Positions 1 through 64,000 of a stretch of 64,000 nucleotides of DNA are shown here, in pieces. Each line of letters begins with the position of its first letter. Position 1 is the first letter of the stretch. Where the stretch lies: assembly GCA_907163375.1 (NCBI GenBank), contig CAJQUW010008996.1, positions 5,001 through 69,000 on the forward strand. The letters are read 5' to 3'. The notes under the pieces are model-generated. The model had not been told where the DNA came from and did not search any database. It worked only from the letters and a program-made list of their open reading frames with translations. Position numbers and translations under genes: made by a program. Source of the stretch: Prostheceraeus crozeri. Its lineage: Eukaryota > Platyhelminthes > Polycladida > Euryleptidae.

Positions 1-40
1 GAAGTGGTCCTCAGTGGGCTCCAGAACCAAACATGTTTAG

Positions 41-930
41 TATAATCTCGACGATATCATAATATATTCAACAACATTCGAACAGCACTTGCGAGACATT
101 GCCGAAGTTTTAACAAGAATAAAAGAGTATGGACTGAAGCTTAAACCTACGAAATGCGAATTTATGCACGAATCGGTCAGATTTTTGGGCCATAAAATTT
201 CAGCAGAAGGAATTCGCCCGGACCCAGCTAATACGGACAAAGTGAAAAATTACCTCACGCCTACATCTGTTCAGCAAATACGACAATTCGTCGGACTAGC
301 ATTGTACTACCGGCGATTCTTTCCAAATTTCGCGAAGTTGGCAGACCCGCTAACTCAACTGCAAATGAAAGATGCCACCTTCACTTGGGGCACTGAGCAG
401 GAGCAAGCATTCCAGATACTAAAACTAAGACTGATTACTCCTCCTATTCTGGCTTTTCCAGACTTTGACAGACCATTTACCCTCCAAACGGACGCTAGCA
501 ATGTTGCAATAGGCGCTGTGTTGTCACAGGGTACTAAAGTCGAGGAGCACCCCATAGCATATGCGAGTAGATCTCTTAACAAATGTGAACGTAACTATGA
601 CACTATCGAACAAGAAGCGCTAGCTGTTGTTTGGGTATGCGAGCATTGCCGATGTTACTTATGGTGGAAACCATTCGACGTAGTCACTGACCACGGACCC
701 CTAAAATGACTGTTTACACATCGCAACCCTTCCTCAAGATTGATTAGATTGGCATTGCGCCTCCTACAATTCGATATGTACCGACCAGGGAGGCATAATA
801 ATACCGACGCTCTGTCGCGGATCGAGACTGGAGAGGCGCAAAAACATGTCCATAACATCAGAGCAGTATCAGATTTAGGGAATGTTCGGACTGCTCAAGC
901 AGCCGGCCCGACCCTCTCTTGGCCGCTCTG
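41..930 (+). pseudogene. Gypsy pol: RT C-terminal part and RNase H
   Basis: The frame opens with an LDDIIIYS segment, the catalytic DD of retrotransposon reverse transcriptase, at about 47-70. It continues through the connection region (FLGHKIS, then YYRRFFPNFAKLADPLTQL) into RNase H with the TDAS motif at about 490 and TIEQEALAVVW at about 604. At 706-708 a TGA stands where related proteins have the W of LKWL, so it looks like a TGG to TGA change. The frame then continues to 930 with HNNTDALSRIE, the usual end of gypsy RNase H. A nonsense-mutated remnant is the simplest reading. Confidence 0.88.
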
Positions 931-1007
931 ATGCAGAAGCTCAGGGGCCTCAGACCTAATGTAACCGAATTCTCCGCCACCGAGAAATTGATTGTTCGAA
1001 ATCATTT

Positions 1008-2040
1008 TTGACAAATTTAGGATTCGTCAACAAGCTGTCAGATGCTAATAAATTCATGTTGGTTCTACCGGCGCCCTACCGCCAGGACATTTATAATGAG
1101 TTCCACGAAGGAATATTTGGCGGTCATCTGGCAGCCGAGAAGACGTTATCTAGATTTCAGAAGTTTTATTTCTGGCCAGGTATGAAACGGACGTTCAGAA
1201 ATGGATTGCTGAGTTCCCGTCGTGTAACGCGAGGAATAACTCTCAGACGAAGATAAAAGTCGCACTGCATCTTATTGCAGTACCCCCGCCGTTCACTCGC
1301 TTTGGAGTGGACGTTACGGGAGCTTATCCAAAAACGGACCGAGGAAATCGCTACATAATTGTTTTTGTGGAATACGCAACAAAATAGGCAGAGGCTTTCG
1401 CCTCACCCAACCAGACAGCCGAAACAATCTCTAGGCTGTTCGTTGACGAGATAGTATGCAGATTCGGCTGTCTGCGCGAATTATTATCGGACAGAGGAGC
1501 GAACTTCACGAGTTCTCTGCTAAAGAACATATGCCGACTGAGGAATACTCAGAAAATTTTCACCCTATCCTACAACCCAAATGTGATGGACTGGTGGAGC
1601 GGATAAACGGCGTTTTTATACGAATGCTCTCTCACTACTGTGCAGCAAATCAGAAAGACTGGGACCTCTACATCGCGCCCGTTTTATTCGCCTACCTGGC
1701 AAGTGTTCATGGATCTACAAAGGAGATCCCGTATTACCTTGTGTTTGGACGTGACCCTTTATTACCTTGTGACATTGTCTTACAAGACCCACCGACGGAC
1801 AACGAACTCAGGTCGTATCGACACGAGCTGGGAGAACGACTACGCACAGCGTGGGCCATTGCTAGAGACAATAACATACAAGTTCAGGCCCATCAGGAGA
1901 TGTACGATCGGACCGCAACGGATACCCTCCAGCATATTGCTATCGGCGATCGGGTCTATGTACATACCCCTCAACCGAAAAAGGCCTATCTCCAAAACTA
2001 CAGAAGCTTTGGAAGGGTCCATTCCGAATTCTGGATATGA
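1008..2040 (+). pseudogene. Gypsy pol: integrase zinc-binding and core domains
   Basis: 1070-1190 encodes an H2C2-type integrase N-terminus (H, GGHLAAEKTL, FYFWPGM). From about 1290 another frame gives the core, with FGVDVTGAYP containing the first catalytic Asp and RYIIVFVEYATK, followed by TAG at 1386 where a W codon is expected. A further frame gives the second Asp (LLSDRGANF) near 1490. The 1456-2040 frame then supplies GLVERINGVF with the expected catalytic Glu and the conserved tail to DRVYVHTPQPKK. Several frame changes make this a pseudogene. Confidence 0.85.
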
Positions 2041-2802
2041 CGGACACAACCCTTATGGTCATTCCGGTAAACCAACCATCTCTAAAACGACAATGGGTGA
2101 ATATTAACCGGTGCAAAATGGCTCTTACCGCACACACGCCGGCTTTCCCACCTTCAGCGGACTCTACAGCGCTGAATAAAGAACCGGTACAAGTCGAGGA
2201 TAGTCAGGAACCAGAGATCTCGAACGAACCTACAACAGTTTTGACGGAACCAGCGACCTCCGAAGAAGAACGCAGACCCCCAATTCAGGAAGAATCTACA
2301 ACGTCCTCAAGGGAATCACCCCCCCGCCCACGACATCAACCGAAGCGGTCGCGGAGGAATCTCTCGGCGATAGCGCCCAAGAACCAGCATCGCTTGGACG
2401 AACGGAACCAACAGATATGCCGAATCCAGTGGACCCCAATGAGAGCGTCAGTTTACCCGCGGCGGGACGAGCAACAGAACCGGCTCGGAAGACTGAGAAC
2501 GCTCTGACGCGGATCCACCCACGGGCAAAAAAACAACCTCCGATAAACGTGGACCACCAAAGGATTTGTTACCTGCGAGTGAAACTGGACAGACCTCCTC
2601 AGTCCCCACACGACGCCGTGGGCGGCCACGCGAACAACAGGCGGATCAAGCAGCACCACAAGCTATCAACTCGCCCCATCCTGTAGCGGAGGCCACGTCA
2701 CCCACAAGGAGAATGACAAGGAACCAACTCCGTGCTTTTCTTCATGAACAAAAACAACGCATGGCGCGGGGCGCCACGGGTGAGCAAGGCGTGAAGCCGT
2801 AA
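2037..2802 (+). pseudogene. C-terminal, low-complexity tail of the gypsy polyprotein
   Basis: After the integrase the frame changes. One frame starts with a segment ending in KRQWVNINRCKMA, which resembles the end of the integrase C-terminal region. A Glu/Pro/Thr-rich stretch follows in alternating frames, ending near 2802 in a basic segment (TRRMTRNQLRAFLHEQKQR). No envelope gene is recognisable. The low-complexity part cannot be assigned a function. Confidence 0.5.
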
Positions 2803-2823
2803 ACAGTGATAGTCACTAATTTT

Positions 2824-3012
2824 ATATTATGACAGTGAATACCACAGTTTTTATCTTCAACTTAATTTTCCTATTTACTGCACTACTATCTCCATTCGAA
2901 TTTTGTGTCACTTTATAGACTGTTACTTTTATCGTCATAGTGCGTAACTGCATATTATGACAGCGGATAACGCAGCTTTCATCCTCAACTGAATTTTTCT
3001 GTTTAATGCACT
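2824..3012. repeat. Imperfect direct repeat, about 61 bp, 128 bp apart
   Basis: 2824-2884 and 2952-3012 share the order ATATTATGACAG, then A/C-rich sequence, then ATCYTCAACT, then TTTAATGCACT-like ends. The pair lies just downstream of the gypsy remnant and may be part of its 3' non-coding region or LTR. No gene is seen from 2803 to 3204. Confidence 0.6.
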
Positions 3013-3204
3013 TTATTCGCACTGTAAATCTGCTTCACCTCTTAAAAAGAAATGTCACTTTTAGTTCACTTCACACTTTTGTGGAACAGCAGGGATGAAA
3101 ACTTCACGAACATTTATTTTTCGGTGTACCATCCTGTAAGTCAGGTACGGTTCTCTCACACGCTTAACCCCCTACATAGTATTTAAACATCGACATTATC
3201 ACAG

Positions 3205-3545
<341 letters not shown>

Positions 3546-4329
3546 TACACACCACCTGTCTTAGTATTCCTTCCCGTACAGAAATTGTTTTATGGCAATA
3601 TCCTTCACATTTTAATGGCATCAAACAAATCATTATTGCTGGCCACGGAGGGCACCTTCGAAGCGGATGCAGCCCAGCCGGCCCGACGCAGCGACACGGG
3701 CGTGGTAGAAGTCGCCGTGACCGTCGTCAACAACCAATATCAGCTGTTGGCGACGTTCCATAGTTTTGTGAAGCCGGAAGGAAGCACCCGCGCCCTGGGA
3801 CCCAACCCCACGGCTTGAGGGCAGGATTCCTGAGTGTCCAACCGACGCTATGGGGCATGGAGCGCTCCCTCAGCTCTTTCCTCCAGGCCAATGGACCTCT
3901 GACCTTCATATGCGCGGCGCGACCGCGCGATCGAGGCATCTGTTCTCGGCTGGCAGCCACTCGCCACCTGACCATGTGGATGATGCCAAGTCAGTACCAA
4001 CACTGTTGTCAGGGGCCGTGCATCAGTGCACACCGTCGGCCGTGCAGACTGTGAGGGCCATGGTATTAGCCCTCCAGGTGAGTGACCCGGTTCGCCCTAT
4101 TCCTCACTCCCTCACTACCCCCACCATCAACTTGTCTGGATTTCCGCAGTGTCCGTCTTGTGCTATTTCTGGATATCATATTTCTTGAAGGCATACACGT
4201 CTTATTGATTCCTGACATTCCAGTGCCGTGTGGTGACTGAATGATTGTAGAACTGGTATTGTCAGTTACTGAAATCAGCTGTTCAGTAAATGCCAGTCTA
4301 CAAAACCTCTCGTCAAAAATTTCGTGATT
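3546..4329. other. Intergenic stretch, no supported gene
   Basis: A short open frame at 3615-3818 (+) contains GVVEVAVTVVNNQYQLLATF and then FHSFVKPEG, loosely like the start of a DEDD-type exonuclease. It is interrupted by stops from 3816 onward and the similarity is too weak to call. The rest is GC-richer than its surroundings but has no further readable signal. Confidence 0.4.
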
Positions 4330-4405
4330 ATCGATTTTTGATTCACGTGATCTGCGTCATCTGTCATTCGTAGAGGTTTGGTCTCGTGTCGCTATTGTGA
4401 GACTC

Positions 4406-5119
4406 ATGATGTCACGATCCACACGATCTAATTCACAGTCAGATTTAACACTGGACAAAGTCAAAAGTCTCTTGAATGACATAAAGACAGAACTAATTGC
4501 AAACATGGATAAAAAGTTTCTCGAAATCAGGCAGGAGATGACCACCATAATAGAAAGAGTAGATTACATCGATAAAAATTTGTTCTCCATTACGTCTGTG
4601 CAAGATGTTCAGAAAAGAGAAATTGAAAACATTAAATCAGATATGACTGAGCTCCAGGACAAACTTCTCTATGATATCGCGGACGAGCTTCATCAGCGAG
4701 ATGTTAGAAAATCTAATTTGATAATTTTTGGTTTACCAGAGCTATCAGATGGAACTTTGATTGAAAGGCAAATTCACGATAAGGAACAGTGTGTAAAGCT
4801 GCTAAATGAAATGAATGTTCCAGATCTAAATTTTGCTAATATTCGAAGATTGGGTAAAATAAGATCATATGGCAAACGTCTTATGCGCATCTCGTGTGTT
4901 AATCACAATGATAAATACAAAGTACTGCGTAATGCGAGAAAGTTAAATGACTCGATTGATTTCAAAAATGTGTTCGTGAAAAATGACTTAACTCCTTACC
5001 AACAGACTATGGACAAAAGACTGCGCAACGAGTGTAAGCGAAGGAGAAACGACGGTGAGGATGTCATTTTATATCGTGGAAGAATTTGTGAAAGAGACAG
5101 CATCCAAAATTTTCAATGA
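4406..5119 (+). CDS. LINE ORF1 protein (coiled coil plus RRM-like region)
   Basis: This is a 237-residue frame when started at the first ATG, 4406; a second ATG follows at once. Residues 15-95 are heptad-like and charged, typical of a coiled coil. The centre (VRKSNLIIFGLPE, then RRLGK, then MRISC and VFVKNDLTP) follows the pattern of the L1-type RNA-binding ORF1 family, which packages the element RNA and acts as a nucleic-acid chaperone. The C-terminus is basic. The stop overlaps the ORF2 start as ATGA at 5116-5119, which suggests termination-reinitiation for ORF2. No zinc knuckle is visible. Confidence 0.8.
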   Translation: MMSRSTRSNSQSDLTLDKVKSLLNDIKTELIANMDKKFLEIRQEMTTIIERVDYIDKNLFSITSVQDVQKREIENIKSDMTELQDKLLYDIADELHQRDVRKSNLIIFGLPELSDGTLIERQIHDKEQCVKLLNEMNVPDLNFANIRRLGKIRSYGKRLMRISCVNHNDKYKVLRNARKLNDSIDFKNVFVKNDLTPYQQTMDKRLRNECKRRRNDGEDVILYRGRICERDSIQNFQ

Positions 5120-7728
5120 ATATTTTACCGAAGGTTAGACTTCCATCTATCTTTCTTTACAATGTCCGTTCATTGGTGCCTAAATTCGACGAAGTTTGCC
5201 TTATGTGCTCAGTCTTACGCCCAACTATAGCAGCGTTTTCTGAATCTTGGTTGCATGATGAAATACCTGATAAACTTATTCAAATCCCTGGTTATAATGC
5301 TCCCGTTCGTTCTGATCGTCATGATGGTCGTCGTGGAGGTGGTATTTGTCTATATGTTGATCAGAACTTCAGGGTCATTGAATTATCTCATATTCAGCCT
5401 TTTCCAATTTTTATTGACTGTCTATGGTCTTCCATCCCTGCGTTTCAAATTATCCTGGTTGCCGTCTATATTCCCCCTAACCTTTCTGCTGGTCAACATA
5501 AAGTGCTGATTGAATATTTTCGTGAGAATTTGGATCATGCGTTATCTTGTTTCCACGATTCTAAATTAATCATTCTGGGCGACTTTAATGATTTTCGATG
5601 TGAACTTTTTCTCACTTTGTTTGGACTCACCCAGATTGTTGATAAACCTACTCGTGATAGTGCAACTTTGGACAAAATTTTCGTTGATCATAGGCTCACC
5701 AATGATTATGATGTCAGCATTCATCCAAAAATTGGATCGTCCGACCATTTGAGTGTCTTCGCTGTTCCTTTGAAATCAGTTATTACACCAATTCAGTTTA
5801 AGACTTTTTATGACTTCAGAGACAGTAATATAGCTGCCTATATGGCTGCGCTTGAGTTTGCAGATTGGGCTTCGTTTTACTCAACTCCGCAACTTGAAGA
5901 AAAAGTGAAATTACTGTATCAAATTCTCGATAATGCTATCTCCCAAATTCCTGTTTATTTTGTAAAAATTAGTCCATATGACAAACCGTGGATTACAGCT
6001 ACGTTAAAACACCTCATAAATTTGCGCTATGAAGCTTATCGCATCAGCGATTTTGCCAAGTATGATCACTATCGAGAAGTAATTAAGGTTGAAATTTCTA
6101 AAGCGAAAGAGATATGGGCCAAGAAACTTGTACACAGCAAGAAAGGAGTTTGGAAAGTTTTGAAAAACTCATGTTCAGACTCTCGTATTCAGTCCGTTTT
6201 GAACCAGTATAAATCAATGTCTGAGGCTGTGGAATCTATTAATGAAACTTTTACATCGCATTTCAATCTCTCAAATGGCTCTATTAGCAACAGTGACTAT
6301 TTAATTGACAGCACAAATAATGAAAGGGAAACATGTGATGGATTATTTGATGCCATGACTGCATTTAACTTTCTTCAGCGGTTGAAAGTGAACAAAAGTG
6401 CGGGGTTCGACAACCTATTGCCTCGTTTGATTAAAGTGGCCAGCCATATACTTGCTTATCCGCTGTCTGAAATTTATTCCTTGTCGCTGTCAACTGGGCT
6501 TGTTCCTGATAAATGGAAAATTGCAAAAGTTTCACCCGTTCCTAAAACATTGCGTCCATCTGTCCATGATCTGCGACCCATATCCGTTCTTCCTGTTTTT
6601 ATGAAGATCCAAGAGCAAATGTTAATCCGGTTTTTCAAAGATAAATTCATTTCAATGTATGGTGAATTTCAGTTTGGCTTCAGACCAAAATCATCTACTT
6701 GCATGGCGAACATTGCCATCCATGACTTTGTCACTAAGCATTTGGACGGTGAAAATTCCAATGGTGTATTTATGATCTCCTTTGACCTTACTCGTGCCTT
6801 TGACAAGCTACCTCATCACGTCATTGTCAAGACTATTGTGAATTCAAACTTGCCTCCATTGATTATCAAATGGATCACCAACTATTTAACCGATCGATAC
6901 CAATTCACAGAAGTAAGAGGTACTAAAAGCTCTCTTACTAAAGTTTCCTCTGGAGTGCCCCAAGGCTCAGTTATTGGGCCTTACTTATTTGCTACGTGCA
7001 TGGGGTCATTGACGCCTGTGTGTGATCAATCCTTCATGTTGAAATTCGCGGATGATGTCTTTATTCTCAGGTCCTTTACCAAACATAGTGACGTCAAAAT
7101 TGAAGTTGAAGCTGAAATAAGAAACATGCTTGAATGGTGTTCTAAAGTGGGACTGACACTCAATCTGGATAAAATGAAATATATGACTTCCCCTAAAGCA
7201 AATATTATTGTTGATTACATGCCATCATTTGCTTCCAGTGCAATGAAAGTGTTAGGTGTAATTTACACTCCTGATCTCAAATGGGATGCTTTTGTTGATA
7301 GTTTGTGCTCCAAGGCAAGTAAAAACATTCATGTCATTCGCTCTTTGTGTTCATTCCTACCAAAGCAGAATCTCACTGATATATACAATGCTTGCGTGAG
7401 AAATGTTATCGAGTACTGCGGTCCTTTGTTAGTGTCACTGAATAAGAAAAATGCAGCGAAATTCGATGCTATTCAAAGACGCTGTCATCGTATTGTTTGT
7501 GGCAAAAGCTGCAATTGTAACTTATTTCCATCTCTCACCGAACGCCGAATATCTCAAAGTTTAAAGCTATTTAATGCATTGAGGCTTGGTGACCACATCT
7601 TGCATTATATGTCTCCCGAATTTTCTTCAGTTACTGGTCGTTTAATTGTTCCTTTTTCTCGAACAGAACGCAGAATGTCATTTTTTATTATTGCGTGCAT
7701 TTTGATTTTGAATAACCTTCGTATGTAG
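5116..7728 (+). CDS. LINE ORF2: endonuclease and reverse transcriptase
   Basis: The protein has 870 residues. The N-terminal part is an exonuclease-endonuclease-phosphatase fold: NVRSLVPK, SESWLHD with the catalytic Glu, VAVYIPPN, ILGDFNDF, and SSDHLSVF with the terminal catalytic His. The second half is a reverse transcriptase: KSAGFDNLLPRLIK, then ISFDLTRAFDKLPHH with the first catalytic Asp, SGVPQGSVIGPYLF, and LKFADDVFIL with the FADD box. The C-terminus has cysteines in CHRIVCGKSCNC. The protein nicks target DNA and copies the element RNA there. No RNase H domain is seen. The frame is uninterrupted, so activity is possible but not shown. Confidence 0.92.
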   Translation: MNILPKVRLPSIFLYNVRSLVPKFDEVCLMCSVLRPTIAAFSESWLHDEIPDKLIQIPGYNAPVRSDRHDGRRGGGICLYVDQNFRVIELSHIQPFPIFIDCLWSSIPAFQIILVAVYIPPNLSAGQHKVLIEYFRENLDHALSCFHDSKLIILGDFNDFRCELFLTLFGLTQIVDKPTRDSATLDKIFVDHRLTNDYDVSIHPKIGSSDHLSVFAVPLKSVITPIQFKTFYDFRDSNIAAYMAALEFADWASFYSTPQLEEKVKLLYQILDNAISQIPVYFVKISPYDKPWITATLKHLINLRYEAYRISDFAKYDHYREVIKVEISKAKEIWAKKLVHSKKGVWKVLKNSCSDSRIQSVLNQYKSMSEAVESINETFTSHFNLSNGSISNSDYLIDSTNNERETCDGLFDAMTAFNFLQRLKVNKSAGFDNLLPRLIKVASHILAYPLSEIYSLSLSTGLVPDKWKIAKVSPVPKTLRPSVHDLRPISVLPVFMKIQEQMLIRFFKDKFISMYGEFQFGFRPKSSTCMANIAIHDFVTKHLDGENSNGVFMISFDLTRAFDKLPHHVIVKTIVNSNLPPLIIKWITNYLTDRYQFTEVRGTKSSLTKVSSGVPQGSVIGPYLFATCMGSLTPVCDQSFMLKFADDVFILRSFTKHSDVKIEVEAEIRNMLEWCSKVGLTLNLDKMKYMTSPKANIIVDYMPSFASSAMKVLGVIYTPDLKWDAFVDSLCSKASKNIHVIRSLCSFLPKQNLTDIYNACVRNVIEYCGPLLVSLNKKNAAKFDAIQRRCHRIVCGKSCNCNLFPSLTERRISQSLKLFNALRLGDHILHYMSPEFSSVTGRLIVPFSRTERRMSFFIIACILILNNLRM

Positions 7729-7937
7729 CCAGTAGTAGACATTCATAAATCAATTATGTATTTTGGATTCTCTGCTCAGATCCACTTAATTCGCAAGATC
7801 TGTTGATTTGTATCTGCACATGTAAATTTTTCCTTGTCAAAAATTGTGCTTTAACTTACTTCTCACTGTACGTACTTCACTGCATGTCTGTACCTTCTAA
7901 TGACTGTATGATTTCCATTCAATGAAATAAAACACAT

Positions 7938-7967
7938 TACTACTACTACTACTACTACTACTACTAC
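7938..7967 (+). repeat. (ACT)n tail of the LINE
   Basis: About ten TAC/ACT triplets follow a polyadenylation-type AATAAA at 7925-7930. A microsatellite 3' end instead of poly(A) is usual for several non-LTR clades and marks the 3' boundary of the element. Confidence 0.85.
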
Positions 7968-8034
7968 CTGTTATACCCGAGGCCGACTCAACCCCATAGC
8001 CGACTCATTCGTCATCTCAGTAAATGGCAATGAG

Positions 8035-9000
8035 TTGGATGGTTGGGACTCGGACCCACAAACCGAGAAACTCCTCCCCAATCTTCCCCCCGATTCCCAC
8101 CCTCAACCCAACAGAACACCCGTTACCAGCCTAGCCCGACCATACCCCGAGCCCATTAGTGATGCGATCCAACCGCAATTATCCCCTCGGTTGGGCGTCG
8201 ACACGCCTTACCCCATTATGGGCCACAACCGAGACGTCGTCCTTGCCCTTGCCCGATACCTCTCCACCTTCTCAGATACCCTCCCACTTCTCCAATTTTC
8301 TGTCCGTTTCGGCCCCTTTGTCCGTGAACCCTTCACCCCTTACACCCTTATTTTTGATACCCTCTACGCCCTAGCCCCTCACTTCCAGCATCGTTCTCAA
8401 CTATGGCGGGGAATCCTGGAGCGCTTCCAGCACGTTTTCAACGCCAAGTGCTAGGGTGCTCGAGTCCACGACCCGTTCGCCTTTCCCACCCCCACTGATT
8501 TTAGTAATTACGACCCAACCCTTCTCCCCATATGGGTCGTCCCCACAATTTTTTTAATTATCACACTCCTTTCACCGCCCGGAACCCTGTACTTCTCCCC
8601 CATGCCGATCGCGCTGTCCGTCGACTCCTTGCCTGGTCCCACCTATTCCGAGCGGTTATTCTGCAACTCCCTGATAATCTTCCCTTTACCCTTTTAAGCC
8701 CCGTCGTTGAGGCCCTCGACTCTGGGTTCCCGCATCTTCCCCGCCTTCTACTCCTCCAATACCCACCCGATAACCGCATACCCTGAACCCGCACCCTCCG
8801 CCTCGTTCGTCGGCCGTACAGCCTGGGGCCGTTATCTAACGGTTTCCCCACCCACGGAAGAGGAGATATGTAGAACTGTGGTAGACCACACCATGTCCCG
8901 ACTATACGATCTCCTCCATTGAGCTCCAACTGCGAGGACGCGGCTCTTTTTCGTCCCCGGTAGGAGTGTAACCTGGAGGACTCGATCCCCAGCCTTAGGA
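8035..9000 (+). other. C-rich stretch with fragmented open frames, origin unknown
   Basis: A frame at 8035-8454 encodes a Pro/Leu-rich 139-residue peptide with no recognisable motif. After a stop at 8452 the same strand has other open pieces at 8532-8786 and 8707-8922. Base composition is strikingly C-rich and G-poor on the plus strand compared with both flanks. The mariner sits just downstream and may have landed in the same unit. A gag-like or untranslated part of an old retroelement is possible, but I found no domain to support it. Confidence 0.3.
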
Positions 9001-9373
9001 CCCTTAGTGTACAGCAAGCCGGGTCACATTTAGGAACTCGAGCGGGAAGAGAAACAAACGAGATAGTTACGAAGAGGCCAAACGAACGATATAAAGGGCA
9101 AGTAAATAAGGAAAGACAGAGAAGGTCAAAACAGTAAAAGTGGCGCCGTTTGGAAAACATAAATTACCATTCCATGCGCCGGGGCATGATCAGATCCGTA
9201 GGAGACCAGAGCACGTAGAAGAGTGTTACGTAATACTGAAATTGAAAAGCGATCGTTCCCAGAACTATCAAAAGAGACCGCCGTAAGTGCCCCAATAAAT
9301 AAATAATAGTCAGGAAAGGAGTTCGAAGCGCATGGGGGCAGGTGGCACCGGATCAAAGCCAAAGAACAGTATA

Positions 9374-9588
9374 CAGGTTAAACCAATAAGTTTTGTCCGG
9401 TAATTGCACGCAGCTATCTTCTAATGCATTTAATGTATTGCTTTGAAATTTTGTATGACTATAGAATACTTATTTTGCTAACTTATAATGGAAAATTAAT
9501 TTACTAAGCCTAAACCGTATGTGAAAACAATTACTTTTTAGAAAAAAAACGTTTTTTATCTCTTTTTTAAATACACGACAAACTCAAC
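9374..9588. repeat. Mariner left terminal inverted repeat
   Basis: It is matched base for base, with few differences, by the reverse complement of 10970-11182, from CAGGTTAAACC inward to AAACTCAA. It is much longer than the 20-30 bp ends of most mariners. Confidence 0.9.
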
Positions 9589-9645
9589 GTAAAACAGTTT
9601 TTTCTGGAAAGTCGATATAATACACAAAAAATAGGAGTGTAAATG

Positions 9646-10721
9646 TCAATCATCCGTTTCCGAGAGGTGTTTGAAGTAACTACCATGATGGAGCACACAT
9701 CGGCGCCATCGATCAGGCAATTTCCTAATCCTATCAGCGAAGAAGCTGCGTGGCTTGTTCTGTATCCATTGGTCCAGAACCACTTGGATCTCCTCAGCTC
9801 CGTTGAAACTTTTCCCGCGAATGCAATATTTCAATGGTGAAAATAGGTAAAAGTCCGAGGGCGCAAGGTCTGGGGAGTAAGGCGGATGTGGTAGGACGGT
9901 AAAACCAATATCAGTGAGTTTTTGAACAGATTTAGCTGCAGTGTGGGGTCGAGCATTATCATGTAGGTAATGTATCTGGTGAAATCCTCCATCACAAAGT
10001 CGGCGTCGTTTCTGCTGAACTTCCGTTACCAAACGCGACAACTGCTCACAATAAATGTCGGCAGTGATTGTTGCACCTCCTGGAAGAATGTCCATCAGTA
10101 TTACTCCCTTACAGTCCCAGAAAACGGACATGAGATGTTTCCTGGGAGAGAGTGTACGACGAACTTCCACATCAGGGACATCACCTTCGCCTCTCCACGA
10201 ACGATGGTGGTTAAGTTGTTCCGTAATTGTCCCAATAAATCCAGATTTCGTCCATTGTAATGAGCTGACCGAGGCAGTCATTAGCTGCATGCTTAGACAG
10301 CAATTCGTTGCAAATCCTCTCGCGGTTGGCCATTTGTTCCTCGGACAACTTGTGTGGACCATCGGTTGCACAGGTAACGCATACCCATGCCAAGCAGATG
10401 CTTTCTAATTGTCTGCTGGGAAACTCCAATCTCAAGCCTCATTTACCGAGTGGTGGTGTGTTCGACCAAAAGGGTTCGAATTTGGTCGTCAATATCATAA
10501 GATGGCCTTCCACATCGGTCTTGGTCTTCAACATTAAAGTTCTCATCCTTAAATTTTGCAACCCATCGCCGACAAGTGCGCTCATTTATTGTGTTCTGCC
10601 CCAGTGTTGAGTTTATTTCATTTGCAATCTTTGCAGGTACCAATCCACGTTTCCAATTATAATAAATTAACTTGTGAATGTCTTCTCGTGTGAAATCCAT
10701 TTCCAAACTGAAGTGCGACAC
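9646..10721 (-). pseudogene. Mariner transposase, disrupted
   Basis: The minus-strand start at 10721 gives the N-terminal helix-turn-helix part (IHKLIYYNWKRGLVP, then TCRRWVAKF, then GRPSYDID). A TAA at about 10441 and a frame change near 10340 interrupt it. The catalytic part follows: ITMDEIWIYWDN with the first Asp, HDNARPHTA with the second, and YSPDLAPSDFYLF with the third. The last two Asp are separated by 34 residues, the DD34D spacing of mariners. The normal function is cut-and-paste transposition at TA sites. This copy cannot make a full-length protein. Confidence 0.92.
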
Positions 10722-10969
10722 GAAGAGAATGACGAGTTAATTTATACTCACGACGTAGCACATCTAATCTGCCGCTCACTGCAAACAATCAATCACACAA
10801 ACCACAAACGCGTTACGAGGACTAACGCCGACCAGCGATTGGCCATGCATCGACTAACGCCATGCATAAGGACAATAGGTCACTAACAAATAAGATAATA
10901 GGTTATTGAGAAATCCATGGTCGGCGTTTGCCTTCACCAGCGGTGGCAGGCGCGCTGCGAGAGTATAAA

Positions 10970-11182
10970 TTGAGTTTGTTGTGTATTTAAAAAAGAGATA
11001 AAAAACGTTTTTTTCTAAAAAGTAATGGTTTTCACATACGGTTTAGGCTTAGTAAATTAATTTTCCATTATAAGTTAGCAAAATAAGTATTCTATAGTCA
11101 TACAAAATTTCAAAGCAATACATTAAATACATTAGAAGATAGCTGCGTGTAATTACCGGACAAAACGTATTGGTTTAACCTG
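10970..11182. repeat. Mariner right terminal inverted repeat
   Basis: It is the inverse partner of 9374-9588. The outer end GGTTTAACCTG abuts the TA duplication at 11183-11184. Confidence 0.9.
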
Positions 11183-12821
11183 TATAAACGGGGCTCAAAA
11201 CAGCAACGATATAACAATAATAGTCGACGATCTGCATACGTACCGCCGCAGATCTGCACAGATACAATCGCCAATCCGGATATCTACGACCCTATCGGAC
11301 GTTCACGATAGTGAGTATAACGATAGTTGAAGGCAGGCGTGAGGTCCGAAGGCCCTAGACCGACCTAGAAAGATCTCGCCGAGAGGCCCCGAGTAACTAG
11401 ACGTACCGCAGAGGCTCGAAGCACTACTTCTCCGTTCGTTGCTCTTCCCCCGTCTACCTGTGAGGTTGACGTTACTTCTCTCTCTCTCTCTCTATTTGCA
11501 TGTATCCCCCTCCTCCTCACGTGTAGCATTACAATTACAAAGTTGTTCTGTATTCGGGCTCGACTGAGGATTGCTAGGATCGAGTGGAAACCAGAGTGGA
11601 CCAAAATAAGTGATTAAGTAACCCATAAGAGAAGAGAAACACTCAAAACGAAAGTAAAGACGCACCAGAGGAGTTACACTCATAATACAAGAGAGAGGGA
11701 TTACACTTTGGTAAACGTTCCACAATGAAAGCGCGGTGTTCACCAGTCCAATTCATGGCTGCAGTTAAATAAGAAACAAAAAACAACAGCTTAAAGAAGC
11801 AAAACAAAATGGCATTTAATAAAAGAATGGCATTATATGTACTTTTCAAAACAGAAACACCTTTTAGTTTCTATACTTTATTTGCCCCTTATTAAACCTA
11901 CAAATGTGTCAGAGCATTTTGCCAGACCCTGTATATCCAATGATAGTGAATACGGATTTACATTAATTTTAAATATTGCAAGAATATCGAAATTGAGGCA
12001 TTAAGCCACTCCATACTAAAGACGAGTTAACTCGGCTTCGTGAACAGTGGAAGGAAATAATTCATCTGTCAGTGGTAGTTGCCTGTCCTCCCGATGCGAG
12101 TTGACTCGGGCTAAATTTCCTGCTGTACCGCATTGTCACCGTCATCAATTAAATGTTGATAAGGCTCGTTACGAGTTCAGTCGGGCTCAGCCGTTAAAGG
12201 ACGAGGGCGCACATGATCCTAACTCAATTTCTCTTAGCTACAAATACGTCAAATGGAAATTCACATGGCTCGACTCTTCGCGATCTAAATTTACTGACTG
12301 TGTGCGTTTAATGTGGTGTCAGTCTTCTGCCCCATCAGAATTCAGACTTGAATTTGCATTACGTTCAATGGAAATTGAGCTTCTTGCCCCTCGGGACTAG
12401 CTCTGGCTGTGACCATCAGTTTTGAGGAAAGAGATCTCTAGACAGAAACACGCAGACATGACAATTGATCTGTGTGGTTGCATGTAACCTAGTGTTATCA
12501 TTTAGGTTAAGTATACAATCATTCGATGAAACAACGCAAAAGGAAATACTTTACGGGAAGGACTTGTGACAATATTAGGTTTCAGTTATTTGATTATTCC
12601 ATAGCAGCTGTAATTGCTGTCTACAAACCGATGTTGTCCATTTTTCTGCCACTAACTTAAACAAAGCGAAAAGTCGGACTTCTATGGCTTCGGATATCAA
12701 CAAATGACAACAGCATGTTCCCGTCATTGGCAGACGATCCTTCTAATTTGCTCTTCATGTTGATGTGCATTGTTTGCAAGTTGTGTCTCACCTGTAACTC
12801 TCTCTCTCTCTCTCTCTCACG
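11183..12821. other. Intergenic stretch with a TC microsatellite
   Basis: No convincing gene. A (TC)n run lies at about 11476-11493 and a second (CT)n at 12799-12819, directly before the receptor start codon. An open frame at 12047-12400 (+) has no recognisable domain and lies in unremarkable sequence, so I do not call it a gene. The latter half is the likely 5' flank or leader of the receptor gene. Confidence 0.45.
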
Positions 12822-13856
12822 ATGGACAACGAGGAATCTTGCACTGAAGAGGAGATTTTGTATTATGAATCGGTAGCAAAATTCGTGGTAGGATATGGAT
12901 GTATAATTCTGATTGCAGTTGGAACTTTGAACTTCATCCTTATCATGATCGTCACATGGAGTGGATTCTGGAGATATGTCTCCGGAGATTCTCTGAGAAT
13001 CTCACGGGCAGATCGATTGCCAATGACATTGTTCTGTCTGGCTATCGCTGATCTTCTAAGTGTGTATTCCTTTTGCATTGTAGCTGGATGGCGATTCTGG
13101 TTTGGGAATAATTTCGAAGATGGTTCTACCTTCTTTTGTAGTACAGCACATGTTTTCGATATACCGATGGAGGTTTCCTACTGGCTGATTACTCTCTTGA
13201 CCTTTGAACGATTCTTCCTCATATACTTTCCGACAAAGGCTCAAGAGATATTTACCCGGCGGTTCACATTCATGAGCATCCTCATCCTAATGATCATTGA
13301 CATTTTGGCATGGATTCCTACGGCGTTTATACCTAAGCTCGTACCATTAAATGGAACTGACATGTTTGAATGCATTGAGAGCATCCCATCTCACTTAGAG
13401 GATTACAACGAATTCCAAAATGTATTTTCAATATACATAATGAGTGCAGTCCCGGCATTATTGGTCGCGATATTAAATATCCTCATCGTCATAAAATGGT
13501 ACAAACAAATCCACTGGAGGCGGTCAATATCCGGTGATAATGATGAGATGTCCCGACAAGAGATGAAACAGCTACCGCTCGTAGTTGTGACGGGATTAGT
13601 ATTTTTGGTTCTGCAGATGCAAAGGGTCCTAGGCAGTTATATTATTCCGGAATTATTTACTGGTTGTTACTTTGAATATGAAATTGCTAATAACATTACA
13701 TCACAAGTTAAACTCCTAAACCATTGCACAAATTTCATATTCTACATAATTTTCTCTCGCAAATATCGTCAGGAATTTGTTGATAAAATGCGATTGATAT
13801 TTCCGTGTTTCTCGGGGACAGTTACACCTGCGAACTTACCCTCACAAGGAGCGTAG
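12822..13856 (+). CDS. Orphan class A (rhodopsin-family) G-protein-coupled receptor
   Basis: A single-exon, 344-residue protein with seven hydrophobic segments at about 21-45, 66-90, 109-135, 147-172, 198-226, 250-274 and 295-315. Cys106 before TM3 and Cys184 in the second outer loop fit the conserved disulphide. The DRY position at the end of TM3 reads ERF (129-131). TM7 has NFIFY near 304-308 in place of NPxxY, followed by a short basic helix 8 (SRKYRQEF). The layout resembles invertebrate peptide receptors, but the ligand cannot be inferred. The start is the first ATG after a CT run. An AATAAA lies at 14314-14319. This is the only clear host protein gene in the window. Confidence 0.88.
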   Translation: MDNEESCTEEEILYYESVAKFVVGYGCIILIAVGTLNFILIMIVTWSGFWRYVSGDSLRISRADRLPMTLFCLAIADLLSVYSFCIVAGWRFWFGNNFEDGSTFFCSTAHVFDIPMEVSYWLITLLTFERFFLIYFPTKAQEIFTRRFTFMSILILMIIDILAWIPTAFIPKLVPLNGTDMFECIESIPSHLEDYNEFQNVFSIYIMSAVPALLVAILNILIVIKWYKQIHWRRSISGDNDEMSRQEMKQLPLVVVTGLVFLVLQMQRVLGSYIIPELFTGCYFEYEIANNITSQVKLLNHCTNFIFYIIFSRKYRQEFVDKMRLIFPCFSGTVTPANLPSQGA

Positions 13857-16496
13857 GCAGATGGAAAATGAGCCAATAGGAAGGCCAATCGCCTTCGTAG
13901 TGTATGAGCACGAACAATAGTACATTCGTACATTTTGTTATTCTCGTTTTGCACATCAGTTTCGTAGTCAAAATCAGACAACTTTCGTACTCGATAGTTT
14001 ACGGTGTAGACGGATGGAAAATTATTGCACACCAATTGTGCGAAAGGAATTGGACAAAACTGTGAAGCAATTGCATTACATGTTGATGAAGTAAATCAAA
14101 TCACTGAATGAAACTTCGTATTAACTAAATTTGCTCTATGATTATTTTGGATTGCTTAACTTACAGCCGTGTATGAATTCTGAATACCGTGGAACATGCT
14201 TATCATACAGGGAAATTCTGTGTTGAGCTGACCATATTTTTCTGTTGTTTCTGCGTTGTTCGTCATCTTGTTTTATGTGTTAATCCAGTATGCATGATGT
14301 GCTAGATTGATATAATAAATGCTTGCCATCCCGCTGTTAAAAAATTGCTAGTTTTTATTTCGTATCACTAGCAACTTTAAATTATGGCAAATGTCTCGAT
14401 ACTTTTCACTAGATCCAGACGTCGCAATTAGCTCATGAAAAGCTAGTAATTTATAGCCTTACTTCATCTTTCCTAGCAAAGCGAGGAAAATGTAAATTAT
14501 GTATGTAAAATACGAGAATTTTCATACTTTAAATTATAGTTTGTAAATTACACGTGTACTATCGAATGACTAGTAATTTACACTTGTGATCAGGGGTAGT
14601 AAAATACGAGCTATTTTCTTACTTAGTGAACTCATATCAGTCATTGATATATGCTAATACATCCTTCCCCTTTCTCCTGATTAAATTTACAAATATTACA
14701 ATGTCAATTTATGAACCCATACTTAATACAATTAAACTTAAAGCTGCAGTATGCACACTATATCACCAGTGAAAACAACAGACAATCAATCGTCAAACAA
14801 AATGTAGTGATGAAGAACGTCACATAACAAGGTCAACACCAATCTAAGAAAAGTGAAAATTTTACTAATTGAGGAGCAGTGAGTTGTAACAAAAAATTTA
14901 TGGAATGCAGATTGTATACATGCACATGAAATCTTCAAATGCGTAGAAAATGTTCAGCTTTCTCAATGTAAAATGCAATTCTGAAGTAACATTTAGGTAG
15001 GCTAACTACAAATTTGAAACAAAATATCAATAATTCACTACAAACGATTGTCCTGACAATAATGCTGAATATTAGAGCGGTCCACATCACTAAAGAGATG
15101 GTACAGTATTCTCCGCTTACGAGTAAATGTCCATCCGCGCGCTTGAATTCTGGACGGACGTCAAGATCGCTACAACCGGAACTTAGCACGAAGGCACGTG
15201 AATAAAGTAAAAGGGATTTTTTTGCGATTTTTCAGTGATTGCAATGAGCCCACTAGACATTGTGCACAGAATTTCCAGACGGTTGCAGTCACTATACTTC
15301 AGTCTTCACAATACATGCCACGCACCAAATGTCTCGCGCGATTCTCTGACTTCTCAATTGAAAGTAGCTGAAAAGGGATATGAATAATAATCATTGCAAT
15401 TCAATTAGTCGCCTTATTAAGAAATGCAATTATCAAAACTAATTAAGCAGAGGCACGCGCACTATTACAATTAATTAGATAACGGAATTATCTAAGTGAT
15501 GAGCATGTACGAGAGCGAAGAATATAAACACTACTTCTGCGGCTCCAACAGTAAAAGCTATACACGTCGCATCAAGATTGATACGAAAATCCGGAAGATT
15601 CTCATCCATGTTCTTATCCCTTCTTCTGAAGCGCATTGCACTATCACTGACAAGCACTTCTTGTTGTCGACTATGGGTAAAACCACAAAATAACATTTAA
15701 ATTTGAACAAAAAATGCAAATAACCAAGCGTCGTAAAATGATTGCTAATCTGAGCATCACATTTGCCGATATTGTAGAATACATTCAGGGAGGTGAGTAT
15801 GCGTTCACTGGAAAGAATCTTTTCCATTATTGAAGGCCAGTTGGCATGGCTCCCTCTCCCTCGTTCTTCGATTACATAAATTTATATTTTTCGTGTTATC
15901 TACGCAATCATAGCTGCAGATTGAGTGTGTACACTTCACAGGACTAACCGCTTTACCTAGAACTGGAATCAATAAATATCATAAGGACTGAAATTTAAAC
16001 GAACCAAAGGTCTGAAAAAATCAATCTTATATATTGGTTAGTTAATAAGGTGCTTTTCAATATCAAATAGCACAGCAAAGTCAAAACATCCGTCATATTC
16101 CTTTGTTAGCTTGCAATGATACCAAAGATGAATGTCTAGACTTTCCTGGTTAAATTTTCGATTATTGTCAAGTTATGCATAGTCAATATCTTGAATTTGA
16201 AATGACTGAACGAATAGAACATTTTTCATAAATTTCCTACGGGAAAAGGTAGAATAGGAGAAATATATTCACAACTCTATTCTTTGTTAGAACATCTATG
16301 TTGTTCGACAGGCTCACTTAAATGTAATTTTTCAAATGACGAGTGGAATCCCGCACGATTTTGTATTGAATTCGAAACGACAGAACCAAACATTTGGACC
16401 AGAAGGAATCCTGAGTCTGTTGGATGTTGCATAGTACGACCTAACTGAATAAACTAGAGTAAAATGATAGACTCCATGACAATACTATTTTTATAC
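13857..16496. other. AT-rich intergenic DNA, no gene seen
   Basis: The receptor 3' region with AATAAA at 14314 is followed by AT-rich sequence. Between 14340 and 14620 short motifs such as CTAGTAATTTA and TAAAATACGAG recur several times without a fixed period. No coding signal or RNA gene was recognised. Confidence 0.5.
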
Positions 16497-16662
16497 ATAA
16501 AATTGTTGAAATGTCTAGTTGAACCACAGTGTTATTAATAATGATAGTTTAGTCAACCGGTTTAAATTGGTATACATACAAGATTGCTATTTAACAATCC
16601 TGTATGCTGACGAATTCTTATTCATAGCGCCGTGGTTCTACTAGACGTTTCAACAATTTTAT
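16497..16662. mobile_element. 166 bp foldback element (MITE-like)
   Basis: The ends 16497-16531 and 16628-16662 are inverted copies over about 35 bp with a few mismatches (ATAAAATTGTTGAAA at the left tip, TTTCAACAATTTTAT at the right). The centre forms another hairpin: CATACAAGATTG at about 16574 pairs with CAATCCTGTATG near 16597. The whole segment can fold on itself, as expected for a short foldback or miniature inverted-repeat element. No target duplication was recognised. Confidence 0.65.
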
Positions 16663-19611
16663 ACAAGATTTGCCTGAAGCAGGTCACTGATCCGTCTGCT
16701 GAGATGTCTTTCTAATCATTAAACGCTATTTTTAGTGAAATTCTGCGACATTTCAGGACATCCTAGGACGAATTTTACGACATTCCAGGACTGAGCTAAT
16801 TAGGTAGAGGAACGAACTAAAAAGCTCATATACTTTAGAAATAGAAGATAGATGTTTGGACGTCATTCTACTACGATAATGAAGCATAATGGATCTGGTG
16901 AATATTTGTGATGACTTTTATAGGAGCTTATCGACAGTTTAGAATTTAGACAGTTAAATAATATAGACACAATTCTTACAGAGATTTTCCAAAATCGATA
17001 AAGATCTGTCAAATTTTATAGCACAATGTCAAGGGTGACTTCAACGGGATAAAAAATTGTGTGATGAAGATCAATTCAGATCTCTGCCGCTGTTGTAGTT
17101 CATGATAATCTGGGGGGGGGTCGCTGCGGGCATCTCGATTTTTGTGGGCAGCGGGCATTCACCTACGGACACGGGCGTGGCACAGACATGCACAATGATG
17201 GCTTGGTCTGAGAATTCATACCCGGCCAGTGGATATGCAGGTAAGGATTCATGAAGGCGTACATGACACAGGCCTAGACTAAGCTTATTATATAGTTATT
17301 TAATTATAATAATAATTATAATAATATATAGTTATATAATTATAATTGAATCTGGACATCATCAAATTTAGTCACATCGTATTCGTTAGTATCTATTTCT
17401 GAAGGCTAGATCTCCATATGCATAGGTTGGCATTCTACATGCAGGTGAACATCGACACATTGTCACCGGGCAACTTCGTTCAGCGTGATACTAAAGCGTG
17501 TTAAAGGCTAATCATCAGAAGGATTTTGATATTCTCAAGTTTCATTGTGTTTGATACAGAAGGCGCGTGTGACGTACAACGTTCGACGTCAACATATGTT
17601 TCGTATTGTCATTGCGAGACAACGAATTTCCGGATAGAGCAGCTTGCATTATTTCGCGATGTCAGATGTGAGAACATCAGCATTGCCAGCTTTCACGTTT
17701 CTCGGAAAACCCAATGTTAGCTAGAAATTGACATACTAAGCTCAGGAGCAGCAACTGAACTGCGGACAATGCTGGCAACGGTGTAGGCACGGGCAAGCTT
17801 GCGGACATGACCGCTAGGGTGCAAGAGCAGGCCCCACCCCAGATGATGATTCCACGGTAGGGTGGACCTCTATCTTTTGAGACATTCAAACTATTAAGTG
17901 AATTTCTTCTGGAATTAAACACTATGCGCAATGCACTGATGATACTTCATCTAAGTTAGTGCACTTGTTGTGACTAATAAAATTGTTGCGCTTGCAAGTA
18001 CCATGGAAGTGTATTGATTTGTTATTGAAAATATTATTCGTTAAATGCTCAAGAAATTAACGAAATACGTTCACTGCAGGAGGCTAATATCCTTTTGTAA
18101 TGCAAAAAAGAGTATTGTATCACATTAATTCAATATATCTCTTAAATAAGCATTTTCGACTTATGAATGAAACATCAAAAGATTTGTTTGAATTTGAAAG
18201 GTGAACGTTTGCTCGCTTAACTCGATCGCTTTTGAATTATTCATATAAAATGACAAATTGAATCTATCTGTATAGAAATTGAACGATTTGGCAATGTGAG
18301 TAACATTATCAATTTCTTGCTATCTTCCTCATGTAACAGTGCTCAGAATCGACCATTACATCAAGTGACTCACCACAAGAGTATCGGTGCAAGATTGACA
18401 TTTATTCACATTTACCATCACTGCATTGAAAGTGACACTACATTATGAATGATGGTCGAAGAGCGTTTGCCATTCTCTCTGACTGTTCTTTGAACTCTGC
18501 CTACTTTTGGCATCGTTACTGACTATGCTTTCAGTCCTGCCAACGCTTACCATCCTCCCCAACCGTACTTTTGGACTTCATGAATTACAGTGTACTCTAT
18601 GATGTTTTTGAATATCACAATTAGCATATAAATTATTGCAACGATTCGCACCAAACATGTGTCAGAAGAAATTACGACAAACGTCATAGCGAGGTCATCT
18701 TCGTTATCTGTGGCACAACACATGAACTGCCAGTGTAAAGCAGGTCACGCTGTACGCGTCCCGAAGTGTTGACCGAAAAGAAACGGCGAATGTTACAAGG
18801 AAAACATTACTTAAAAAGGACATTTCTGGTCCACTTGCAGAACTTCGCAAATGAAAATGTAAAATACGGAATTGAGCTTCTCCGACCGACGGCGTTTATT
18901 GTCCCTTCCCCTTGATCTGGATGTTCTGATTATTGAATGGTTCCCAAAAATACTGTTCGTACAATTGACTAATGCACGCTCCAATTACAGCTCTGGAAGG
19001 TAAACTTATGATGCATTGAGTCTTGGTCGGAAGATGAGCAAAGATGACTTTGATAAAGGACACATTTTGATGATGCATCAGTTAAAAACATTTTCAGAGA
19101 ATGATTGCAGTATGTTTGATTGCATTAGGATATCAGCCTTGTTTAATGTAGCCCAAATAGAGAGTTTTAAAGCAGAAACGTAAATTGTGAATAGAAGGCT
19201 TGACTCATCAGCTATAATTGACTAGATTGGTCAGCAACTGCGAACCTGAATCAAAAATACTGCAAGTCATGGTAATTGTCCATCTATTCTGAGAGGGGAT
19301 CCAGTGAACCCCTTTTCCAAAATCGCAACTTAACTATTGAAATTCAACGACATTTAGCGCAGCATCAGTTGTACTAACAATCGGTTTTACGATGTTTGCT
19401 GTTATCACAATACCTCAGATAGTTGATTTCAATGCACCTGATTTATTCCAAGCAGCATAGCTCTTGCATTTGGCCATTTTTTCAAATTTATCCATACAAA
19501 TCGGAAAACTGAGCCATATGATTGTTGCATTTGTAGACCCTATAAACAGCTGTGGAAATCTCATACTCATCAATTACTGCCATGAAAACCTCGCCCACAG
19601 TCTGTTTTAGC
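16663..19611. other. Intergenic DNA, no gene seen
   Basis: Contains a G8 run at about 17111-17118 and an AT-only palindromic stretch at about 17290-17345. No open frame with a recognisable domain, no tRNA and no mobile element was identified. Similarity to the tandem array starts abruptly near 19612. Confidence 0.5.
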
Positions 19612-22600
19612 ATTGAACTATAGATATAATGATGGCTTTCATTTTGACCATTGATTGAAGCTGATTTGTTCATGTAGGACGACCAGCCATGCACGATCAT
19701 GTTCGGAAAGAAAAAATATTCACATTTTGCGATCTTCTAACACAACGCACATGTACAAGCATGTTGTAAACATTGAATAATAGAATTTCACTCATTATGC
19801 ACCATCGTGGAGATACAGAAAATCATTTTTCATCTGATAGTAAAATTTTTGTTATCGGAATTTCTACACCCTCTGAGACCTGAATGGGGGCCGTGTGCCT
19901 ACCTGCAATACTTCCACTGATTCAACTTAATTGATATAGCACATACAGATTCATTGTCATAAGCGATGATTTTGCATCGTCATGAGCGGTTGATATATCC
20001 TCAGCACAAGAAGTAAAACAGAAAAATATTATGTTGGGTTAAAGGTTATAATACACGTAATAATTCCATAGATGCATTTGCGTATGAAGGAACATGCTAA
20101 TCATGATCTCATTGTATTCACTTTTTTGACATGACTTAGGATGAACAACCCACTCCATCCCCCAACTCAATTCATTCAGTGGTCTGCTAATCGTGAGTCT
20201 TTCTGCTTTCATTTGTCTCATATTGTCAATCACTACAAACAACCGCGCATGAGGGTTCATGTCTCCTTTGAACAACTTTTCACTTGCATTGTCTGATTAG
20301 TTTTCGTCTGCATCTCTGCTGATACATCCTCGTTGTTTTACCTGCAGGAATGACTTCCCAAGGATTTTGATACACAAATATTTGAGCAATGTCATTAACA
20401 TTTTCAGTACTAATGAAGGTTTCTGTAACAATTCAAGTGAACAACGACAGGATTATTAATGATCTCCAACCTAGCTACGACAGCCCCATCCTCATAACTG
20501 CACATCCGCGTAACTAACATGACAGCTCCATTCATTAGCATGCACTGCACTGTAAATCGAATGCTACCAAACCGATGAAATGCTTGTCACCAAATGCAAC
20601 AAACATTTCTCCTCATTTTTGGTAGCATTGCTTCTGTCTGTATGACGGCTACCGAATGTTTCTTCTTCTTCATGTAGTCGCATAAATGTGTTAAAGCAGA
20701 GAGCAAGTAATTGTAATTTTCATAATATTGTATATCATGAATGATAACAAATTTCTATCAATAGAAGAGTGAAAATCAATGCTATCGATTATTGCTTATC
20801 CCATTGTCATCTCAATTCTCCATGATCGATGTCAATTTAGTCTCAATTCAAGTTTTGCTTTGTTGATTTCATGTGGTATTATTGCATCTCTCTATCTCAA
20901 CAAATGTCTCGTTCTAATGAATTATTCGCAATAAAGACAAGACGTCTCATTCATGCATCCATTCACTCATCATGATACAATCCGAATGCAATCTTTCGAA
21001 TGGTAATGTGTTTCTTGCATTATTCTGCGCGTTTCATATCTAAAAGTTATGTGCAATTATACATGCACAATGTATCATTACATGTACTCATTTTTGGAGA
21101 TGAGATGAATTTGTATGCTAACAAACCTGTATGCTGTGAAACCTTTGCCAATAGAATGTTTCTAGTGTTGAACTATGAATATAATGATGGCTTTCATTTT
21201 GACCATTGTTTGATGCTGATTTGTTCATGTAGGACGACCAGCCATGCACGATCATGTTCGGAAAGAAAAAATATTCACATTTTACGATCTTCTAACACAA
21301 CGCACATGTACAAGCATGATGTAAACATTGAATAAATGAATTTCACTCATTATGCACCATCGTGGAGATACAGAAAATCATTTTTCATCTGATAGTAAAA
21401 TTTTTGTTATGGGAATTTCTGCACCCTCTTAGACCTGAATGGGGGCCCGTGTGCCTATCTGCAATACTTCCACTGATTCAACTTAATTGATATAGCACAT
21501 ACAGATTCATTGTCATAAGCGATGATTTTGCATCGTCATGAGCGGTTGATATATCCTCAGCACAAGAAGTAAAACAGAAAAATATGGCTCCGGGGTCACT
21601 GGATCCCCCTCAGGACTCTGACACTAAAGCTTCAGTTTCATTATTTATAGGAAAAGGTCATTCATTTGCGAATGAAGGAACATGCTAATCATGATCTCAT
21701 TGTATTCACTTTTTTGACATGACTTAGGATGAACAACCCACTCCATCCCCCAACTCAATTCATTCAGTGGTCTGCTAATCGAGAGTCTTTCTGCTTTCAT
21801 TTGTCTCATATTGTCAATCACTACAAACAACCGCGCATGAGGATTCATGTCTCCTTTGAACAACTTTTCACTTGCATTGTCTAATTAGTTTTCGTCTGCA
21901 TCTCTGCCGATACATCCTCGTTGTTTTACCTGCAGGAATGACTTCCCAAGGATTTTGATACACAAATATTTGAGCAATGTCATTAACATTTTCAGTACTA
22001 ATGAAGGTTTCTGTAACAATTCAAGTGAACAACGACAGGATTATTAATGATCTCCAACCTAGCTACGACAGCCCCATCCTCATAACTGCACATCCGCGTA
22101 ACTAACATGACAGCTCCATTCATTAGCATGCACTGCACTGTAAATCGAATGCTACCAAACCGATGAAATGCTTGTCACCAAATGCAACAAACATTTCTCC
22201 TCATTTTTGGTAGCATTGCTTCTGTCTGTATGACGGCTACCGAATGTTTCTTCTTCTTCATGTAGTCGCATAAATGTGTTAAAGCAGAGAGCAAGTAATT
22301 GTAATTTTCATAATATTGTATATCATGAATGACAACAAATTTCTATCAATAGAAGAGTGAAAATCAATGCTATCGATTATTGCTTATCCCATTGTCATCT
22401 CAATTCTCCATGATCGATGTCAATTTAGTCTCAATTCAAGTTTTGCTTTGTTGATTTCATGTGGTATTATTGCATCTCTCTATCTCAACAAATGTCTCGT
22501 TCTAATGAATTATTCGCAATAAAGACAAGACGTCTCATTCATGCATCCATTCACTCATCATGATACAATCCGAATGCAATCTTTCGAATGGTAATGTGTT

Positions 22601-25600
22601 TCTTGCATTATTCTGCGCGTTTCATATCTAAAAGTTATGTGCAATTATACATGCACAATGTATCATTACATGTACTCATTTTTGGAGATGAGATGAATTT
22701 GTATGCTAACAAACCTGTATGCTGTGAAACCTTTGCCAATAGAATGTTTCTAGTGTTGAACTATGAATATAATGATGGCTTTCATTTTGACCATTGTTTG
22801 ATGCTGATTTGTTCATGTAGGACGACCAGCCATGCACGATCATGTTCGGAAAGAAAAAATATTCACATTTTACGATCTTCTAACACAACGCACATGTACA
22901 AGCATGATGTAAACATTGAATAAATGAATTTCACTCATTATGCACCATCGTGGAGATACAGAAAATCATTTTTCATCTGATAGTAAAATTTTTGTTATGG
23001 GAATTTCTGCACCCTCTTAGACCTGAATGGGGGCCCGTGTGCCTATCTGCAATACTTCCACTGATTCAACTTAATTGATATAGCACATACAGATTCATTG
23101 TCATAAGCGATGATTTTGCATCGTCATGAGCGGTTGATATATCCTCAGCACAAGAAGTAAAACAGAAAAATATGGCTCCGGGGTCACTGGATCCCCCCTC
23201 AGGACTCTGACACTAAAGCTTCAGTTTCATTATTTATAGGAAAAGGTCATTCATTTGCGAATGAAGGAACATGCTAATCATGATCTCATTGTATTCACTT
23301 TTTTGACATGACTTAGGATGAACAACCCACTCCATCCCCCAACTCAATTCATTCAGTGGTCTGCTAATCGAGAGTCTTTCTGCTTTCATTTGTCTCATAT
23401 TGTCAATCACTACAAACAACCGCGCATGAGGATCCATGTCTCCCTTTGAACAACTTTTCACTTGCATTGTCTAATTAGTTTTCGTCTGCATCTCTGCCGA
23501 TACATCCTCGTTGTTTTACCTGCAGGAATGACTTCCCAAGGATTTTGATACACAAATATTTGAGCAATGTCATTAACATCTTCAGTACTAATGAAGGTTT
23601 CTGTAACAATTCAAGTGAACAACGACAGGATTATTAATGATCTCCAACCTAGCTACGACAGCCCCATCCTCATGACTGCACATCCGCGTAACTAACATGA
23701 TAGCTCCATTCATTAGCATGCACTGCACTGTAAATCGAATGCTACCAAACCGATGAAATGCTTGTCACCAAATGCAACAAACATTTCTCCTCATTTGGTA
23801 GCATTGCTTCTGTCTGTATGACGGCTACCGAATGTTTCTTCTTCTTCATGTAGTCGCATAAATGTGTTAAAGCAGAGAGCAAGTAATTGTAATTTTCATA
23901 ATATTGTATATCATGAATGATAACAAATTTCTATCAATAGAAGAGTGAAAATCAATGCTATCGATTATTGCTTATCCCATTGTCATCTCAATTCTCCATG
24001 ATCGATGTCAATTTAGTCTCAATTCAAGTTTTGCTTTGTTGATTTCATGTGGTATTATTGCATCTCTCTATCTCAACAAATGTCTCGTTCTAATGAATTA
24101 TTCGCAATAAAGACAAGACGTCTCATTCATGCATCCATTCACTCATCATGATACAATCCGAATGCAATCTTTCGAATGGTGATGTGTTTCTTGCATTATT
24201 CTGCGCGTTTCATATCTAAAAGTTATGTGCAATTATACATGCACAATGTATCATCACATGTACTCATTTTTGGAGATGAGATGAATTTGTATGCTAACAA
24301 ACCTGTATGCTGTGAAACCTTTGCCAACAGAATGTTTCTAGTGTTGAACTATGAATATAATGATGGCTTTCATTTTGACCATTGTTTGATGCTGATTTGT
24401 TCATGTAGGACGACCAGCCATGCACGATCATGTTCGGAAAGAAAAAATATTCACATTTTACGATCTTCTAACACAACGCACATGTACAAGCATGATGTAA
24501 ACATTGAATAAATGAATTTCACTCATTATGCACCATCGTGGAGATACAGAAAATCATTTTTCATCTGATAGTAAAATTTTTGTTATGGGAATTTCTGCAC
24601 CCTCTTAGACCTGAATGGGGGCCCGTGTGCCTATCTGCAATACTTCCACTGATTCAACTTAATTGATATAGCACATACAGATTCATTGTCATAAGCGATG
24701 ATTTTGCATCGTCATGAGCGGTTGATATATCCTCAGCACAAGAAGTAAAACAGAAAAATATGGCTCCGGGGGTCACTGGATCCCCCCTCAGGACTCTGAC
24801 ACTAAAGCTTCAGTTTCATTATTTATAGGAAAAGATCATTCATTTGCGAATGAAGGAACATGCTAATCATGATCTCATTGTATTCACTTTTTTGACATGA
24901 CTTAGGATGAACAACCCACTCCATCCCCCAACTCATTTCATTCAGTGGTCTGCTAATCGAGAGTCTTTCTGCTTTCATTTGTCTCATATTGTCAATCACT
25001 ACAAACAACCGCGCATGAGGATTCATGTCTCCCTTTGAACAACTTTTCACTTGCATTGTCTAATTAGTTTTCGTCTGCATCTCTGCCGATACATCCTCGT
25101 TGTTTTACCTGCAGGAATGACTTCCCAAGGATTTTGATACACAAATATTTGAGCAATGTCATTAACATCTTCAGTACTAATGAAGGTTTCTGTAACAATT
25201 CAAGTGAACAACGACAGGATTATTAATGATCTCCAACCTAACTACGACAGCCCCATCCTCATGACTGCACATCCGCGTAACTAACATGATAGCTCCATTC
25301 ATTAGCATGCACTGCACTGTAAATCGAATGCTACCAAACCGATGAAATGCTTGTCACCAAATGCAACAAACATTTCTCCTCATTTGGTAGCATTGCTTCT
25401 GTCTGTATGACGGCTACCGAATGTTTCTTCTTCTTCATGTAGTCGCATAAATGTGTTAAAGCAGAGAGCAAGTAATTGTAATTTTCATAATATTGTATAT
25501 CATGAATGATAACAAATTTCTATCAATAGAAGAGTGAAAATCAATGCTATCGATTATTGCTTATCCCATTGTCATCTCAATTCTCCATGATCGATGTCAA

Positions 25601-28600
25601 TTTAGTCTCAATTCAAGTTTTGCTTTGTTGATTTCATGTGGTATTATTGCATCTCTCTATCTCAACAAATGTCTCGTTCTAATGAATTATTCGCAATAAA
25701 GACAAGACGTCTCATTCATGCATCCATTCACTCATCATGATACAATCCGAATGCAATCTTTCGAATGGTGATGTGTTTCTTGCATTATTCTGCGCGTTTC
25801 ATATCTAAAAGTTATGTGCAATTATACATGCACAATGTATCATCACATGTACTCATTTTTGGAGATGAGATGAATTTGTATGCTAACAAACCTGTATGCT
25901 GTGAAACCTTTGCCAACAGAATGTTTCTAGTGTTGAACTATGAATATAATGATGGCTTTCATTTTGACCATTGTTTGATGCTGATTTGTTCATGTAGGAC
26001 GACCAGCCATGCACGATCATGTTCGGAAAGAAAAAATATTCACATTTTACGATCTTCTAACACAACGCACATGTACAAGCATGATGTAAACATTGAATAA
26101 ATGAATTTCACTCATTATGCACCATCGTGGAGATACAGAAAATCATTTTTCATCTGATAGTAAAATTTTTGTTATGGGAATTTCTACACCCTCTTAGACC
26201 TGAATGGGGGCCCGTGTGCCTATCTGCAATACTTCCACTGATTCAACTTAATTGATATAGCACATACAGATTCATTGTCATAAGCGATGATTTTGCATCG
26301 ACATGAGCGGTTGATATATCCTCAGCACAAAAAGTAAAACAGAAAAATATGGCTCCGGGGGTCACTGGATCCCCCCTCAGGACTCTGACACTAAAGCTTC
26401 AGTTTCATTATTTATAGGAAAAGGTCATTCATTTGCGAATGAAGGAACATGCTAATCATGATCTCATTGTATTCACTTTTTTGACATGACTTAGGATGAA
26501 CAACCCACTCCATCCCCCAACTCAATTCATTCAGTGGTCTGCTAATCGAGAGTCTTTCTGCTTTCATTTGTCTCATATTGTCAATCACTACAAACAACCG
26601 CGCATGAGGATTCATGTCTCCCTTTGAACAACTTTTCACTTGCATTGTCTAATTAGTTTTCGTCTGCATCTCTGCCGATACATCCTCGTTGTTTTACCTG
26701 CAGGAATGACTTCCCAAGGATTTTGATACACAAATATTTGAGCAATGTCATTAACATCTTCAGTACTAATGAAGGTTTCTGTAACAATTCAAGTGAACAA
26801 CGACAGGATTATTAATGATCTCCAACCTAGCTACGACAGCCCCATCCTCATGACTGCACATCCGCGTAACTAACATGATAGCTCCATTCATTAGCATGCA
26901 CTGCACTGTAAATCGAATGCTACCAAACCGATGAAATGCTTGTCACCAAATGCAACAAACATTTCTCCTCATTTGGTAGCATTGCTTCTGTCTGTATGAC
27001 GGCTACCGAATGTTTCTTCTTCTTCATGTAGTCGCATAAATGTGTTAAAGCAGAGAGCAAGTAATTGTAATTTTCATAATATTGTATATCATGAATGATA
27101 ACAAATTTCTATCAATAGAAGAGTGAAAATCAATGCTATCGATTATTGCTTATCCCATTGTCATCTCAATTCTCCATGATCGATGTCAATTTAGTCTCAA
27201 TTCAAGTTTTGCTTTGTTGATTTCATGTGGTATTATTGCATCTCTCTATCTCAACAAATGTCTCGTTCTAATGAATTATTCGCAATAAAGACAAGACGTC
27301 TCATTCATGCATCCATTCACTCATCATGATACAATCCGAATGCAATCTTTCGAATGGTGATGTGTTTCTTGCATTATTCTGCGCGTTTCATATCTAAAAG
27401 TTATGTGCAATTATACATGCACAATGTATCATCACATGTACTCATTTTTGGAGATGAGATGAATTTGTATGCTAACAAACCTGTATGCTGTGAAACCTTT
27501 GCCAACAGAATGTTTCTAGTGTTGAACTATGAATATAATGATGGCTTTCATTTTGACCATTGTTTGATGCTGATTTGTTCATGTAGGACGACCAGCCATG
27601 CACGATCATGTTCGGAAAGAAAAAATATTCACATTTTACGATCTTCTAACACAACGCACATGTACAAGCATGATGTAAACATTGAATAAATGAATTTCAC
27701 TCATTATGCACCATCGTGGAGATACAGAAAATCATTTTTCATCTGATAGTAAAATTTTTGTTATGGGAATTTCTACACCCTCTTAGACCTGAATGGGGGC
27801 CCGTGTGCCTATCTGCAATACTTCCACTGATTCAACTTAATTGATATAGCACATACAGATTCATTGTCATAAGCGATGATTTTGCATCGACATGAGCGGT
27901 TGATATATCCTCAGCACAAGAAGTAAAACAGAAAAATATGGCTCCGGGGGTCACTGGATCCCCCCTCAGGACTCTGACACTAAAGCTTCAGTTTCATTAT
28001 TTATAGGAAAAGGTCATTCATTTGCGAATGAAGGAACATGCTAATCATGATCTCATTGTATTCACTTTTTTGACATGACTTAGGATGAACAACCCACTCC
28101 ATCCCCCAACTCAATTCATTCAGTGGTCTGCTAATCGAGAGTCTTTCTGCTTTCATTTGTCTCATATTGTCAATCACTACAAACAACCGCGCATGAGGAT
28201 TCATGTCTCCCTTTGAACAACTTTTCACTTGCATTGTCTAATTAGTTTTCGTCTGCATCTCTGCCGATACATCCTCGTTGTTTTACCTGCAGGAATGACT
28301 TCCCAAGGATTTTGATACACAAATATTTGAGCAATGTCATTAACATCTTCAGTACTAATGAAGGTTTCTGTAACAATTCAAGTGAACAACGACAGGATTA
28401 TTAATGATCTCCAACCTAGCTACGACAGCCCCATCCTCATGACTGCACATCCGCGTAACTAACATGATAGCTCCATTTATTAGCATGCACTGCACTGTAA
28501 ATCGAATGCTACCAAACCGATGAAATGCTTGTCACCAAATGCAACAAACATTTCTCCTCATTTGGTAGCATTGCTTCTGTCTGTATGACGGCTACCGAAT

Positions 28601-31600
28601 GTTTCTTCTTCTTCATGTAGTCGCATAAATGTGTTAAAGCAGAGAGCAAGTAATTGTAATTTTCATAATATTGTATATCATGAATGATAACAAATTTCTA
28701 TCAATAGAAGAGTGAAAATCAATGCTATCGATTATTGCTTATCCCATTGTCATCTCAATTCTCCATGATCGATGTCAATTTAGTCTCAATTCAAGTTATG
28801 CTTTGTTGATTTCATGTGGTATTATTGCATCTCTCTATCTCAACAAATGTCTCGTTCTAATGAATTATTCGCAATAAAGACAAGACGTCTCATTCATGCA
28901 TCCATTCACTCATCATGATACAATCCGAATGCAATCTTTCGAATGGTGATGTGTTTCTTGCATTATTCTGCGCGTTTCATATCTAAAAGTTATGTGCAAT
29001 TATACATGCACAATGTATCATCACATGTACTCATTTTTGGAGATGAGATGAATTTGTATGCTAACAAACCTGTATGCTGTGAAACCTTTGCCAACAGAAT
29101 GTTTCTAGTGTTGAACTATGAATATAATGATGGCTTTCATTTTGACCATTGTTTGATGCTGATTTGTTCATGTAGGACGACCAGCCATGCACGATCATGT
29201 TCGGAAAGAAAAAATATTCACATTTTACGATCTTCTAACACAACGCACATGTACAAGCATGATGTAAACATTGAATAAATGAATTTCACTCATTATGCAC
29301 CATCGTGGAGATACAGAAAATCATTTTTCATCTGATAGTAAAATTTTTGTTATGGGAATTTCTACACCCTCTTAGACCTGAATGGGGGCCCGTGTGCCTA
29401 TCTGCAATACTTCCACTGATTCAACTTAATTGATATAGCACATACAGATTCATTGTCATAAGCGATGATTTTGCATCGTCATGAGCGGTTGATATATCCT
29501 CAGCACAAGAAGTAAAACAGAAAAATATGGCTCCGGGGGTCACTGGATCCCCCCTCAGGACTCTGACACTAAAGCTTCAGTTTCATTATTTATAGGAAAA
29601 GGTCATTCATTTGCGAATGAAGGAACATGCTAATCATGATCTCATTGTATTCACTTTTTTGACATGACTTAGGATGAACAACCCACTCCATCCCCCAACT
29701 CAATTCATTCAGTGGTCTGCTAATCGAGAGTCTTTCTGCTTTCATTTGTCTCATATTGTCAATCACTACAAACAACCGCGCATGAGGATTCATGTCTCCT
29801 TTGAACAACTTTTCACTTGCATTGTCTAATTAGTTTTCGTCTGCATCTCTGCCGATACATCCTCGTTGTTTTACCTGCAGGAATGACTTCCCAAGGATTT
29901 TGATACACAAATATTTGAGCAATGTCATTAACATCTTCAGTACTAATGAAGGTTTCTGTAACAATTCAAGTGAACAACGACAGGATTATTAATGATCTCC
30001 AACCTAACTACGACAGCCCCATCCTCATGACTGCACATCCGCGTAACTAACATGATAGCTCTATTCATTAGCATGCACTGCACTGTAAATCGAATGCTAC
30101 CAAACCGATGAAATGCTTGTCACCAAATGCAACAAACATTTCTCCTCATTTGGTAGCATTGCTTCTGTCTGTATGACGGCTACCGAATGTTTCTTCTTCT
30201 TCATGTAGTCGCATAAATGTGTTAAAGCAGAGAGCAAGTAATTGTAATTTTCATAATATTGTATATCATGAATGATAACAAATTTCTATCAATAGAAGAG
30301 TGAAAATCAATGCTATCGATTATTGCTTATCCCATTGTCATCTCAATTCTCCATGATCGATGTCAATTTAGTCTCAATTCAAGTTTTGCTTTGTTGATTT
30401 CATGTGGTATTATTGCATCTCTCTATCTCAACAAATGTCTCGTTCTAATGAATTATTCGCAATAAAGACAAGACGTCTCATTCATGCATCCATTCACTCA
30501 TCATGATACAATCCGAATGCAATCTTTCGAATGGTGATGTGTTTCTTGCATTATTCTGCGCGTTTCATATCTAAAAGTTATGTGCAATTATACATGCACA
30601 ATGTATCATCACATGTACTCATTTTTGGAGATGAGATGAATTTGTATGCTAACAAACCTGTATGCTGTGAAACCTTTGCCAACAGAATGTTTCTAGTGTT
30701 GAACTATGAATATAATGATGGCTTTCATTTTGACCATTGTTTGATGCTGATTTGTTCATGTAGGACGACCAGCCATGCACGATCATGTTCGGAAAGAAAA
30801 AATATTCACATTTTACGATCTTCTAACACAACGCACATGTACAAGCATGATGTAAACATTGAATAAATGAATTTCACTCATTATGCACCATCGTGGAGAT
30901 ACAGAAAATCATTTTTCATCTGATAGTAAAATTTTTGTTATGGGAATTTCTACACCCTCTTAGACCTGAATGGGGGCCCGTGTGCCTATCTGCAATACTT
31001 CCACTGATTCAACTTAATTGATATAGCACATACAGATTCATTGTCATAAGCGATGATTTTGCATCGTCATGAGCGGTTGATATATCCTCAGCACAAGAAG
31101 TAAAACAGAAAAATATGGCTCCGGGGGTCACTGGATCCCCCCTCAGGACTCTGACACTAAAGCTTCAGTTTCATTATTTATAGGAAAAGGTCATTCATTT
31201 GCGAATGAAGGAACATGCTAATCATGATCTCATTGTATTCACTTTTTTGACATGACTTAGGATGAACAACCCACTCCATCCCCCAACTCAATTCATTCAG
31301 TGGTCTGCTAATCGTGAGTCTTTCTGCTTTCATTTGTCTCATATTGTCAATCACTACAAACAACCGCGCATGAGGATTCATGTCTCCCTCTGAACAACTT
31401 TTCACTTGCATTGTCTGATTAGTTTTCGTCTGAATCTCTGCTGATACATCTTCGTTGTTTTACCTGCAGGAATGACTTCCCAAGGATTTCGATACACAAA
31501 TATTTGAGCAATGTCATTAACATCTTCAGTACTAATGAAGGTTTCTGTAACAATTCAAGTGAACAACGACAGGATTATTAATGATCTCCAACCTAGCTAC

Positions 31601-34600
31601 GACAGCCCCATCCTCATGACTGCACATCCGCGTAACTAACATGATAGCTCCATTCATTAGCATGCACTGCACTGTAAATCGAATGCTACCAAACCGATGA
31701 AATGCTTGTCACCAAATGCAACAAACATTTCTCCTCATTTGGTAGCATTGCTTCTGTCTGTATGACGGCTACCGAATGTTTCTTCTTCTTCATGTAGTCG
31801 CATAAATGTGTTAAAGCAGAGAGCAAGTAATTGTAATTTTCATAATATTGTATATCATGAATGATAACAAATTTCTATCAATAGAAGAGTGAAAATCAAT
31901 GCTATCGATTATTGCTTATCCCATTGTCATCTCAATTCTCCATGATCGATGTCAATTTAGTCTCAATTCAAGTTTTGCTTTGTTGATTTCATGTGGTATT
32001 ATTGCATCTCTCTATCTCAACAAATGTCTCGTTCTAATGAATTATTCGCAATAAAGACAAGACGTCTCATTCATGCATCCATTCACTCATCATGATACAA
32101 TCCGAATGCAATCTTTCGAATGGTGATGTGTTTCTTGCATTATTCTGCGCGTTTCATATCTAAAAGTTATGTGCAATTATACATGCACAATGTATCATCA
32201 CATGTACTCATTTTTGGAGATGAGATGAATTTGTATGCTAACAAACCTGTATGCTGTGAAACCTTTGCCAACAGAATGTTTCTAGTGTTGAACTATGAAT
32301 ATAATGATGGCTTTCATTTTGACCATTGTTTGATGCTGATTTGTTCATGTAGGACGACCAGCCATGCACGATCATGTTCGGAAAGAAAAAATATTCACAT
32401 TTTACGATCTTCTAACACAACGCACATGTACAAGCATGATGTAAACATTGAATAAATGAATTTCACTCATTATGCACCATCGTAGAGATACAGAAAATCA
32501 TTTTTCATCTGATAGTAAAATTTTTGTTTTGGGAATTTCTACACCCTCTTAGACCTGAATGGGGGCCCGTGTGCCTATCTGCAATACTTCCACTGATTCA
32601 ACTTAATTGATATAGCACATACAGATTCATTGTCATAAGCGATGATTTTGCATCGTCATGAGCGGTTGATATATCCTCAGCACAAGAAGTAAAACAGAAA
32701 AATATGGCTCCGGGGGTCACTGGATCCCCCCTCAGGACTCTGACACTAAAGCTTCAGTTTCATTATTTATAGGAAAAGGTCATTCATTTGCGAATGAAGG
32801 AACATGCTAATCATGATCTCATTGTATTCACTTTTTTGACATGACTTAGGATGAACAACCCACTCCATCCCCCATCTCAATTCATTCAGTGGTCTGCTAA
32901 TCGTGAGTCTTTCTGCTTTCATTTGTCTCATATTGTCAATCACTACAAACAACCGCGCATGAGGGTTCATGTCTCCCTCTGAACAACTTTTCACTTGCAT
33001 TGTCTGATTAGTTTTCGTCTGAATCTCTGCTGATACATCTTCGTTGTTTTACCTGCAGGAATGACTTCCCAAGGATTTCGATACACAAATATTTGAGCAA
33101 TGTCATTAACATCTTCAGTACTAATGAAGGTTTCTGTAACAATTCAAGTGAACAACGACAGGATTATTAATGATCTCCAACCTAGCTACGACAGCCCCAT
33201 CCTCATGACTGCACATCCGCGTAACTAACATGATAGCTCCATTCATTAGCATGCACTGCACTGTAAATCGAATGCTACCAAACCGATGAAATGCTTGTCA
33301 CCAAATGCAACAAACATTTCTCCTCATTTGGTAGCATTGCTTCTGTCTGTATGATGGCTACCGAATGTTTCTTCTTCTTCATGTAGTCGCATAAATGTGT
33401 TAAAGCAGAGAGCAAGTAATTGTAATTTTCATAATATTGTATATCATGAATGATAACAAATTTCTATCAATAGAAGAGTGAAAATCAATGCTATCGATTA
33501 TTGCTTATCCCATTGTCATCTCAATTCTCCATGATCGATGTCAATTTAGTCTCAATTCAAGTTTTGCTTTGTTGATTTCATGTGGTATTATTGCATCTCT
33601 CTATCTCAACAAATGTCTCGTTCTAATGAATTATTCGCAATAAAGACAAGACGTCTCATTCATGCATCCATTCACTCATCATGATACAATCCGAATGCAA
33701 TCTTTCGAATGGTGATGTGTTTCTTGCATTATTCTGCGCGTTTCATATCTAAAAGTTATGTGCAATTATACATGCACAATGTATCATCACATGTACTCAT
33801 TTTTGGAGATGAGATGAATTTGTATGCTAACAAACCTGTATGCTGTGAAACCTTTGCCAACAGAATGTTTCTAGTGTTGAACTATGAATATAATGATGGC
33901 TTTCATTTTGACCATTGTTTGATGCTGATTTGTTCATGTAGGACGACCAGCCATGCACGATCATGTTCGGAAAGAAAAAATATTCACATTTTACGATCTT
34001 CTAACACAACGCACATGTACAAGCATGATGTAAACATTGAATAAATGAATTTCACTCATTATGCACCATCGTGGAGATACAGTAAAATCATTTTTCATCT
34101 GATAGTAAAATTTTTGTTATGGGAATTTCTACACCCTCTTAGACCTGAATGGGGGCCCGTGTGCCTATCTGCAATACTTCCACTGATTCAACTCAATTGA
34201 TATAGCACATACAGATTCATTGTCATAAGCGATGATTTTGCATCGTCATGAGCGGTTGATATATCCTCAGCACAAGAAGTAAAACAGAAAAATATGGCTC
34301 CGGGGGTCACTGGATCCCCCCTTGGGGGACTCTGACACTAAAGCTTCAGTTTCATTATTTATAGGAAAAGGTCATTCATTTGCGAATGAAGGAACATGCT
34401 AATCATGATCTCATTGTATTCACTTTTTTGACATGACTTAGGATGAACAACCCACTCCATCCCCCAACTCAATTCATTCAGTGGTCTGCTAATCGAGAGT
34501 CTTTCTGCTTTCATTTGTTTCATATTGTCAATCACTACAAACAACCGCGCATGAGCATTCATGTCTCCCTCTGAACAACTTTTCACTTGCATTGTCTAAT

Positions 34601-35345
34601 TAGTTTTCGTCTGCATCTCTGCTGATACATCTTCGTTGTTTTACCTGCAGGAATGACTTCCCAAGGATTTCGATACACAAATATTTGAGCAATGTCATTA
34701 ACATCTTCAGTACTAATGAAGGTTTCTGTAACAATTCAAGTGAACAACGACAGGATTATTAATGAGCTCCAACCTAGCAACGACAGCCCCATCCTCATGA
34801 CTGCACATCGGCGCAACTAACATGATAGCTCTATTCATTAGCATGCACTGCACTGTAAATCCAATGCTACCAAACCGATAAAATACATGTTACCAATTGC
34901 TCTATTTCTCCTCATTTGGTAGCATTGCTGCTGTCTGGTAGCAATACTACTAAACCTTTATGGTGCCGACCAGATGCTTGTTCTTCATCTAGTCGCAGAA
35001 ATATGTTAAAGCATAGAGTAGAGAAAGTACTTGTACATGTAATTTTCATAAAATTATATCATGAATGACAACAAATTTCTATCAAATGTGAAGTGGAAAT
35101 CAATGCTATCGATAGTTGCTTATCCCATTGTCTTCTGAGTTCTCCATTATCGATATCAATTTCGTCTGAATTCAAGTTCTGTTTTTTTGATGCCATGTGG
35201 TATTACTACATCTTTCTCTCCCTTAACAATTGTCTCGTTTTTATCAATTATTCGCAATAAAGACAAAGGTTTTATCCATTTATTGTGATACATTCCGAAT
35301 GCAATCTTTCGAATGGTGATGTGTATTTTGCATTATTCTGCGAGA
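19612..35345. repeat. Macrosatellite-like tandem array, unit 1588-1589 bp, nine full copies plus partial ends
   Basis: One landmark, the sequence just after CTTTCGAATGG, recurs at 21000, 22588, 24176, 25765, 27354, 28943, 30531, 32120 and 33709, a spacing of 1588 or 1589 bp. Copies are nearly identical, differing by scattered single bases and rare one- or two-base indels. The left edge starts mid-unit at about 19612. The right edge decays from about 34850 and stops resembling the unit after 35345. Every copy carries a 111-codon plus-strand frame and a 72-78-codon minus-strand frame, but these match no known family and are best read as chance frames preserved by copy identity. A promoter or RNA function was not recognised. 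Confidence 0.95.
20038..21626. repeat. Array unit 1, a structural variant of the repeat
   Basis: The first complete unit differs from the others. It lacks the segment that begins GGCTCCGGGGTCACTGG. In its place it has a segment beginning TTAAAGGTTATAATACACG that all later array units lack. Outside this exchange it matches the rest of the array closely. Confidence 0.85.
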
Positions 35346-36213
35346 TTCATATTTTGAAATTTACATTAATACTTCGTATTTTCATATGTACATGCAGACC
35401 TAGACTAAACATGTATAATACATGTATATACATGTACACAGGGGCATCAATGTATTTTTAAATACATTCCCCAACATATTTTAATCATGTACAAGTGCAA
35501 TGTGCATGAGTGACCAAACGCTGCAACTTATCGTAAGTCTTTTTTCATCTTTCCAACGGATGCATGTATAACTGTTGATGGTTTTATCTCTCTTCCTCTC
35601 TCAGGACCAGTCGCCGGAGTGTCGCCGAGATTGCACCGATTGGCCAAAATCTAACACGATCCACACACGATAAGTAATGGCTTGTTGATGTCATCGACAA
35701 CTCAGCCAATCTATCAATGTGCCGTTCGCACGCGCCAGAAGAACACATACAGATTCATTGTCAAAAATGATGATTTTACATCGACATGATTATGGGAAAA
35801 GTCATGTTAGTGCACTTTGAATGAACAATAACATACAATAGAAACTCAATAAATACCTAATAAGTCTAGGGCTGTTGAAAGCGTTCACGCCGGTTATCGG
35901 GTAATATAAAAGAAATAATACTTAGATGGCATACCGAACAATAAAACATATTTACAATCCTTATACAAGACATACCAGAAAAGAATAAACATAGAAGGGG
36001 TTCATCAGCAAAATGACCAGCTAGGTCGCGTTTCGGGTCCTTTAACATTTTGTACGCTCAAACCCTAGCTGGCGGACCCTCGCCAAAAAGGCGGACCCCA
36101 CACATGACTTAACAATGATAACACTCTTAAATGAAGCCACACAAAATACAAAATTCTCTGGCGGACTGCAAACCAAATTTAAACAAAACTAAAAAATGCT
36201 TTTTCAACAGTCT
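35346..36213. other. Right flank of the array, no gene, with a short relic of the unit
   Basis: Mostly unassigned sequence. 35748-35800 again resembles the unit (CATACAGATTCATTGTCA), so the array once extended further or this is a dispersed copy. The sequence from about 35866 to 36213 is probably the untranslated 3' part of the minus-strand Penelope-like fragment that follows. Confidence 0.5.
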
Positions 36214-37586
36214 CTACATACATTTGATTAACTTGCAGGCTTCATATCCGCGTTTTACACAAACTTTAAACGTGCATTTAACTTTAACAATGACATACGG
36301 CAGATGAGAACATATCCTAAGGTAACGAAGAACTTGACTGGCAAAGACATTCGCACCCATATGAAGAGGAAGAAGACTGTCGGGAAAAGTGAAAACAATA
36401 ACATCAAAACAAAATTGCTCAACCTTATGAAAAACTGATGTATGTAAACCATCACTACAAATATTAAGCTTGACATCGAGATAATCTACTGAGGTGTTAT
36501 TCGTGCCATTTCTCTCAGCCTTCAAATCCGCGGGATAAATCTTAGTCAACAAAGTGTCAAAATGTCTATAATTGAAAAGACATATATCATCGATGTAACC
36601 TGTGGTGCAAGACATCAATCTAGCTAATCCGAATTTCTTATTCGACATTAACGATTTCATAAAAACGAATTCACAGTGGCACAAAAACCATTCCATAGGA
36701 ATGCCCCTAACCTGCTTGAATGCCAAGCCACCAAAACCAACGAAAACTTCCGAAATAATACACTTAATTGCGGACTTCAACATTTCCAAACTAAAACAGT
36801 GATAACCCTTGTACGTTTTACCAGCGAAAAAAAGTTTTATGAAAACCAACATAAAGAGATTTTCTCGACGTGGAGTAAAAAAACTAGCTCCAGCAAGCAA
36901 GACAAATGTGCACATATGTCTTCTTGATTGAGGTTAGTGTACAATGTAGAAAAATCGAATACTTGAATTGAAAAGACATTATTTTTATTATTTGCAACAT
37001 TCAAAAATTCTTCAGTAGACTTAATGCTTCAAAAACATCGGCAGCCACTATTCTTCTGTATTGTTTCACAATAAAGTTTAAAAAGTCTCTTATTAAGGAA
37101 AGACCCTTATCAAGAACAACTGACAATTGCGTACTCGTACATTTGCGCGCTCCAGCAATAAATCTAAAATTATACGGTGACTTATGAAACTTCGGAATAC
37201 AAAACAATTTAGGCAACTGTTTAAATCAAAACCTAGTTCTTCCAACATGATGTTGATATACAATTTCTTACGTATAACAGCAAAATTATTAGCCGCTTCA
37301 TCGACGGGCACAATGACAAAATGATCATGCATACGTTTAATGCTCTCATCAAGTCATCTAATAGACGTAAACTTTCTTTCGAATACATTTCACAATACTT
37401 TAGCTTTTTTATACGTTTACAAATGAGGTCTATTATCTCACCCTCCCAATCATCGAAACGATCACGATCAATCTCAAACACTTTGGACATTTTATCGGCG
37501 TGGGTCTTAACACAAGTCACCAAGTCAGCTTTAACCTTATTGCATGGCAAAAATTGAGAAACACGAAATTTAACACCCCGTGCCAT
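36214..37586 (-). pseudogene. Penelope-like element reverse transcriptase, decayed (copy 1)
   Basis: Read from 37586 down, pieces of one PLE protein appear in order but in different frames. They are an N-terminal region (FVIVPVDEAANNFAVI), the finger/palm segment (CIPKFHKSPYNFRFIAG), FKQVRGIPMEW, and the catalytic TGYIDDICLFNYRHFD. Frames change near 37330, 37210 and 36930. The order and motifs are those of Penelope-like RTs, which are related to telomerase. No GIY-YIG endonuclease was found at its C-terminal side, so this copy is truncated or belongs to a lineage lacking it. It is flanked on both sides by relics of the 1.59 kb unit. Confidence 0.8.
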
Positions 37587-37599
37587 GACATTCCTAAGA

Positions 37600-37860
37600 T
37601 GAACATCATAGGTTGAACATCAGCGGTTGACATAACCTCAGCACAAAAGTAAATTAGAAAAATATGGCTCCGGGGGTCACTGGATTGCCCCCCTCCTACC
37701 TCAGGACTCTGAGCGCATAGGTTCAGTTTCATTATTTATAGGAAAAGGTCATTCATTATATTATGATGGATTAAAGGTCATAATGCATAAAAATAATTCC
37801 ATAGATGCATTTGTGGATGAAGGAACTTGCTATTCACAACCTCATCGTATTCACCTTTTT
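37600..37860. repeat. Degenerate relic of the 1.59 kb unit (ancestral form)
   Basis: This relic carries, in one piece, both segments that are mutually exclusive in the array: the GGCTCCGGGGGTCACTGG segment and the TTAAAGGTCATAATGCAT segment. It therefore looks like the ancestral arrangement. It ends at CTTTTTGACAT, where Penelope copy 2 begins. Confidence 0.75.
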
Positions 37861-38953
37861 GACATAAATATTTCAGCAAAAGACCCCGATATAGGACTTC
37901 CCATTGCCAGGCCGTCGCACTGTATGTACTGCTTGTTGTTGAAAGCGAAGTTCACGTTCGTTGATACAGCAAGGAGGATTATTTCTGGGCCATCATGAAA
38001 AGCAATTACTGTCATCTTTCCCGAATTTGAAATTCTACGCCCGCTATGTTGACGACGTGTATGTACTTTGTCGGAGTCATCAAGAAGCAAATAATTTTGT
38101 CGATGCAGCTAATCGAATGCATCCCAACGTTACATTTAATCGTGAATCTGGTGACAGTTTTCTGGATGTGAGGATTATACACGAGGATGGCCAATATTTG
38201 ACTTCTGGGTACAGAAAACACTCATTTACTGGTCTCTACACTCAGTACTCTTCTTTTTGTCCTAGAATGTACTAAGTCAATTTAGTACGCACATTATACT
38301 ATCGTGCACGACGCCTTTGCTCACCAAAGTTTTTACAGGAAGAAGAGGGCCATCTTGAGAATATCTTAATCAAGAATGGATATCCCAAATGGTTTATCAA
38401 AAAACATTCTACCGACATGAATAAAGTTGTCTATGAAACAGTTCGGAAAAAGCCGATTATGGTATGTATGCCGTATTATGAACCTCAAAGCAGTGTTTTG
38501 GCTCAACAATTGTCTAAAGTGGTGAACAAGACCTATTTCCATCTCAAGACGTTTGTGACATTTTACACCAAACGCTTAGGTCCTGTCGCACCGAAGGATC
38601 CTGTGCCGCTTCCCTTCCAGAACACTCTTGTCTATGAATTTAGTTGCGCTTGCGGCGCAAGCTACATAGGGAAGTTGCAGAGGGCTCTTCAAGAACGGTT
38701 GAAAGATCACATCCCAAAATGGCTAGCGCAGAGTTCAAGCAGACCAAGATCGTCGAAACTGCCAGCATCCAGCTTCAACAGACACTTGCAGTTATGCCAC
38801 CATCGAACATTAGCCTCAATCAACGATTTCAAATGTTTAAAAAAGTGCAGCAGTTCGTTTGATTTGTATGTAACTGAAGGACTGGCCATCAAGTGGTTCA
38901 AACCAGTGTTGTGTGTCCAAAAAGATTTTGTATTTCCAAGTACTTGTCTATAG
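37858..38953 (+). pseudogene. Penelope-like element copy 2: RT end plus GIY-YIG endonuclease, with inverted 5' piece
   Basis: The plus strand from about 37986 encodes the RT catalytic box FYARYVDDVYVL (about 38030) and DSFLDVRI. After a TAA at 38273 the same frame continues with YYRARRLCSPKFLQEE. It ends with the GIY-YIG endonuclease region (YEFSCACGASYIG, near 38636) and a basic C-terminus at 38953. The preceding 37858-37985 encodes the adjacent upstream RT segment (GLAMGSPISGSFAEIF) on the opposite strand. The insertion thus has an inverted 5' end and lacks the N-terminal half. It interrupts a relic of the 1.59 kb unit and is nearly identical to the copy at 63.2 kb. Confidence 0.85.
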
Positions 38954-39194
38954 CTTATTTTCTTCCTTTTCCTTCCATTATCTTATTCTTTGACTTAATT
39001 TTTTGGTTTAATGTGTCATTAAACAAGAACTGAAGATTCCTATTTCACACATTACATGACGTCGTCACCAAGCTTTCTATGTCAGATCTCTGTTCGCAAT
39101 ATCTGTTTAACTATCAGGTCAATTTTCGCATTCCCGTGTACATACTTTAAAGAACGGGCGAAGCACCGTATCACAACCACTATTGTTTTTAATT
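38954..39194. other. 3' untranslated end of Penelope copy 2
   Basis: The first part (38954 to about 39080) is repeated almost exactly after the Penelope frame at the right edge of the window (63871-64000), so it belongs to the element. The element ends near 39190, where the 1.59 kb unit resumes. Confidence 0.7.
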
Positions 39195-39825
39195 TCTTAC
39201 ACAAATATTTGAGCATTGTCAATAACATTTTCACAGCTAATGAAGGTTTCTGTAACAATTCAAGTGAACAATGACATGATTCTTAATGAGCTGTAACCTA
39301 GCTACTGCACATCCGCGCAACTATGAAGATAACTCCATTCAGAAGCATGCACTGTAAATCCAATGCTACCAAACCGATTACATGCTTGTTACCAAATGCT
39401 CTATTTCTCCTCATTTGGTAGCATTGCTGCTGTCTGGTAGCAATACTACTAAACCTGTATGGTGCCGACCAGATGCTTGTTCTTCATCTAGTCGCAGAAA
39501 TATGTTAAAGCATAGAGTAGAGAAAGTACTTGTACATGTAATTTTCATAAAATTATATCATGAATGACAACAAATTTCTATCAAATGTGAAGTGGAAATC
39601 AATGCTATCGATAGTTGCTTATCCCATTGTCGTCTGAGTTCTCCATTATCGATATCAATTTCGTCTGAATTCAAGTTCTGTTTTTTTGATGCCATGTGGT
39701 ATTACTACATCTTTCTCTCCCTTAACAATTGTCTCGTTTTTATCAATTATTCGCAATAAAGACAAAGGTTTTATCCATTTATTGTGATACATTCCGAATG
39801 CAATCTTTCAAATGGTGATGTGTAT
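39195..39825. repeat. Degenerate relic of the 1.59 kb unit, right part
   Basis: The sequence resumes at ACAAATATTTGAGCA and follows the unit to CTTTCAAATGGTGATGTG. It shares the changes of the decayed array edge at 34850-35345 (for example CAATACTACTAAACC), so both descend from the same older variant. Confidence 0.85.
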
Positions 39826-39842
39826 TTTAGTAATGGGCAAAA

Positions 39843-40159
39843 GACCGTTCCAGGACACCATAAAATTCAAAAAAATAGTATCTTTAAAAACGACACAAAT
39901 TCATGAATTTAGACCCTTTTTCAGGTTTTTATGACCTAAATACATGAATTTAGTCCATTCAAAAAGTACCATTTTTTCAAAAAATGGTATTTTTAAAAAC
40001 GACATAAATTCATGAATTTGAACCCTTTTTCAGGTTATGAAGACCTAAATTCATAAATTTGGGTGTTTTTAAAAATACCCAATTTTTCAAATTTTTCAAA
40101 ATCTCAAAATTTGAGAATTACAATTTTCACCCTTGAAATCATGACCGTTCCAGGACACC
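39843..40159. repeat. AT-rich, hairpin-rich segment between two 17 bp direct repeats
   Basis: GACCGTTCCAGGACACC occurs at 39843-39859 and at 40143-40159. Between them lie several hairpins, such as TACCATTTTTT with AAAAAATGGTA near 39970, repeated ATTCATGAATT motifs and CCCTTTTTCAGGTT repeats. There is no coding potential. The direct repeats could be a target duplication around a small insertion, or a residue of the Polinton border. Confidence 0.6.
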
Positions 40160-40166
40160 GAAAAAA

Positions 40167-41726
40167 AAAGGTGTCGTGCACGATAGTAGTAAGGAAGTGA
40201 CAAACACCAGATAGCGCAAGATGGCCGCCATCGCTGAGTCCCCCCCCCTCTGGCACGGCAGAGTGTCGTGGTCGGCCGCCGTTGTGCTTCGGGTCTGAGT
40301 CCCCCCCCCCCTCTGGAACGATAGAGTGTCGTGGTGGACTTGGGCGACCGCCAGGATTAGTCTTGAGGCTATAGTGTGTGATGTTTTTGGTGCAATCTGA
40401 TGAATGTTGGGTTGTAAAATGGGTTGTTTCGAGTGGAAGGAGTGGTCGGATGAGAAAACGGAGGTCGGATTCGTGTTCAGCGTGAAATTCTGCATCGGTA
40501 GGGTGAGTTTCAAGTCAATCGGAGAGAAAAAATTTTCGCTGACGTCCCCCCCCCCTCTGGACAGCTCGCTTCGATTTTGGCTTCCAGTGGACGGATTTTG
40601 TCGTGCGATAGCTCGTTTGAAAGCTAAGAGTGAGACAAATTCAGTGAAAGAATCGGCTTGTTCCTATCTGTCTTCGTTCAAAAGTTAGAGCGGTTACAAG
40701 ATTTTAGGTCGGAGCTCGCTTACCTGAAAAAATCCTAAGTGTCAGAGTGACTTTGTATGGGTAAAATTTTGAAAATTTTCCAAAGTGTGGAATTTCGACC
40801 TGGGACCGTCACCAAAACATTTTTCATCAAATTCTGAAATTTCACTGACGTCCCCCCCCCTCTGGACAGCTTGCTTCGATTTTGGCTTCCAGTGGACGGA
40901 TTTTGTCGTGCGATAGCTCGTTTGAAAGCTAAGAGTGAGACAAATTCAGTGAAAGAATCGGCTTGTTCCTATCTGTCTTCGTTCAAAAGTTAGAGCTGTT
41001 ACAAGATTTTAGGTCGGAGCTCGCTTACCTGAAAAAATCCTAAGTGTCAGAGTGACTTTGTATGGGTAAAATTTTGAAAATTTTCCAAAGTGTGGAATTT
41101 CGACCTGGGACCGTCACCAAAACATTTTTCATCAAATTCTGAAATTTCACTGACGTCCCCCCCCTCTGGACAGCTTGCTTCGATTTTGGCTTCTAGTGGA
41201 CGGATTTTGTCGTGCGATAGCTCGTTTGAAAGCTAAGAGTGAGACAAATTCAGTGAAAGAATCGGCTTGTTCCTATATGTCTTCGTTCAAAAGTTAGAGC
41301 GGTTACAAGATTTTAGGTCGGAGCTCGCTTACCTGAAAAAATCCTAAGTGTCAGAGTGACTTTGTATGGGTAAAATTTTGAAAATTTTCCAAAGTGTGGA
41401 ATTTCGACCTGGGACCGTCACCAAAACATTTTTCATCAAATTCTGAAATTTCACTGACGTCCCCCCCCCTCTGGACAGCTTGCTTCGATTTTGGCTTCCA
41501 GTGGACGGATTTTGTCGTGCGATAGCTCGTTTGAAAGCTAAGAGTGAGACAAATTCAGTGAAAGAATCGGCTTGTTCCTATCTGTCTTCGTTCAGATGTG
41601 AGACACCATTTAAGATTTTGGGACATTGGCGAAAAACGACAGAGTTAGAATTTGGGACGTTTTGGGCTGTAGCACCAAAACGAAGCATCGGACGGGTAAA
41701 CGGATTTCAGATTTGGAATCAGCGTG
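40167..41726. repeat. Polinton left terminal inverted repeat
   Basis: Matches the reverse complement of 62125-63235. It includes four tandem copies of a 304-306 bp module beginning GACGTCCCCCCCC at 40541, 40847, 41152 and 41456. Open frames read through the module are repeat artefacts, not genes. Confidence 0.9.
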
Positions 41727-42023
41727 AAATTCTTTATCTGTATGGTAAGTTTCATGTCAATCGGAGAGTTTCAAGTCAATCGGCGAGAAAAATTTTCAAC
41801 ATTTTTCGGAAAAACGACAGAGTTAGAATTTTTGCGATGGCTGCCTAATGTAGAGCCAAAACGAAGCATCGGATGGGAAAACGGAGGCCAGATTCGGATT
41901 CAGCGTCAAATTCTACATGGAAATGGTGTATTTTCAGCTCAATCGGAGCACTAGAACCGGAGATAGACGGGATTTTTAGTGTTTGGATGATGGGTGTTAC
42001 GTCATCAGCTGATCGCCACACAC
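41727..42023. other. Inner left flank of the TIR, no gene
   Basis: Degenerate further copies of TIR modules (motifs such as AAAACGAAGCATCGGA and TTTCAAGTCAATCGG) run up to about 41960. The promoter of the first left-end gene follows. Confidence 0.6.
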
Positions 42024-42030
42024 TATATAA
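42024..42030 (+). promoter_or_regulatory. TATA box of the left-end gene
   Basis: TATATAA precedes a candidate non-coding first exon that ends at a GTAAGT donor at 42078. The matching acceptor CTTCTACAG lies at 42745, just before the ATG at 42749. The 668 nt intron (42078-42745) holds no other gene. Confidence 0.6.
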
Positions 42031-42748
42031 GCTGGGAACCGAGAGAGACTTGTCATTAAGACGAGAGATTGTCAACGGTAAGTCGTCTCTCTGAGCTCCG
42101 ATGATAGCTTCGGACATTCCAAATCCCGAGTTTCTGTAAGAAACCGACTTAGAAAATTTCATTGCTGATATCAGCTAAGGCGTCAGACTTAGAGGTTAGC
42201 CAGGAGATGGCCTTCGTCTCCAGGCCATAAAAGACTCCAAAACTTTAAAGGCTTGTAACTTTGCTTCTACAAGTCCGTTTGACTTGATTCAAAAAAGGTT
42301 CGGTCGCTATTGACCTGCCCTAAGTGATAAACTACTTATAAAATTTCATAAGTAGTGCTGAAAAATTGAAAAATTTAAATTCGCTATTTTTGGCAATTTT
42401 CGGGGATTTCAAACCTTCTGAATTCAACTAAGACATTTATAAAGTTGTCAGAGGCGAGCTTCGGCTCGAGACTTGCTTCCTGAAGTAAATAACTCCGCCG
42501 GTTTTCATGTCAAAATCGGGGTCCGAATACCAACACAGTGATATGACGCACGCTCTGTCCGCGGGAGGTTGGATTTGAGGGCCGAGGCCTTGGAGTCGGG
42601 ATAAGATCCCCTCTGAGTAATGCCTGTAACGGATTCATCAGCCTAGCTTGTCTATCCTCAAGTATTGAATGACATATTAGTTGTATTTTTAAAATGATTG
42701 TCAATGTTACTTGTCAGTAATTCTATTTTATCTTTCCTTCTACAGAAT

Positions 42749-43882
42749 ATGGGAGGCAACTCAAAATTTCTGTTTAAAAAATGCTCTTGTGGTGAAGTGA
42801 AATATAAGAACTTGAATAAATATAAGAATACGCCTCACATTCATGTTGAGAAAGGTGTTGTTTCCGGCTGTACACATTGCCAAAAGTTTTTAAGAGGCAA
42901 GCAGCACGAAAAATTTTATGAGAGGCATCAGAACTGTCCAGTTGTGAAGTTCGCAAATTATACAACTTCGGACATAGGCAAAATCATAGCCCCCTATTTT
43001 GAATTGGTCGATTTGGATCAAGAACTGCAGAATGCAATTGCAGATATCATAAATCCTCCTGTTCCGACTACAGGAAATGAAGAATTGCAGAATGCAATAA
43101 TAGCCGATCCTCCTGTTCCGACTACAGGAAATGAAGAATTACAGAATGTAATAACAGCCGATCCTGCTGTTCCGACTACAGGAAATGATCTAAGCAGTGA
43201 TTCAGACACCTCAGACGAGTCCGACTCTAAGGAGGTTGTAGTGCCCGTTAAAGGAATAGCGAGGCCAATCAGCCAATCTTCCCCGAAAAAATTGAAGGGG
43301 ATTAAAGCCCAAACTTTAGCCTGGAATAAGGACGATCAGGCTGCCAAAGTTAGCCAGGAGTTTGCGCTCAATAAATTGAAAGATGAGCTGAGTCGCTTTA
43401 GAAACGAATGCGAGACTTTGAGAGGTGAAAATTTTAACCTGAAAGCTCAAGTCCAGGAAATCAAGAACCTCAAAACGCAGGTCATAAATTTGGAGGCTTT
43501 TCGGGATAGGGCACTGCAAAGTGAAAAGCGAGTTGAAGAGCAGGCAGCAAATATTAAAAATTTAAAATCACAAGAAGGGGTGCTTAAGCTCAAGATTGAG
43601 CAACTAAAAATGAAAATGGCTGAGAACGAGCAGCACAAGGAGAGCAGAACAACACTCCACCTACCAATTATCAACAGCAGGATTGTTGATGACATTCTGC
43701 TGCAAAGTGAGGATGTCGACAGCACGTTCGAATGCTACGAGGGAGCAATGGCGGAGATGCGCTGTATCCATGTCTCCATCAAGCATGATGGCAACATCAA
43801 AGAATTGCGCCACCGGAAGCGAAAACTGCCGGCCAAGTACTTGCCTGAGCCACCACCATCGAAGGGGTCACGAACCGGCTAA
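42749..43882 (+). CDS. Polinton left-end protein: Cys/His-rich N-terminus, 18-residue repeats, coiled coil
   Basis: 377 residues from the ATG three bases after a consensus acceptor; an in-frame upstream ATG at 42704 lies inside the proposed intron. Cys12, Cys14, Cys41, Cys44, His53, His60 and Cys63 could bind zinc. Residues 92-146 hold three tandem copies of an ELQNAI..ADPPVPTTGNE-type repeat of 18-20 residues. An acidic Ser/Asp run (149-165) follows, and residues 207-300 form a long charged coiled coil. The C-terminus is basic (RHRKRKLPAKY). The family is not recognised; a DNA-binding or scaffold role is only a guess. Twelve bases after the stop comes a TATG-GTAAGT donor, with an acceptor at 43954. 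Confidence 0.75.
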   Translation: MGGNSKFLFKKCSCGEVKYKNLNKYKNTPHIHVEKGVVSGCTHCQKFLRGKQHEKFYERHQNCPVVKFANYTTSDIGKIIAPYFELVDLDQELQNAIADIINPPVPTTGNEELQNAIIADPPVPTTGNEELQNVITADPAVPTTGNDLSSDSDTSDESDSKEVVVPVKGIARPISQSSPKKLKGIKAQTLAWNKDDQAAKVSQEFALNKLKDELSRFRNECETLRGENFNLKAQVQEIKNLKTQVINLEAFRDRALQSEKRVEEQAANIKNLKSQEGVLKLKIEQLKMKMAENEQHKESRTTLHLPIINSRIVDDILLQSEDVDSTFECYEGAMAEMRCIHVSIKHDGNIKELRHRKRKLPAKYLPEPPPSKGSRTG

Positions 43883-43894
43883 ATTTCTCTTATG

Positions 43895-43954
43895 GTAAGT
43901 TAATATCATCTCTATCACTTGAATATATTTTCATCTATTTTTCCTTCTATTTTC
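43895..43954 (+). other. Candidate 60 nt intron after the left-end gene
   Basis: It has a GTAAGT donor directly after an ATG and a pyrimidine-rich acceptor ending TTTTCAG. The arrangement copies the first introns of the polymerase gene and of the right-end gene. It lies beyond the stop of the preceding frame, so it may be a 3' UTR intron or belong to a separate short transcript. Confidence 0.5.
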
Positions 43955-44118
43955 AGATACGACGAGAACGAACCATCGGCTCTCTTAAGGGCCACCATGT
44001 TGCAAGACATGATAGAACCTTCTCGCGGTTTGCCCTGGGCAGTCTTTAGACTGGCGAATACTATCATTAAGTTGAATCTGCTATCAGTCAACTTGAACGT
44101 TACATCACATTAGAGGGG

Positions 44119-44126
44119 TATATAAA
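44119..44126 (+). promoter_or_regulatory. TATA box upstream of the 44158 frame
   Basis: TATATAAA lies 32 bases before the ATG at 44158, with an intervening pyrimidine-rich, TCATTTCATTTC-repeated leader. Confidence 0.55.
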
Positions 44127-44157
44127 CCACTACCTCTCATTTCATTTCATTTCAATC

Positions 44158-44424
44158 ATGGAGACGCCAAACGCTGCAGTCAACTCTCCTCGCGGACCGC
44201 AGTTAAGACCGCGAAAGTTATTTGATGAATTTGCTAGAATAGAGGAGCAAGACAGAGTTCACAACAATCTTGCTCAGATTGGCAATCCGATGACAGCAAC
44301 TGCTGTCAATCCAACGGAATGGCGCTACATTCCACTTTTTAGTCATGTGCCAGTTAGTGTGGAAGTCGACAGTGCTACCAAAGAGAGAGTCAAAGACTCT
44401 CTCAGCAGAATTGGTAGGGTGTAA
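44158..44424 (+). CDS. Small Polinton protein of unknown function (88 residues)
   Basis: Starts at the first ATG after a well-placed TATA box and lies between the two copies of a 138 bp duplication. The sequence is hydrophilic at the start (RGPQLRPRKLFDEF) and has no recognised domain. It ends in TAA, and the next open frame (to 44739) continues in the same phase. The two could therefore be one gene broken by this stop, or the stop could be natural. Unrecognised. Confidence 0.5.
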   Translation: METPNAAVNSPRGPQLRPRKLFDEFARIEEQDRVHNNLAQIGNPMTATAVNPTEWRYIPLFSHVPVSVEVDSATKERVKDSLSRIGRV

Positions 44425-44472
44425 GATGACGTTACTCCCGAGAACGAACCATCGGCTCTCTTAAGGGCCACC

Positions 44473-44739
44473 ATGGGGCAAGACATGATAGAACCTCCAC
44501 GCGGTTTGCCCTGGGCAGTCTTCGGACTGGCGAATACTATCATTAAGTTGAATCTGCTATCAGTCAACTTGAACGTTGCAAATGAAGTTCGGTGTAATAC
44601 TACCTTTCGATGGGCGTTCCTGTATAGGACGGCGGTGAAACCCGTAGCTATGTATACCGCAAGGGACATTCGGCAATGGTCAATCTTGTTAAACCTCTCT
44701 GCGTCATGTTTGCAAGTGATTGCCTCTGTCTCAACGTAG
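44473..44739 (+). CDS. Small Polinton frame with perfect Kozak context (88 residues)
   Basis: The ATG sits in GCCACCATGG, the ideal vertebrate-type initiation context, inside the right copy of the 138 bp duplication. The frame is in phase with the preceding 88-codon frame, separated by 48 nt that include its TAA. The protein has no recognised motif. The left duplicate has the same start and an early stop. It is either an independent gene or the downstream half of a broken one. The overlapping 142-codon minus-strand frame is less likely, since both TATA and Kozak signals point to the plus strand. Confidence 0.45.
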   Translation: MGQDMIEPPRGLPWAVFGLANTIIKLNLLSVNLNVANEVRCNTTFRWAFLYRTAVKPVAMYTARDIRQWSILLNLSASCLQVIASVST

Positions 44740-45163
44740 TATGCATTCGCGCCAGGGCGACATTTAGCCAACTGTCGAAGGTTACCTTATAAACTATCCA
44801 TTGCATACGTTATGAGAACCATGAGTTCTACCTACCTCTATCAATGAGATGAATTGATGAATGGAATGAAATGGGAGGACACTCACGCGCCACACGCAAC
44901 ATAACACACTTCTCTCTTCCGTAGTCTAACAAGCTCTTTACACATGGATCGCAGTCGATTGCTATCCCAGAATCATGTAAGCTATCTTAATTTTATTTAA
45001 CACTATTTCATCTACCATCATCAGCCATATGAAGTGTCATAAGATTTACAAGTTAGACTAAGCGTGCTACTATTTCCAAATGAAAAAGTATACATGGTTA
45101 AATTATTCACTAAAACCCCATTCAATAAGTCAGTATGAAAGCAAAGATAATACGAAATAAACA
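44740..45163. other. Non-coding gap
   Basis: No gene recognised. It contains the 3' flank of the minus-strand gene that ends at 45168. Confidence 0.4.
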
Positions 45164-45167
45164 TTTA

Positions 45168-45617
45168 TTATGGCATGTATTTCAAAAGGTCTTCATCGTC
45201 AATATCGTCCAAGAGTCTGACTTCACATAGATAACAAAAACAGTTCAGTTGCTTTAATCGTTCTTCCACTGCGAGCCTCACTTTATCAATATACTCCCAC
45301 TCTGCCATAGTTCGTGGCTGGGAGTTAGGGGTGTACCACTCCCATAATTGGTGGAGGAATTTCGTGCTGGTGATCTCCATCACATCGTCAGTATCGTACT
45401 GGAGATACTTCCACCTCACGCCTGTTAAGTCGGGACACTCCTTCTCACATACACTCTCCTCTTCCTCATCGGCTGGTAATGATAACTTCCTGATATTGTC
45501 CAGTTGGTACACCTTCTCTACCTTCGCCTTTCTTGGAGCGTTTGGTGTAACGAGCGCCTTTGGTGTTGAGCATGGAGAAGAGAATTTTGTGTTTGGTGTT
45601 GTCGGAGGGCTTGTCAT
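45168..45617 (-). CDS. Acidic Polinton protein of unknown function (149 residues)
   Basis: Thr/Pro-rich start (TSPPTTPNTKF), a basic patch (PRKAKVEK), an acidic run (DEEEE) and a C-terminal half rich in aromatic and acidic residues (LHQLWEWYTPN, ending DDIDDEDLLKYMP). Cysteines at the end (CFCYLC) might bind metal. No family is recognised. The TAA stop overlaps an AATAAA on the minus strand (45169-45164). The gene is divergent from the polymerase gene; the TATATA at 45715-45720 is symmetric and could serve both directions. Confidence 0.6.
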   Translation of the reverse strand: MTSPPTTPNTKFSSPCSTPKALVTPNAPRKAKVEKVYQLDNIRKLSLPADEEEESVCEKECPDLTGVRWKYLQYDTDDVMEITSTKFLHQLWEWYTPNSQPRTMAEWEYIDKVRLAVEERLKQLNCFCYLCEVRLLDDIDDEDLLKYMP

Positions 45618-45714
45618 GTTGACTGTGAATAATGACTTTGAAATGTTTTCTAATTCTTAAGTATCAACAAGCAACCAATCAGAATGAACATCCAATGAAT
45701 GATGAATATGAAAG

Positions 45715-45721
45715 TATATAA
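45715..45721 (+). promoter_or_regulatory. TATA box of the polymerase gene (possibly bidirectional)
   Basis: AGTATATAAGC lies about 110 bases before the polymerase start codon and about 100 bases before the divergent start at 45617. The core is near-palindromic. Confidence 0.6.
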
Positions 45722-45755
45722 GCAAAGTGACATTCATGTCATTTCATTTAATCTG

Positions 45756-45780
45756 TGAATCATACAAGTGACGAACGCAC
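45756..45780 (+). promoter_or_regulatory. Conserved 25 nt leader motif, polymerase copy
   Basis: Matches 22 of 25 positions of the motif at 62010-62034 (minus strand) at the far end of the element. It starts TGAATCA and ends ACGCAC. Both copies lie between a TATA box and an ATG followed directly by GTAAGT. Confidence 0.75.
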
Positions 45781-45826
45781 GATCTCTCTCTTTGACTATT
45801 ATTCTGTCTGATCATATTTCATTAAA

Positions 45827-48800
45827 ATGGTAAGTTAAAGATTTCCTCTCTCATCTCCCTCAAACGTGTGACTAATAGCATCTTCCTCAATTTCAGGCAT
45901 CAACTTCATCACCAACGTCCTCTCTTCTCGAGGAAAGTTTAGAGTTATTGAGTCAAGGTAGGTTGTAACACTACACTGAGGCTTGAACAGAGATGATAGA
46001 ATGATTTCTCCTTCAGGCGATGCGAGTTCCAGCTCAGAACTGTCGCGACATGGCAACGAGTGGGAATGTGCTGACTGTGGGCACATCTTCACGAGGAAAT
46101 GGGATCTCACCCGACACATCAAGCGAGGTGTTTGTCGACCTAAGCCGGCATCAATCTCCGAAGGTGGGGATGATTCTGTTAACGTCGTCTCCTTTTCTTG
46201 CGACTTGTGCGCTCAGTCTTTCGAGACACGTTTTGAACTATCTTCGCACAGACTTCAACATACACACACGAACGATACCTACACCAACGGTACCTCCTCT
46301 ATCCGACTCACTGAAGTGTCCATAAATAATTTAGTGAGGAACTACCAGATGGACTCCTCAGAAACCATTGCTAACTTTGAGGAATGGTTTCATCAAAATT
46401 CATCATTGATAGAAGCGCTCTTCAACAATTTAGACAATTTTAGGATGAAGGCGCTCATCTATCTTAAAATAAAATATGTAAAAATCGACCACCATACTGG
46501 ACAAATAATAGAGAGGTTAGAGTTTCACATACCCTACTCTCCTGCAACCGAGGTTGTAGACTATGAGTCTTGGATAAATTTTCACATCCAAGGATTAAAA
46601 TTAAATATTGATAAATTTAACGAGCGCGATAGCGGTCTCATTTTTGACGGTATTGAGTCCGCCATGATTAAAATCAGTTTATTAGGAAATCATAGTGGTC
46701 GAGGCTCCTTTAAACTTCCAAAAAATTTAAAAAACAAAACAGCAGTCATCAATGTCGATTGCGAATCGCAATGTTTTAAATATGCTGTCCTCTCCATTCT
46801 CCACTATAATGACATCAATGCGAATCGAAATCGCACATATAGCTATAGGCAGTGGGAGAATGAATTAAACTTTGATGACTGTAATAGTGACGATATGAAA
46901 ATTAAAGATATAGAAAAATTTGAAAAATTGAACAACATCAAAATAGTTCTCCATGTTTGGGAAAAAGGATTGAAGGGTGTGCGCTACAACTCGCGTCCGA
47001 GTTGTTATGAGCGTACAGTAAACCTGTTATTAGTAAAACAGGATGATAGTGAGGAATGGCACTACTGCGGTATTCCCAAAATCTCTCGCTTATACCACCA
47101 CTTAGAAAACTCTAGTAGAGAGTTATATTACTGCGACAGATGTATTCGCCACTTTAGGAGGAAAACTAAATTTGAAACTCATTATGAGTGGTGTAAGCGA
47201 GGTAAACTGCAAATGGGACGCATGCCCAAAGATAAGGAGTTTTCATATAGAGAGAATGGCGATGAACTAAGTCCTCTTCGTGTCATCTATGCTGACATCG
47301 AATGCTATATCGATGATAACATCCATCGACCAGCAGACATTTCCTGCTATGAAGTATGGCATGATCACTTTAGGAGTAGGCAAAATAAAATGCGCGTCTG
47401 GCAAGGTGAGGATTGTATTTACCAATTCCTACAATTCCTCGAACAGGCTGTAAAATTTCAACAAAAGTATGATGGTGAACTCCATCGCAGATCATTGCAT
47501 ATGACAGCAGATGATCAAGCAAAATTTGATAGCTGCAACATTTGCCCCAAATGTAGGAAAACATTTGATGATGATAAGATTAAGAAAGTGCGCGACCATG
47601 ATCACATCACTGGTAAATTTAGAAACGCACTCTGTTCAAAATGTAATTTTTCACTTAGGATGAAACGGCGTACATTACCCGTCATTTTCCATAATTTCAA
47701 AGGCTACGACAGCCATATGATAATAAAAGGAGGTTTAGGTCAAATGAAAGAGTGGAAGCTTGATGTAATAGCGCAAACGAGAGAGAAGTTTATGGCCATG
47801 ACAGCAAAAGTGCCTGTCGATAAAACTAAAGAAAATAAGACGGTCTATTTTGATATAAAATTTTTAGATTCCTACCAATTTATGACTGCATCACTGGCCT
47901 CTCTCGTGCAAAATCTAAAGTCTCTTCCACTAACACAAAATCTTAAGAAACAATACCCAAATCTAACCGATGAAGTCATCACACGGAAAGGAGTCTTTCC
48001 ATATGCATATTTTGATGCGATTAGTAAACTCGGCGAGACTTCTCTTCCGCCCATAGATAAATTTAAAAATGATTTGACCGGCGCAGAATGTAAGACCGAA
48101 GATTATGATCATGCACAAGATGCATGGATAAAATTTGACTGCCATACATTTGGTGAATATATGATTGCCTACCTTAAGTTAGATGTATTTTTGCTGGCTG
48201 ATGTATTTCAGGAGTTTCGACGAGTGGCATTAGAAGAAGATAAGTTAGATCCCGTCCACTTTGTCAGTCTGCCAGCCATGTCATTTAAGTCTGCTTTTGA
48301 AATGACTGGTGAGACCATTCATCTCTTACAAGATCCAGAGATGTATAATTTATTTGAGCGAGGAATTCGCGGTGGTCTCACATTTGTAAATAAACATAGG
48401 TTAAAATCAAAAATAGTAGGCAATGACCAGACTCATCTGAAGTATTATGACCAAAATAATTTGTATGGTAGTTCATTATCCAAACCGCTACCTCACTCTG
48501 AGTTTAGCTGGTTAGATGATAGTGATATTCAACATTTCTCCAACCCTTCTAACATACTAGCAATTCCAGATGAAGGTGATTGGGGATATTATTTTGAGAT
48601 AGATCTAATCTATCCAAATAATATTAAACATAAAACCGTAGATTTTCCACTCGCACCCGAATCAGGTGAAGTGAGTAAAGATATGTTTTCCGACTTTATG
48701 AAACAATTTCATAAAGATTTAGAATCATGTGGACAACCCGACTATAAGCCTTGTCGCAAACTTTTACTCACCCAGTATGATAAAGAAAACTATCTAGTCC

Positions 48801-49798
48801 ACTTTAGCATCTTAAAATTTTATTTAGAAATGGGCATGATTTTAAAAAGAGTTCACCGCATTATTAAATTTAGACAGAAAGCCTTCCTCAAGCCATATAT
48901 TGATAGCAACAGCCAGAAACGTGCACTAGCCCAAAATAACTTTGAAAAAGATTTTTATAAATATAAGAACAACAGTCTATTTGGTAAGACGATGGAGGAT
49001 GTTAGAAAGCGCGTAAACTACAAACTAGTTAATGATGATCAAAAGTATCACAAATTGACCTCATCACCTCTATTCATCGATAGAGACATTATCGATGAGG
49101 ACCTTATAAGTGTTAAAATGATAAAATCTGAAGTTGAGTTGTGCAAACCCATCTATATTGGTCAAGCTGTACTAGATTATTCTAAGCTTGAAATGTACCA
49201 ACTCTTTTATAAAATACTAAAACCATGTCCTCTCGTAAAAGAGGTTCGTTTGTTGGGTGGTGATACAGATAGTTTCTTCTTAGGTATTACCACTCAAAAA
49301 GATTTAAATTTCAATGAAGTAGGAAAATCTTTAGAAAGATATTTTGATACATCAAATTATCCTGCTGATCATCCAGTCTACTCCATCAAAAATAAGGCAA
49401 AACTTGGCTGCTTTAAGGTTGAGACAGCAGGGAAGGAAATAGATGAAATGATTCTCCTCCGTCCAAAAATGTACAGTATGAAATTAAAGGATAGTGATGA
49501 TAGCATTAAGCGCGCTAAAGGCATATCAAAATCCATAGTGCAAAATATGAAACATAGGAATTTCAGGAAAGCCTATAGAAATAAAAATATAACGTTTGTC
49601 AATATGACAATCTTAAAATCTAAGTCGCATGAGATCAAAACTCATACTTTTAGGAAACGGGCGCTTTCAGCATGGGAGGATAAGAGGTGCTGGTTAGAAC
49701 ACAACATATCTCTTCCACATGGACATCCTGACACAAACATACCACCACCCAAAAGAATTAAACTCACACTACCACATTCAGGAGACGTCTTAGCATAA
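45827..49798 (+). CDS. polB: Polinton protein-primed-type family B DNA polymerase, two short introns
   Basis: Exons 45827-45829 (the ATG alone), 45897-45957 and 46017-49798; introns of 67 and 59 nt begin GTAAGT/GTAGGT and end TTTCAG/CTTCAG. The phases join exactly to give about 1281 residues. Order: two C2H2 zinc fingers (from about residue 39), a domain also found in the 60.0-60.4 kb gene (about 133-247), then a possible papain/OTU-like region with Cys274 (CFKYAV) and His370 (EWHYCGI). The proofreading exonuclease follows (D448 and E450 in YADIEC, D586, D744), then polymerase motifs A (DQNNLYG, D833), B (NNSLFG, about 1007) and C (D1104 and D1106 in GDTDS). It replicates the element. All catalytic residues are present and no break is seen. 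Confidence 0.95.
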
Positions 49799-50003
49799 TC
49801 ATCCTTAACTTAGTATTTTGATGTTGATTTCTGTAGATAAACATTGTTGTTTTATGTATCGCATGAGATTGTTTTTTCCTTGTGAATATGTGTCCACATC
49901 TGTACATTCCCCATGTGATGACTTTTCCACTGAAAGACATTTTTCCTATCCCTGTATATTTCCACCCTTCACGAAGTAAAAAGACTTTTTTTATATAACA
50001 ATG

Positions 50004-50009
50004 TTTATT
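50004..50009 (-). terminator. AATAAA signal of the minus-strand gene ending at 50104
   Basis: TTTATT on the plus strand about 95 nt beyond the minus-strand stop. Confidence 0.55.
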
Positions 50010-50082
50010 GAAGTGCGCTCATGTATATATTTTCAGTGGATGTTGTATAAAGTCTATTGCTTCACATTCATGTACATATTTC

Positions 50083-50088
50083 AATAAA
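50083..50088 (+). terminator. AATAAA signal of the polymerase gene
   Basis: Lies 285 nt after the stop, past the minus-strand signal at 50004-50009. The convergent transcripts would overlap by roughly 80-100 nt. Confidence 0.55.
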
Positions 50089-50103
50089 CATATCACAATG
50101 ACT

Positions 50104-51624
50104 TCACTTTGTTTTCCGAAACACTAACGTTATGAGGGATTTAGTATCTTTCACATGGATGCACTCTTGTAAACCATTGGTAATTTTGATAGCAATAGAG
50201 GGTATAGTTTGTTTGACGACGGGATGATAGAAAATAGATTCAAACATCTTCTCGACTATTCCATATGAAGCGTCTTTATCATGAATGAAATCACGTAAAA
50301 TGTATTCTTTTCTCTCACCAACAGAAATAGGTAGAATCAAATCACTTTGAATGTAAAGGTGCTGTTCATGTTTATCAAGTGTCATTGGTGTTTCTATACC
50401 AATCGTATGCGCAGCAGCAAACACTGTTTGTAGCATTGAAAAACCAAAGAGTTTTTTCAAATTTTTACTCAATTGACATTGAATGTCATCACCCAGTTTC
50501 AGAACAACGCGTTGATTTTCAATTGAAAACGAAATGTGGTGTGTCCTTACATCATATTTACTTTTCATCACATGCTTCAACTTCTGTTGTATATAAGGAT
50601 TTACTACATGAATGAAGCTTTCAACTGTATGATATAGACGCGGCATTATATTGATAGCAACTTTAGATTCTTCATAAGACTGGTAAATTTTCTTGATGCG
50701 ATCGCCATAGATGTCCACCCACCATTCATCATTAACTGAATCAGCTTTAGTGTGATATTCATGAGAAGCATACACCACACCGCTTCCAATAATAGGTGTA
50801 TAATGTCTTACAAAATGATGCAAGGTTGGAGAGAAATAAACTGTAAGTTTGTCATTATATTTCTGAATAACCAACTTATTTTTGTCCGCCATAATTTTTT
50901 CTCCATACTTCTTACCCACAGTCTCATTCCATCGTTTTACTAACTCAATAAGTGATAAAGGTTGAACACCACGCTTTTTCAAAATGATGCGTTCTTCGCA
51001 TTCTACAACATCTTCATCAAATATTTTAAATCTATAATGAAATTTGTTGATTCGATTTGAATAAACTTTTCTAACATTTGCAGTAGCAATTGACGTTAGA
51101 TGTAGTCCATAACCAAAACCAAGATGCGGATAGAATTCACTATCCAACCTCAGCGTAAGACTTTTAGTAAAAGAATGAAAGCGGAGGAACTGTCTCCCAC
51201 TCCAATGATAGATAGTAAACTCATAAGCTTTCTGATTTTTATTCTTCATGATAGAAGTATTACCACTGTTGAATGCCTTAATAATTTTCTCATTCCCAAA
51301 TGGCTCATAAGAATCTGATTTTATCTGAATCCATTCATAGTTCCATTTTCCATCTGATGTTAAATTGTATGGGAACTGGAATGCATTATTCATCGTTATT
51401 CCATCATGGGTGCGAGGAGTCAATATCATTTCTTCCAAATCATTCACATTCTGAATATTGCTATCATAGCAAATACTAGAAACGCCAACCTCCCATTCAC
51501 CTTCTAAATGCAGTGGCCGATTTAATTCTACTCGATAGTCTGATGGTTTATTTTTGGGAAATTTATTCATAGAAGCATTACTGGGCAAGTAGATTAGAAA
51601 CGAGTCCTTATTTTCACTTTCCAT
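50104..51624 (-). CDS. Polinton structural-type protein, WEVG family (paralogue 1)
   Basis: The preferred start is the ATG at 51624 (MESENKDSF), which aligns with the conserved N-terminus; an upstream in-frame ATG at 51654 would add 10 residues. The first 50 residues carry a signature (SFLIYLPSNASMNKFPKN, then LEGEWEVGVSSI) widespread in animal Polinton open frames. The remaining 450 residues are beta-rich with no recognised domain. The neighbour at 51.7-53.1 kb is a paralogue with the same signature. Position beside capsid genes and size suggest a virion surface or fibre component, but that is inference. A TGCAAA motif lies at 51658-51664. Confidence 0.8.
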   Translation of the reverse strand: MESENKDSFLIYLPSNASMNKFPKNKPSDYRVELNRPLHLEGEWEVGVSSICYDSNIQNVNDLEEMILTPRTHDGITMNNAFQFPYNLTSDGKWNYEWIQIKSDSYEPFGNEKIIKAFNSGNTSIMKNKNQKAYEFTIYHWSGRQFLRFHSFTKSLTLRLDSEFYPHLGFGYGLHLTSIATANVRKVYSNRINKFHYRFKIFDEDVVECEERIILKKRGVQPLSLIELVKRWNETVGKKYGEKIMADKNKLVIQKYNDKLTVYFSPTLHHFVRHYTPIIGSGVVYASHEYHTKADSVNDEWWVDIYGDRIKKIYQSYEESKVAINIMPRLYHTVESFIHVVNPYIQQKLKHVMKSKYDVRTHHISFSIENQRVVLKLGDDIQCQLSKNLKKLFGFSMLQTVFAAAHTIGIETPMTLDKHEQHLYIQSDLILPISVGERKEYILRDFIHDKDASYGIVEKMFESIFYHPVVKQTIPSIAIKITNGLQECIHVKDTKSLITLVFRKTK

Positions 51625-51657
51625 ATTATTCACATTGGAAAAATATAATAGCATACT

Positions 51658-51664
51658 TTTGCAT
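51658..51664 (-). promoter_or_regulatory. TGCAAA-type late promoter motif, copy 1
   Basis: ATGCAAA on the minus strand, 34 nt before the start at 51624, followed by an AT-rich TATTATATTTTT. It overlaps the stop of the upstream gene. Confidence 0.5.
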
Positions 51665-53061
51665 TAACTCTTCATTCGGAAATGGAGTGTAATACTTGTC
51701 ACAGCATCTTTATGAAAAGGAATCAACGCACCAGCATCATCATAAATGGCAATATCAATTTGTGGGATGTAGTTTGATTTCAGCTTTGTATAATGCACTT
51801 TCTTGAAAGTATGCTCAGATAAAATACTGCAGCTTTTTGGCTGGTATGGTATCATTGCTAGCAATGGAGCTTCAACATCTCCCACACGTACATCTTCACC
51901 AATATTGGAATATATCTGAAAATAGTTAATACGAAGCGATAGCGACATGTCTGCGCTAGCTTTGGTTACAGTACCACTTTTAAAGATATTTTGATCAAAA
52001 CCCAAAATGTCCATTAGAGTTTTATCCATAATTAGTTCAATACCTTTTCCACTTATAGTGAGAGACAAAGTACCTTCTTTTTCAGAAAATGAAATATGTT
52101 GCTCATTAATCACTTCATTTAAATAATCTACAACCAATTTAACCGAAGTAATAATGCGAGGCATCAACACTCTTGTTTCATGTAAGAAACCACCAAAAGG
52201 CTCTACACACTTTCTGTATAAAGATACGGCCCATTCTGTATCAAATTGATTTGGCCTTTCACATGGTAAATGTTGCATATCAGATTTTCCATGAACAGCT
52301 GCAGAACGATGTCGTAAGAACTGATGAAAATCTTTTGAACAAACTAATACTAGATCATCATCATTTAATTTGCTTATTGCAATATGATTAGATGATTTGA
52401 TATAAGTCAATGTTGCCACTTGTTTACCATCAACTCGAAGGAGATAATTAAATTTCTTCAATAATGTTTCAGGAGTCATGTTTGTCTTTCTTGGCTTAAT
52501 CACAATCTTCTTCACCAACGCCTTCTCATTTCTTGGAATAAGATCTACATAATAAGCTTCCTCTCGATATATTAACTGTTTATGACCACTTATGTGGTAA
52601 TTAACGTTAAAATTATCATAGCTTGTTAAGGCGCTAGCGAGGTAGCCTAAATCATTTCTTAAACTTGCACTTAAACCAACAATCCAATCTTTCTCAACTA
52701 CATGATGTACATAATTATAATCATCATTGTGCGGAGTAAATTGGACAATATGTTTACTCGCTTTATTCAAGAAATCATATATAAACTTTTTACATGATAA
52801 GAGATCTTTCTTTGACCACTGTGGAATGTATACTCGGCACCCCTTTTCACATTGATAAGCAGCTGTACGCCTCATATTAATAGTCATCACCTCATGATCA
52901 AAAGTATAGACACAGTTGCTATAAACAAGTTGAGTGACACCCACTTCCCAATTTCCATTTAGCTGTTGTACATGATCAATGGGAGTAGAAAAGAGTGCAG
53001 CTCGATTACTAGTAAATCTCTTTGTAGCCGCATTGCTACGCAAAATATGATAAAACGACAT
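51664..53061 (-). CDS. Polinton structural-type protein, WEVG family (paralogue 2)
   Basis: The start chosen is the ATG at 53061 (MSFYHILRSNAA), which matches the N-terminal signature of paralogue 1; an in-frame ATG at 53082 is possible. LNGNWEVGVTQLVY repeats the LEGEWEVGVSS element at the same place. The later parts share the pattern of three similar beta-rich blocks, each ending in an FLRHRS- or FVRHY-like motif. The function is unknown; tandem duplication of one structural gene is the simplest history. It is divergent from the plus-strand gene at 53097, with only 35 nt between starts. Confidence 0.8.
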   Translation of the reverse strand: MSFYHILRSNAATKRFTSNRAALFSTPIDHVQQLNGNWEVGVTQLVYSNCVYTFDHEVMTINMRRTAAYQCEKGCRVYIPQWSKKDLLSCKKFIYDFLNKASKHIVQFTPHNDDYNYVHHVVEKDWIVGLSASLRNDLGYLASALTSYDNFNVNYHISGHKQLIYREEAYYVDLIPRNEKALVKKIVIKPRKTNMTPETLLKKFNYLLRVDGKQVATLTYIKSSNHIAISKLNDDDLVLVCSKDFHQFLRHRSAAVHGKSDMQHLPCERPNQFDTEWAVSLYRKCVEPFGGFLHETRVLMPRIITSVKLVVDYLNEVINEQHISFSEKEGTLSLTISGKGIELIMDKTLMDILGFDQNIFKSGTVTKASADMSLSLRINYFQIYSNIGEDVRVGDVEAPLLAMIPYQPKSCSILSEHTFKKVHYTKLKSNYIPQIDIAIYDDAGALIPFHKDAVTSITLHFRMKS

Positions 53062-53083
53062 TTTTATATTGCTAATCTGCAAC

Positions 53084-53090
53084 TTTGCAT
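53084..53090 (-). promoter_or_regulatory. TGCAAA-type late promoter motif, copy 2
   Basis: ATGCAAAGTTG on the minus strand, 23 nt before the ATG at 53061. It sits in the 35 bp gap shared with the divergent plus-strand gene, so one site may serve both. Confidence 0.5.
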
Positions 53091-53096
53091 AACATC

Positions 53097-53453
53097 ATGA
53101 AGACTTGGATTTTGGACTCTCTACAATATATCAGAGTTGATCGTGATGGAAACGTACATTTCAAAAATTCTCATGGTCATATTTCAAGAGGAATTACATT
53201 AACATGGCGACAATTTGTCAACCTCAATGATATCATGAGGGATTTGGAATATTTTGAAACATTAAGATTCATCTCCTTGGGTGATCAAGTTTGGCTTCAA
53301 CATTACAGAAATGAAATTCAAATCTACCATTCTCATTCCGCAAACTGTTTCTCATTTCGCAAATACAATTGGGAGAAGTATAGAAGATATATACATCGCT
53401 CCATCATGACATTTATTCGTCGTGAGTTCATCGCCCTACTATGCAAATCTTAA
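53097..53453 (+). CDS. Small basic Polinton protein, possibly PC4-like (copy A)
   Basis: 118 residues from ATG 53097; an ATG at 53085 is in frame, but 53097 aligns with the start of copy B. It seems to contain the same pattern twice: residues 8-52 (YIRVDRDGNVHFKN, then GITLTWRQFVNLNDIM) and about 60-105 (VWLQHYRNEIQIYHS, then NWEKYRRYIHRSI). Each is strands followed by a helix with Trp. ISRGITLTWRQF is reminiscent of the KGISL..QW motif of the coactivator PC4, a single-stranded-DNA-binding protein. This assignment is weak. It is followed by a frameshifted paralogue and a TBP-like frame on the same strand. Confidence 0.6.
   Translation: MKTWILDSLQYIRVDRDGNVHFKNSHGHISRGITLTWRQFVNLNDIMRDLEYFETLRFISLGDQVWLQHYRNEIQIYHSHSANCFSFRKYNWEKYRRYIHRSIMTFIRREFIALLCKS
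53440..53447 (+). promoter_or_regulatory. ATGCAAAT motif before copy B
   Basis: Plus-strand copy of the TGCAAA motif, 29-36 nt before the ATG at 53476. It overlaps the end of copy A. Confidence 0.4.
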
Positions 53454-53475
53454 TCAGACATGACTACCACACATC

Positions 53476-53927
53476 ATGAGTTGGAAATTAGATTCCCTAC
53501 AACGTATTGAAACGGATCATGATCGAAACGTCTATTTCAAAGATTCAACTGGAAATGTGAGAAGAGAGTTTCTTTATCTTATCGTCATTTTCAATCTCTA
53601 CATCATATCATGAAGGACTTGAAATACTTCTATATGAAAAGACATTCACGTATTGGAAATCGCATCTGGCTGCGCGTCAACAATCGGCGAATTCAACTCT
53701 ATCATTCCCAACTTCATACTAACTTCACATTTCATCAAGGTAGTTGGGAAAAGTATAAAAGGAAGGTACATCGCTCAATTTACTCATTCTTTCATCATGA
53801 AGCGCCATCGCTACACCATCGTCAACATTCTCCGTCGCTTCAGACTCTACACCAAAATCGATCTCACAACATTACACCAAACACCTTCCAAACAGCAAGT
53901 ATTACCCGGGCCGTCCTCAAATGTTAG
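53476..53927 (+). pseudogene. Paralogue of the PC4-like protein (copy B), frameshifted
   Basis: The ATG at 53476 opens a frame closely similar to copy A (SWKLDSLQRIETDHDRNVYF). Near 53568 the similarity moves to another frame, as if one base were lost, and continues with HHIMKDLKYF, RIGNRIWLRVNNRRIQLYHS and SWEKYKRKVHRSI, again matching copy A block by block. The extra C-terminus to 53927 overlaps the TBP-like frame and has no counterpart in copy A, so the real end was probably near 53810. A tandem duplicate with one frameshift. Confidence 0.7.
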
Positions 53928-54343
53928 TGGTGAAGATGAACAATTCACGAAATCTTCAACTCTTCCCAAATGGGACTGTACAGATTCTCGGCGCCCTTTC
54001 TCATTCATCGGCGCAGTCAATGCGCTTAGAGCTACAAAGACTACTACGTCGGATATGGAAGAGGGAGAGGTGTGTGATGTCGAATCTGACTGTGGACAAT
54101 ATGGTGATCTCTACTCAATTGAGTGACAGTCTATCATTTTTGAAGATTCGTACCAGCAGTTACAGTTTGTGTTATGAACCCGAACTTTTTCCTGCAGCTC
54201 TCATTAGTTGTTGGTTACCTGTGCATGTGGCAATCTTTCATAATAGTAAAGTGATCATTACTGGACTAAAATCTCATGTACAAGCAAATATGATCCTAGA
54301 CTATCTCATTGAGTATGTACGTACCCAGCGGATTGTAAAATAA
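53797..54343 (+). pseudogene. TATA-binding-protein-like gene, two repeats, one frameshift
   Basis: Two TBP-type repeats can be read. Repeat 1 begins YTIVNILRRF with KIDLTTLHQ near 53850 in one frame and continues one frame over, from about 53880, to LQLFPNGTVQILGALS. Repeat 2 (54077-54330) starts LTVDNMVIST, contains YEPELFP as in the second repeat of cellular TBP, and ends VAIFHNSKVIITGLKS, matching the IF.SGK.V.TGAK strand of TBP. Spacing of conserved Asn, Tyr and Pro residues across the frame change equals that in TBP, as if one base were inserted near 53880. Cellular TBP nucleates promoter complexes at TATA boxes. An AATAAA overlaps the stop. No host-type N-terminus or intron is seen. Confidence 0.75.
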
Positions 54344-54344
54344 A
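54339..54344 (+). terminator. AATAAA overlapping the stop of the TBP-like gene
   Basis: The TAA stop (54341-54343) lies inside the AATAAA hexamer. The convergent protease gene has the same arrangement at 54369-54374 on the other strand. Confidence 0.6.
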
Positions 54345-54369
54345 AAACAATTTTTCCAACATGATGTTT

Positions 54370-54831
54370 TTATTTCAAATCATGATAGAACTTACAAATC
54401 ATTTTTTCATTAGAGGATGGATTACATGAAAAGTTTTGAATAATAGATGCAAATCGAGATACATGTAAACGTTTTAAGATGAAGTACAGTACAAAAGCAC
54501 CACACGTTGATGAAAGTGGATGTTGTAGTATGCGTTCATTTCGCTGATATTGACGCGTATGTTTTCTCAACCACTGCTGTGTTGGTATATTTGGAGGTTG
54601 AGCAAGAGAGTCAAATAGTTCACCACGTCGGTCTTCTCCAATAAAGATCGCTTTCCAATGCTCACCGCCTAAATTCTGTGAATGAGTGTTTAGCACAATA
54701 AAGATGGGATAGTGATTTACTGCAGGTGGTAAGGTATCGAGTGAATAGACATTATCGAAAGCTTTCAACGTCGCTTCGTCTGCATTACGCTGCACTTTAG
54801 TCTTAATATCGTCAGCAGTCAACCAACTCAT
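54370..54831 (-). CDS. Adenain-like cysteine protease (Polinton PRO)
   Basis: 153 residues. His58 in GGEHWKA, Asp74 in ELFDSLA, Gln103 in ILQHPL and Cys110 in SSTCGAFVLYF reproduce the adenovirus/Ulp1-type catalytic set, including the seven-residue spacing between Gln and Cys typical of adenain. The role expected from the family is processing of capsid and core precursors at Gly-Gly type sites during maturation. The ATG overlaps the stop of the upstream capsid gene by one base (TAATG), so coupled translation is possible. The stop overlaps an AATAAA. The domain is complete and no break is seen. Confidence 0.92.
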   Translation of the reverse strand: MSWLTADDIKTKVQRNADEATLKAFDNVYSLDTLPPAVNHYPIFIVLNTHSQNLGGEHWKAIFIGEDRRGELFDSLAQPPNIPTQQWLRKHTRQYQRNERILQHPLSSTCGAFVLYFILKRLHVSRFASIIQNFSCNPSSNEKMICKFYHDLK

Positions 54832-56108
54832 TAACGATTATACTGAAGAATCACGTCACGATACTTTGTAATTTCAATATTTGAATCGAAGACTGCATAA
54901 ATTAATACATTGATCGTCTCAGGTAGTGTTCTTTTGAATGTCAAATCCAAACGAATGTTATGAGGCACGTTCGCTTGACGATAGGGTGCACTAATATCGC
55001 TGTCAGCAGTCAAATCAAATGCATAAATAGTATATCCACTCTTAAACTCTTTCATAGTCAGTCCGTTGGTGTCATCCGTATTGTAAAAGCCAAAAACATC
55101 CATAAAATCAACATAACTGCGCATAAATTGATCCGAAGCAAAATCTGGTTTGTAGGGTGGACCAGGATGACTCACACCATTTACACGTAAAGCAATTTCA
55201 CTTAACTGATTGTGTTTAAAATTGAAAGGATTCTTCTTTATATTACCATTAAATGCATCATTTTCAACCATTGCCACCATGAGGAGCTTCGGTGCTTCCG
55301 ATGGAAAGAGGCCATCTTTCATGAAACTATTTTGATCTTTCGGAATTGTAAAGGTGAGAAGCTTTGTATGCTGAACGGGGTAAATGGCATTTTGGCGGTT
55401 AAGGCCTTCAGCATGCCCTCTAATGACACTTGGATTCGGTACTACTCGACGAATGTAAAGTGCAATATCTTCCACATGAATTCTAAAATTGTCAACTTTA
55501 GCAAATGCATTCAGCGCAAATTCAGGCTTATTCAATGTCAGCTTGAGTCGCATGCTGGTATGACAGAGTAAAAACTTTGACTGTCTAAAGAAGTCTAAAT
55601 TCAGCGGACCATATATCTGAAATACTCTACTATCTTTAATCATAGCAGATCGCTTTACAAAGCCACTGTTTGTTTCAACATCAAATTTTCCTGCTTCATC
55701 TCTGTACCATCCCATGGCTTCCATATGACTTTTTTGTGCTGCTGGATGAAACTGTGATACATGATTGAAATATGATTTATAGGGATAATCTCTTTGACCA
55801 CCTTCCACTTGCTGCTCTCCAATCGTTAGAGAAACATCACGAAGTAATGTAGTCAATGGTAAATTGTTCAGTCCAACTTTATGTGCATCGTCAATAGCAG
55901 TTCCATCTGCTTGCTGAATTCTAAACCTCAAATCAAGCATCGCATAACTCAAATCTATGTAGTCATCACTACCACCAGGAATAACAAATTCAATGGGGCC
56001 AGCATTCTCAGCTGTTCGAGGATGATAATCTACAATACTTGAACTAAGAATATCTGTCTGTATGGCTTGTTGATCGAACAAACAAAAACCGGAAGTTTTA
56101 CACTCCAT
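54831..56108 (-). CDS. Candidate major capsid protein (double jelly-roll type)
   Basis: 425 residues, rich in predicted beta strands. It carries the conserved Polinton signature near the N-terminus (GPIEFVIPGGSDDYIDLS, about residues 38-55). Later segments are PLNLDFFRQSKFLL, a long IHVEDIALYIRRVVPNPSV stretch, LLTFTIPK, and a C-terminal IYAFDLTADSD with INVLIYAVFDSNIEIT. Its size, its position directly before the protease and its resemblance to a gene conserved across animal Polintons support the capsid role. The fold itself cannot be proved by reading. It is probably the main virion shell protein. No disruption is seen. Confidence 0.8.
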   Translation of the reverse strand: MECKTSGFCLFDQQAIQTDILSSSIVDYHPRTAENAGPIEFVIPGGSDDYIDLSYAMLDLRFRIQQADGTAIDDAHKVGLNNLPLTTLLRDVSLTIGEQQVEGGQRDYPYKSYFNHVSQFHPAAQKSHMEAMGWYRDEAGKFDVETNSGFVKRSAMIKDSRVFQIYGPLNLDFFRQSKFLLCHTSMRLKLTLNKPEFALNAFAKVDNFRIHVEDIALYIRRVVPNPSVIRGHAEGLNRQNAIYPVQHTKLLTFTIPKDQNSFMKDGLFPSEAPKLLMVAMVENDAFNGNIKKNPFNFKHNQLSEIALRVNGVSHPGPPYKPDFASDQFMRSYVDFMDVFGFYNTDDTNGLTMKEFKSGYTIYAFDLTADSDISAPYRQANVPHNIRLDLTFKRTLPETINVLIYAVFDSNIEITKYRDVILQYNR

Positions 56109-56110
56109 GA

Positions 56111-56566
56111 TTAGAAGTTATAGCAGCGTCGTCGTTTAGCGCCTGATGAATGATTAGAGCCTCTGCGACGTTTGCGTGAATGCCTTTTGACTGAAGATCG
56201 CACCTTACCAGCTCCGCGATGTTTCCTCCTTCCTTTATTCATTCGTTTAGGTGATTTCTTTCCTTGAGTAACACCAGCAATGGTCTGCTTCAATGTTTTT
56301 AAACCGCGTTCCTTCCCACGATTCAACAAACTGCTCTTAAAACTTCTACCTCTGGAAAGATCACTAGCAACATCACCAGCAAAGCCAACGGCATTACTTA
56401 AAACATTTCGTTTTAAAGATCTACCGACATTGGATATGAGAGGTGCTACAACAGATTTCAGTGCACCAAGTATGCTACCTCCACGTTGGCGGCGAGCGCC
56501 GATGTAAATTTGTCCTCCGCCACTTACATAGGAGGGTCGTGAATAAAATGAGGCAGTTGGATTCAT
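56111..56566 (-). CDS. Small basic core-type virion protein (Gly-rich N-terminus, Arg/Lys-rich C-terminus)
   Basis: 151 residues. The N-terminus has YVSGGGQIYIGARRQRGGSI, with GG sites of the kind cut by adenain-like proteases, followed by an amphipathic hydrophobic stretch (LGALKSVVAPLI). The C-terminal half is dominated by Arg/Lys (SPKRMNKGRRKHRGAGK and RHSRKRRRGSNH). The layout recalls adenovirus minor capsid/core precursors that lyse membranes or condense DNA. It lies two bases upstream of the capsid gene on the same strand, with a TGCAAA motif 32 nt before its start. The role is inferred from composition and context. Confidence 0.75.
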   Translation of the reverse strand: MNPTASFYSRPSYVSGGGQIYIGARRQRGGSILGALKSVVAPLISNVGRSLKRNVLSNAVGFAGDVASDLSRGRSFKSSLLNRGKERGLKTLKQTIAGVTQGKKSPKRMNKGRRKHRGAGKVRSSVKRHSRKRRRGSNHSSGAKRRRCYNF

Positions 56567-56597
56567 AGCTCAAACCCTAAACATTGTTAGTTACAAC

Positions 56598-56604
56598 TTT
56601 GCAT
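56598..56604 (-). promoter_or_regulatory. TGCAAA-type late promoter motif, copy 3
   Basis: ATGCAAAGTTG on the minus strand, 32 nt before the start at 56566; the first ten bases equal copy 2. Confidence 0.55.
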
Positions 56605-56607
56605 GAA

Positions 56608-57833
56608 TCACTGTCGATCACTTAGATGAAAGATGTCGGCACGACGCATCCAAGAGTTCATACTTGAAGGATAACCAGTCCATTTAACAAGACACCATTC
56701 TTCACCTTGCCGTTTTTTACATCGAATGATTTTCTCTACCAAATATGTTTCACTTTCAGTGACTACCTCAATCTCATCGCGGTAAAAGCTACCCTCAATT
56801 TCTTCATTATCGTAATCTTTCAACTTGTAGGTGGTCGGAGAGTCTTTTTGATTAATCCTTGATACTGTAAATACCTCCTCTGTCCAATTTGGAAGGTACC
56901 CTTTAGCAAAAACACTTTTCACTTTTGAGATACGAACTTTATCGCCAATTTTCACATCACTTTTCACATGAGTGCGTTTACGTTGGAATGATTCGCGCAC
57001 TTTATCTACATTGTCAGCATTTACATCTACTGGTCTGAGTCCAATAGAACGATGGATAGAGTGATTGTAGGCATGGAGTGTATCTTGTAGAACCTTTGTC
57101 CAATTTTGTGTCAAGTTGGCATTAAGATGTCGCCACAAGCGATTTTTTAATGTGCGATTAAAACGTTCAACGAGTGCAGCTTTATAAGCGCTCTTTACAC
57201 TAAACAACTCAATGTCATGCCTCTCAAATAATCTTGTCACATGCTGATTTTCAAACTCTTTTCCTTGATTTGATCACTCTGAATTCTTTTTGGAATGCGA
57301 CCTTCTCGAAAAATTGTTTGGAATGCTTTTGCTACTCCTTTCCCTTCTTTAGTTTTTAAAGGTTGAGCCCACGCATAACGCGAGAAAATATCAATGACGG
57401 TTAAAATAAAATTATTGCCCGAGTTATGTTTTGAAATGGAGGCAACATCGCACAAATCTGCTTGCCACTGTTCATCGATGTCATGAACAATATAATGGCG
57501 GGTGCGGTACTTCTTTTTCGCTTGTGTGTGGAGTGTATAGGTAGCCTGACCCTTTAACCATCGTTTCACTTGTGATTGTGGAAGACCACTCGCTTTTGAT
57601 AATTTCTTGATAGATGCAAATCCTGCCGGATGTTTTACATCATAATAGATTGACTTCAAACGTTCAGTCGATGACGACTGACTCTTTTTCCTCCTTCTCA
57701 TCTTTTTGTTTTCTTCCCTTTCTACATTTACAACAACTGCAGCATTTAGCTTTAGCGGTTTTGCGATCGTGTTCACATTGCTTAGGGGTTTCATTATGAG
57801 AGCTGGCGCAGCAAGTGCAAGTGACAACGACAT
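56608..57833 (-). pseudogene. Polinton integrase with chromodomain, split by one frameshift
   Basis: The upstream frame (57833 to about 57240) has a helix-turn-helix region (residues 73-96), the first catalytic Asp126 in EQWQADLCDV and the second, Asp187, in RIQSDQ. It then runs into a stop about 15 codons later. The downstream frame (from 57240) supplies the catalytic Glu (residue 25, ALVERFNRTLK), an SH3-like C-terminal region (VKIGDKVRISK) and a chromodomain (YLVEKIIRCKK, then WCLVKWTGYPSS, about residues 166-204). The frames differ as if one base were lost near 57265. All three D,D,E residues are present but on different frames. Expected role: insertion of the element, with the chromodomain guiding site choice. 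Confidence 0.9.
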
Positions 57834-57879
57834 TCACCTCTGGCGGCTCATTACATGGCAAGCAACACATCTGCTTCAT
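57664..57879 (-). CDS. Cys-rich small frame overlapping the integrase N-terminus
   Basis: 71 residues with 12 cysteines in the first 56 (MKQMCCLPCN, then TCTCCASSHN, then KCCSCCKCRKG), ending in a Lys/Glu-rich tail. It overlaps the integrase start in another phase and begins 46 nt upstream of it. The density of Cys pairs suggests metal binding. It could be a separate small protein, or a zinc-binding N-terminus of the integrase put out of frame by a second indel. The integrase frame in the overlap (LALAAPALI, then AAVVVNVERE) looks less like a conserved domain than the Cys-rich frame does. Undecided. Confidence 0.45.
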   Translation of the reverse strand: MKQMCCLPCNEPPEVNVVVTCTCCASSHNETPKQCEHDRKTAKAKCCSCCKCRKGRKQKDEKEEKESVVID

Positions 57880-57880
57880 A

Positions 57881-58573
57881 TTAATAGTCTGAGAACATGT
57901 ATTTCCTTGGAGGAGCTGTTTTACGTTTTCCTTTTACCAGTTTTAGTGGCGATGTAGATCTACGTCGAGTTCTTCCTCTTGTTTGCTTAGTGAGTGTGGG
58001 AGGGGATGTAGCAGGTGACGTCTTAAACCAATTTGTTGGCATTTTCATCGCCTGAAGCATTGGAGTAGTAGCCACTGTTGAATCAAGTTCTTTCAATGTC
58101 TCATTATTTAAAGCAAATTTTGGCACATTATGCTTTTTCAATAGTTTAAGAAAGTATGACCAACCAGGTGGAACATAGCCCTGACGGCGCTTTCTACGTG
58201 TCGCATACTGAATCAAGTCTTCATAACGTGAAGCATCAATCACTTTATTTTCATCTGTAATGATTTCTCCTCTATCATTTACATTGAGATGGGGTTCAAT
58301 ACTGTTGAAAAGAGATATGGCATGTGCGCGAGATGCTAAAGGTGTAGCAGTCGATACAGAGTCACGCATCTTATTCTTCAAGTTTTTCAATTGCTCAACA
58401 GTTTCCGATTGTAATAATACAGCACGATGTGGATCTTTGATGTGAACATTTTGCTGATAATCTATTTCTTTCCTATACATTTGATTTGCAAGAGGTTGCT
58501 TTACTTGCTGCATGGCAGTCAATTGTACATATTCATCCTGAGGAATAACAATCATGCGAGAATAAGAACTCAT
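57881..58573 (-). CDS. Conserved Polinton protein of unknown function (230 residues)
   Basis: The N-terminus is RMIVIPQDEYVQL, followed by a long helical, coiled-coil-like part (about residues 40-75). A central IQYATRRKRRQGYVPPGW, then FLKLLKKHNVPKFALNNET, follows, and a very basic Ser/Thr/Pro/Arg-rich tail ends the protein. Similar proteins are a regular companion of the ATPase in animal Polintons as far as I recall, but no function is established. The stop of the upstream ATPase gene overlaps its ATG by 4 nt (ATGA), so it is probably co-expressed. A virion or DNA-packaging role is possible. Confidence 0.7.
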   Translation of the reverse strand: MSSYSRMIVIPQDEYVQLTAMQQVKQPLANQMYRKEIDYQQNVHIKDPHRAVLLQSETVEQLKNLKNKMRDSVSTATPLASRAHAISLFNSIEPHLNVNDRGEIITDENKVIDASRYEDLIQYATRRKRRQGYVPPGWSYFLKLLKKHNVPKFALNNETLKELDSTVATTPMLQAMKMPTNWFKTSPATSPPTLTKQTRGRTRRRSTSPLKLVKGKRKTAPPRKYMFSDY

Positions 58574-59235
58574 AGTTTGTAGATAATCATGGGAGTTTTC
58601 AAAATATCACTTCGAAATCTAAATTCTTCCGGACACTCTTGCGTAAAGTCAATGAATAAGTAACCGTATGGTTTTTCAGTAGCTGCTTGAAAAATTTCAA
58701 TTAAGGCTTTTGATCCTCTGGGTGCAACTTGTCGCGCTAAAATTTCAAATTGACTTTTATCTCGCGGATTCTTGAAAATAGCATAATAGTGTGTATTCAG
58801 GTTTCGTGTACGAGCTTCTTTTCCATCAGGAAACAAATTTTGTGTAATATAGATGATAAAACACCTTTTATGGTGTGCTGCGCGAGTGAACATATCTGTA
58901 ACATCTTTTGAATTCTTACTTTCTTTTAATAAATCATCCAATACAACAACATCATTAGACTGAAGTTTATCCACTGGAATAATTCCTTCATGTCGAATAA
59001 AGTTGCGACTTTGCAATTCCTGAAACAGCGACGGTTGATAAATACCATAACACCAAATCACTCGATTGATAGGTTCCTTAAACAACTCCCTTCTTTTATC
59101 CAATAAATTCAGCGTGAAAACAGTTTTACCTGCATGAGATGGACCTGATACAGTCAGAACTTTATCACATTGAAGTCTGAAATCCATTTTATTACTTTGA
59201 GACTCAACATTTGCATAATTAACGCTTAGAGCCAA
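58570..59235 (-). CDS. Genome-packaging ATPase (FtsK/HerA, A32-like)
   Basis: 221 residues from the ATG at 59235, or 205 if the ATG at 59187 (MDFRLQCDK) is used. The latter sits 23 nt after a TGCAAA motif and would not overlap the upstream core gene. Walker A is GPSHAGKT at residues 31-38 and Walker B is VVVLDD at 96-101; a downstream YITQNLF resembles the sensor segment. The size and motifs are those of Polinton and adenovirus-like packaging ATPases that drive DNA into preformed capsids. The downstream gene starts at its stop in an ATGA overlap. No break is seen. Confidence 0.92.
   Translation of the reverse strand: MALSVNYANVESQSNKMDFRLQCDKVLTVSGPSHAGKTVFTLNLLDKRRELFKEPINRVIWCYGIYQPSLFQELQSRNFIRHEGIIPVDKLQSNDVVVLDDLLKESKNSKDVTDMFTRAAHHKRCFIIYITQNLFPDGKEARTRNLNTHYYAIFKNPRDKSQFEILARQVAPRGSKALIEIFQAATEKPYGYLFIDFTQECPEEFRFRSDILKTPMIIYKL
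59210..59216 (-). promoter_or_regulatory. TGCAAA-type late promoter motif, copy 4
   Basis: ATGCAAATG on the minus strand, inside the end of the core gene and the first codons of the longer ATPase frame, 23 nt before the ATG at 59187. This position favours the shorter ATPase start. Confidence 0.45.
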
Positions 59236-59575
59236 AGATATTTCCCAATAGGTTGCCCACGGCAGGAGCTATCATTGGAAGTATTGCTGAAAGGAAACCG
59301 CCCTTTTGTGTTAGAGTTTTCCTCTTTCTTTGAAGGGCGACTTTAGGATTGGAGATGAAACGCAATTTCGTAGCATATCGCTTAAGTAACTTTCGTTGTT
59401 TTGGCGCTAATTTCTTCGTCCTCGACTTCCTCACATGAGAAATAATTTCACAAATGAATTTATCGTTAGCATGTCGTATAGCATTGTATCGCTGATTTGC
59501 TTTCATTCGTCGGAGAGCTTGAATGGCTGAGGAAAACTTTTGACTTTTACGTTTCGTCATTTTACGTTTCGCCAT
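59219..59575 (-). CDS. Basic core-type protein with GG site and hydrophobic C-terminus
   Basis: 118 residues. The Lys/Arg-rich start (AKRKMTKRKSQKF) and helical middle (LRRMKANQRYNAIRHANDKF) are followed by basic RKSRTKKLAPKQRKLLKRY. A QKGG site comes before a hydrophobic amphipathic tail, FLSAILPMIAPAVGNLLGNI. A basic body followed by GG and a membrane-active tail resembles pX/pVI-like precursors of adenovirus-type virions, released by the viral protease. It overlaps the ATPase frame by 17 nt. The role is inferred. Confidence 0.75.
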   Translation of the reverse strand: MAKRKMTKRKSQKFSSAIQALRRMKANQRYNAIRHANDKFICEIISHVRKSRTKKLAPKQRKLLKRYATKLRFISNPKVALQRKRKTLTQKGGFLSAILPMIAPAVGNLLGNIFGSKR

Positions 59576-59614
59576 TTTCCGTGTTAGTCTTTGCTAAAAC
59601 CTATCTTTACCACA

Positions 59615-59621
59615 TTTGCAT
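59615..59621 (-). promoter_or_regulatory. TGCAAA-type late promoter motif, copy 5
   Basis: ATGCAAATG on the minus strand, 40 nt before the start at 59575. Confidence 0.5.
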
Positions 59622-59626
59622 AGGTA

Positions 59627-59956
59627 CTAACTATTGCGACATAAGTGACACTCGAAATGAGCAATGTCACAGTGGTTACATTGGCAAAGTTGAATGCAAT
59701 TACGTATGAAACAGCGTTGACAAAAAGCATGCTTACATCTCTTGAAGATGCGCTTTTCATTTCCATCCTTTCGCTTACATACATCGCAACACATAGTTTC
59801 ACCGTTACTGATGTCTATAGCAAGTCTTTTTGAAGATATGAATTTGCTAGCCTTTTCTAAATAATAGACGCATGTACAGAAGGAATATACTTCGAGAGTG
59901 AGCAGACATAGCTCGAAAACCAGTTGTGCTACAATCAAGTACCACTGCATTTTCAA
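59627..59956 (-). CDS. Membrane-anchored RING-like zinc-finger protein
   Basis: 109 residues. A hydrophobic segment at about 6-32 (LIVAQLVFELCLLTLEVYSF) could be a membrane anchor. A Cys/His cluster follows: CCDVCKRK, then RCKHAFCQRCF, then CQCNHC, ending HLCRNS. The CxxC, CxHxxCxxC and CxxC spacing fits a RING or RING-variant finger, usually an E3 ubiquitin ligase. Its stop side faces the core gene, and its ATG overlaps the stop of the upstream gene by 4 nt. A role in modulating host proteins is plausible but not shown. Confidence 0.65.
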   Translation of the reverse strand: MKMQWYLIVAQLVFELCLLTLEVYSFCTCVYYLEKASKFISSKRLAIDISNGETMCCDVCKRKDGNEKRIFKRCKHAFCQRCFIRNCIQLCQCNHCDIAHFECHLCRNS

Positions 59957-60363
59957 TTTTTCTTTATGGAAAGTTGAATGTGAATATCTGAAATCGCTTC
60001 AATCACTAGACTGCTACCATGATGGTTAAATGCGCTAAGACGTTCAGCAATTTTTATCATATGTCTTTTAAAAAATTCTTCGGGGTGATCTACCACTTCC
60101 ATTGAATAAGAAGCAAAATGGAAAGAGCGACTTTCCACCTCTTCCTTTCCAAAATGACTAAACTTAATTTTCGCAACTAATCGCGCCATGATAATGCTAT
60201 CAGAGAATGTATTCATTAACTCTAGAAATAGAGTGCTGGCATCATCGACCACTGCTTCGATGTCGGTCTCATCTTTATGAAAATTTATCACATAATCTTG
60301 AACAGCTCCTTTTAAACTTTGCCTATGAAAACGTAATGTTCCGCAGTCGTTTGAGAAAGACAT
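59953..60363 (-). CDS. Polinton protein sharing a domain with the polymerase N-terminus
   Basis: 136 residues. The C-terminal two thirds (MARLVAKIKFSHFG, then SMEVVDHPEEFF, then LSAFNHHGSSLVIEAI, then IHIQLS) align by eye with residues about 160-247 of the polymerase in this element (LIYLKIKYVKI, then ATEVVDYESW, then IDKFNERDSGLIFDGIES, then IKIS). Order and spacing are the same. The domain therefore occurs both fused to the polymerase and as a separate protein. Its function is unknown to me. The gene is packed between the RING-like gene (4 nt overlap) and the exonuclease-like gene. Confidence 0.65.
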   Translation of the reverse strand: MSFSNDCGTLRFHRQSLKGAVQDYVINFHKDETDIEAVVDDASTLFLELMNTFSDSIIMARLVAKIKFSHFGKEEVESRSFHFASYSMEVVDHPEEFFKRHMIKIAERLSAFNHHGSSLVIEAISDIHIQLSIKKN

Positions 60364-60450
60364 GATCGCCCTTTAACTAACCCATCCATTGCATGAAAAC
60401 AACAACTCTTCTCATAGTAACATTTATTGAATAACGGTAACAAGCATGCA

Positions 60451-60981
60451 TTATAAATCAATGGTTTGAAAGAGATAAAATAGATACAGCTGGTAACTAT
60501 CATACAGCGAGCAATGATAACCATACAGGACTTTGGCAGTGTTGAGGTAAGGAGGAAAGAAGCATTGGTTATGAACGTAGCTACTACAACGAACAGACAA
60601 AATAGGAACACACAAATCCTTAAAACGTTTCGTGACTTCATGATAATGTTGATTCACTCTACTATCCCAAGGCGGGAGCAAAATATCATCAATGATTAGA
60701 TTAGGAAATACTTTCCTCTCCTTACCAGGATTATTACAAAAGATGCGTATAACATTGAAAGCAGCTAACCATCGTTTAAAGTCAATAAGAAGAGCACTTT
60801 CACAAGAAAAGCCATAGTCTTGCAAATATTTCAGATTAAGTCCATGAATGTGTTTTCTCGCCCATTGATCAACATTGGGATCGCAGTTGGCATGTTGATG
60901 ATAGACACTAACAATCTGATATGTCCAATTGTTCATAGCAATAGCACTGAGCTCCTGTACAGGTTCACCCTCACAATCCAT
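60451..60981 (-). CDS. Exonuclease-like protein (DEDD-type signature)
   Basis: 176 residues. The protein opens with MDCEGEP, a D-x-E pair of the kind that starts exonuclease motif I, followed by strands (LSAIAMNNWTYQIVSVY). Then come a conserved-looking WARKHIHGLNLKYLQDYG, an acidic LLIDFKRWL, FPNLIIDDILLPPWDSRV (possible second and third acidic sites) and RFKDLCVPILSV. This is consistent with a DEDD 3'-5' exonuclease, but it is short and lacks an obvious final His/Asp pair, so the assignment is tentative. An AATAAA lies just beyond its stop on the minus strand (60428-60423). Confidence 0.5.
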   Translation of the reverse strand: MDCEGEPVQELSAIAMNNWTYQIVSVYHQHANCDPNVDQWARKHIHGLNLKYLQDYGFSCESALLIDFKRWLAAFNVIRIFCNNPGKERKVFPNLIIDDILLPPWDSRVNQHYHEVTKRFKDLCVPILSVRCSSYVHNQCFFPPYLNTAKVLYGYHCSLYDSYQLYLFYLFQTIDL

Positions 60982-61033
60982 AAAAATGATGATAGAAGCC
61001 TAAAACGGAAATTTACACATCTAAGGAAACGTT

Positions 61034-61282
61034 CTATAACATATTACAAAATGAAGAATTACATCGATGCTTTTCACGACAAAATACACAAATGATATGA
61101 TGGCAACGAAGAAGTAAAATGTATCTAATAAGACCACGTCTACGACACTCAAAGCACATAAGCGAATTGTCATAGGGTAGAGTTAGGAAAGGACTAGTAA
61201 TTCTCCTTCTTTGATTTGCGTTTTGATGTAGCATTCTTCTCCGACTTGCGCTTCGTACCACTGCTGTTAAGGATTTGATCAA
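61034..61282 (-). CDS. Small RING-like zinc-finger protein
   Basis: 82 residues with a basic N-terminal half (RSASRRRML, then NQRRRIT). The finger follows: MCFECRRRG, then LLRCHHIICVFCREKHRCNS, then FC. The CxxC and CxHxxCxxC spacing is RING-like and similar to the 59.6-60.0 kb protein. The first 89 nt overlap the end of the upstream gene in another frame; a later in-frame ATG (61237) would reduce the overlap. The function is not known; a second E3-like protein is possible. Confidence 0.55.
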   Translation of the reverse strand: MIKSLTAVVRSASRRRMLHQNANQRRRITSPFLTLPYDNSLMCFECRRRGLIRYILLLRCHHIICVFCREKHRCNSSFCNML

Positions 61283-61967
61283 TTATGTCGTCCACGTTGG
61301 GTGGTTTCGGAATATATAGGATGGATTCCATATGCATGGAGAGAGAGGCTATTTTATTATCCTTGTGTCGACCATAATATAGCCCATTCACTTTGAAAAG
61401 GATATCCCAAGTACCTTCTCCGAGCTCATCACATCTGATGGGTATTGAATGATCTCCATCCTTCTTATAGTAAGTACACCAATGTGATACCGGTAGGCAA
61501 ATGTGATTACCATCCCAAATCTTTCTATAGGGAGTATCCTTGTCATCTCTCGCCTTCCACTCTTGAGCAAGAGGAGTAGGAATGTCCATATTTAATGTCA
61601 CGTACTCCTCAATAATATCAAGTTGGTGGCGAATGTACGGACTCACGGGGATCAGTATGTAGTCCCCATACTGATTGTGCATTATCTTGACATCCGTGGA
61701 AGGGAGCATTCCCGTTTGGAGTACTACGCTATGATCATCATAACGCAAGGCTTGTTTAAATTTACGCTGTAGCAGTGTAGGATTATGTACCTTGGATGTT
61801 TCTTCCACTGGCCTCAGTTGTAGATGATCTGACCGTAGCGAACCTTGTAACGTTTGACCGCCATTTTGTCCTACTAGTGCAGCAGATGGAGTTTGCCTGA
61901 AAATGAAAAAAGATTGTATTAAGTTTACGTTCAAGGGAGGAGAGGGAGGGAAGTAGCGACTTACCAT
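61194..61967 (-). CDS. Right-end Polinton protein, unknown function, with a candidate first-codon intron
   Basis: The open frame has 257 residues if unspliced. Its ATG (61967-61965) is followed directly by GTAAGT, and a pyrimidine-rich TTTTCAG ends at 61897, a 68 nt candidate intron like that of the polymerase gene. Removing it would join the ATG to exon 2 in a different phase from the long frame, so either the intron is retained, the ATG is not the start, or an indel has occurred. The body has HNPTLLQRKFKQALRY, YILIPVSPYIRHQL and LPVSHWCTYYKKDG, no known domain, and a basic Lys/Ser-rich tail. A TATA box and the shared leader motif lie upstream, suggesting early expression. Confidence 0.65.
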   Translation of the reverse strand: MVSRYFPPSPPLNVNLIQSFFIFRQTPSAALVGQNGGQTLQGSLRSDHLQLRPVEETSKVHNPTLLQRKFKQALRYDDHSVVLQTGMLPSTDVKIMHNQYGDYILIPVSPYIRHQLDIIEEYVTLNMDIPTPLAQEWKARDDKDTPYRKIWDGNHICLPVSHWCTYYKKDGDHSIPIRCDELGEGTWDILFKVNGLYYGRHKDNKIASLSMHMESILYIPKPPNVDDIIDQILNSSGTKRKSEKNATSKRKSKKENY

Positions 61968-62009
61968 TTTAGTTGGATAATAGAACAGGGAACTAGAGAG
62001 AGAGAAAAT

Positions 62010-62034
62010 GTGCGTCCGTCACTCGTGTGATTCA
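62010..62034 (-). promoter_or_regulatory. Conserved 25 nt leader motif, right-end copy
   Basis: 22 of 25 bases equal the motif at 45756-45780. It is followed, as there, by a CT-rich stretch and then ATG-GTAAGT. Confidence 0.75.
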
Positions 62035-62067
62035 ACGATGGAATGATTCTCACTGTGGAAGGCTCGC

Positions 62068-62075
62068 TATTTATA
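62068..62075 (-). promoter_or_regulatory. TATA box of the right-end gene
   Basis: TATAAATA on the minus strand, 34 nt before the leader motif and about 100 nt before the start codon, the same layout as at the polymerase gene. Confidence 0.65.
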
Positions 62076-62124
62076 AAGAAATGCTTGATTCTCATTGGAT
62101 GATGATCCTCATTGGACAATAACA

Positions 62125-63235
62125 TCAAGCTGATTCCAAATGTGGCCTCCGTTTACCCATCCGAGCCTTCGTTTTGGTGCTACAGCCCAAAACGTCCCAA
62201 ATTCTAACTCTGTCGTTTTTCGCCAATGTCCCAAAATCTTAAATGGTGTCTCACATCTAAACGAAGACAGATAGGAACAAGCCGTTTCTTTCACTGAATT
62301 TGTCTCACTCTTAGCTTTCAAACGAGCTATCGCACGACAAAATCCGTCCACTGGAAGCCAAAATCGAAGCAAGCTGTCCAGAGGGGGGGGGGACGTCAGT
62401 GAAATTTCAGAATTTGATGAAAAATGTTTTGGTGACGGTCCCAGGTCGAAATTCCACACTTTGGAAAATTTTCAAAATTTTACCCATACAAAGTCACTCT
62501 GACACTTAGGATTTTTTCAGGTAAGCGAGCTCCGACCTAAAATCTTGTAACCGCTCTAACTTTTGAACGAAGACAGATAGGAACAAGCCGATTCTTTCAC
62601 TGAATTTGTCTCACTCTTAGCTTTCAAACGAGCTATCGCACGACAAAATCCGTCCACTGGAAGCCAAAATCGAAGCGAGCTGTCCAGAGGGGGGGGGGAC
62701 GTCAGCGAAAATTTTTTCTCTCCGATTGACTTGAAACTCACCATACCGATGCAGAATTTCACGCTGAATCCGAATCTGGCCTCCGTTTTCTCATCCGATG
62801 CTTCGTTTGGGCGCTACACACCAAAACGTCCCAAATTCTAACTCTGTTAAAATTTTGAAGAAAAATTTTTTCTCACCGATTGCCTTGAAACTCACCCTAC
62901 CGATGCAGAATTTCACGCTGAACACGAATCCGACCTCCGCTTTCTCATCCGACCACTCCTTCCACTCGAAACAACCCATTTTACAACCCAACATTCAGCA
63001 GATTGCAGCAAAAACATCACACACTATAGCCTCAAGACTAATCCTGGCGGTCGCCCAAGTCCACCACGACACTCTATCGTTCCAGAGGGGGGGGGTGGGG
63101 GACTCAGACCCGAAGCACCACGGCGGCCGACCACGACACTCTGCCGTGCCAGAGGGGGGGGGACTCAGCGATGGCGGCCATCTTGCGCTATCTGGTGTTT
63201 GTCACTTCCTTACTACTATCGTGCACGACACCTTT
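62125..63235. repeat. Polinton right terminal inverted repeat
   Basis: Inverse of 40167-41726, but with only two 306 bp modules (GACGTC at 62392 and 62698). It has an additional duplication of the segment around the GATGCAGAATTTCACGCTGA motif (62751 and 62903), which the left end has once at the matching place. Confidence 0.9.
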
Positions 63236-64000
63236 GCTCACCAAAGTTTTTACAGGAAGAAGAGGCCCATCTTGAGAATATCTTAATCAAGAATGGATAT
63301 CCCAGATGGTTTATCAAAAAACATTCTACCGACATGAATAAAGTTGCCTATGAAACAGTTCGGAAAAAGCCGATTATGGTATGTATGCCGTATTATGAAC
63401 CTCAAAGCAGTGTTTTGGCTCAACAGTTGTCTAAAGTGGTGAACAAGACCTATTTCCATCTCAAGACGTTTGTGACATTTTACACCAAACGCTTAGGTCC
63501 TGTCGCACCGAAGGATCCTGTGCCGCTTCCCTTCCAGAACACTCTTGTCTATGAATTTAGTTGCGCTTGCGGCGCAAGCTACATAGGGAAGTTGCAGAGG
63601 GCTCTTCAAGAACGGTTGAAAGATCACATCCCAAAATGGCTAGCGCAGAGTTCAAGCAGACCAAGATCGTCGAAACTGCCAGCATCCAGCTTCAACAGAC
63701 ACTTGCAGTTATGCCACCATCGAACATTAGCCTCAATCAACGATTTCAAATGTTTAAAAAAGTGCAGCAGTTCGTTTGATTTGTATGTAACTGAAGGACT
63801 GGCCATCAAGTGGTTCAAACCAGTGTTGTGTGTCCAAAAAGATTTTGTATTTCCAAGTACTTGTCTATAGCTTATTTTCTTCCTTTTCCTTCCATTATCT
63901 TATTCTTTGACTTAATTTTTTGGTTTAATGTGTCATTAAACAAGAACTGAAGATTCCTATTTCACACATTACATGACGTCGTCACCAAGCTTTCTATGTC
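63214..64000 (+). pseudogene. Penelope-like element copy 3, truncated (RT end and GIY-YIG), cut by window end
   Basis: From YYRARHLCSPKFLQEEE onward the frame is nearly identical to copy 2 at 38.3-38.95 kb, including the GIY-YIG-type YEFSCACGASYIG and the C-terminus at 63870. The following 130 nt of 3' flank also match. The N-terminal and RT catalytic parts are missing because the Polinton right end lies directly upstream. The open frame that starts at 63199 is a chimera whose first codons are Polinton TIR. Almost no divergence from copy 2 implies a recent common source. Confidence 0.88.

Follow-up and report, generated by a model that had tools for sequence, protein, structure and literature searches.

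The locus described here raises the question of whether a mobile element of the Polinton/Maverick type encodes a TATA-binding protein (TBP) of its own and, if so, which promoters such a protein would serve. The window, i.e., the whole 64,000-nucleotide stretch of Prostheceraeus crozeri DNA that was analysed, had been preliminarily described as holding two consecutive TBP-type repeats, the first of them split by a single frame change, and both features were indeed recovered. The gene lies as follows:

53797..54343, plus strand: TBP-like gene; PF00352 match, about 181 codons if unbroken, its first quarter interrupted by a frame change in this copy

A Pfam scan of the 180-codon frame at 53801-54343 matched PF00352 in two stretches, with 53.9 bits against a cut-off of 22.9 (E 1.6e-14), far above background, and a PDB sequence search with the same frame retrieved solved TBPs at E 2e-12. 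The start of repeat 1 is found in a different frame, from the ATG at 53797 (MKRHRYTIVNI...), and this front piece gave no Pfam match when scanned alone. The intact copy at another locus, L044, matched PF00352 in two stretches with 72 bits against the same cut-off of 22.9 (E 3.7e-20); all five relatives scanned also exceeded the cut-off, three of them in two stretches and two (P0013 and P0127) in one. Structure modeling and fold comparison predicted the TBP saddle for the element protein, which in its unbroken form is a bare core of 181 amino acids. Chance similarity to TBP is ruled out by the Pfam score together with the predicted saddle.

The frame change affects a second gene, a feature that was absent from the preliminary description. 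This gene, ORFA, shares part of its DNA with the TBP gene but is read in a different frame, such that the same lesion breaks both in the window, and it is preceded by a related gene, ORFA0:

53475..54126, plus strand: ORFA; 216 amino acids if unbroken, broken here; start in the window inferred from the L044 offset (L044 positions 4289-4936)
53097..53453, plus strand: ORFA0; paralogous to the N-terminal domain of ORFA and in tandem with it, 36% and 42% identical to ORFA

Between the unbroken L044 copy and the window there is one gap and not a single substitution over 540 bases, and the window lesion is therefore considered recent. It is shared by five of 29 other fetched copies; these had been selected for their similarity to the broken frame, and broken copies are therefore over-represented among them. 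In a search of the genome (2.05 Gb, 14,165 contigs), 150 matches out of 17,049 first-look candidates were scored, which makes the TBP copy number a lower bound. By hand count, the alignment was restricted to residues 26/27-180 in 98 of the 150, and in 96 of those 98 the surrounding open frame has 234 codons or more, which would accommodate the complete gene. A programmed frameshift is thus not favoured, since 96 of the 150 matches lie in a single long frame and just five of the 29 other copies have the lesion; judged from the sequence, the split in the window copy is a lesion.

The carrier element extends over about 23.1 kb between inverted repeats, and comprises the following:

40169..41948, strand not applicable: left terminal inverted repeat region; inverted match to the right one
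62125..63235, strand not applicable: right terminal inverted repeat region; inverted match to the left one
45980..49798, plus strand: POLB; 1272-codon frame, family-B polymerase motifs recognized by eye only
50104..51663, minus strand: WEVG1; no Pfam match at E<=10
51664..53094, minus strand: WEVG2; weak sub-cut-off Pfam match only (Inh, E 0.21)
54370..54837, minus strand: PRO, cysteine protease-like (Ulp1/adenain type); PF02902 E 0.0013 and PF00770 E 0.045, below the curated cut-off
54831..56117, minus strand: MCP, putative major capsid protein, from position and conservation
56111..56569, minus strand: core, small basic, putative virion component; conserved here in families I-III
56608..57833, minus strand: INT, chromodomain-bearing integrase; the window copy has it in two frames
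58570..59268, minus strand: ATP, putative packaging ATPase; Pox_A32 E 0.026, below cut-off

Terminal inverted repeats and a retrovirus-type integrase, two hallmarks of Polintons, are both present. The repeats match each other in inverted orientation at 97-98% in the main blocks and 78-87% in short blocks; in this one copy, the six bases flanking the two repeat ends, where a 6-bp target-site duplication would be expected, differ. The integrase pieces of the window scored E 2.2e-6 for rve (below cut-off) and E 2.8e-7 for Chromo, and in L044, where the integrase occupies one frame of 406 codons, rve reached 41.9 bits (cut-off 32.6; E 1.3e-10) and Chromo 29.6 bits (cut-off 25.1; E 6.4e-7). For the POLB frame, the candidate protein-primed family B DNA polymerase, Pfam returned Endonuclease_7 (Endonuclease VII-like) and C2H2 zinc-finger-like matches, a polymerase match being absent from both the Pfam and PDB searches. 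MCP had neither a Pfam nor a PDB match, and all Pfam matches of core were below cut-off.

Several minor observations pertain to the element and its surroundings. WEVG1 and WEVG2 (50104-53094) have a common N-terminal G-x-WEVG motif and are 23% identical over 518 residues. A small basic protein encoded at 59219-59593 resembles Adenovirus protein X (Adeno_PX-like, E 0.0026, below cut-off), and this sequence similarity suggests an adenovirus-like core protein. Direct copies of 99.4% identity occur on either side of the element (38297-39083 and 63214-64000), a layout that would fit insertion into, or next to, a repeat. Tandem units of about 1.59 kb occupy 19583-35352, and a related piece at 39198-39828 adjoins the element. 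In another locus, neighbouring POLB pieces (L055:6124-9636) are oppositely oriented, which suggests an inverted duplication in that copy.

The TBP gene recurs in the same Polinton setting elsewhere in the genome. In addition to the family of the window element (family I), it was found beside genes of this kind in family II (L046; MCP 53% and POLB 58% identity) and family III (L048; MCP about 52%), and in family IV (L047, L053, L054, L055; POLB about 54-73% identical in the longer pieces). In families I-III its neighbours are PRO and the WEVG pair, and in family IV it is located near the POLB end. A stop was seen inside the TBP frame in a family III copy (L040/L048) and in family IV copies (L036/L047 and L038); codon changes from copy to copy within family I gave no selection signal, as is expected after insertion.

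The genome also contains a separate host TBP (L031, 123.7 bits) and a host TRF2-like gene (L032, named by eye). A family profile built from 22 sequences and applied to 7,144 candidates at E<=0.001 matched 1,066 proteins, 120 of them among the matches listed; the others may include ordinary TBPs. Contigs of the database relatives are up to 24.5 kb long, the longest (15-25 kb) including those of P0011, P0070, P0073, P0088 and P0127; their Polinton context is assumed from similarity, and some members bear source-given names such as 'TATA-box binding protein'. Scans of IMG/VR with a single protein, an alignment or the host TBP found no relative. A tree of 43 rows was constructed. It combined 29 Polinton-type proteins (those of families I and II and 27 of 123 database proteins) with 12 archaeal TBPs and with two host sequences, TBP and the TRF2-like piece, which were its only eukaryotic rows; giant-virus TBPs were left out. 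The Polinton-type proteins formed a single clade with a support of 100/100, apart from the archaeal and host TBPs, and the element TBP is thus not an ortholog of the host TBP. The preliminary description had argued for long residence in the element, and this is supported, because the host has a separate TBP and the tested Polinton-type proteins form one clade with a very long stem. Recent capture of the host TBP is rejected on the same grounds, the element clade being distant; the stem is so long that a deeper origin cannot be read from the tree.

To compare the element proteins with TBP residue by residue, 124 sequences (123 database proteins and L044), all gathered by family similarity, were aligned to the host TBP; residues are numbered as in yeast TBP, and the roles of individual residues are those we take them to have. 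In the C-terminal lobe, the DNA contacts N159, V161, F190, P191, F207 and T215 are kept in 124 of 124, and the TFIIB-facing residues are nearly as constant (E186 in 121, E188 in 124, L189 in 118). At position 205, every one of the 124 sequences has Ala, Thr or Ser in place of Leu. The N-terminal lobe retains N69 in all 112 sequences that cover it (12 have gaps) and F116 in 124 of 124, and shows the following replacements: F99 by Pro and L114 by Gln, each in 120 of 124, and T124 by Leu, Met or Phe in every sequence. V71 is Met in 86, His in 20 and Val in 6 of the 124. In helix 2, where the alignment is less sure, a host Lys that presumably faces TFIIA is Glu in 94 of 124. Thus, three of the four intercalating Phe are kept, and because F99 is Pro in 120 of 124 the protein is classed as a TBP-fold relative rather than an ordinary TBP. 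PMC12529657 describes the part played by the four Phe, as well as that of the proline at the first TATA position.

This pattern bears on what the protein may do. Gln114 together with a small residue at 205 would be a plausible way of accepting G:C pairs in the minor groove. If the protein were instead a decoy or inhibitor that binds TFIIB or other host factors and thereby dampens host transcription or defence, retention of the TFIIB-facing residues on a protein with a partly altered DNA-binding face would be understandable; nonetheless, invariance of the DNA-facing residues of the C-terminal lobe is unexpected for a pure decoy, and we regard this role as quite improbable. A TBP with one conserved and one rebuilt lobe offers a naturally occurring test case for DNA reading by TBP.

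The gene starts of the element were inspected for promoter boxes, and two kinds were found, the TATA box ahead of the TBP gene being a further addition to the preliminary description:

53754..53760, plus strand: TATAAAA box, 43 nt before the TBP start, within ORFA codons
53441..53447, plus strand: late-box candidate ATGCAAA upstream of ORFA, inside the final ORFA0 codons
53084..53090, minus strand: late-box candidate before WEVG2, between WEVG2 and ORFA0
51658..51664, minus strand: late-box candidate upstream of WEVG1, at the stop codon of WEVG2
56598..56604, minus strand: late-box candidate before the core/MCP/PRO block
59210..59216, minus strand: late-box candidate before ATP
59615..59621, minus strand: late-box candidate before o59219

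TATAAA precedes the TBP start by 43, 46 and 43 nt in families I, II and IV, respectively, and is absent from the family III TBP start. Such boxes would suit a general TBP substitute, one that binds ordinary TATA boxes and, lacking any promoter code of its own, would only supply the element with more TBP, and the retained C-terminal lobe and three intercalating Phe also agree with this role. It is, however, unlikely, as Phe99, Leu114 and Thr124 are each replaced in at least 120 of the 124 sequences, and TATAWA lies within 80 nt of few of the 33 non-TBP starts of families I-III (only WEVG2 of family I, and PRO and core of family II; three of the 33, from L056, were checked in the -55..-25 zone alone and had none).

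The late-box candidate was first noticed by eye, and then scored in the -55..-25 zone against shuffled sequences. A(A/T)GCAA occurs at 7 of 18 family I starts (WEVG1, WEVG2, ORFA, core, ATP, o59219, o59953) and at 7 of 12 family II starts (WEVG1, WEVG2, MCP, core, INT, o57881, o59219b), compared to a shuffled mean of 0.58 per family; none of 2,000 shuffles reached seven. The family II boxes of MCP and o57881 fall within coding DNA of the preceding gene, and in family I a separate box is lacking for MCP, PRO and INT. In family III the box was present at one of three scored starts, a count matched by 181 of 2,000 shuffles, and WEVG1 was added by eye; in family IV it was found at none of the three scored (ORFA in two copies, and TBP), the capsid genes lying outside the sample. 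A motif-free count over the 33 starts of families I-III returned AAGCAA (8 starts) and ATGCAA (7) as the commonest 6-mers, and any 6-mer in eight starts was seen in 1 of 500 shuffles. Over 42001-62100 as a whole, ATGCAAA is not enriched (8 observed vs 7.5 in shuffles), and six of the eight sit at gene starts.

Placement of these boxes at gene starts argues against the protein bending DNA at the ends of the element to serve replication or packaging, a role that we consider very improbable even though TBP is known to bend DNA and its gene lies near POLB in family IV. The distance from box to start, about 30-48 nt in clear cases, is as expected for a TATA-type element. It also tells against a reading, compatible with the other alternatives, in which the box is read by a host POU/octamer-like factor or by ORFA, and TBP makes no contact with it. 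The late box ATGCAAAT, which we take to resemble the octamer (POU) motif, would favour a host factor, and the nucleic-acid-binding type of fold predicted for ORFA would make the latter a candidate reader; since family II and one family III start have TAAGCAA, which is unlike the octamer, and the spacing fits a TATA element, this reading is doubtful.

We propose, with about equal readiness to see it upheld or overturned, that the second, element-specific TBP brings the RNA polymerase II of the host to late promoters belonging to the element. The host TBP would drive transcription of the TBP gene from its ordinary TATA box (TATAAAA), and the element TBP so produced would bind a box of the form TA(A/T)GCAA(A)(G/T) that occupies the TATA position of WEVG, core and packaging-type genes, 25-55 nt ahead of their starts, preferring the late boxes TATGCAAAG and TAAGCAAAG over TATA (TATAAAAG). 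The changes Phe99->Pro, Leu114->Gln, Thr124->Leu and Leu205->Ala would allow G:C pairs that ordinary TBP excludes, and the conserved C-terminal stirrup would recruit host TFIIB, turning on the capsid-type genes. The terms 'late' and 'structural' for the boxed genes are suggested by gene content, and late timing is likewise presumed. That an element with its own TBP controls its own promoters, as had been put forward at the outset, gains indirect support at the sequence level from a box distinct from TATA and from the unequal divergence of the two lobes. The complete version, a private late switch of Polintons with a TFIIB-recruiting lobe, a rebuilt lobe reading TAWGCAAAG, and reading frames overlapping a PUR/PC4-like partner, is offered more tentatively. 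If true, elements of about 23 kb would thereby possess a small-scale equivalent of the late system that herpesviruses run with six proteins; if the box is the target, the two would constitute a defined altered-specificity TBP-promoter pair.

Comparison with known systems places the protein as follows. Like cellular and archaeal TBPs (PF00352), it has two repeats, the saddle fold (as predicted), the invariant Asn pair and the C-terminal stirrup YExELFP. It differs from solved TBPs in being only about 19-27% identical to them, and from cellular TBP in the four replacements named above, in being encoded by a mobile element and, in the L044 copy, in having no long N-terminal extension. The TBP-like vTBPs of beta- and gamma-herpesviruses (KSHV ORF24, EBV BcRF1) serve late promoters with a TATA variant (TATT), and are a functional analogy only. 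PMC12529657 describes KSHV ORF24 as keeping the four Phe, lacking the TFIIB-facing acidic residues and needing its C-terminal domain. The element TBP shows the reverse pattern, with Phe99 lost and the TFIIB-facing residues kept, and as a bare core it does not have the ORF24/BcRF1 layout of an RNAPII-binding N-terminus and a DNA-binding C-terminal domain. Giant viruses and mirusviruses are also DNA viruses that encode the TBP fold, but are much larger; viral TBP-fold matches to the element protein in BFVD were 7-20% identical. TBP is present in 59% of mirusvirus genomes (PMC10132985) and in megavirus and CpV-BQ1 (PMC11464507, PMC12085832), and further mentions of TBP concern giant viruses, mirusviruses or unrelated matters (PMC12220804, PMC10675990, PMC8097293, PMC10120064, PMC7786948, PMC8696169, PMC12945077). 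TBPs encoded by viruses are already known from three groups (giant viruses, mirusviruses, herpesviruses). In the open-licence literature searched, which does not include the main adintovirus paper, no description of a TBP in a Polinton, Maverick or adintovirus was found, nor did that literature yield an account of how Polintons time or control their genes. The sequence marker GRPxM ... YExELFPA may serve to find more such elements.

Lastly, ORFA is a candidate partner of the element TBP. A predicted model and fold search pointed to a PUR/PC4-type fold, a group marked by bbbb-alpha repeats, for its N-terminal part (best Foldseek E 0.005), and no Pfam or PDB sequence family was matched. PC4, the first identity considered, was accordingly widened to the PUR/Whirly/PC4 fold group, from whose members (PUR-alpha, Whirly and PC4 proteins) ORFA differs in having no family sequence match and in possessing a long tail, unstructured in the model. 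It is this tail that overlaps the TBP gene, and it is conserved across families. In the tandem of ORFA0 and ORFA (53076-54126), the ORFA tail ends in (C/Y/T)(S/T)IE in most of the intact relatives seen.
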